Under the pieces are notes generated by a model. That model searched no databases. It was not told the origin of the DNA and saw nothing but the letters and a program-made list of their open reading frames with translations. From a virus: DNA of 30,342 nucleotides. Within the stretch, counting starts at the first letter, position 1; every line of letters starts with the position of its first letter. Of this stretch, positions 1 through 30,342 are shown in pieces. A program made the translations under genes and the position numbers. Where the stretch lies: the IMG/VR virus record IMGVR_UViG_3300031671_000006, positions 1 through 30,342 of that record, one strand, 5' to 3'.

Positions 1-15
1 CAAAATAAGTTTGAG

Positions 16-57
16 CGATCACGAAATCGATCACGCTTTTTCACAACATCGTGATCG
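16..57. repeat. Clustered CGATCACG octamers (two direct, one inverted)
   Basis: CGATCACG occurs at 16-23 and 28-35 (12-bp period), and its complement CGTGATCG at 50-57. A further copy lies at 332-339. The second and third copies can pair across a T-rich loop. Such spacing fits operator half-sites or short iterons. The word also occurs singly in coding sequence (for example 1239-1246 and 29375-29382), so only the clustering is notable. Confidence 0.5.
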
Positions 58-294
58 AGCCTTGGCACGGCTTTTGCACTCTGCAACCCGCGTGCCAAGG
101 CGCTCTGCGATAGCAGCATAGCTGCATTGCGCGCCACGCAACTGTTGCCCTTCCGCCACAGTGACCAATCTGCCACACTGTCTCGCCTGCGCAACAGTGA
201 CAAATCGGCAACGGGGGAGGGGCGGCCCCCAAAACTCGCGCGCGGATTCGGGCCAATGGTCCCTCGCAAACTGCGGGTGAAATGAAAGGCCCAT
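31..294 (-). CDS. Possible small HTH-like protein (87 aa), doubtful
   Basis: This is an open leftward frame of 87 codons in an otherwise gene-free region. Its C-terminal half contains SYAAIAERLGTR followed by a basic KSRAKARSR stretch, which looks like the recognition part of a short helix-turn-helix domain of the kind found in small phage regulators. Against coding: no convincing ribosome binding site precedes the ATG at 294, the N-terminal third looks like non-coding translation (W, P and C rich), and the inverted and direct repeats of the region lie inside the frame. If real, it would be divergent from the gene at 408 and could regulate the promoter between them. I would not rely on it without homologues. 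Confidence 0.3.
   Translation of the reverse strand: MGLSFHPQFARDHWPESAREFWGPPLPRCRFVTVAQARQCGRLVTVAEGQQLRGAQCSYAAIAERLGTRVAECKSRAKARSRCCEKA
59..101. repeat. 11-bp perfect inverted repeat with nested stem
   Basis: GCCTTGGCACG (59-69) pairs perfectly with CGTGCCAAGGC (91-101). The 21-nt loop itself holds a smaller TTGCA/TGCAA stem (74-78 with 82-86). No T-run follows on either strand, so it does not look like an intrinsic terminator. It could be an operator, a structured RNA or an end-associated hairpin. Confidence 0.5.
155..212. repeat. Pair of imperfect 22-bp direct repeats
   Basis: Bases 155-176 and 191-212 match at 18 of 22 positions, with period 36. Both share the core ACAGTGAC followed by AATC. 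A related short palindrome, GCAAC-T-GTTGC, precedes them at 138-148. The function is unknown; protein-binding iterons are one possibility. Confidence 0.4.
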
Positions 295-370
295 ATACTT
301 CGTGGGGTTTGCGAAGGAGCCATACGCTTCGCGATCACGGCGAGGTAACGTTTGCGTGAGGTGGGTGGTA

Positions 371-399
371 TTGACATTTCGCGCGAAGTGTGGTATAAT
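371..399 (+). promoter_or_regulatory. Perfect-consensus sigma70 promoter with extended -10
   Basis: TTGACA (371-376) and TATAAT (394-399) are separated by exactly 17 bp, and the -10 is preceded by TGG (391-393), an extended -10. This is the optimal housekeeping promoter layout and the only one of this quality that I see in the window. The expected start of transcription (about 404-408) is at or within a few bases of the ATG at 408, so the mRNA would be leaderless or nearly so. It would drive the nuclease-terminase end of the rightward operon. Confidence 0.85.
374..391. promoter_or_regulatory. 18-bp near-perfect palindrome in promoter spacer (putative operator)
   Basis: The core TTCGCGCGAA (378-387) is a perfect 10-bp palindrome. 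It extends to ACA (374-376) and TGT (389-391) with only the 377/388 pair (T:G) mismatched. It fills the space between the -35 and -10 boxes, where a bound repressor would block RNA polymerase. The operator role is inferred from position and symmetry; no cognate repressor is identified in the window. Confidence 0.6.
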
Positions 400-407
400 G
401 CTTAGTT

Positions 408-812
408 ATGGATAGGAAGCTCACACTCGCCGCTGAAGGCTTTCAGGAGGTGGATCGCGCCGCGCAGCCGGTGGGGGTCTATTGCCTCTTGCTGCGTGGG
501 GAGGTTGTCTACGTTGGACAGAGCGTGAGTGTGTATCGGCGGCTGGCGCAGCATCATGGGTCAACGCGGCGGAAGAAGAACTACCTCAACACGCCATTCG
601 GCGATTCGCGCACGATACACATAGAATTCGATGCGGTGATGGTAAAGTGGTGCTCGAAGGATCGGCTCGATCTTCTAGAAGAGGAACTGATCCGCCGCTA
701 TCGACCAAAGCATAACGTCATCATTCGCGATGAGTTGCCGGACCTTCCTGTCGATCTCTCCGCGCTCGGCCTGAATGCGGTCGATACCTCCTTCAAGCGC
801 AGGCATCTATGA
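408..812 (+). CDS. GIY-YIG family endonuclease
   Basis: A 134-residue protein carrying the GIY-YIG nuclease fold, which makes a single- or double-strand DNA cut. The motif appears as GVY (23-25) and YVG (35-37), followed by the expected Arg pair (44-45), a Glu cluster (91-93) for metal binding and the closing YRPKHN (98-103). No extra DNA-binding domain is visible, so this is a minimal module. It starts at an ATG 8 bp after a consensus promoter with no Shine-Dalgarno sequence, which suggests leaderless translation. Its stop overlaps the start of the terminase small subunit-like gene (ATGA). A free-standing homing endonuclease is one option. A nuclease helping genome cleavage at packaging, as known for some HNH proteins beside terminases, is another. 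Confidence 0.85.
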   Translation: MDRKLTLAAEGFQEVDRAAQPVGVYCLLLRGEVVYVGQSVSVYRRLAQHHGSTRRKKNYLNTPFGDSRTIHIEFDAVMVKWCSKDRLDLLEEELIRRYRPKHNVIIRDELPDLPVDLSALGLNAVDTSFKRRHL

Positions 813-1465
813 ACGCCATCGCCCGCGAAGAACTCTCCGTAGTCGAACGCTTCCGCGAATCGCACCACGCAGTCGCGATGATGTTTGCTGCGGGCATGCA
901 TCATTCGATGATCCGCCAGCGGACTGGCTACTCGACCCGGCGCCTTACCCTCCTCTGGAACGACCCCTCCTTCCAGGAGCTAATCGCGGTCTACGGCAAG
1001 CGCGTGCGCGAGAAGTACGACGAGAACATTGACCATTACCTCGACCTCGGCATGAGCAACATGATCCGTGCCGAAGCGCAGATCGCGGAGGCCCTTGACA
1101 AGAGCGAGGAGCCTGGGGCCGACCCCATCTCTCTCGTAGTCCTCGACCGGATCGCGCAGGGCCGCGCCGATCGCTTTGGCTATTCCAAGCACGCAACGGT
1201 TCGCGTGGAACACGATTTCGCCCGGCGAATGGATGACGCGATCACGCGCTCTTCGCAAGCGAAGCTAATCGAACATTCAGAAACTGAACCAGCGCCAGCT
1301 TCAGCCCCTCAGGCTTCGCCAGTGCTGGTTCAGGAGGCTCGACCTACTCCAAGGTCTACCCCAGCGGTGCGGGTTGAGCCTCAACAATCTCCCGCCTCGC
1401 GCGGGAGTTCGGCAGCTGGCGTGTCCTTCGCCGCTGTCCTTCGGGGGAGGCTGCGCACCGCGTAA
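809..1465 (+). CDS. Terminase small subunit-like DNA-binding protein
   Basis: A 218-residue protein directly upstream of the large terminase. Residues about 25-75 look like a helix-turn-helix (MIRQRTGYSTRRLTLLW, then DPSFQELI), a common start in phage terminase small subunits that recognise the packaging site. Residues about 80-150 are helical and would suit oligomerisation. From about residue 151 the sequence turns into a Pro/Ala/Ser-rich tail. The DNA under that tail is a chain of stem-loops, so it may be constrained more as nucleic acid than as protein. The ATG overlaps the upstream stop (ATGA), indicating translational coupling. The assignment rests on position and the HTH-like segment rather than on a diagnostic motif. 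Confidence 0.65.
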   Translation: MNAIAREELSVVERFRESHHAVAMMFAAGMHHSMIRQRTGYSTRRLTLLWNDPSFQELIAVYGKRVREKYDENIDHYLDLGMSNMIRAEAQIAEALDKSEEPGADPISLVVLDRIAQGRADRFGYSKHATVRVEHDFARRMDDAITRSSQAKLIEHSETEPAPASAPQASPVLVQEARPTPRSTPAVRVEPQQSPASRGSSAAGVSFAAVLRGRLRTA

Positions 1466-1517
1466 GCCTCCGGGTGGGTGAGGGGGCTAGGCTGTTTCGT
1501 GCTCCAGCCTAGCCCCC
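1284..1517 (+). repeat. Chain of six consecutive stem-loops at the terS/terL junction
   Basis: Six inverted repeats follow each other almost without gaps: 1284-1293 with 1324-1333 (10 bp perfect); 1334-1344 with 1372-1382 (11 bp, one G:U); 1389-1395 with 1401-1407 (7 bp); 1413-1421 with 1429-1436 (8 bp, one bulge); 1446-1452 with 1465-1471 (7 bp); and 1482-1494 with 1505-1517 (13 bp perfect, 10-nt loop). The first five lie in the 3' part of the small subunit-like gene, the fifth crossing its stop, and the last is intergenic. None is followed by a T-run. Candidate roles are a packaging recognition site, an mRNA element limiting or coupling terL translation, or an unrecognised structured RNA. 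Confidence 0.6.
1482..1517. promoter_or_regulatory. 13-bp perfect hairpin upstream of terL
   Basis: GGGGGCTAGGCTG (1482-1494) pairs perfectly with CAGCCTAGCCCCC (1505-1517) around a 10-nt loop. It ends only a few bases before the purine-rich ribosome binding site (about 1521-1532) of the GTG-start terminase gene. Without a T-tail it is not a standard terminator. A translational or mRNA-stability role is plausible. Confidence 0.6.
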
Positions 1518-1533
1518 GATAAAGGGGAAGAGG

Positions 1534-3045
1534 GTGGACGAACGTCTTCTCAATTGGCTTGCGTCGGTTAGCGACGACCCGTTGGCCTACGTTATGGGCG
1601 CCTTTCCTTGGGGCGAACCCGGTGGCCGCCTCGCTGACTACTCCGGCCCAGAGCCTTGGCAGCGCGAGCAACTCGAACGCATTCGCGATGCTATCAAGGC
1701 CAACTCCACCAAACTAAACCAAATAATCCAAGAGGCAATCGCCTCAGGCCATGGCGTAGGCAAGTCGGCGCTTGTAGCATGGCTTATCAAGTGGGGCACC
1801 GACACCAAGCCCGACACAGTCGGGGTCGTTACTGCGAATACCGAAACGCAGTTGAAGACCAAGACCTGGGTGTCCCTTGGCAAGTGGCATGGGATGTCCA
1901 TCACGCGCGATGTCTTCAAACTCACCGCCACCGCCTACTACCATCCCGAGTACGAACGCACTTGGCGGGTGGATATGGTGGCGTGGTCCGAGCGCAACAC
2001 CGAAGCCTTCGCCGGGCTCCACAACCTCGGCCGCCGCATCCTCCTTATCTTCGACGAAGCCTCCGCGATCCCAGACCTAATCTGGGAAACTGCCGAAGGC
2101 GCACTGACCGACCAGAACACGCAGATTCTCTGGTTCGTCTACGGCAATCCAACCCGTAACTCTGGCCGGTTCAAAGAATGCTTCGACGATGGTCAGTTCG
2201 CGAAGGTTTGGACCCACGGTCAAGTCGATTCCCGCGAAGTCTCCTTCACCAACAAAGAACAGATTGACAAGTGGATCACCTCCTACGGCGAAGACTCTGA
2301 CTTCGTCCGTATCCGCGTCTATGGAATCTTCCCCCGCGTTGGCGAGATGGAGTTCTTCAATGCCGAAGACATTACCTTGGCGAGTACGCGCGAGGCCGTC
2401 TCTAGTCTCACCGATCCTCTTGCTCTTGGCGTTGACGTGGCTCGGTACGGAAAGAATTCTTCTGTCATCTACCCACGGAAGGGCCGCGACGGCAGAACCT
2501 ACGAACGCCAGCGCTTCCAAGGTCTATCGACGGTTCAACTCTCCGATAAGGTGTTTGAGGCCCACTTCCAATATCACTCCGATGGGATAATGGTCGATGG
2601 CGGCGGCGTCGGCGGTGGCGTCGTCGACCAACTCCGCGCGAAGGCCCTGTTCTGCTACGACGTTCAGTTCGGCGGAAAGGACGACACCCCTCACACAGTC
2701 TGGGGCTCGCAGGGGGAGAAGTACAGCAACAAGCGTGGCGGGATGTACGGCGCCCTTCGCGCGTGGCTCAAGGTTGGGATGATCCCCAACGACCCCACGC
2801 TGATAAAGCAGTTCCGCGCGATCAAATACACCCTGAACAAGCGCGATGAGATTCAGCTTGTTTCGAAAGAGGACATGCTCAAGCTCGATCCCGACCTCGA
2901 ACTCGACGATATCGACGCCCTTGCCCTCACCTTCTCCCATGCCCTTGCCTCAAACTTTCAGGCCGGCGGTGAGCACCCTCCAAAGGCAAGTGTCGAGAGC
3001 GACTATGACCCTATCGCTCGGCTTGAGAAAGAACTCGCCGCATGA
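1534..3045 (+). CDS. Terminase large subunit (packaging ATPase/nuclease)
   Basis: A 503-residue two-domain packaging motor that drives DNA into the prohead and cuts it to length. The ATPase domain has a Walker A motif GHGVGKS (72-78) and a Walker B motif ending in the hydrophobic run before D174-E175. The RNase H-like nuclease domain shows the three expected acidic residues: D301 (GVDVARYG), D355 (MVDGGG) and D461 (LDDIDAL). Length and motif order are normal for the family, so it should be active. The start is a GTG with a strong GGGGAAGAGG ribosome binding site. The stop overlaps the next ATG (ATGA). It sits after the small subunit-like gene and before the portal, the canonical order. Confidence 0.97.
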   Translation: MDERLLNWLASVSDDPLAYVMGAFPWGEPGGRLADYSGPEPWQREQLERIRDAIKANSTKLNQIIQEAIASGHGVGKSALVAWLIKWGTDTKPDTVGVVTANTETQLKTKTWVSLGKWHGMSITRDVFKLTATAYYHPEYERTWRVDMVAWSERNTEAFAGLHNLGRRILLIFDEASAIPDLIWETAEGALTDQNTQILWFVYGNPTRNSGRFKECFDDGQFAKVWTHGQVDSREVSFTNKEQIDKWITSYGEDSDFVRIRVYGIFPRVGEMEFFNAEDITLASTREAVSSLTDPLALGVDVARYGKNSSVIYPRKGRDGRTYERQRFQGLSTVQLSDKVFEAHFQYHSDGIMVDGGGVGGGVVDQLRAKALFCYDVQFGGKDDTPHTVWGSQGEKYSNKRGGMYGALRAWLKVGMIPNDPTLIKQFRAIKYTLNKRDEIQLVSKEDMLKLDPDLELDDIDALALTFSHALASNFQAGGEHPPKASVESDYDPIARLEKELAA

Positions 3046-3233
3046 GCTTCTCTGCCCCACCTGCTCCAGCCCTCCCTACTCTCCCAGCGGCCCCGGCTGC
3101 ACCAGTAGGCCTGACACAGAACTCCCCCCAAGGACAGAAGCCAACGGCGAAGCCCTCGCAGCCAACCTTCCTTGGCGCAGGGCTATTTGCTAACCAAAGT
3201 AATACTGGGCAGAAGAGCCTGATCGGCCAATGA
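3042..3233 (+). CDS. Small Pro/Ala-rich phage protein (63 aa)
   Basis: A 63-residue protein overlapping the terL stop (ATGA) and itself overlapped by the next small gene. The N-terminal half is Pro/Ala rich and probably disordered. The C-terminal half ends in PTFLGAGLF, then NTGQKSLIGQ, a defined ending that looks selected rather than random. Short proteins with this kind of tail sit between terminase and portal in podovirus-like genomes, but I know no function. Tight coupling on both sides supports translation. Confidence 0.65.
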   Translation: MSFSAPPAPALPTLPAAPAAPVGLTQNSPQGQKPTAKPSQPTFLGAGLFANQSNTGQKSLIGQ

Positions 3234-3379
3234 TCGTCCCCTTCACCAAACCCGGCCAACCATCGCCGCAAGGGCCTCAAGGCCCAATGCCTTCTGAGCA
3301 GATGTTGATGATGGCCCTTGCCTCGATGAAGCAGCAGGGGCGGTTCGGCCCAGAAGACGATAAGAAGAAGCCGAAGTAA
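3230..3379 (+). CDS. Small hydrophilic phage protein (49 aa)
   Basis: A 49-residue ORF fitted exactly between its neighbours. Its ATG overlaps the upstream stop (ATGA), and its TAA shares a base with the portal ATG (TAATG). It has a Pro/Gln/Gly-rich start, a Met-rich amphipathic middle (SEQMLMMALASMKQQ) and a highly basic, acidic-interrupted end (PEDDKKKPK). The perfect fit between two overlapping genes is the main evidence. It could be a small accessory of portal or packaging assembly, but the function is unknown. Confidence 0.6.
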   Translation: MIVPFTKPGQPSPQGPQGPMPSEQMLMMALASMKQQGRFGPEDDKKKPK

Positions 3380-5193
3380 TGGAACAATACGCCTCTGCTG
3401 CCACGACCCTCCCTAACCTCGATCCCCGAGCGCGTAGTGCTGTGCGCAAAGCCACCGCTCGCGCTGAGCCAAAGTGGGATGGGCCGGATGTTGCGTTTCG
3501 CAAAGCGGCAGAGTCTCGGCTGATTGGGCTGCGCGTCAATCGCTTTTCATGGTGGACCCACTGGCGGGAACTGGCCGACTATATCCTCCCCCGCCGCTAT
3601 AAATGGCTCATAACCCCGAACCAAATGGCCCGTGGTTCGCCGATCAACCAACACATCCTTGACTCCGCTGGCACCCTCGCTGCCCGTAACCTCGCCGCCG
3701 GGATGATGATGGGTTGCTCGGACCCAACCAAGCGTTGGTTCAAGTACAAACTTGGCCATCTCGACTCCACAACCACCTCCCCAGTCTCCCTTTGGCTCGC
3801 GGAGGTCGAGCGGATCGTCGGCCTGATCCTCTCCGAGTCGAACTTCTACGACTCCCTCGCCATCTTCTACTTCGATCTCGTCGTCTTCGGCACCGCGGTC
3901 ATGCTGATCTACGAAGACTTCGACAACGTGATCCGCTGCTACAACCCTTGCCTCGGCGAATACTATGTCGATAACTCCGGCAGCTACCGCCCTGTTGTCT
4001 TCGCGCGCGAGTTCACCAATACCATCTCCCAAGCTGCGGACGAGTTCGGGGTTCAGAATCTCTCCCCTTCCTCCGCACGGCTTTGGGCTGAGGGCGGAAC
4101 CAGCCTCACCCGTGAACTGGTCGTGGCGCATATGGTGGAGCCAAATAAAGACGGAAGAAAGTTTGGTATTCCGGAAAGCTTCCCCTACCGCGAGTGCTAC
4201 TGGGAATGGGGAGGGTCCGCTTCTCCTCAAGGAGGCTCTTCCTATTCTCCTGGACTCCTTAGAAAAAGGGGCTTTCACGAGTCTCCTGCAATCATTTGCC
4301 GATGGGACCTCGTATCTAATGACGCTTACGGAAGATCGCCAGGGATGGATGCTCTTCCAGATATCAAACAACTTCAACTAGAGACGAAGCGGCTCTCGCA
4401 GGGGATTGACAAGATGGTCAACCCACCGATGATCGCTGACGTGCAGTTGAAGAACCAGCCAGCTTCGCTTCTCCCCGGCGGCGTTACTTACGTCCAAGGT
4501 ATCCTCTCCCAAGGCCGCACAGGCTTCGCCCCCGCCTATATGGTCAACCCCCAAGTCAATGAGATGATGCAGCAGATGCAGGAGGTTCGCCAGCGGGTGG
4601 GCGAGACCTTCTACAACAACCTCTTCCAAACCATCTCGCAGTACGAGACCCGCTCGGGCGTGACCGCGACGGAGATCGATGCGCGTAAAGCCGAAGCAAT
4701 GCTCATGCTTGGCCCTGTTCTCGAACGGCTAAACCACGAGGCCTTCGCCCCTCTCCACGATCGCGTCTTCGGTATTGCCTCTCGGGCGGGAGTCCTGCCC
4801 CGTGCCCCTCGCGAGGCCCAAGGCCAACACCTTCGCGTTGAGTTCTCCTCCATGATCGAAATCTCCCAGAACGCGAACAAGGCCAACTCCATTATCGAGA
4901 TCATGAACCTCGCTTCACAGTTCGCCGGTGTCGATCCGACGATGATCGACAACATCGACATGGACCGCTCCTTCGAGAAGATCGCGGCGCTTAAAGTTGG
5001 TGAGCCTGACTTGACCCGCTCCCCCGCTGCCCTCGCGGCAATCCGCCAGCAGCGCGCGCAGCAACAAGCACAGCAGGCGCAGGCGCAGCAGGCCGATATC
5101 GCCAACAAGCTCTCTGCTGGGGCGAAGAATCTCGCTGGTGCAAATCTCACTAGCGGCGGCAATCTATTAACCAAGTTGACTGGCCAAGCGTGA
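3379..5193 (+). CDS. Portal (head-tail connector) protein, T7 gp8-like
   Basis: A 604-residue protein of the podovirus head-to-tail connecting family, which forms the ring at one capsid vertex through which DNA is packaged and ejected. Typical segments are the N-terminal SWWTHWRELADYILPRR region, the LAAGMMMGCSDPTKRWFK block, and the long helical part ending in the TATEIDARKAEAMLMLGP segment that lines the channel side. The C-terminus (about residues 545-575) is a Gln/Ala repeat tract and probably flexible. It is translationally coupled to the 49-residue protein upstream, and its TGA overlaps the next start. Length is normal for the family. Confidence 0.93.
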   Translation: MEQYASAATTLPNLDPRARSAVRKATARAEPKWDGPDVAFRKAAESRLIGLRVNRFSWWTHWRELADYILPRRYKWLITPNQMARGSPINQHILDSAGTLAARNLAAGMMMGCSDPTKRWFKYKLGHLDSTTTSPVSLWLAEVERIVGLILSESNFYDSLAIFYFDLVVFGTAVMLIYEDFDNVIRCYNPCLGEYYVDNSGSYRPVVFAREFTNTISQAADEFGVQNLSPSSARLWAEGGTSLTRELVVAHMVEPNKDGRKFGIPESFPYRECYWEWGGSASPQGGSSYSPGLLRKRGFHESPAIICRWDLVSNDAYGRSPGMDALPDIKQLQLETKRLSQGIDKMVNPPMIADVQLKNQPASLLPGGVTYVQGILSQGRTGFAPAYMVNPQVNEMMQQMQEVRQRVGETFYNNLFQTISQYETRSGVTATEIDARKAEAMLMLGPVLERLNHEAFAPLHDRVFGIASRAGVLPRAPREAQGQHLRVEFSSMIEISQNANKANSIIEIMNLASQFAGVDPTMIDNIDMDRSFEKIAALKVGEPDLTRSPAALAAIRQQRAQQQAQQAQAQQADIANKLSAGAKNLAGANLTSGGNLLTKLTGQA

Positions 5194-5627
5194 TGGACAA
5201 TGCCTCAGACACCCGCCAAATCCGTGCCGCTCGAAAGGCCGCCAAAGCCCTCGAAGCAGAGCGCGCGACTGTCATCTTCACCCTTATGTCGTCTTCGGCG
5301 GGCCGCTCTTATGTCCACGACTGGCTTGTCCGGTCCCATGTATTCCAAACTTCGTTCTCTAACGATCCGTACCGAACCGCTTTTGCCGAGGGCGAGCGGA
5401 ACGCCGGTCTTCAACTCCTCACCGACGTGATGTCAAGCGCCCCAGACCAATACATCTCAATGATGCGTGAAGCTTCAGACAAGGAACAAGCAGATGGCCG
5501 AAGAAACACAGACAACGACCGACACGTCGGGGATAACGCGGATGCCGGACGGTCAGATAGTGGATGGCCAGACGACGAAGTCCGATCCGACTACGACGAG
5601 CGAGCAGACCTCAACGGAGGCAGGTGA
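5193..5627 (+). CDS. Bbp19-like phage protein
   Basis: About 144 residues. Residues 25-95 carry the pattern RSYVHDWL, then FAEGERNAGLQLL, then PDQYISMM, which matches the short conserved protein named Bbp19 in Bordetella phage BPP-1. It lies beside the portal in many podoviruses and its role is unproven. ATG 5193 shares a base with the portal stop; a GTG at 5190 is an alternative start. The last 45 residues are charged, low in hydrophobics, and read in a different frame over the start of the scaffold gene (5494-5627), so the tail may be a by-product of the overlap. The position suggests a head-assembly accessory. Confidence 0.75.
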   Translation: MDNASDTRQIRAARKAAKALEAERATVIFTLMSSSAGRSYVHDWLVRSHVFQTSFSNDPYRTAFAEGERNAGLQLLTDVMSSAPDQYISMMREASDKEQADGRRNTDNDRHVGDNADAGRSDSGWPDDEVRSDYDERADLNGGR

Positions 5628-6261
5628 TGCGGGCAAGACGCTCCTTAACCAGTCTGAGAACCCTCCCAAAGCTGAGGGCAAATCAGACACAGGGACCGAT
5701 GGGAAGGCTGCCGACAAATCCAAGGGCACTTCCGCCGCTCCCGAGAAATACGCCGACTATACTGTCCCCGAAGGATTCACCCTCGCGCCAGAAGTCAAGA
5801 CCCAGGCCGACACCCTCTTCAAAGACCTGAACCTCTCTCAAGAGCAAGGTCAGAAGACGATCGACCTCTACACCAAGCTGACTTCCGAAGCCGCGCAAGC
5901 CCCCTACAAAGCTTGGTCCGATATGACGGCGAAGTGGAAGACAGATGCAGAATCCCACCCCGACCTCCGAGGCAAGCTCGGCGCCGGGAAGGAAGTAAAC
6001 GTAAGGATCGGGGCGTTACTCAACTCCCTACCCGATCAACAACTGGCCTCGGACTTTCGCGAACTCATGGACATCACCGGAGCCGGGAACCATCCCGCGT
6101 TCATCCGGGCGATCGACCACTGGGCAAAGCAACTATCCGAAGGCACGCACGTCTCTGGCAAAGGGCCATCCCCCGGCGGTCAATCCGAACCGGGCAAGGC
6201 TTCTCCGTCTGCGGCTGCGGCCATCTGGCCTGGACTGAAGTCATCGAGCAATCCTCGATGA
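5494..6261 (+). CDS. Scaffold / capsid assembly protein
   Basis: A 255-residue protein just before the major capsid gene, the place of the scaffold in podoviruses. It has a long Thr/Ser/Asp/Gly-rich disordered N-terminus (about 1-85), then YADYTVPEGFTLAPEV and a helical core with LNLSQEQGQKTIDLYTKL. The conserved-looking end reads RELMDITGAGNHPAFIRAI followed by WAKQLSEG. Acidic, helical and partly disordered character suits a scaffold that is lost on maturation. The ATG at 5494 has AAGGAAC upstream; an in-frame start at 5467 is possible but lacks a good site. The first 134 bases are shared with the upstream gene in another frame. Some related proteins are annotated as peptidases, but I see no catalytic motif. 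Confidence 0.75.
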   Translation: MAEETQTTTDTSGITRMPDGQIVDGQTTKSDPTTTSEQTSTEAGDAGKTLLNQSENPPKAEGKSDTGTDGKAADKSKGTSAAPEKYADYTVPEGFTLAPEVKTQADTLFKDLNLSQEQGQKTIDLYTKLTSEAAQAPYKAWSDMTAKWKTDAESHPDLRGKLGAGKEVNVRIGALLNSLPDQQLASDFRELMDITGAGNHPAFIRAIDHWAKQLSEGTHVSGKGPSPGGQSEPGKASPSAAAAIWPGLKSSSNPR

Positions 6262-6262
6262 C
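6240..6262. promoter_or_regulatory. 9-bp perfect hairpin just before the capsid gene
   Basis: GTCATCGAG (6240-6248) pairs with CTCGATGAC (6254-6262) around the loop CAATC. The right arm contains the scaffold stop codon, and the hairpin ends 27 bp before the capsid ATG, just upstream of its AAAGGAGC ribosome binding site. No T-run follows. A 5' stabiliser or processing hairpin that favours capsid mRNA is the most natural reading. Confidence 0.5.
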
Positions 6263-6289
6263 GCAACCGCAACCTAAAGGAGCTTATTA

Positions 6290-7330
6290 ATGGCAACGAT
6301 TGGCAGTCAAGCACTGACGTACGCCGATTGGGCCCGTCGTATTGACGACGGGTATAAGGTTGCCCGGATCATCGAACTCCTCTCGCAGACCAATGAGGTC
6401 TTGGAGGATATGATGGTCGTTGAGGGCAATCTCCCAACCGGCCACAAGACCACCGTCCGCACTGGTCTTCCGCAAGCAACTTGGCGTTTGCTGAACCAAG
6501 GTGTCCCGAATGCGAAGTCGACGACCGCGCAGATTCAGGACACCTGCGGCAATCTCGAAACCTACTCCGTGATCGACAAGGACATCGCCGACCTCAACGG
6601 TAACACCCAAGAGTTCCGGTTGTCTGAAGTCCGGGCGTTCCTCGAAGGGATGTCGCAGCAGGTTGCCTCCACTCTAATCTACGGCAACCAGTTCATCAAC
6701 CCGGAACGCTTCACCGGCTGGGCGCCGCGGTACTCGACCTCAAGCACCGCCAACTCCCAGACCGCCAATAACGTCCTCTCCGGCGGCGGCACCGCCTCGA
6801 CCAACACCTCAATCTGGATTCACGTTTGGGGTGACGACACTGCCCACGCGACCTTCCCGAAGGGAAAGATCACCGGGCTCCAGCATCGGGATATGGGTGA
6901 GTGGCCTGTCTCCGACTCCTCTGGCAACACCTACCAAGCCTACCGAGACCACTTCAAGTGGGAAATCGGCTACGTCCTCCGCGATTGGCGGTATGTCGTC
7001 CGAATCGCGAACATCGACGTGACCCTCCTGACTGGTGTGAGCGCGGCGAACCTTATCAACCTGATCGTCCGCGCGATCTACCGCTTGCCCACGCAGCCGG
7101 TCTCCTCAGGCACCATCCAGACTTCCGATACTCCGGAAATCCGGGCGAACATGGGCCGGTCGGTGATCTACTGCAATCGTATCATTCGGACCTACCTCGA
7201 TCTCCAGGCGATGAACAAAACAAACGTCCTGCTTCGGATTGAGGAATTTGACGGGAAGCCTATCACTACCTTCCGCGGCATCCCTGTCCGAACCTGCGAC
7301 GCGATCCTTTCCAACGAAGTCAACATCTAA
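6290..7330 (+). CDS. Major capsid protein (BPP-1-like)
   Basis: A 346-residue coat protein of the HK97-fold group seen in Bordetella phage BPP-1 and many podoviruses. Family-like segments are ALTYADWARRIDDGYKVARI, then MMVVEGNLPTGHKTTVRTG and WRLLNQG, then QVASTLIYGN with the following P-domain region, and the C-terminal FDGKPITTFRGIPVRTCDAI. No prohead protease domain is fused and none is seen nearby. It has a strong ribosome binding site (AAAGGAGC) and a hairpin just upstream, consistent with high expression. It follows the scaffold and precedes the cement protein, the expected order. Confidence 0.92.
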   Translation: MATIGSQALTYADWARRIDDGYKVARIIELLSQTNEVLEDMMVVEGNLPTGHKTTVRTGLPQATWRLLNQGVPNAKSTTAQIQDTCGNLETYSVIDKDIADLNGNTQEFRLSEVRAFLEGMSQQVASTLIYGNQFINPERFTGWAPRYSTSSTANSQTANNVLSGGGTASTNTSIWIHVWGDDTAHATFPKGKITGLQHRDMGEWPVSDSSGNTYQAYRDHFKWEIGYVLRDWRYVVRIANIDVTLLTGVSAANLINLIVRAIYRLPTQPVSSGTIQTSDTPEIRANMGRSVIYCNRIIRTYLDLQAMNKTNVLLRIEEFDGKPITTFRGIPVRTCDAILSNEVNI

Positions 7331-7341
7331 GGAGAACCCAG

Positions 7342-7869
7342 ATGATCTTAGACAGTCTTCTCTTCTTCTCTGGGGCCTCGGGCAATACCGACACCCCGAC
7401 TACCGGCACTCAAACCGCCACCAACATCCTCGATCTCGGCGTCACCTCTGGCGTTCCGACTTCGGCGAATGGTGGTGGTGCTCGCGATATCGGGATCGGG
7501 GGCGATAATACCCTCGAACTCCTTGTTCAGGTGACGACCGCCTTCCTCAGCGGCACCTCTCTCCAAGCTCAGATGGCGGGAGCCCCTGACTCTGGCGCTG
7601 GTGTCCCCGGCTCCTACACGACAATGTGGACCGGCCCTGCCGTTCTTCTCACGAACCTTACCGCTGGCGCCTACCTTGCCAACGTCGATGTCCCACGCGT
7701 GATCCCAGGCCAAGTCCTCCCGCGCTTCCTTCGTCTCCAATACATCTCCGTCGGCACCTTCACTGCCGGGGCTGTGGAAGCAGGGATCGTCCTCGACCAG
7801 TTCCTCCAACCTGAAGGAACTGGCGGCGCACTCTCCGGCTATCCGGCCGGGGTCACTGTGTCGAATTGA
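7342..7869 (+). CDS. Capsid cement/decoration protein, Bbp16-like
   Basis: A 175-residue beta-rich protein immediately after the capsid gene. Features matching the Bbp16 cement protein of BPP-1 are the start MILDSLLFFSGA, the DIGIGGDNTLELLVQVTTAF segment, and the RFLRLQYISVGTFTAGAVEAGIV strand pair near the end. These proteins bind the outside of the shell and stabilise it after expansion. A strong TAAGGAGAA site lies 11 bp upstream of the ATG. Together with the capsid and Bbp19-like genes this gives the head a BPP-1 character. Confidence 0.85.
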   Translation: MILDSLLFFSGASGNTDTPTTGTQTATNILDLGVTSGVPTSANGGGARDIGIGGDNTLELLVQVTTAFLSGTSLQAQMAGAPDSGAGVPGSYTTMWTGPAVLLTNLTAGAYLANVDVPRVIPGQVLPRFLRLQYISVGTFTAGAVEAGIVLDQFLQPEGTGGALSGYPAGVTVSN

Positions 7870-8351
7870 TGCGAAGGTATCTCATAGCAGGGGCCATCCT
7901 AGCGCTGGCCCTTGCTGGTGGAGCGATAGCCCAACAGCTTACGTTCTACAACCTAACCGGCGCAGAGACATTCGTCGTCTCCATTGGTGGGATCGGGGGC
8001 CAAAGCACCTATGCTACCATCAATCAAGTCCGTAATTCCAGTGGCTACCAACTCGTCGCTACTGGAACAACTGTTGCCTCAGCCCCTACCAACGCGGTTG
8101 GGAATCTGATCGCTACTGGCGCCATCACCACTTGGAACGTAACCCTACCGAACCCCGCGTTCGATGGGGAAGTGTTCTCGGTTGTGAATGGTACTGGTTC
8201 TTCTTTCTCCAGCAATACCACCGTCACTACCACCACCACTCCACAAAACCAGACCTTGGCCCAGACTTACTCTTCCCAAACCTTGTCTGCTGGGGCGAGT
8301 GCAGAATGGCAGTTTGACTACGCCACCTTAACATGGTATCGGAGGAGGTAA
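7869..8351 (+). CDS. Sec-exported beta-rich protein (160 aa)
   Basis: It starts at the ATG overlapping the cement gene stop (7867-7869). Residues 1-21 form a classical signal peptide: basic MRR, a hydrophobic core, and AIA|Q cleavage. The mature part (about 139 aa) is Thr/Ser/Asn/Gly rich with alternating hydrophobics, including a poly-Thr stretch near residues 117-122, and ends in WQFDYATLTWYRRR. It resembles a single beta-sandwich module of the sort found in fibre-like proteins. No cysteine and no lipobox are seen, so it should be a soluble periplasmic or secreted protein. The function is unknown. It is the first of six such exported proteins. Confidence 0.8.
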   Translation: MRRYLIAGAILALALAGGAIAQQLTFYNLTGAETFVVSIGGIGGQSTYATINQVRNSSGYQLVATGTTVASAPTNAVGNLIATGAITTWNVTLPNPAFDGEVFSVVNGTGSSFSSNTTVTTTTTPQNQTLAQTYSSQTLSAGASAEWQFDYATLTWYRRR

Positions 8352-8357
8352 CAGAAC

Positions 8358-8804
8358 ATGCGCAGAATCCTTCTTCCCTTTGTTGCTATTCTCGCCTTCG
8401 GCATGACTATCGCCGGGGCGCAGAATCTTACCCAGTCACTCCAAGGCTCGCAAGACCCGCGCGGCCCTGTGCCTATGGACTCCAACAACAACATCTTCCT
8501 TCCCTACCACCTCGACTCAGTGGGCCAATCTACCCCACCAACCATAACCGCTGGTGGTCTAGGTGGAGCGCCGACCTTCGTAGGCACAGCCACTGATCTG
8601 GCGGGGGTGGTATCTATTCCATCCTTGACAACGACCCTTATCGTCACCTTTGGCCAAGCCTTCGCCAACGCCCCTTCCTGCATCCTGCAAGAACTTGCTG
8701 GCACTACCGCTCCGACCTTCACCGTCACCAACACCGGCATCAATGCCACCGTTGTGGCAGCGTCTAAAAGTTACAACTACATCTGCCTCGGAGCGAATTA
8801 CTAA
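8358..8804 (+). CDS. Sec-exported protein with fibre-tip-like domain (148 aa)
   Basis: A GGAGGT site precedes the ATG. The signal peptide is residues 1-21 (MRR, hydrophobic core, AGA|Q). The mature protein has a Gly/Pro-rich stretch, then a domain from about residue 72 (GTATDLAGVVSIPSL, then VTFGQAFANAPSCIL, ending in YNYICLGANY). This pattern of short strands with a central P-x-C is typical of small C-terminal domains in phage fibre-like proteins. The two cysteines (in PSCIL and YICLG) could pair in the periplasm. It is joined to the O-antigen polymerase-like gene by a one-base overlap (TAATG). Function unknown. Confidence 0.8.
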   Translation: MRRILLPFVAILAFGMTIAGAQNLTQSLQGSQDPRGPVPMDSNNNIFLPYHLDSVGQSTPPTITAGGLGGAPTFVGTATDLAGVVSIPSLTTTLIVTFGQAFANAPSCILQELAGTTAPTFTVTNTGINATVVAASKSYNYICLGANY

Positions 8805-9940
8805 TGTTCCTCCTCGGACTAGCCTTACCGCTAGTCTACATCCCAGCTGTGACAGGGTTTATGATCCTGTCCGGTTGGATTCTCTTATCCTGCGTGTTAC
8901 CGTTTGTCCTAACGTGTAGGATTGAGATGGGCTGGGCTCATTGGTTGGGCCTGGCCTTTCTCGCCTATGCCTCCATCTCACTCCTATGGACGCCAGTGCT
9001 TGTGCAGGGAGTGTGGAAGCTCTGGCTGCTTTGGATACTTGCGTTCAGCTTCTGCGTTAGTGCGGCTGGGTATCGGCTCGATCGGCTGCTCCTTGGTGCA
9101 GCGATGGGGCTCGGCGTGAACCTCGCCGTTGCCCTTGCGCAGGCCTTCGGCTGGCACTTCCTTCCACAAACCTCTGGCGCCCCGTCGGGGTTATTTGTAA
9201 ATGCCAATCCATTCGGTGAAGTAGCGGCACTCACCTCAATTGGACTTCTCACCACACGGCAATTCTGGCCCCTCACCCTCACCCTCCCTTGCATCTGGCT
9301 CTCCGATTCCCGCACTGCCCTCCTCGCGCTTGGGGTAGCGGGCGGAGTGTGGCTTTGGGACAAGCTGCGTTGGCGCGGTCTCGTTCTCGCCCTTGCCTTA
9401 GTCCTTCCTCTCGGCGCGATTGGTTGGTGGCATAAGCCATCGACTTCCTCTCTTTTAGAGCGTGAAGCAATCTGGCTTGACACGGTCGATGGGCTTTCCC
9501 CCTTCGGCCGTGGCGCCGGTTCATTCCTTACCCTCTACCCACACTTCGCCACGCGCACAGACACGATGGCGACCCGCCCAGAGAGCGCGCACAATGACTT
9601 TCTTGAGCTTATTTTCGAGTTCGGTATCGGGGCCATACCGCTCTTCGGGCTGGTGGCGATTGCCCTCTTCACGCACGGCCCGTGGCGCTATCTCTGGTGG
9701 GCCTTCTGCGCCGTTGCCTTGGTGGCTTTCCCAACAGCTATACCTGTCGAGGGGTTTCTGGGCATGGTTGCGCTGGGGGCTCTTTGCCGGGGTTGGCGTG
9801 TGGCTTGGATTGAGCGGACTCGTCTCCGACCAGCTATCTGGCCATGGGCGGGTGGTAGAAGCAGCTCAGCTATTCCCCTGGAACCGCTTCATCCGCACAG
9901 CGCTGGGCTACTCCGCGATCCTTCATGGAGGGTCAGTTGA
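8804..9940 (+). CDS. O-antigen polymerase/ligase-like membrane protein (Wzy/WaaL superfamily), reading frame breaks near 9777
   Basis: A polytopic inner-membrane protein with roughly nine to ten hydrophobic segments. Two features mark the Wzy_C family of O-antigen polymerases and ligases: a conserved Arg in SDSRTALLALG (R170), and the large periplasmic loop with a hydrophobic exit ESAHNDFLELIFEFGIGA (H263), where ligases have an essential His. These enzymes join lipid-linked sugar units or transfer them to lipid A-core. After about residue 325 the annotated frame turns into an unlikely charged, Pro-rich tail. The +1 frame instead continues the hydrophobic helix and a TPR-like end (see 9780-10112). 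A natural full length would be about 435 aa. Phage-encoded Wzy proteins are known to alter host O-antigen in temperate phages; finding one between head and fibre genes is unusual. Confidence 0.8.
   Translation: MFLLGLALPLVYIPAVTGFMILSGWILLSCVLPFVLTCRIEMGWAHWLGLAFLAYASISLLWTPVLVQGVWKLWLLWILAFSFCVSAAGYRLDRLLLGAAMGLGVNLAVALAQAFGWHFLPQTSGAPSGLFVNANPFGEVAALTSIGLLTTRQFWPLTLTLPCIWLSDSRTALLALGVAGGVWLWDKLRWRGLVLALALVLPLGAIGWWHKPSTSSLLEREAIWLDTVDGLSPFGRGAGSFLTLYPHFATRTDTMATRPESAHNDFLELIFEFGIGAIPLFGLVAIALFTHGPWRYLWWAFCAVALVAFPTAIPVEGFLGMVALGALCRGWRVAWIERTRLRPAIWPWAGGRSSSAIPLEPLHPHSAGLLRDPSWRVS
9775..9779 (+). other. G5 run at apparent +1 frameshift
   Basis: Five consecutive G residues sit exactly where the Wzy/WaaL-like coding signal moves from one frame to the next (+1). 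Dropping one G would restore a single ORF ending at 10112. It could be a programmed shift, a phase-variable tract, a true inactivating insertion or an assembly error. The sequence alone does not decide between them. Confidence 0.6.
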
Positions 9941-10112
9941 AGCTGTTGCCAAAGCACTACAGACCGATCCTTGGTCCGCCGATCTCACCTATGGTGCATG
10001 GGCACTCTACGCTGCTCATGGGAATAAGGCCTCCGCCGAGAAGTTCGCTAAGCGTTTTGTTGAAATCGCCCCGCGCTCAAAGATAGCGCTGGCTTGGAAG
10101 AAAGGAAAGTAA
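9780..10112 (+). CDS. C-terminal continuation of the O-antigen polymerase/ligase-like protein (+1 frame)
   Basis: Read in the +1 frame, this stretch gives LFAGVGVWLGLSGLV, which completes the membrane helix begun at GMVALG in the upstream frame. It is followed by a soluble helical tail (VEAAQLFPWNRFIRTALGYS, then AVAKALQTDPWSADLTYG, ending IAPRSKIALAWKKGK). That tail resembles the TPR-like repeats found after the Wzy_C domain in some family members. It ends one base before the ATG at 10114, in keeping with the tight packing of this genome, whereas the unshifted frame leaves a 173-base gap. No good independent start exists; a GTG at 9798 is the nearest candidate. It is probably the tail of one gene rather than a separate gene. 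Confidence 0.65.
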   Translation, partial: LFAGVGVWLGLSGLVSDQLSGHGRVVEAAQLFPWNRFIRTALGYSAILHGGSVEAVAKALQTDPWSADLTYGAWALYAAHGNKASAEKFAKRFVEIAPRSKIALAWKKGK

Positions 10113-10113
10113 C

Positions 10114-10653
10114 ATGGCCCGATGGAAACTTACCGATGCTCACTACCTCCGAGTGCTTGGAATGAAGTGGGAGTACCAAGAGATCGACCGCCGCACTGGC
10201 CGCCCAAAGCGGACGCAGTTTGAGGTTCCGCTTTACATCAATCCAAAGTACGAGGACGACCTGAAGGCTTTTGGCCAGGGCGACCCGGACCCGGAGTTCT
10301 GCGATATCATCGTCTCCGATGGCAACAATCCGCAGCCGAAGGATGTCATCTTCATCGGCGATCCCACTCCATGCATGACTCCGCTCGACGATGAGGCGAA
10401 GGAAATCTCAGCGCGGCTTGAGAAGAGTTGGAACGCGCCGGAGGTTGAGGGGCTCAGCTATGGCCAACGCCTCGAACTCGGCTTCATCAATCAGATGGCC
10501 GAACTCAAGGACAAGGTACAGCAAGCTCCACAAATTGCTGGTCTTGAACAACTGATGGCCTCGATGACTGCAATGATGCAGCAGCAGACAGAGATTCTGG
10601 CGCGGATGGTTGTGCCAGAATCGAAGGCAGTTGGTGGGAGGCGGCTCACATGA
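10114..10653 (+). CDS. Conserved-looking phage hypothetical protein (179 aa)
   Basis: A cytoplasmic-type protein without signal peptide or membrane segment, preceded by an AAAGGAAAG site. The N-terminal 100 residues are compact and mixed (WKLTDAHYLRVLGMKWEYQE, then FEVPLYINPKYEDDL, then DVIFIGDPTPCMTPLDDEA). The C-terminal part is helical and Gln/Met rich (QLMASMTAMMQQQTEIL). It sits between the membrane enzyme and another exported protein, overlapping the latter (ATGA). I do not recognise the family. The shape is that of a structural or assembly accessory with a coiled-coil end. Confidence 0.75.
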   Translation: MARWKLTDAHYLRVLGMKWEYQEIDRRTGRPKRTQFEVPLYINPKYEDDLKAFGQGDPDPEFCDIIVSDGNNPQPKDVIFIGDPTPCMTPLDDEAKEISARLEKSWNAPEVEGLSYGQRLELGFINQMAELKDKVQQAPQIAGLEQLMASMTAMMQQQTEILARMVVPESKAVGGRRLT

Positions 10654-11069
10654 GAAGGCTAACTCTCTCCCTTGCTTTATTACTTAGTTTCGCAGCCCAA
10701 GCCCTCGCACAGCAGGGCCCAATGGGTCCGATCCCAACTACTCAGGCAACTGTTGCACTACCAGCTTCTACTCAGGCCCAGACTAAACTAATCGCCGGTA
10801 TTGCTGGGAAGTCCACCTACATCACCAGCTGGCATATCGTCCCGGCTTCTGGAGCCGTGGTGACTTGGTCATCTGGGACTGGCACAAACTGCGGAACAGG
10901 TACCACTATATTGGATGGCCCTGATACCTACGGCACTGGCATTACCCTCCAACCCGATGGTTATGGTGTCGGGGCTGGTGCTATTCTCGTCGCTCCACAG
11001 AGCGCTGATGTTTGCTTAACAGTTGGTACTGCTCGGATCGCTGGATCGGTTGGGTATGGGCAGTTCTAA
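10650..11069 (+). CDS. Sec-exported beta-rich protein (139 aa)
   Basis: The ATG overlaps the upstream stop (ATGA). A signal peptide occupies residues 1-20 (MRRL, Leu-rich core, ALA|Q). The mature 119 residues are Gly/Thr/Ala rich with two cysteines about 60 residues apart (TNCGTG and DVCLTV). The pattern KSTYITSWHIVPASGAVVTW looks like a beta-sandwich of the kind used in phage appendage proteins. The signal peptide and cysteine pair fit periplasmic folding. It is coupled to the next gene by TAATG. Function unknown. Confidence 0.78.
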   Translation: MRRLTLSLALLLSFAAQALAQQGPMGPIPTTQATVALPASTQAQTKLIAGIAGKSTYITSWHIVPASGAVVTWSSGTGTNCGTGTTILDGPDTYGTGITLQPDGYGVGAGAILVAPQSADVCLTVGTARIAGSVGYGQF

Positions 11070-11500
11070 TGTCTTCGCAAACTGACTTGGATCAAGGTGG
11101 CACTTCTCGCCAGTTGGTTCGGACCTATATGGGCCCGAGTGTTGGGTGGGTTATGCTCCCTGGTCTGAACCCTATTGCTCGGATCACTGCTGCTGGGACC
11201 TATACTCTTACTCCGGATGTTACGTTGGTCGAAGTCGCTGTGGCAGGGGCGGTAACGATCATACTCCCAACGGCACTTTATCCTACTGTCCCAGCGGTGA
11301 CACAGGGGGCACTCTACGCAAAGAAGCCTGTCACCGTCGTTGACATCGGTGGCTTCGCCGCAGCTAACCCAATCATTATCAAGCCTGCTTCTAACGCAGA
11401 GAACATCCTTGGCCTCACGCAAGTATCGATCACCGCGAACTACGGAGGCTTGACCTTGAACCCGAGCAATGAGCAGAAGGGATGGACGAATCCGCAATGA
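11069..11500 (+). CDS. Beta-rich phage appendage-like protein (143 aa)
   Basis: The start at 11069 (TAATG overlap with the upstream stop) is preferred over an in-frame ATG at 11012, because the added residues would overlap a coding region and look random. The protein is beta-rich without a signal peptide: it starts MSSQTDLDQGG, then GPSVGWVMLPGLNPIARI, a TYTLTPDVTLVEVAVAGAV hairpin, then KKPVTVVDIGGFAAANPIII and an ending with GGLTLNPSNEQKGWT. Such domains recur in podovirus tail appendage regions, often near fibres. It is the one member of this cluster without export signals. It overlaps the fibre gene start (ATGA). Confidence 0.7.
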   Translation: MSSQTDLDQGGTSRQLVRTYMGPSVGWVMLPGLNPIARITAAGTYTLTPDVTLVEVAVAGAVTIILPTALYPTVPAVTQGALYAKKPVTVVDIGGFAAANPIIIKPASNAENILGLTQVSITANYGGLTLNPSNEQKGWTNPQ

Positions 11501-13590
11501 AACAAATAACCTTAGCTGTTGCTTTATTCATATCATTGTTTGCTACCCTTAACAGTGCGGCGGCACAATGCAATGGCAACTTCGGCGCCGATTCCGCTTG
11601 TGGAACTGTAGGCGGAGGCTTACCTGGGCCTATTCCGTTTTCGTCAATTATTTCAGGCAGCGGAGCAGTTATTGGCTCCGGTACCTCCACCATCGGCTGC
11701 GCCGCGCCATGGGCCAATACGACTGGAACACTGTTGGGGAATAACTGCGCATTTTCGATCAGCGGTACGACTATCACGGTTCCGACTGGCGGCTATTTGT
11801 TGAAGTTTAATGGACTGAGCGCAATCCAGTTTGGTGCCGATAGCAACGGAGCTTTTTTGCTCGGCGACGAGACGGCCAATTTAGTCGAAATCGGACCAGC
11901 GCCAAACGTCACGAATGTTCCCACTAATCTTTTGATACAGCCGCCCTCCGACGCTGGCACCTTTATCGTTTTCAACGGCACCGACACAAGTGCGCAAAGT
12001 CAGTTGATTATTGGAAATAAGGGCACCGGCACATCGCCAGGCAATTGGGTAATCGGTGAAACAACTGGAACGGGTGGTCAGTGTTATCCGCTCGATTTTG
12101 CCAATGATGTTCCAACCATCGCATTTACGATGACCTGCGATCCGCATTTGCAGATCAAAAACAACATTGGGATTTACGGACGAAACGCTGCGAATAGCGC
12201 CGACATTCTAATGATGAATCTCGACGCCTCCAACATCTTGCAGATCGGCGCCAGCGGGGATGCCTCGATTTCACTTAATAAAGCAACCAGTCTCGGCAGT
12301 CTTTTGACGCTAACGGGCACCGAGGGCAATCAACTTGAATGGACACTCGGCGGCCAAAGCTGGAAAGTCAGCATGGCATCTGGCGGCAACTGGTATTTGC
12401 TCGACGCCACGAACAGTAAATTTCCGATCAATGTTGGGTTAAACACGCCCGTTGTTCTTAATGTCGGCAACTCGGTAGCGGGCGCGCTGGCGCTGGCTGG
12501 CAATTTTGTTCCTACCGTCACTTATACCGATGCTTTGGGCAGTAGTTCTCTCGGCTGGACTGGGATTTATCTTGCGGGTTCTAGCTCTGGCGTTGGCGAA
12601 GTGGTCGCGCCTTCGGCCGCATCGACCTACACATGGACGCTCCCGGCAGCGACGGACACGATTGCCGGCATAGCGGCGGCGCAAATACTGACCAACAAGA
12701 CGCTTGCGTCATCCACTGATTTGCTTGGTGGCGTAACCGCCGACTTTGGCTCGGATGCCAAGGGCGATGTTTACACAAACAGCGGGTCTAGCAATGTCAT
12801 TGAAAGACTTGCTATTGGCTCGACTAACGATTGCCTGATCGTCACCAGCGGCCTGCCTGCTTGGAGTTCGGCTGCTTGTTTGATTAGCGGCGGTGCGCTC
12901 GGCACACCGTCATCTGGCACCGTGACGAACCTCACTGGTACGGCCTCGATCAACATTAACGGTACCGTTGGCGCAACGACGCCAACGACGGGAGTATTCA
13001 CAACGGTCGGGGTCGGCATCACTCCCGTTGCTACCGTTCCATTGCAGTTCAAGGTCGGAACAAATCTTGACGCGGCCTTTGTCAAAAGTTCCAGTTCAAC
13101 CCAGGTTGAATTGGCAACTGTCAATGACGCGGACACTGTGCTTGAGCCGTTTCTCATTAACGCTTCGACGCTAACGATAGCGGCACCTCTTTACTTGACT
13201 GGCTTAACTTCCGGCTCCGGTTCTGCCGCGCTTTGTTTGAATGCGACGGGATCGCAAGTCGAGAGCGATACAAGCAGCACAATCTGCGGCATCAGCGCGC
13301 TTCGTTACAAAAATCTAATCGCAGAGATAACGCCAGATCAGGGCGTCGCTGGAATTATGGGGCTGCGCGGGGAGTCCTACACTTACAAATCCGACGCTCC
13401 TGGCCACGCCAATGATAAAAATATTCACATCAGCCTAATTGCTGATGACATGGCCGCAATGAATCACGCCTGCGCGGAGTATAGCGACGCTGGTGTGGAA
13501 AACTATATGGATAGATGTTTTGAGGCGTACCAAGTTGCTTTCGATAAGAAGGTGTGGGAGCTTCTGAAACAATTGAAACAACCGCACTGA
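11497..13590 (+). CDS. Tail-fibre-like protein with Sec signal peptide and S74-type C-terminal chaperone
   Basis: A 697-residue protein, start ATG 11497 (ATGA overlap); an in-frame ATG at 11482 would hide the signal peptide behind five residues. Residues 1-23 form a signal peptide (AAA|Q24), followed by a Cys-containing N-terminus. The body is a Thr/Ser/Gly-rich beta fibre with common fibre phrases (ALGTPSSGTVTNLTGTA, GATTPTTGVFTTVG). The last ~98 residues look like the S74 intramolecular chaperone: S600-x-x-R603-x-K605 matches the Ser/Lys dyad that cuts just before the Ser, followed by GLRGESYTYKS, HISLIADDMAAM and a helical end. The codon choice (more TTG, AAT, TTT) differs from its neighbours and suggests recent acquisition. 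A fibre with an export signal is odd, because virions assemble in the cytoplasm. Confidence 0.82.
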   Translation: MKQITLAVALFISLFATLNSAAAQCNGNFGADSACGTVGGGLPGPIPFSSIISGSGAVIGSGTSTIGCAAPWANTTGTLLGNNCAFSISGTTITVPTGGYLLKFNGLSAIQFGADSNGAFLLGDETANLVEIGPAPNVTNVPTNLLIQPPSDAGTFIVFNGTDTSAQSQLIIGNKGTGTSPGNWVIGETTGTGGQCYPLDFANDVPTIAFTMTCDPHLQIKNNIGIYGRNAANSADILMMNLDASNILQIGASGDASISLNKATSLGSLLTLTGTEGNQLEWTLGGQSWKVSMASGGNWYLLDATNSKFPINVGLNTPVVLNVGNSVAGALALAGNFVPTVTYTDALGSSSLGWTGIYLAGSSSGVGEVVAPSAASTYTWTLPAATDTIAGIAAAQILTNKTLASSTDLLGGVTADFGSDAKGDVYTNSGSSNVIERLAIGSTNDCLIVTSGLPAWSSAACLISGGALGTPSSGTVTNLTGTASININGTVGATTPTTGVFTTVGVGITPVATVPLQFKVGTNLDAAFVKSSSSTQVELATVNDADTVLEPFLINASTLTIAAPLYLTGLTSGSGSAALCLNATGSQVESDTSSTICGISALRYKNLIAEITPDQGVAGIMGLRGESYTYKSDAPGHANDKNIHISLIADDMAAMNHACAEYSDAGVENYMDRCFEAYQVAFDKKVWELLKQLKQPH

Positions 13591-13611
13591 CACTCGAACA
13601 GGGAACATAAA

Positions 13612-13839
13612 ATGAGAGTAGCTATCGTTGTCGCCGCACTGTTGGGTTTGGCTGGCACTGCACAAGCGCAGCAGCAAGTCACGCCGTCGCAAATGGCGTT
13701 GCAAATCGACAATGCCGTGAACGGGCTGGCGCAGTCGGTCGAGGCGTTGCAGGCGCAAGTCAAACAGCGCGACGCCAAGATCAAAGAGCTTGAGGACAAA
13801 TACGAGCCGAAGAAGAAGCCCAATGCCGAGCAAAAGTAA
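13612..13839 (+). CDS. Exported short coiled-coil protein (75 aa)
   Basis: A signal peptide covers residues 1-19 (MRVAIVVAALLGLAGTAQA|Q). The mature 56 residues are a predicted coiled coil: heptad-like hydrophobics in MALQIDNAVNGLAQSVEALQ, then a charged AQVKQRDAKIKELEDKY and a Lys-rich end. There is no lipobox cysteine. It follows the exported fibre-like gene after 21 bases and shares its different base usage, so the two may have moved together. It could be a periplasmic partner or trimerisation helper of the fibre-like protein; an o-spanin is less likely without a lipobox. Function unknown. Confidence 0.7.
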   Translation: MRVAIVVAALLGLAGTAQAQQQVTPSQMALQIDNAVNGLAQSVEALQAQVKQRDAKIKELEDKYEPKKKPNAEQK

Positions 13840-13975
13840 GCCTCAAGCGAAGTTGATGGCCGCCGCTGCGCACAATCCAAAGTTCGCGAGGAAGGTCGGT
13901 GTCCCACCCATGGTTGCGAAAGAGTTCAACGCTGCCGACGCACGTACAGGTATCTTGAGAAAGAAAAAGAAATGA
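13823..13975 (+). CDS. Small basic conserved phage protein (50 aa)
   Basis: The start at ATG 13823 gives MPSKSKPQAKLMAAAAHNPK followed by FARKVGVPPMVAKEFNAAD and a Lys-rich end. Short proteins of the form MPSKS...MAA.AHNP.FA.KVGVP.SV..EF..AD are widespread in phages and prophages. They are uncharacterised but clearly conserved, which fixes this start rather than the longer in-frame one at 13790. It overlaps the end of the coiled-coil gene by 17 bases and the start of the next gene by 4. The strongly basic composition suggests nucleic-acid or virion-DNA contact, which is inference. Confidence 0.8.
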   Translation: MPSKSKPQAKLMAAAAHNPKFARKVGVPPMVAKEFNAADARTGILRKKKK

Positions 13976-14430
13976 CACCTGAGGAAGAACTTAAGAGTGA
14001 CAGTGCGGTCGCCCTATTGCAACGCATTGCGCGCGAGTTGACGACTATTCGCTTGCAGACGACTCAAGTGGTGGGCTACATCCGCGACGCCGAATCGGAT
14101 ATGCCAGAGCGCTACCGCCGCTTCGTCAATGCCTTCCACGACGTCCACGATATCAAGTATATGTACGAGGAGCATGGGCAGGACGTGCCGGAATATGTCC
14201 TCAGTGAAATCCGCCGGATGGACGACCGCTATCGGCAGATTCTGAAAGAGCTAAATGCCGAAGGCGGCGCCTTCAACAAAGTCCGCCGCGCGATGGCCGC
14301 TGATCCAGAGAATCGCTACAACCACACCAAGCAGTTAGAGAAACCAAAGGAGAACAAGGATGAGTTCAGGACGGAAAGTGGAGCCGAAGACGACGCTGAT
14401 AAACCCTGCGGGGGTGAGTCAGATCGGTGA
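13972..14430 (+). CDS. Helical phage hypothetical protein (152 aa)
   Basis: ATG 13972 overlaps the upstream stop (ATGA). It is mostly alpha-helical and charged: ALLQRIARELTTIRLQTTQV, then PERYRRFVNAFHDVHDIKYM, then SEIRRMDDRYRQILKELN. The C-terminal 35 residues are low-complexity and acidic, and overlap the next gene in another frame (14360-14430). No membrane segment, signal or catalytic motif is visible. The position between fibre and tail-tube genes suggests a small assembly factor, but I do not recognise the family. Confidence 0.7.
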   Translation: MTPEEELKSDSAVALLQRIARELTTIRLQTTQVVGYIRDAESDMPERYRRFVNAFHDVHDIKYMYEEHGQDVPEYVLSEIRRMDDRYRQILKELNAEGGAFNKVRRAMAADPENRYNHTKQLEKPKENKDEFRTESGAEDDADKPCGGESDR

Positions 14431-14566
14431 GGCTCTCGGTAACCACGCCACCGATACCGGTGACACCGGCTACCGTGGTGATCGGATTCGGATGGGGCCG
14501 GGCTATACTGCGCCGAAGGATGATAGCCGAACCACTCACACTGCGGGGTCGCAGGGAAAGCATTGA
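14360..14566 (+). CDS. Small hydrophilic protein ending in QGKH (68 aa)
   Basis: A good AAGGAGAA site lies just upstream of the ATG, inside the 3' end of the preceding gene (71-base overlap). The protein is Gly/Thr/Asp rich (MSSGRKVEPKTTLINPAGVS, then GEALGNHATDTGDTGYRGD) and ends THTAGSQGKH. The ending resembles that of the gene at 14736-14930 (NCGTQGKH), which suggests a shared short C-terminal motif. No known family is recognised. The spacing to the next ORF is only 2 bases. Confidence 0.6.
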   Translation: MSSGRKVEPKTTLINPAGVSQIGEALGNHATDTGDTGYRGDRIRMGPGYTAPKDDSRTTHTAGSQGKH

Positions 14567-14568
14567 AC

Positions 14569-14736
14569 ATGGATTGGGATAAGATCGAACAACTGCTCAA
14601 TATCATCGAAGGAACTCTGCCCTCGAAGTTCCCGCAGTTCAGGCACATACACGATGCCGCCTTGGCGGAGATGACGAGGTTGACGACGAAGGAAGATGCG
14701 CCGAAGGCAAAGCTGGTAAGAAAGGAGCTTGAGTAA
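14569..14736 (+). CDS. Small helical protein (55 aa)
   Basis: A 55-residue ORF between two overlapping small genes: MDWDKIEQLLNIIEGTLPSK, then FPQFRHIHDAALAEM, ending KAKLVRKELE. It reads as two or three amphipathic helices with normal codon usage and a TAATG junction with the next gene. The exact fit between neighbours and absence of low complexity support real coding. No function can be assigned. Confidence 0.6.
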   Translation: MDWDKIEQLLNIIEGTLPSKFPQFRHIHDAALAEMTRLTTKEDAPKAKLVRKELE

Positions 14737-14930
14737 TGGCCAAAGACATCCTTGATATGTTTGGCCCGAATTCGCCGGACAAGCAGATGCCCCGCGCTCG
14801 TTCTGGCGGGGTGATGGAAAGTAAGGACCTTCCTTACTCCCCTCCGAAGGGGCCAATGGGGCAGATGGAAGAGGGGCCGGGGTTGCATCAAGATAACTGC
14901 GGGAACTGTGGAACGCAAGGGAAGCATTAA
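14736..14930 (+). CDS. Small protein ending in CGNCGTQGKH (64 aa)
   Basis: The ATG shares a base with the upstream TAA, and an AAAGGAGC site precedes it. It starts MAKDILDMFGPNSPDKQMPR, has a Pro/Met/Gly-rich centre and ends QDNCGNCGTQGKH, with a C-x-x-C pair that could bind metal or form a disulfide. The GxQGKH end is shared with the gene at 14360-14566. It is followed directly by the tail tubular protein A gene. Function unknown. Confidence 0.65.
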   Translation: MAKDILDMFGPNSPDKQMPRARSGGVMESKDLPYSPPKGPMGQMEEGPGLHQDNCGNCGTQGKH

Positions 14931-16127
14931 GTGACCGCGGTCCTTGATATCGCGAACCGGGCACTCCAGCTCGCTGGGACGAGGACGAATATGTCCTCGT
15001 CCGAGTTCGCCAACAATACTTCCAACGAAGCCATCCAGGCGAACCTCATCATCTACAAGCTTCGGGATGAGTTGAACCGGATGGCACCATGGGATTGTGT
15101 GGAGAAGTTCGCGAACCTAACTTACATCACCTCTCTCCCAACAACCCCAGAGAACACACCAAACACAAACCTTCCACTGTGGCAACCTGGGACCCCAGCA
15201 CCCCCGTGGGCTTACGAGTACCAATACCCCGTCGATTGTATGCGCGCACGTTGGATCATGCCGCAGTATACCTCCCTCGCTGGCGGCATCCCAATCTATC
15301 CGCCCGGCACCGCGACAGGATCGAGCAATGTTGGCTGGACAGGGCCTCCGCTTAAGTTCAAAGTCAGCACAGACCAATTCTACGCTGCTACTGCGGCGGC
15401 GGTTTCGGCAACGGGGCTTGGTTATGCTGTTGGCGATCTGATCTTCCTCACACAGCCGACTTACACCATCACGCAGTACTACCCTCCCTTAGAAAGCACC
15501 CTGACCCCCGCGACTGTAACGATGAACGTAGGGGCGCCTGCGGTATTGCAAGTGACTGGGATTGGTGTCGGAGGCGCTATCACCACTGTCGCTGTTGTGA
15601 ATCAAGTCTTCGGCGAGAACGAATCACCCTCTGGCGCAGCGACGCAGAGTTTGAGTGGGAGCTACTACCAGCCACCCGCGAATCCTGTCGCGCAAGGGTT
15701 CTCCACTGGCGCGAACGGTCAGGTTGGGAACGGAACCGGCGCTACTTTCAACCTAACTATGTCCTCGGTCTCCTCTCCTGCCCCGCAGCGAGTGCTCCTT
15801 TGCAATCAAGAGAACGCCATCCTCTGCTATAACTGCTCCGTTACTGACCCGAATGTGATGGATGCGCTGTTCCAAGATGCTTGGGTCCATATCCTCGCGG
15901 CGAGGCTATCCTTCCAACTGAACGGGGATAAGGCTCTCGCCAATTCCTTAATCGGTCTCACTAATGAGATGGTAGGGCAGGCGAGGAAGGCCGATGGAAA
16001 CGAAGGGATCACAGTGAATGATGTGATGCCGGACTTCTTAAGAGTACGCGGGGGCTCCTCAGGACCCAACTGGGAGTATAGTCCGAATATGAGCTTTGAT
16101 TGGGGTAGTTTCTACAGCCCGTATTGA
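14931..16127 (+). CDS. Tail tubular protein A-like (T7 gp11-type adaptor)
   Basis: A 398-residue protein with GTG start directly after the upstream stop and AAGGGAAG as ribosome binding site. The N-terminus (VLDIANRALQLAGTRT, then LRDELNRMAPWDCVEKFANL, then YEYQYPVDCMRARWIMP) and the C-terminus (NVMDALFQDAWVHILAARLS, then ANSLIGLTNEMVGQARKADG) are those of the gatekeeper ring that joins portal to nozzle. T7 gp11 is near 200 residues. The extra length is an inserted Gly/Thr-rich beta domain, about residues 145-285, containing GLGYAVGDLIFLTQP and TGANGQVGNGTGATFNLT. That insert probably projects from the ring and may hold fibres or contact the host; this is inference. Confidence 0.88.
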   Translation: MTAVLDIANRALQLAGTRTNMSSSEFANNTSNEAIQANLIIYKLRDELNRMAPWDCVEKFANLTYITSLPTTPENTPNTNLPLWQPGTPAPPWAYEYQYPVDCMRARWIMPQYTSLAGGIPIYPPGTATGSSNVGWTGPPLKFKVSTDQFYAATAAAVSATGLGYAVGDLIFLTQPTYTITQYYPPLESTLTPATVTMNVGAPAVLQVTGIGVGGAITTVAVVNQVFGENESPSGAATQSLSGSYYQPPANPVAQGFSTGANGQVGNGTGATFNLTMSSVSSPAPQRVLLCNQENAILCYNCSVTDPNVMDALFQDAWVHILAARLSFQLNGDKALANSLIGLTNEMVGQARKADGNEGITVNDVMPDFLRVRGGSSGPNWEYSPNMSFDWGSFYSPY

Positions 16128-16134
16128 GGATTAA

Positions 16135-19100
16135 GTGGCGCAGCCATTCATCCAAACATCCTTCGCCAGCGGTGAGTGGGCGCCGAAACTGCGCAGTCGC
16201 GTCGATGTACAAAAATTCCACGCGGGCGCGGCTCTACTCCGGAATTGGTACGTTGATTACTCCGGTGGTGGCGCTAGCACCCGCCCCGGCACTCGCTTCA
16301 TCAACCAATGCAAGTCCCTTGGCGCTAGGCTAATTCCCTTTCAGCCTAGTTCAACCCTGAGCTATGTGCTTGAATTTGGCCAGAACTATATTCGCTTCAT
16401 CTCGAATGGTGCGTACATTCTCGAGAATGCGGTCACTGGAGGCAGCGCCGCGAGTGGAAATGATTTTACAATTGCAAATAGTTACGCTGCCGGCGATTGG
16501 GTCTACGCTAGCGGGTGGGGAGGGTTGACGAACGTCAACGGTCGCTACTTCATCGTTGCGGCTGGGACCGACGCTACGGATGTTATCGTCACCGATCTCT
16601 TTGGCAACGCTGTCACCTTTACTGGAGCCTATACCTCAGGCGGCCAGTTGCAGCGGGTTTATACTATCACCACTCCCTACAACGCTAGCGATTTATTCCC
16701 GAATCCAGCAACGGGAAATCCTGGACTGAAGTGGGTGCAGAATGTAACCTCGCTAATCATATGCCATCCCACTTATCCCTCTGCGATCCTTACGATCGTC
16801 TCAGCGAATGTTTGGACCTATACCGCAATCACCTTCGGTCCAACTGTTCTTGCCCCCACGAGCGTTATTTCAGCCACAACGCTTAACTCAGGCTCGTGGT
16901 ACTACGGCTACCTCGTCACAGCGGTTGATAGGAACGGCCAAGAGAGCGTGCCGTCGACACCGACGACGCTGGCAGATTATTTATACCTAGGCTCAACGCC
17001 TGGGTCCAATACGATAGCGTGGCAGGCGAGTCCGGGGGCAGTTAGTTACAACGTCTATAAGGCAGCTCCAAACTATAACGCTACGATTGTCTCTGGCGCA
17101 CCGTATGGGTTCGTGGGAAATGTCTCGGCCTTAAGTTTCACCGATGCATATCCAGGGATAGACCCTGACTTTTCACAAACTCCGCCAATTGTGCAGAACC
17201 CATTCCTCGGCGCGAGTGTTCAGAGCTTGACGTTGGGTACTAATGCAAATTATACCGCTGTCCCGCCTGTAACAATCGCTGTGCCGTCGAGCGGATTGCA
17301 GGCAACAGCGTATGCCACGTTGCAAGTTAATACTTATAGCATAACTCAAACTGCGGTTGCGACTAATGGCAATCCTATTAATCAATTAATAACTGGTTAT
17401 GACGGAGTTGTTTTCGAAATTACGGGGACGACTCTTAGCTTTGGCTGGGAAATCACTTCGGTTTCAATAGTTAACCGTGGAAATATCTCCTCTGGTTCTG
17501 CGCCATCTTCATTCACCTACGGCAATACCAACGTTGGTAGCGGCCAATTTACCTTCAACCAAGATATCATCATCGCAGTTACTTGGGACATCGCAGCGCT
17601 CGTATTGATACAAGGCGGCTTTGGCTACACTACAGTTCCAGCCGTAACCCTTTCTGGCAGCGCTACTGCAACCGCGTCGCTCGGTTCCGTCTCCGCTGGC
17701 AATCCCGGCGTCCCTAGCTTTGAACAAGAGCGCCTTGTTCTTGCAGCACAACCAGGGGCAATTCAAACCGCAAACCTATCGCAGCCAGGGAGTTTCTTCA
17801 ATTTCAACATCTCGAATCCTGCAGAGGATGACGACGCTGTCAGCGCAACGATTATTTCCGAAGAGCTAAACGACATCCGTTCAATGATTCCTGTCCCGAC
17901 AGGATTGATTTTGCTAACAGGGAAAGGCGCTTGGCTCGTTAATGGCGGTGGCGGCATTTCAACGTCGAATCCAATCACCCCTGCGAGCATAACTGCAACC
18001 CCTCAAGCCTTCAACGGCGCTAACGATCTTCGGCCGCTCAAGATCAACCTCGATGTCCTTTACGGAACCAACAAGGGCAGCTACGTCCGCGATCTCACCT
18101 ACAACATCTATGCCAACATCTATACCGGCAGCGATATCTCTGTCCTCTCCAACCATCTCTTCTTCAACTACTACCTCCTCGATTGGGCTTTGGCAGAGGA
18201 ACCGTTTAAGACAATATGGGCGATCCGCAATGATGGAACGATGCTATCGCTGGGATTTGTGAAAGAGCAAGACCTTATCGGCTGGGCGCACCATGATACA
18301 AACGGGCAATTCACCTCAGTTTGCTCGGTGATTGAGACGGTGGGAAATGGGAATGTGGTTGATGCGGTTTATGTCATAGTACAGCGGTTAGTGAACGGCA
18401 ACACTGTTCAGTATGTTGAGCGGCTTGCGGATCGATTCTTCCCGTACGGCTATGAAGACTCGTGGAGTGTGGACTGTGCGCTACAGACCCTGCCACAAGT
18501 CTCGCCAACGGGCACGCTTACTGTCACTGGCTCCGGGGCAGTTGGCACAAGTGTCACCTTAACTGACACGGTTGACGCGCCGTTTACTTCAGGCATGGTT
18601 GGCTGGGTTGTCCGGGCTGGCGGGGGCATCTATACTATCACCGCCTACACATCCACCTCTGCTGTCACAGCTACAGTGACTCGCACCCCGACTCTCCTCA
18701 ATCCTTACACAGGTGTCCCATATCCCGTCACCACAGGCTACACTATCTGGGAACCGGTCACTACAATAACCGGGTTGATGCAACTGATCGGAATGTCCGT
18801 TACTGGCACCGCCGATGGATCGGTTGTCCCCTTGACAGTTGTCTCTGCTGGCGGGACAATCACGCTTACGAGTTCTGCCAGCAAAGTGACGCTTGGGTTA
18901 GCTTTCGTCCCGCAATTGCAAACGCTGCCTCTCGATCTCGGCGAGCCAACGAGTCAGAGCAAGCGGAAGAAGATACCAAGCCTGACTCTGCGAACAGCAG
19001 ACACACTCGGGCTGCAAGTGGGTACGACCTTCGCCAACGCCGTGACAGTGAAGGACCTTCAGATCGGAGCGGTACCGAGTCAGAGTAATGGGCCGACAAA

Positions 19101-19290
19101 GATCGGGGATTTGGTGAACCCTAGCTTGAACCAAAGTGGTCCAACGATCGACGCTTATATAAAGCTCGATCCACTCTGGCAAGAGATTGGCCAGTTCTGT
19201 ATTCAGCAGAACCTCCCGTACCCCGCGACTGTACTCGGGGTAATCCCAGAGGTAGAGCTCGGCGATACAAAAAATGCGAGGGCAGGATGA
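16135..19290 (+). CDS. Tail tubular protein B-like (T7 gp12-type nozzle)
   Basis: A 1051-residue nozzle protein, GTG start with GAGGA 4 bases upstream. The first 90 residues are diagnostic: FASGEWAPKLRSRVDVQKFH, LLRNWYVDYSGGGASTRPGT, then ARLIPFQ and LSYVLEFGQNYIRFI. T7 gp12 has about 790 residues. The surplus includes a fibronectin-III-like domain at about 237-345 (YYGYLVTAVDRNGQES, then NTIAWQASPGAVSYNVYK) and a beta-rich region around 345-530 with the phrase GFGYTTVPAVTLSGSATA. The C-terminal part returns to nozzle sequence. Together with the protein A-like ring it makes the short tail. The stop overlaps the next ATG (ATGA). Confidence 0.9.
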   Translation: MAQPFIQTSFASGEWAPKLRSRVDVQKFHAGAALLRNWYVDYSGGGASTRPGTRFINQCKSLGARLIPFQPSSTLSYVLEFGQNYIRFISNGAYILENAVTGGSAASGNDFTIANSYAAGDWVYASGWGGLTNVNGRYFIVAAGTDATDVIVTDLFGNAVTFTGAYTSGGQLQRVYTITTPYNASDLFPNPATGNPGLKWVQNVTSLIICHPTYPSAILTIVSANVWTYTAITFGPTVLAPTSVISATTLNSGSWYYGYLVTAVDRNGQESVPSTPTTLADYLYLGSTPGSNTIAWQASPGAVSYNVYKAAPNYNATIVSGAPYGFVGNVSALSFTDAYPGIDPDFSQTPPIVQNPFLGASVQSLTLGTNANYTAVPPVTIAVPSSGLQATAYATLQVNTYSITQTAVATNGNPINQLITGYDGVVFEITGTTLSFGWEITSVSIVNRGNISSGSAPSSFTYGNTNVGSGQFTFNQDIIIAVTWDIAALVLIQGGFGYTTVPAVTLSGSATATASLGSVSAGNPGVPSFEQERLVLAAQPGAIQTANLSQPGSFFNFNISNPAEDDDAVSATIISEELNDIRSMIPVPTGLILLTGKGAWLVNGGGGISTSNPITPASITATPQAFNGANDLRPLKINLDVLYGTNKGSYVRDLTYNIYANIYTGSDISVLSNHLFFNYYLLDWALAEEPFKTIWAIRNDGTMLSLGFVKEQDLIGWAHHDTNGQFTSVCSVIETVGNGNVVDAVYVIVQRLVNGNTVQYVERLADRFFPYGYEDSWSVDCALQTLPQVSPTGTLTVTGSGAVGTSVTLTDTVDAPFTSGMVGWVVRAGGGIYTITAYTSTSAVTATVTRTPTLLNPYTGVPYPVTTGYTIWEPVTTITGLMQLIGMSVTGTADGSVVPLTVVSAGGTITLTSSASKVTLGLAFVPQLQTLPLDLGEPTSQSKRKKIPSLTLRTADTLGLQVGTTFANAVTVKDLQIGAVPSQSNGPTKIGDLVNPSLNQSGPTIDAYIKLDPLWQEIGQFCIQQNLPYPATVLGVIPEVELGDTKNARAG

Positions 19291-19706
19291 TTACCGTTGC
19301 GAGAGTGGGGGAATTCGACCGCGGGGATGTGATTGCGCGGAGTAAAGTAGCGGAGTTCGCGGGTGTGGACAAGACACTTGATGAGTTGCTGATCCTATCC
19401 GCCTTCGCTTGGAGCGGAGAGGTGGATGGGAAGATAGCGTGTGTGTGGGGGCTGATCCCCCCGAGTGTGCTATCAGAGCAGGCATATCTCTGGCTACTTA
19501 CCACCGACCTTATCGAAGAGCATAAGTTCCTCTTCACCCGCTACTCGCAGAGAGTGGTTGAGATGATGTTACAGGCTTATCCAACGATCGTTGGACATAT
19601 CGACCAGAAGGAAGTGCGCGCGGTACAGTGGTTGAAGTGGCTTGGCGCAGAGATCATTGCGCGAGAGGATGGCCAGCTTCACTTCTCGATTAGAAGGAAA
19701 GACTGA
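19287..19706 (+). CDS. Internal virion protein, T7 gp13-like (GNAT-fold)
   Basis: A 139-residue protein overlapping the nozzle gene stop. It has the layout of the short acetyltransferase-fold protein placed at this position in T7-like phages: a strand KIACVWGLIPP, then AYLWLLTTDLIEEHKFLFTR, then a helix QRVVEMMLQAYPTIVGHI and the closing VRAVQWLKWLGAEII. GNAT cores end with such a side-chain-exchanging helix and strand. In T7 gp13 is needed for internal core assembly; whether this one acetylates anything is unknown. It is coupled to the gp14-like gene by a one-base overlap. Confidence 0.8.
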   Translation: MITVARVGEFDRGDVIARSKVAEFAGVDKTLDELLILSAFAWSGEVDGKIACVWGLIPPSVLSEQAYLWLLTTDLIEEHKFLFTRYSQRVVEMMLQAYPTIVGHIDQKEVRAVQWLKWLGAEIIAREDGQLHFSIRRKD

Positions 19707-20290
19707 TGGCCTTCGCTCCTGCTATTGCTGGAGTTGGAATGGCGGCACCGGCCGCTGGCGGGATATTGGGCGCGGCTGGCTCTCTCTTCTCCGGCCAAGC
19801 CCAATCCAATATGTACAACTACCAAGCTGGCATCGCGCAAATGAACGCGCAAGTGGCACAGCAGAATGCGAACTACGCCATAGCAGTTGGTGGAATACAA
19901 GCGGAGGATAGCGGGCTTAAGACGCGAGCGGAGGTTGGGCGGACTATAGCGGCGCAAGGTGCGGGGAATATCGACCCCAACTCCGGCTCAGCGAAGCTTG
20001 TGCGCGGGAGCGAGATCGCTATTGGGCAAGAGAATCAAAGTGTGATTCGCAGTGATGCAGCGAAGCGGGCCTATGGCTTTCAAGTGCAGGGGGCGGAGGA
20101 TACAGCGCAGGCGGGGCTTTATCAGATGGGCGCCAGCACTGCGCAGACGGCTGGGGAGATAGGGGCCATCACCAGTATTGTTGGCGGCGCGGGGAGTGTT
20201 AGCTCGAAGTGGTTGCAGGGAAGTAGTAGTTTTGGTGGCGGTGGTGGGAGCCAGCCCTATACTGGCGCAAGTGACTACGCGATTTATTGA
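19706..20290 (+). CDS. Internal virion protein, T7 gp14-like
   Basis: A 194-residue protein. Residues about 5-30 are small and hydrophobic (PAIAGVGMAAPAAGGILGAA), suiting insertion in the host outer membrane during ejection, as known for T7 gp14. The middle is a long Ala/Gln-rich helix (GIAQMNAQVAQQNANYAIAV, then GIQAEDSGLKTRAEVGRTIA), and the end is a Gly/Ser-rich flexible tail. Position between the gp13-like and transglycosylase genes supports the assignment, because T7 core proteins follow the same order. Confidence 0.8.
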   Translation: MAFAPAIAGVGMAAPAAGGILGAAGSLFSGQAQSNMYNYQAGIAQMNAQVAQQNANYAIAVGGIQAEDSGLKTRAEVGRTIAAQGAGNIDPNSGSAKLVRGSEIAIGQENQSVIRSDAAKRAYGFQVQGAEDTAQAGLYQMGASTAQTAGEIGAITSIVGGAGSVSSKWLQGSSSFGGGGGSQPYTGASDYAIY

Positions 20291-20298
20291 GGACCATC

Positions 20299-22434
20299 TT
20301 GGCACAAGTACCATACACCCCCTATCCGACTGTTATTCCACAGGACATCCCCACTCCTCGGCTGGCGGTTAACACTCCTCCAGATGCATTCGGGGTTAAT
20401 ATCGGCCATGCCTTGCAGGGGCTTGGGTCGAGCGTCGGCCAAGTTGGGAACGAACTCTTCTCGCGTGCTATCGCGCTACAAGACCTTCAGAACGAGACGA
20501 CTGCGCGCGAGGCTGATGCGAATTACATGATGCAAGTGGGTGATCTTCACGCGAAGTTCTCCTCGCTAGAGGGGAAGGATGCGGTTAATGCCTATCCGAA
20601 GTACACCGCGGATATCGAGAACCTCCGCAAGCAGACCCGCGACTCCCTCCCAACTGCAATGGCGCAGAAGCTCTTCGACTCTACCTCGATGTCAACGATG
20701 TCAAGGACGATCTTCAATGGCGCGGGGCATGCGGCGGCAGAGCAGAAGGGGTGGGCGGTCGGGGCGAGTAAGGCCCGCGTGGCGGGGTTCAATGACCAAG
20801 CCTTGATCGACCCAAGCGACGAGCGGAACTTCAACAACCAACTCGAAGCTGGAGATGAGGAGGTTCGGCAACAAGGCGCCGCAAAGGGTGAGAGCGACGA
20901 CCAGATCAACTACAACATCTCCAAGAACCACTCCTCAATGTGGATGAATCGGATTGAAGGAACCGCGAGGACAAATCCATTCGGCGCGCAGAAAATGCTC
21001 GATGATGCGATCGCGAACGGGGATGTTCGTGGAGAGGACCTTGAGAAAGTCCAGCGCATCGTCCGCCAGCAAGTCTATACCACCGGCGCTAGAAACATCT
21101 CCGCTGATATTCGATCTGGCCGCGACACCTCGTTGGGTGATAAGGCAGTACCTATGCCTGCTGCAAAGGCTGCTATTGCTGGGAATGAGAGCGGGGGAGA
21201 TTACAATGCAATCGGCCCAGCGACAAAGGGTGGAGATCGCGCATTGGGCAAGTACCAAGTCATGCAGAGCAATCTTCCAGAGTTCCTTTCGCAGGCTGGC
21301 CTGCCTTCGATGACGTCGAAGGAGTTCCTTGGAGATCAGGCTGCGCAGGAGAAAGTCTTCGAGACGGTCTTCGGCGGGTACATGGAGAAGTACGGTAGCT
21401 TCAACGAAGCCGCGAGCATGTGGTTCTCTGGGAAGTCAGTGAAGGATGCTGGAACAGCGAGTGATGGGCATTGGACAGTACCACAATACCTTGCTAATGC
21501 CAATGCCACTTTGGCAAAGAACACTCCGCTCGCCGATTTAGCTACTATCGCAGAGAGCAAGGCCGATGTCTACTCCCGTAACGATCCTCTCGCTGGAGAC
21601 TACGCGCGCGACCGGATGATCTCAGATGTGAATAAGCAGAAGGCGATCAAGCGAGATCAAGACTACACGAATATGAACACAGTGGATAGCGCGATCCTCA
21701 CTGGAGGGCAGGGTGGGAAGTTGCCGACTTCGATCGAGGAACTAAAGGCAGTCTCACCAGATGTCGCCACCGCTTGGGGGCAGCTTGATGCCCAGCACCA
21801 GAAGCGCGTCCTTACTGCGATCGTGCAGAACGCGAAGGGTGATCATGCTTGGACGCAGGATTCCATGCGGGACTATCAGCAGCTGAAAGGCCAGGCATAC
21901 GACGACCCCGCCAGCTTCCTTGATGAGGATATCATAACCGGCCACGCGAACCTGCCAAACCGGACGAAGGTGGAGCTTATCAACCTCCAAGCAAAGCTCA
22001 AGTCCAACTCCGAGGCCGACCCCCGCGTAACCCGTGCACTCTCTACCCTCGCGCCGGAATTGAATGCAGCTGGGATCACCAAGACCGGGAGCAAGGACAC
22101 CTACTACCAGTTCATCGGCTCTCTTCAAGATGCGCTGCAAGACTTCGCTACCGAGCATAAGCGCTCACCGAAGATGAATGAGGTTCAGGAGATCGGCAAC
22201 TCTCTCCTCGCTGAGCAACACCATCATTGGTGGCAGACTAGCCAGCCATTCTTCTCCCGCCCTGTCCCGCAGGAAGACGCTGATCAGATTCACGCAGACT
22301 TCTCTGCGAAGTATTCTGGCATCACTCCGACGGATGAGCAGGTCCAGCGCATCTACGCGGCGGATCAGTATAAGAAGTTGTATGGCGGGTCCGCGAAGAA
22401 GGAGACAGATGTGCCAGAGGTACCGCAACGCTGA
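20299..22434 (+). CDS. Internal virion protein with lytic transglycosylase domain
   Basis: About 711 residues. The start is a TTG at 20299: a GAGGA lies 5-6 bases upstream, and the protein then begins MAQVPYTPYPTVIPQ; an in-frame TTG at 20287 has no proper site. A long helical N-terminal half (about 1-280) precedes an SLT-type lytic transglycosylase domain at about 290-380: catalytic Glu in AGNESGGDYNAIG (E297), then ALGKYQVM and EAASMWFSG. It would cut peptidoglycan to let the genome cross the periplasm. In T7 the transglycosylase is at the N-terminus of the largest core protein gp16; here it sits inside the smaller, gp15-position protein. The stop overlaps the next ATG. Confidence 0.85.
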   Translation: MAQVPYTPYPTVIPQDIPTPRLAVNTPPDAFGVNIGHALQGLGSSVGQVGNELFSRAIALQDLQNETTAREADANYMMQVGDLHAKFSSLEGKDAVNAYPKYTADIENLRKQTRDSLPTAMAQKLFDSTSMSTMSRTIFNGAGHAAAEQKGWAVGASKARVAGFNDQALIDPSDERNFNNQLEAGDEEVRQQGAAKGESDDQINYNISKNHSSMWMNRIEGTARTNPFGAQKMLDDAIANGDVRGEDLEKVQRIVRQQVYTTGARNISADIRSGRDTSLGDKAVPMPAAKAAIAGNESGGDYNAIGPATKGGDRALGKYQVMQSNLPEFLSQAGLPSMTSKEFLGDQAAQEKVFETVFGGYMEKYGSFNEAASMWFSGKSVKDAGTASDGHWTVPQYLANANATLAKNTPLADLATIAESKADVYSRNDPLAGDYARDRMISDVNKQKAIKRDQDYTNMNTVDSAILTGGQGGKLPTSIEELKAVSPDVATAWGQLDAQHQKRVLTAIVQNAKGDHAWTQDSMRDYQQLKGQAYDDPASFLDEDIITGHANLPNRTKVELINLQAKLKSNSEADPRVTRALSTLAPELNAAGITKTGSKDTYYQFIGSLQDALQDFATEHKRSPKMNEVQEIGNSLLAEQHHHWWQTSQPFFSRPVPQEDADQIHADFSAKYSGITPTDEQVQRIYAADQYKKLYGGSAKKETDVPEVPQR

Positions 22435-25400
22435 TGGGCCAATACTCCGATACCATAGAGAACATCTTCGGCCCGGCTCGGCAGGCTGCACAAACAGCAG
22501 TAGTCTCAGACAGCGATGCTGAGCCGGATAATGCTGGTCGAGCGATGGAGATTTCGCAGGCGACAGGGGTGCCGCCTAGCGTTGTCTACTCCTCGCTCGA
22601 CCAGTTTGATGTGCAGCACAAGCAGAAGCTCGCGAGCGATATCGTACAAGGGAACCCTCACCTTGTCGATTACGTCAACTCCTCTCCGATGGCAGCGAAG
22701 GTCAGCAATGACGATTGGGGAACGCTGGATTCGATCTCGCAGAAGCTTGCGCCATTTGCGCGGGGGGCGAAGGCAGTTATGCAAGCTGCGGTGGAGGGGT
22801 TCAAGCAGTACCACGGGGAAAGTGTTGGTCTGCCGCAGGAGGAGCTTGATAAGGTAAAGAACCTGACCAATGCTTCTCCGCAGATGGTCAGCCTGCTCAA
22901 CCGAATCCTTCTCCACACCCCCCTTGGCCAATCTTACGAAGCGCAGAACATCCTCCAAGGAATGGCCGGAGCACTCTCTACCGGAGCAGGAGAACTCGGG
23001 CGGCAGCTTGGGTACCCTAACGCACCGGACTTCGCAGAGAAGGCATTGCAAGCCGCGTTTGATCCAGGCCTTGCTGCGTCACTAGGCCCTGTTGGAGAAG
23101 CGCTGGGTCCAGTTGATATTGCAATGCACAATAAGATGCTGAAAGGGGCGGTGAAAGCGATCACCGATTCGGCGGGGAAGGTCGAACCGTATGTGGCGAA
23201 TGGGAGAGTGCCGCCGGTCGGACTTGATGAGCTAACCGACCAAGCCCACGCCGAGCAGGCGAAGTTGGATGGGAAGAATCTTCAAGACCTCTTCTCAGAA
23301 GTGCAGCAGTCCACGACGAAAGAGCGCGCGCCAGAGATGCTTGCGCAGTTCATTGGGCAGCATACAGATGCGCATATCGGAGTCGATCTGGAGGGGATCG
23401 ATAAGCTCTTTGGCGAGGACTACGCACCGAAGCCGGGTGATAATAAGCTCGGCTGGGTTCCTGAGATCGCAGAGCAGATGGACCTTGCGCGGGCTGGCGG
23501 TGGGGATGTGAATATCCCGTTGGTGGATTGGTTAGTGAAGGCCGATCCGGAGGTGGCGAAGGAGCTTCACGACTTCATCAGGGTTCGGCCGGAGGGGATG
23601 ACGATTGATGAGGGGAAGGGGGCTGGGCCGAAGGTGATGGCGGCGGAGGAGCCTAAGTTAGAAGGAGAGGAAGCCGCCCTTCCCTCTCCAATTGATAGTA
23701 TCCGCGCCGCTGCCAAGCTCTCCATTCCAGAAGCTGTTGATGAAGGTATCGTCCCCTCTAGCACTATCCAAGGCGAAGTCACCGACCAAGGTATTACCGC
23801 CCCTGCCATCCACGCCTTCTCCGCCAAAGATGCGATGGCGATGGTGGATAAGGACCGCCTCTCCGGTGTCCCCCGTGCTCTTGCAGAGCTCTTCGGCGAT
23901 CGCCTCCCACGTCTTGCTGGTGACACGGGCATTCACGTTGTCTCTGGGGAAGATATGCGGAAGTTGAATGTAGCAAACGAGATCGACCCCGAAGCCCCCG
24001 CATACTATAACCCAAATACTAACCAAATCATCATGCGCGAAGATATTGCAAATGGTGACTTTGGGCACAATGCTTCGGCACACGTACTGATCCACGAGAC
24101 TGCTCACGCTGCGACAAGCGACGCACTCTACCGCTACCCGCAGTTGAAGGGCTTCGTCACATCAATGATATCGGAGACTAGTGGCTACCTAAATCAGGTC
24201 GATAAAGCTTCTCGCCTTCTCCATAACTACGCTTTCAAGAACGAAGATGAGTTCATCGCGGAGGCCTTCTCAAATCCGAGGTTCCAAGAAGTCCTCTCCA
24301 CCACCCCTATTTCAAAGGAACTCGCGAGGCGCCTTGCGCTAGATAAGCCTTCGCCGTCAGTCTGGGACGCGGTTAAGAACATTGTAAAGGACCTCATCGA
24401 GCAACTCACTGGCGTTAGGATGCCAGATACGATGATGGATGGAGTGCTTAGGCTCGGGGAGGTCTTTGAGAAGATCAAGGGGGATGAGGTAGCGAAGGAA
24501 AGAAGGGCGGCAAAGGGCGCGGAGCCTATCGACCAGTCCATCTTCACTCGCGCCACTGCTCTCGGGATGAACAAGGCCCGGCTTCAGCGGTATATGGAAT
24601 TGATTGCGAAGCAGCGGGAGGAGGACGCGGCTTACCACGCGGGGGTAGCTGAGAAGTCCGAGCGTGAGAGGCAGACGAAAGAATGGAAGGAGAATGAAGC
24701 TGCGGTACGAAAGGAAGCTACCGAGGCCGTCCGCTCCCGCCCTGATATCGCAGCTGATCGCCTACTTCGCGAAGGAGAACTCTACGGCGAGAAAGTTCGC
24801 AAGCCCCGCTTGCGTGAAGATGCATTAACTCCCGAACAGGCCGCGGTCCTACCAGAGGAGTTCCTCGGCAAGAAAGGGATGCACCCAGACGATCTCGCAG
24901 GGCTCTTCGGCTATCATAGCGGCCATACTCTCGTTGACTCCCTCGCGAAGGTGCAAGAGGAACGCGGGCTTGAGGGCCTAACCCCCGCTGCGCACTTCTC
25001 TAAACTCGTCGACGCTGAGACTGAGCGGCGGATGAAGCGGCAGTATGGGAACCTTGAAGACAACATCTTGGAGGGGGCGAAGGACCACGTCATCTCCCAG
25101 ACGCAGATTGACATAATCGCACAGGAAGTTTACGCTCTCGCGGAGAAGAACAAAGCCTCCCTCCCTATCTCTCCAGATAATATGAAGTCTTGGGTGAAGG
25201 AACAGTTCAATGGCACGTCAGTGGGGGCTCACTCAACGGACAAGTACCTCGCACAAGCCGGGCGCGCGGGAGCGGACGCGGAAGAGGCGCTGTTGGAAGA
25301 GCGGCCGAGCGATGCTCTTAAGGCTAAGCAACAGCAGCATGTTGCCATGCTTCTTGCGAACGAGGCTAAGAAACTGGAGAAGGAGAAGGGTAGCTTTGGG

Positions 25401-27866
25401 AGGATTGCGAAGAGGTTTGCGAAGCGGGAGGTGACTGGGGTTCTACCGGAGTACACAAACTTCATCCACGATATCCTAATACGGACAGGGAATTTGGTTC
25501 GTCGGAGTGTGCAAGACCTCGAGCGCGAGATAGAGGCGAGTGGATATAAGGACCTGGAGAATTTTGTAAGTGTGAAGGAGGGGGAACTGCGCGAACTACC
25601 CGTCGCCGACTTCCTCTATGACTCGACATGGCGGAAGCCCGTTGAGCAGATGACGGTTGATGAGTTCCGCGCGGTCCACGATTCGCTAAAGGCCTTGCAG
25701 AAGAACGGTCGAGATGAACTTAAGATATACTCCGCCGGTGCCGAGCGCGATCTGAAGGAAGTTAAAGGGGAGATGATTGAGGAGCTTAAGACCTTCCCTC
25801 AGCGGAGGTCTGAGTTCAATCAAGGCAAGGTGGGAAAGTTCAAGAGCAAGCTTCAAACCTACCTCGCTGAGCACCTTCAGCTTGAGAGCCTCTTCAACCG
25901 CTGGGATCGCGGTGATCCGGGGGGAGTGTGGACGCAGTACGTCATGCGGGATTTGGCGGCTGCCGCCAACGAAAAGGACGCGGTGATCCGCGAGTTCTCG
26001 AATAAGGTCAGAGGATTAGCCGACGATGTGGACATTCATGAGCGTATCCCTAACAATCTTTTTCGTGATCCTGATACTGGGGAGCCCCTCCCGCTAACGA
26101 GGAAGAACCTTCGCGCGATCCTCATGAACGCCGGGAACGCGAGCAACCTTGATAAACTCGCGCGCGGGTTCAAGATATTCACGACGGTCGAGCGCGGAGG
26201 CAAGACGATTACGGTCGGTGATACCGCGAAGATCATGCGGTGGCTCCATCAGTTCGCGACGAAGAAGGATTGGGACTTTGCACAAGGGCTGGGGAATCTC
26301 TTCGCTGAACTAAAGGAACGCAGCGATCGGATGGTGAGGAACCTCGCAGATGTGCCTGCGCAGGATGTTCGGAAGGACCCGATCCAGACGCCGCACGGAA
26401 CCTACGATGGCTGGTACTACCCTATCATCTACGATAAGAGGTGGGAAGGGTCGAGTAAGAAGCTGATGGGGCCTGACCCGCTGGAGCAGAGTAATTACAT
26501 TCGCGCCAGTACCCCACAGGGCTACACCAAGTCCCGCACTGGCTACGCCGCACCGATCGAACTCGACCTCGACTCTATGCCGGGGCGGATGAAGTCGATC
26601 ATCCACGACTTGACTATGCGGCCAGCGGTTATAAATGCGAGCAAGATATTCTACGACCGAGAGGTTCGCTCGGCGATCTCCAACCACTACGGCAAGGCGT
26701 ATCGTGATCTCTTGATCCCATACCTCCGCGATGTCGCAAATGCCTCAAACTATATCAGCGAAGCGCAGAAGGTTGGGTCGCAAGTCAGCGAGTTCTTCCG
26801 CCAGAATACCATCGCCATGCTGATCGGCTTCAACCCCCGCACTGTTGCAAAGCACGGTATGACCGCGCTGGTGCAGAGTGTGAATGAGGTCGGCACAAAG
26901 GAGTTCGCGAAGGCGGTGAAGAGTCTGTTCTCTGTCAATGAGGATACTGGCGATCGCAACTTCACCTTTGCGATGAAGGAATCGCAAGAGCTTCAGCGGC
27001 GCCACCGCAACTACCGCGAGAGCCTAAGCGGCGCGCATGACGAGGTGATCGGCCAGCCAACGAGTTGGCGACAGGCACTGATCCAAGCGGGCGCAACCCC
27101 TGTTGCATTCAGCGATCTAATGTCCGCGGTTCCGACTTGGCTGGCGAAGTATGAGACCGCTTCCCGCGATGACCTTCCTCATGGCGACGCAGTCTATGAA
27201 GCGGATCGCGCGGTACGCCGTGCACATGGATCGTCGGTGATGACCAACCGCCCAGGGGTGGTGCGGAATTGGAACCCTTGGTTCACCTCTCTCTACGGCT
27301 TCTTCTCCCACATCCTCAACCGCCAGTACGAGCTTGCTTGGCGCGCGAAAGACACCCTCGGGATGGCGAAGGAGGGAGAGCTTGGCGCAGCGATGAAGGA
27401 AATCCCCGCGCTGTCGCGGATGACCTTCGCCTATATCCTCTTCCCCACAATGGTCGAGAGTATGATAACTCCAATCCCAGGCGAAGACCATACCCCTTGG
27501 GGCATTCGTGCGGCTAAGGCAATCGCCTTCGACCTCGCCTCCTCTTGGCCGGGGGTTCGGGATATCGTCAGCGCATGGGCCGCTGGCCGCGATCCTTCCG
27601 CCGGGCTAATCGGCACTGGCTTCAAAACCATCACCGACACCGCGCGCGATCTTGGGAAAGGGCAGATGACCTTCTCAAGGGAGCATGCGGGCGTGCTCCT
27701 CAAGCACGGCTTCCAACTCTTCGGCACCCTTACCGGGCTGACCAATGCGCAAGAAGGAAAGATGGCCGAGTTCCTACACAACTGGTATCGCGGGAAAGAG
27801 CGCCCGCGAGGAGCGATGGATATTTGGAAAGGGCTATCGACAGGGACAACGAAGGAGCGGAAGTAA
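22434..27866 (+). CDS. Giant internal/ejection protein of polyvalent type with HExxH metallopeptidase-like domain
   Basis: A 1810-residue protein in the place of T7 gp16, expected in the virion core and delivered into the host with the DNA. A zinc-peptidase-like motif HETAH (554-558) is followed by KNEDEFIAEAFSNPRFQ (602-617), where E606 or E610 could be the third ligand. Long charged helical regions follow (about 680-1150). The C-terminal ~350 residues resemble the conserved end of phage large polyvalent-type proteins (FNPRTVAKHGMTALVQS, then NPWFTSLYGFFSHILNRQYE, then hydrophobic RMTFAYILFPTMVES). No polymerase or second enzymatic motif was found by eye. The ATG overlaps the upstream stop, and the stop overlaps the endolysin ATG. 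Confidence 0.85.
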   Translation: MGQYSDTIENIFGPARQAAQTAVVSDSDAEPDNAGRAMEISQATGVPPSVVYSSLDQFDVQHKQKLASDIVQGNPHLVDYVNSSPMAAKVSNDDWGTLDSISQKLAPFARGAKAVMQAAVEGFKQYHGESVGLPQEELDKVKNLTNASPQMVSLLNRILLHTPLGQSYEAQNILQGMAGALSTGAGELGRQLGYPNAPDFAEKALQAAFDPGLAASLGPVGEALGPVDIAMHNKMLKGAVKAITDSAGKVEPYVANGRVPPVGLDELTDQAHAEQAKLDGKNLQDLFSEVQQSTTKERAPEMLAQFIGQHTDAHIGVDLEGIDKLFGEDYAPKPGDNKLGWVPEIAEQMDLARAGGGDVNIPLVDWLVKADPEVAKELHDFIRVRPEGMTIDEGKGAGPKVMAAEEPKLEGEEAALPSPIDSIRAAAKLSIPEAVDEGIVPSSTIQGEVTDQGITAPAIHAFSAKDAMAMVDKDRLSGVPRALAELFGDRLPRLAGDTGIHVVSGEDMRKLNVANEIDPEAPAYYNPNTNQIIMREDIANGDFGHNASAHVLIHETAHAATSDALYRYPQLKGFVTSMISETSGYLNQVDKASRLLHNYAFKNEDEFIAEAFSNPRFQEVLSTTPISKELARRLALDKPSPSVWDAVKNIVKDLIEQLTGVRMPDTMMDGVLRLGEVFEKIKGDEVAKERRAAKGAEPIDQSIFTRATALGMNKARLQRYMELIAKQREEDAAYHAGVAEKSERERQTKEWKENEAAVRKEATEAVRSRPDIAADRLLREGELYGEKVRKPRLREDALTPEQAAVLPEEFLGKKGMHPDDLAGLFGYHSGHTLVDSLAKVQEERGLEGLTPAAHFSKLVDAETERRMKRQYGNLEDNILEGAKDHVISQTQIDIIAQEVYALAEKNKASLPISPDNMKSWVKEQFNGTSVGAHSTDKYLAQAGRAGADAEEALLEERPSDALKAKQQQHVAMLLANEAKKLEKEKGSFGRIAKRFAKREVTGVLPEYTNFIHDILIRTGNLVRRSVQDLEREIEASGYKDLENFVSVKEGELRELPVADFLYDSTWRKPVEQMTVDEFRAVHDSLKALQKNGRDELKIYSAGAERDLKEVKGEMIEELKTFPQRRSEFNQGKVGKFKSKLQTYLAEHLQLESLFNRWDRGDPGGVWTQYVMRDLAAAANEKDAVIREFSNKVRGLADDVDIHERIPNNLFRDPDTGEPLPLTRKNLRAILMNAGNASNLDKLARGFKIFTTVERGGKTITVGDTAKIMRWLHQFATKKDWDFAQGLGNLFAELKERSDRMVRNLADVPAQDVRKDPIQTPHGTYDGWYYPIIYDKRWEGSSKKLMGPDPLEQSNYIRASTPQGYTKSRTGYAAPIELDLDSMPGRMKSIIHDLTMRPAVINASKIFYDREVRSAISNHYGKAYRDLLIPYLRDVANASNYISEAQKVGSQVSEFFRQNTIAMLIGFNPRTVAKHGMTALVQSVNEVGTKEFAKAVKSLFSVNEDTGDRNFTFAMKESQELQRRHRNYRESLSGAHDEVIGQPTSWRQALIQAGATPVAFSDLMSAVPTWLAKYETASRDDLPHGDAVYEADRAVRRAHGSSVMTNRPGVVRNWNPWFTSLYGFFSHILNRQYELAWRAKDTLGMAKEGELGAAMKEIPALSRMTFAYILFPTMVESMITPIPGEDHTPWGIRAAKAIAFDLASSWPGVRDIVSAWAAGRDPSAGLIGTGFKTITDTARDLGKGQMTFSREHAGVLLKHGFQLFGTLTGLTNAQEGKMAEFLHNWYRGKERPRGAMDIWKGLSTGTTKERK

Positions 27867-28444
27867 TGGACATCGCTGGACTTAAGGCGAAGAACGCAGC
27901 GCGGTGGCAGGCGGCGATTGTCACCCCCGCACTCCTTCCTGTACTCAAAGTCATCGCCGGAAGGTTAGTCAATCCAGTCGCAAAGGACCGCTACGAAGCC
28001 GTCACCGATCGGGTTGGGGCTCCACCGTGGTGGCTCATCGCAGTCATCCATGAGAGAGAGGCGAGTCAAAGCTGGGCCGCTTATCTCGGCAATGGCGATC
28101 CGCTCTCCAGGACAACGATCCATGTTCCTCGTGGCCGAGGGCCTTTCGCAATTTGGGAAGATGGAGCGGTGGATGCGCTAAGCAACTGCGCTCCCTACGC
28201 AGCAAAGTGGACCGACTGGACCATAGGTGGGCTTCTTACTCTTCTGGAGGAATACAATGGCCTTGGCTACGCGATGATGGGTCAGCCTTCCCCCTACGTC
28301 TGGGCCTCCACTAACCAATACGTTCGGGGGAAGTACATCGCTGATGGCCATTACGACCCTAACGCAGTCGATACTCAGCTAGGCTGTACAGCGTTGTTGA
28401 AGACAATGGCTGAGATGGACCAAACGATAAAGATAGGAGAATGA
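27866..28444 (+). CDS. Endolysin (lysozyme-like)
   Basis: A 192-residue protein, start ATG 27866 (TAATG with the upstream stop); the open frame continues further upstream but overlaps the previous gene and is not used. The segment WLIAVIHEREASQSWAAYLG followed by NGDPLSRTTIHVPRGRGPF, then WEDGAVDAL and YNGLGYAMMGQPSPYVWAST, matches a lysozyme-like family common in phages of Gram-negative bacteria, where the Glu in the HxRE-type motif (E65; HERE 62-65) is the likely catalytic acid. No signal or SAR segment is visible, so it needs a holin, and a holin-like gene follows. Its job is degradation of peptidoglycan at lysis. Confidence 0.85.
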   Translation: MDIAGLKAKNAARWQAAIVTPALLPVLKVIAGRLVNPVAKDRYEAVTDRVGAPPWWLIAVIHEREASQSWAAYLGNGDPLSRTTIHVPRGRGPFAIWEDGAVDALSNCAPYAAKWTDWTIGGLLTLLEEYNGLGYAMMGQPSPYVWASTNQYVRGKYIADGHYDPNAVDTQLGCTALLKTMAEMDQTIKIGE

Positions 28445-28445
28445 A

Positions 28446-28691
28446 GTGACCCTTGACCCTAGATGGAGTATCTACCTGAGCCTTATCCTCGCCGTCCTCG
28501 GCTTCCTTGGCGGCGCGGGAGTACAGTTCACTGACCTTGGGCTCTCTCCAGCAACAGTGAAAGCTCTCCTCGCCGGAGATGTCTTGCTGCTTGGCGTGGG
28601 GAATGCTGTTAACGCCGTCCTTGCGATGGCACCGAGTAAGTCTGGCCAGACTGCTGGCTTCTACCTTGGGCCGAAGGACCCACCTAAATGA
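28446..28691 (+). CDS. Holin-like two-helix membrane protein (81 aa)
   Basis: GTG start 1 base after the endolysin stop, with AGGAGA upstream. Two hydrophobic helices (about 8-27, IYLSLILAVLGFLGGAGVQF, and about 38-60, VKALLAGDVLLLGVGNAVNA) are joined by a short loop and followed by a polar tail ending in GPKDPPK. Size, two-helix layout and place beside the endolysin fit a class II holin that opens the inner membrane. A generic phage membrane protein is the alternative, because holins are too diverse for a motif test. Confidence 0.7.
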   Translation: MTLDPRWSIYLSLILAVLGFLGGAGVQFTDLGLSPATVKALLAGDVLLLGVGNAVNAVLAMAPSKSGQTAGFYLGPKDPPK

Positions 28692-28843
28692 ACTTCAGCA
28701 TCCTCTTAAAGCTCCTCCCGCTAATGGGGGACATCCAAAAGATGCTCCAGACTATCGAGCGTCTGGAGAACGACCCTGACTTGAAGGCAGCAATCGCCAC
28801 GGCTGAGAAGGTGGCGACGATCTTACAGGAGAAAGTGGAATGA
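28688..28843 (+). CDS. Small helical protein of the lysis region (51 aa)
   Basis: A 51-residue ORF with ATGA overlaps at both ends. The sequence MNFSILLKLLPLMGDIQKML, then QTIERLENDPDLKAAIATAE, and a final KVATILQEKVE forms one long amphipathic helix pair with a mildly hydrophobic start, but no clear membrane helix. Tight coupling to the holin-like gene suggests a lysis accessory such as a holin regulator, which is inference only. Confidence 0.6.
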   Translation: MNFSILLKLLPLMGDIQKMLQTIERLENDPDLKAAIATAEKVATILQEKVE

Positions 28844-29547
28844 AGAAGCTCTTACTCACCCTCGCTATCCTCACGCTACCTTCCGTGGCGCTGGCGCAAA
28901 CCTCCCCTATCATCACCAAGTCCCCACCAACCTACACCCCCGGCTACTCTGGAGGGAACGGGTTCTTCTTTGGCGCGGGGGCCGAAGGTGCGGGGACATC
29001 CATCACCAACGCCCCCGCAGGGACCACCGCGATTGGCGGGGATCTTGAGGCGGTAGTGGGCTATGGCTTCACCGTCGGCCATATCCCAATGTTCGTCGAT
29101 GCTTCAATCGGCTTTCAGAACCTTAACGCAGGCACGGCCGGGTTCTCTCTCAGTGGCCCAGCACACGCGATGGAGAGAGTAGGGATACAAGCCCCGCTCG
29201 CTCAACTCCTCCCGATCATAGGGATCAACCCACAAGCGATCAATATTCCTGTCCTCCCTCCAGGGGTGACAGTCAACGGATCAACCCAGAGCTATTGGTT
29301 CGGCGGGGTGATCGAAGACGATGTCTCCGCTTCCTCTGGCGTTGCCTCTGGCCGGGAGTGGTTAGTCTCCGCGATCACGGGGCCGGGGCTGCTGATCCCG
29401 GTGAAGGTCGGGAATTGGAACGCGATTATCGACACTTGGGCCGGGCTGACCTTGACCTCAACCGGGCTCTGCATCGGTACTGCGCCAACAGGTTCCTGCC
29501 CACAGCTTGGGACAGGGGCACGGGCGGGCGTGAGGATTCTCTTCTAA
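28840..29547 (+). CDS. Exported outer-membrane-beta-barrel-like protein (235 aa)
   Basis: The ATG overlaps the upstream stop (ATGA). The signal peptide is residues 1-19 (MKKLL, hydrophobic core, ALA|Q). The mature 216 residues alternate Gly/aromatic and hydrophobic residues as in barrel strands (NGFFFGAGAEGAGTSI, then DLEAVVGYGFTV, then MFVDASIGFQNL, then NAIIDTWAGLTLTSTG). The last residue is Phe (GARAGVRILF), the classic C-terminal signature recognised by the BAM machinery. There is no lipobox. It is placed among lysis genes, yet nothing suggests lysis chemistry. Superinfection exclusion, receptor masking or envelope change are the sensible options. It could also be a periplasmic beta protein. 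Confidence 0.7.
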   Translation: MKKLLLTLAILTLPSVALAQTSPIITKSPPTYTPGYSGGNGFFFGAGAEGAGTSITNAPAGTTAIGGDLEAVVGYGFTVGHIPMFVDASIGFQNLNAGTAGFSLSGPAHAMERVGIQAPLAQLLPIIGINPQAINIPVLPPGVTVNGSTQSYWFGGVIEDDVSASSGVASGREWLVSAITGPGLLIPVKVGNWNAIIDTWAGLTLTSTGLCIGTAPTGSCPQLGTGARAGVRILF

Positions 29548-29548
29548 C

Positions 29549-29603
29549 CCCTAGCCAAACCTCCCGGTTAGGGTACCTTGCCCGCGCAAATGCGGGCGCT
29601 TTT
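29549..29603. terminator. Two hairpins, the second terminator-like
   Basis: The 70-base gap after the outer-membrane-like gene holds two stem-loops. The first pairs CCCTAGCC-type arms at 29549-29556 and 29566-29573 (8 bp with one G:U). The second pairs GCCCGC (29580-29585) with GCGGGC (29592-29597) and is followed by GCTTTT. The short T-run makes it a weak or partial intrinsic terminator on the + strand. One more + strand gene follows at 29618, so it may thin rather than stop transcription. Confidence 0.5.
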
Positions 29604-29617
29604 CCAAAAGGTGATGG

Positions 29618-29941
29618 ATGACAAATGGGGATGGGCTCTTTAGGCAAATGGGTGAGACGAAGGAACGTCTCGCTGCTTGGCTATCGCGAGGGTTGATTAT
29701 TGTCTTGCTAACAACCGTTGGGTACTTAGTGACGACGACTTGGAATGACTTGAAGGCGAAGCTGAATGATAATACGAAGAGTACTTGGCTGGCGATAGGG
29801 CAGACGAACAAGACAGTCTCGAACTTGGCACAGACGGTGACCGGGCTATCGACAACTCTGAACGACCATATACGCGATACAGAAAAAAGGGAAGATGACC
29901 ACGAGACGCGGATTAGGCTGTTGGAGAAGACGGACCGGTGA
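29618..29941 (+). CDS. Membrane-anchored coiled-coil protein, inner-membrane spanin-like
   Basis: A 107-residue protein; the ATG at 29618 is chosen because AAGGTG lies about 5 bases upstream. The N-terminus is short and charged, followed by one membrane helix at about 24-42 (SRGLIIVLLTTVGYLVTTTW). A polar region of roughly 65 residues follows with coiled-coil character (TNKTVSNLAQTVTGLSTTL, then DTEKREDDHETRIRLLEKTD). This topology (N-in, periplasmic coiled coil) is that of i-spanins such as Rz, which fuse inner and outer membranes in the last lysis step. No o-spanin lipoprotein is found inside or next to it, so this assignment is tentative. Its 3' end overlaps the convergent leftward gene by 29 bases. 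Confidence 0.6.
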   Translation: MTNGDGLFRQMGETKERLAAWLSRGLIIVLLTTVGYLVTTTWNDLKAKLNDNTKSTWLAIGQTNKTVSNLAQTVTGLSTTLNDHIRDTEKREDDHETRIRLLEKTDR

Positions 29942-30342
29942 CACTAAACATCCCCTTCTCATCCTTCTCTATCCTCCCACTCATCGCCAAGAGATCAATC
30001 ACCTTAACCACAGCGTAGTTCGGGAAGCTCCGCGAGGTCTGGTGGACCAGTCTCGCCTGCGTCACCTTCCCTTGCCTCCGCAGCCAATCTACAAGCTCAT
30101 CCATCAATCTCGCATCGAGATGCTGCGCGCCTTCCTCGAAGATATTCGCCATCACCACCTCCGCTTCCTCTAACCATTTTCTAGCGCGGAAAAAATCTTC
30201 CTCCAGCAGTCGGATGGTGTTGCCGCGGTCGATTGCGGACACCATTGAAAGCTTATAGATATGAGTTCGCCTCCGAGTATTGTAATGGAGAAGCTTTGGG
30301 TGGGAGGGCTTAGGGATTTCCCCCATCGCCCGCCACGCGCTG
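29913..30342 (-). CDS. C-terminal part of a leftward replication-type protein (helicase/primase-like), partial
   Basis: The frame is open from the right window edge, so the 5' part is missing; the ATG at 30326 is probably internal because the upstream codons continue sensibly (SAWRAM). The sequence IPKPSHPKLLHYNTRRRTHI followed by YKLSMVSAIDRG, LLEEDFFRARKWLEEAEVVM and a winged-helix-like end (LMDELVDWLRRQGKVTQARL, then YAVVKVIDLLAMSGRIEK) resembles the C-terminal segment that follows the ATPase core in DUF3987-type phage primase/helicase proteins. The ATPase motifs would lie outside the window. It is convergent with the spanin-like gene and marks the start of an opposite-strand module. Confidence 0.6.
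   Translation of the reverse strand, partial: SAWRAMGEIPKPSHPKLLHYNTRRRTHIYKLSMVSAIDRGNTIRLLEEDFFRARKWLEEAEVVMANIFEEGAQHLDARLMDELVDWLRRQGKVTQARLVHQTSRSFPNYAVVKVIDLLAMSGRIEKDEKGMFSVTGPSSPTA

Follow-up and report, generated by a model that had tools for sequence, protein, structure and literature searches.

Genomic setting of the wzy locus

The window, meaning the whole 30,342-base stretch of DNA analysed here, derives from a soil virus of bacteria (IMG/VR record IMGVR_UViG_3300031671_000006). A longer record (G001, 43,945 bases) apparently belongs to the same virus and, because it is identical to the window over 17 kb, does not count as an independent witness. From 6290 to 13590 all genes lie on the same strand and overlap or almost touch one another, the sole larger gap, on the wzy side of this operon, being taken up by a second reading frame. 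Terminase, portal, protease, GP7-type capsid and Bbp16 genes precede wzy, and genes for a fibre-like S74 protein, tail proteins and internal virion proteins follow it (Table 1). Gene order and heuristic signal peptides thus agree with the earlier note, which had placed wzy between head genes and tail-fibre genes, in an operon of otherwise structural or exported members. Signal peptides, called by a simple home-made rule, are predicted at the starts of 7866-8351, 8358-8804, 10650-11069 and 11497-13590. The last base of the gene directly upstream of wzy is the first base of wzy itself, and a homologue of its 148-residue product adjoins wzy in most relatives with a GP7 capsid. The PF13884 match of the fibre-like protein falls just under the cutoff (21.6 bits vs 22).

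Further weak or unnamed matches were noted in the window. A 75-residue protein of the same operon (13612-13839) weakly resembles Rz-like spanins (E 0.006), an open reading frame 5′ of the terminase gene (408-812) has a weak endonuclease match, and an 1810-residue protein (22434-27866) matches phrog_9880, a family with no assigned function, its position suggesting an ejected internal protein.

Table 1. Positions in the window of the genes, codons and signals discussed in the text
Feature	Position	Strand	Basis
Major capsid protein, GP7 family (epsilon15/BPP-1 type)	6290..7330	+	PF20911 E 9e-132; phrog_212
Bbp16-like cement protein, upstream border of cargo slot	7342..7869	+	PF21190 E 3e-7
161-aa exported protein of cargo slot	7866..8351	+	Synteny, heuristic signal peptide
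148-aa exported protein directly 5′ of wzy	8358..8804	+	Synteny, heuristic signal peptide
wzy, WaaL/Wzy-family integral membrane protein, 378 aa	8804..9940	+	PF04932, AF2 model, Foldseek, alignment
wzy R170	9311-9313	+	Alignment
wzy R220	9461-9463	+	Alignment
Weak Shine-Dalgarno-like AGAGAG ahead of nested ATG (most relatives: GGAG)	9580..9585	+	Inspection
wzy H263-N264-D265	9590-9598	+	Alignment
Putative nested ATG, within His-Asn-Asp codons	9594-9596	+	Sequence inspection
Probable nested overlapping gene, +1 relative to wzy, 172 aa	9594..10112	+	Conservation, selection, stop depletion
Selection handover from wzy frame to +1 frame	9768..9840	+	End of TM12; pair comparisons, conservation z
Conserved "MARW" protein, next gene after nested gene	10114..10653	+	Synteny
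Fibre-like protein, Peptidase_S74 end and signal peptide	11482..13590	+	PF13884 E 2.7e-4

Family, fold and conserved residues of the wzy product

The wzy product, in which a simple scan finds about eight hydrophobic segments, matches the Wzy_C family (PF04932) at E 5e-10, with 39.8 bits against a curated cutoff of 31.7. Its AlphaFold (AF2) model reaches a pLDDT of 84.4 and a pTM of 0.82, with confidence dropping after residue 346, and a Foldseek comparison with the PDB returned the O-antigen ligase WaaL (7tpg; E 5.4e-5, probability 1.00) as the only match with E<=0.001. FtsW came next in that list at E 0.1, as expected for such a fold class. The likeness to WaaL concerns the predicted fold and the Wzy_C domain, at a TM-score of only 0.47-0.49 and an identity of 18%. 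A search of BFVD structures gave nothing at E<=0.001, a sequence profile run against PDB sequences gave no real match and did not retrieve WaaL, and an NCBIfam search supplied no family name for the protein.

Scans with the protein and then with alignments yielded 26 further viral loci, and a later scan eight more. In an alignment of the window protein with 24 diverged viral sequences (24-47% identical to it), R220, W224 and N264 are invariant, H263 and D265 are more than 90% conserved, and R170 is present in most members; residues beyond about 330 are not conserved. In phage D3 Wzy-beta, Arg and His residues in corresponding loops are essential (PMC4815439). The identification of a Wzy/WaaL-type polytopic protein, originally made by eye with R170 in SDSRTALL and H263 in what proves to be SAHNDFLEL, is hence borne out by profile, fold and active-site residues, both residues lying where the earlier note had put them.

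The predicted fold is common to WaaL ligases, Wzy polymerases and protein O-oligosaccharyltransferases (O-OTases), which are indistinguishable at this level. A PglL/TfpO-like O-OTase glycosylating the phage's own exported Ser/Thr-rich and fibre-like proteins would account for the Wzy_C domain, which O-OTases share, and for the embedding of wzy among exported-protein genes. Among the 25 family members, however, 21 match PF04932 at E<=0.01 and none matches a PglL-specific or any other Pfam family at that threshold, and the exported neighbours also occur in many phages without wzy, so that we regard an O-OTase as improbable. We favour a WaaL/Wzy-type membrane glycosyltransferase, either a ligase or an inverting polymerase of the predicted GT-C_B fold.

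Distribution of wzy and the cargo slot

A gene order recurs among relatives with the same capsid: portal, capsid, Bbp16, exported proteins, wzy, the "MARW" gene and tail genes. Homologues of wzy occupy this slot in about ten related lineages (synteny in L005, L048, L062, L071, L093, L094, L100, L101, L106, L108 and L114), so that it is not a dead insertion, one of the outcomes that the earlier note had named as fatal to its proposal. Only 4 of about 41 relatives in a capsid-fetched sample carry wzy; since most have the slot without it, the gene is not essential. Structural blocks of other phages harbour homologues too, placed between portal and capsid genes in L091 (phrog_334), beside phrog_212 in L103 and beside phrog_9953 in L111, so wzy is recurrent cargo and not a single accident. 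By the same simple rule, signal peptides are found in 90 of 153 slot genes and in 9 of 303 upstream genes.

The slot itself (7866-13839 in the window; Bbp16 to MARW in relatives) ranges in size from about 0.2 to 9 kb and is dominated by predicted exported proteins, some of which are fibre-like with signal peptides despite their location in the virion block. L106 carries two Wzy_C homologues in tandem (5117-7020), the first being of the type without a C-terminal tail and having YND in place of HND. Inspection by eye found HNH-endonuclease-like open reading frames near or beside the wzy slot in L005 (8988-9833), L112 (5566-6000) and L095 (7166-7585), which are possible movers of slot cargo.

Lysogenic conversion and known phage Wzy_C proteins

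Several observations speak for a role in lysogenic (serotype) conversion, of the kind known from epsilon15, D3 and VarioGold. Epsilon15, a temperate phage of the same capsid family, encodes a Wzy_C-type polytopic protein annotated as an O-antigen ligase family protein (NP_848229.2), next to a gene for a small transmembrane (TM) inhibitor of the host polymerase; D3 Wzy-beta and VarioGold VG_p25 are likewise phage-encoded Wzy_C proteins (PMC4815439 and PMC9658991, respectively); and one record with a wzy homologue (G442, carrying L103) has an integrase. However, epsilon15 keeps its gene apart, in a conversion locus that follows the tailspike and lies on the opposite strand, whereas wzy of the window sits in the same-strand head-tail block. 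The epsilon15 protein shows weak similarity only to the window family (profile score 16 bits), and the +1 frame of its gene is full of stops, with no nested gene. The D3 gene belongs to a serotype-conversion unit, and VG_p25 to a moron-like cluster that is oriented against the late genes; the excerpts consulted mention no nested +1 gene for either.

Tyrosine integrase (PF00589) is absent from 17 of 18 long records, because of which classical prophage serotype conversion is unlikely, and a tblastn search of 50,697 cultured-phage records found no relative. The remark in the earlier note that this is not the usual kind of lysogenic-conversion locus therefore probably holds, and the reading of wzy as structural-operon cargo is retained. 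A scan of genome contigs gave two distant matches, one to a Wzy encoded on an alphaproteobacterial chromosome and the other to a Wzy_C protein of Flavobacterium (L117). Capsids 39-54% identical to that of the window occur in alphaproteobacterial prophages in six of 385 genomes, and in the five that were checked the capsid gene has no neighbour matching Wzy_C. A profile of the +1 tail described below gave a single false match in alphaproteobacteria, to a SurA/PpiD-like protein.

A conserved second reading frame

The region 8804-10112, previously taken as one O-antigen polymerase/ligase gene needing frame correction, comprises wzy (8804-9940) and a conserved +1 frame that ends at 10112. Wherever a C-terminal tail is present it lies in the +1 frame, in 21 of 21 such loci and in all five fetched later, 26 in total. 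It consists of one TM segment followed by a helix of the pattern (A/G)xx(L/V)FPxxxxxR and, in some members, by tetratricopeptide repeats (TPR); in the L103 homologue TPR_19 is matched above the cutoff (E 6e-8). The product in the window has a Ser/Pro-rich N-terminus, one TM segment (~9768-9830), the helix LFPWNRFIR and a TPR-like end, and a read-through model of the two frames folds this end as TPR at high pLDDT. One tail alignment that misplaced short tails was left out of folding.

Selection passes from one frame to the other at the end of TM12, where a Gly (9776-9778) is invariant. Between L104 and L105, the eight base changes from the HND motif to the end of TM12 cause no amino-acid change in wzy and eight in the +1 frame, and past TM12, 11 base changes cause nine in wzy and two in the +1 frame (P 0.0012); L100 and L101 show the same pattern (P 0.003). 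Compared per column with synonymous shuffles, conservation of the +1 frame past TM12 reaches z values of up to 11 and already stands at 4.3 two codons ahead of the invariant Gly. The second frame is thus conserved as a protein and under purifying selection. A frameshift introduced by sequencing or assembly, or a pseudogene in decay, is what the out-of-frame C-terminus suggests when the window contig is viewed alone, but 26 diverged loci from many metagenomes share the +1 arrangement with purifying selection in both frames, which rules this explanation out for practical purposes. The stop of the +1 frame overlaps or abuts the start of the next gene in about half of the loci, which the wzy stop rarely does; in the tail-less L107, an ATGA overlap is found at the wzy stop itself.

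Expression of the second frame

A programmed +1 (or -2) frameshift near the end of TM12 would join both parts into a single Wzy_C-TM-TPR protein. Such a layout exists in the Flavobacterium protein L117, which has TM12, a linker, a further TM segment and a repeat-like helical C-terminus in one frame; the selection switch is abrupt, at the invariant Gly, and the read-through model folds confidently except at the joint. At that joint, however, no linker separates TM12 from the next TM segment, the model giving a single 31-residue helix with a pLDDT of about 50, and in the aligned DNA of 21 loci neither a conserved slippery site nor a conserved stop is seen at the switch. Moreover, the +1 frame is open up to 60 codons upstream and has an ATG there in most lineages, neither of which a frameshift would need. 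We therefore view frameshifting as a weaker and rather unlikely rival, and read the second frame as a probable nested overlapping gene that is started internally.

Stops in the +1 frame are under-represented starting about 60 codons ahead of the switch, at the HND motif, with no depletion further upstream or in the +2 frame. From the HND motif to the end of TM12, tail-bearing loci have 10 stops where about 35 are expected and tail-less ones 11 against 12.6; these are pooled counts, used because the zero count of the open class (class I) is circular, the class being defined by openness. In most tail-bearing loci the HND codons, CAC-AAT-GAC, hold an ATG in the +1 frame, and most loci with this ATG have GGAG about 10 bases 5′ of it. 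Of the 13 tail loci open from HND, 11 encode the motif Asn by AAT, compared with 1 of the 12 remaining loci (Fisher 2e-4), an association that weakened but held when new loci were added (14 of 17 vs 3 of 15, P 0.001); the open and closed classes were drawn after the data had been seen, and the compared sequences are related. AAT is the minority Asn codon elsewhere in the family (41 vs 87), and tail-less homologues mostly have AAC at the motif. Exceptions, with AAC, are L097 and L113 (tail loci open from HND) and the newly added L167.

Several loci closed from HND instead carry an ATG where TM12 ends, within Gly-His (or Gly-Tyr) codons. We consequently favour internal initiation, at one or the other of two sites, over frameshifting, on the sequence evidence of +1 openness and ATG at HND, ATG at the end of TM12, and the lack of a conserved slippery site. 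TTG or GTG at the end of TM12 was rejected as a universal start, its position not being conserved and start enrichment being marginal (P 0.04-0.07). The N-terminal 60 residues of the nested frame show no sequence conservation and could, for this reason, be untranslated. L159 has AAT and GGAG at HND, yet its +1 frame stops after 65 residues without a TM segment or tail; its nested gene is possibly decaying.

Proposed function of the gene pair

We propose that wzy is old cargo, although optional, of the exported-protein slot in the structural operon of podoviruses that are probably virulent. Its product would act late in infection, a timing suggested by gene order, in the inner membrane on the host's own lipid-linked glycan, and so alter the polysaccharide at the surface of the infected cell. 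Superinfection exclusion, or blocked adsorption of sister phage to debris, both suggested in the earlier note, may be effects of such a change. The host glycan is the likely donor, since a search of the window recognised no further glycan gene. Ribosomes would start internally on the wzy mRNA, in most lineages at the ATG formed by the His-Asn-Asp codons of the active-site motif, and thereby produce a protein that spans the membrane once and has an outer helix or TPR domain. This protein is likely to be a partner of the enzyme or to regulate it. To this account as a whole, a slot-borne Wzy_C enzyme altering host glycan together with an internally started nested +1 gene, we assign a probability of roughly 0.55.

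One possibility is that the nested protein is an analogue of the epsilon15 polymerase inhibitor, the small membrane protein paired there with the Wzy_C protein. Alternatively, it may be a detached C-terminal subunit of a Wzy_C protein, an idea that follows from the similar part that the Flavobacterium protein carries in one frame, after a linker, where the phages have a separate +1 gene. A bolder proposal, which we hold to be a long shot, is a phage-run late glycosylation device, in which Wzy_C would move host lipid-linked glycan to the co-encoded exported fibre-like proteins or LPS and the nested TM-TPR protein would be a dedicated substrate-recruiting or regulating subunit. In its architecture, the pair resembles the Rz/Rz1 spanins, nested lysis genes of which one lies within the other's frame and both encode envelope proteins, with unrelated proteins and function.

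Implications

O-antigen polymerase genes of phages are familiar from temperate phages, as morons or conversion genes. Here a diverged Wzy_C family is tied to the structural operons of environmental podoviruses that mostly lack an integrase, and its function would be to remodel the glycan on the host surface late in infection. The second gene is hidden, in that gene callers would miss it or take it for a frameshift error. Should the nested protein prove to be a partner of the enzyme, the pair would offer a compact route to learn how WaaL/Wzy enzymes are controlled. A start codon lying within catalytic codons would be a clear, testable case of dual coding.
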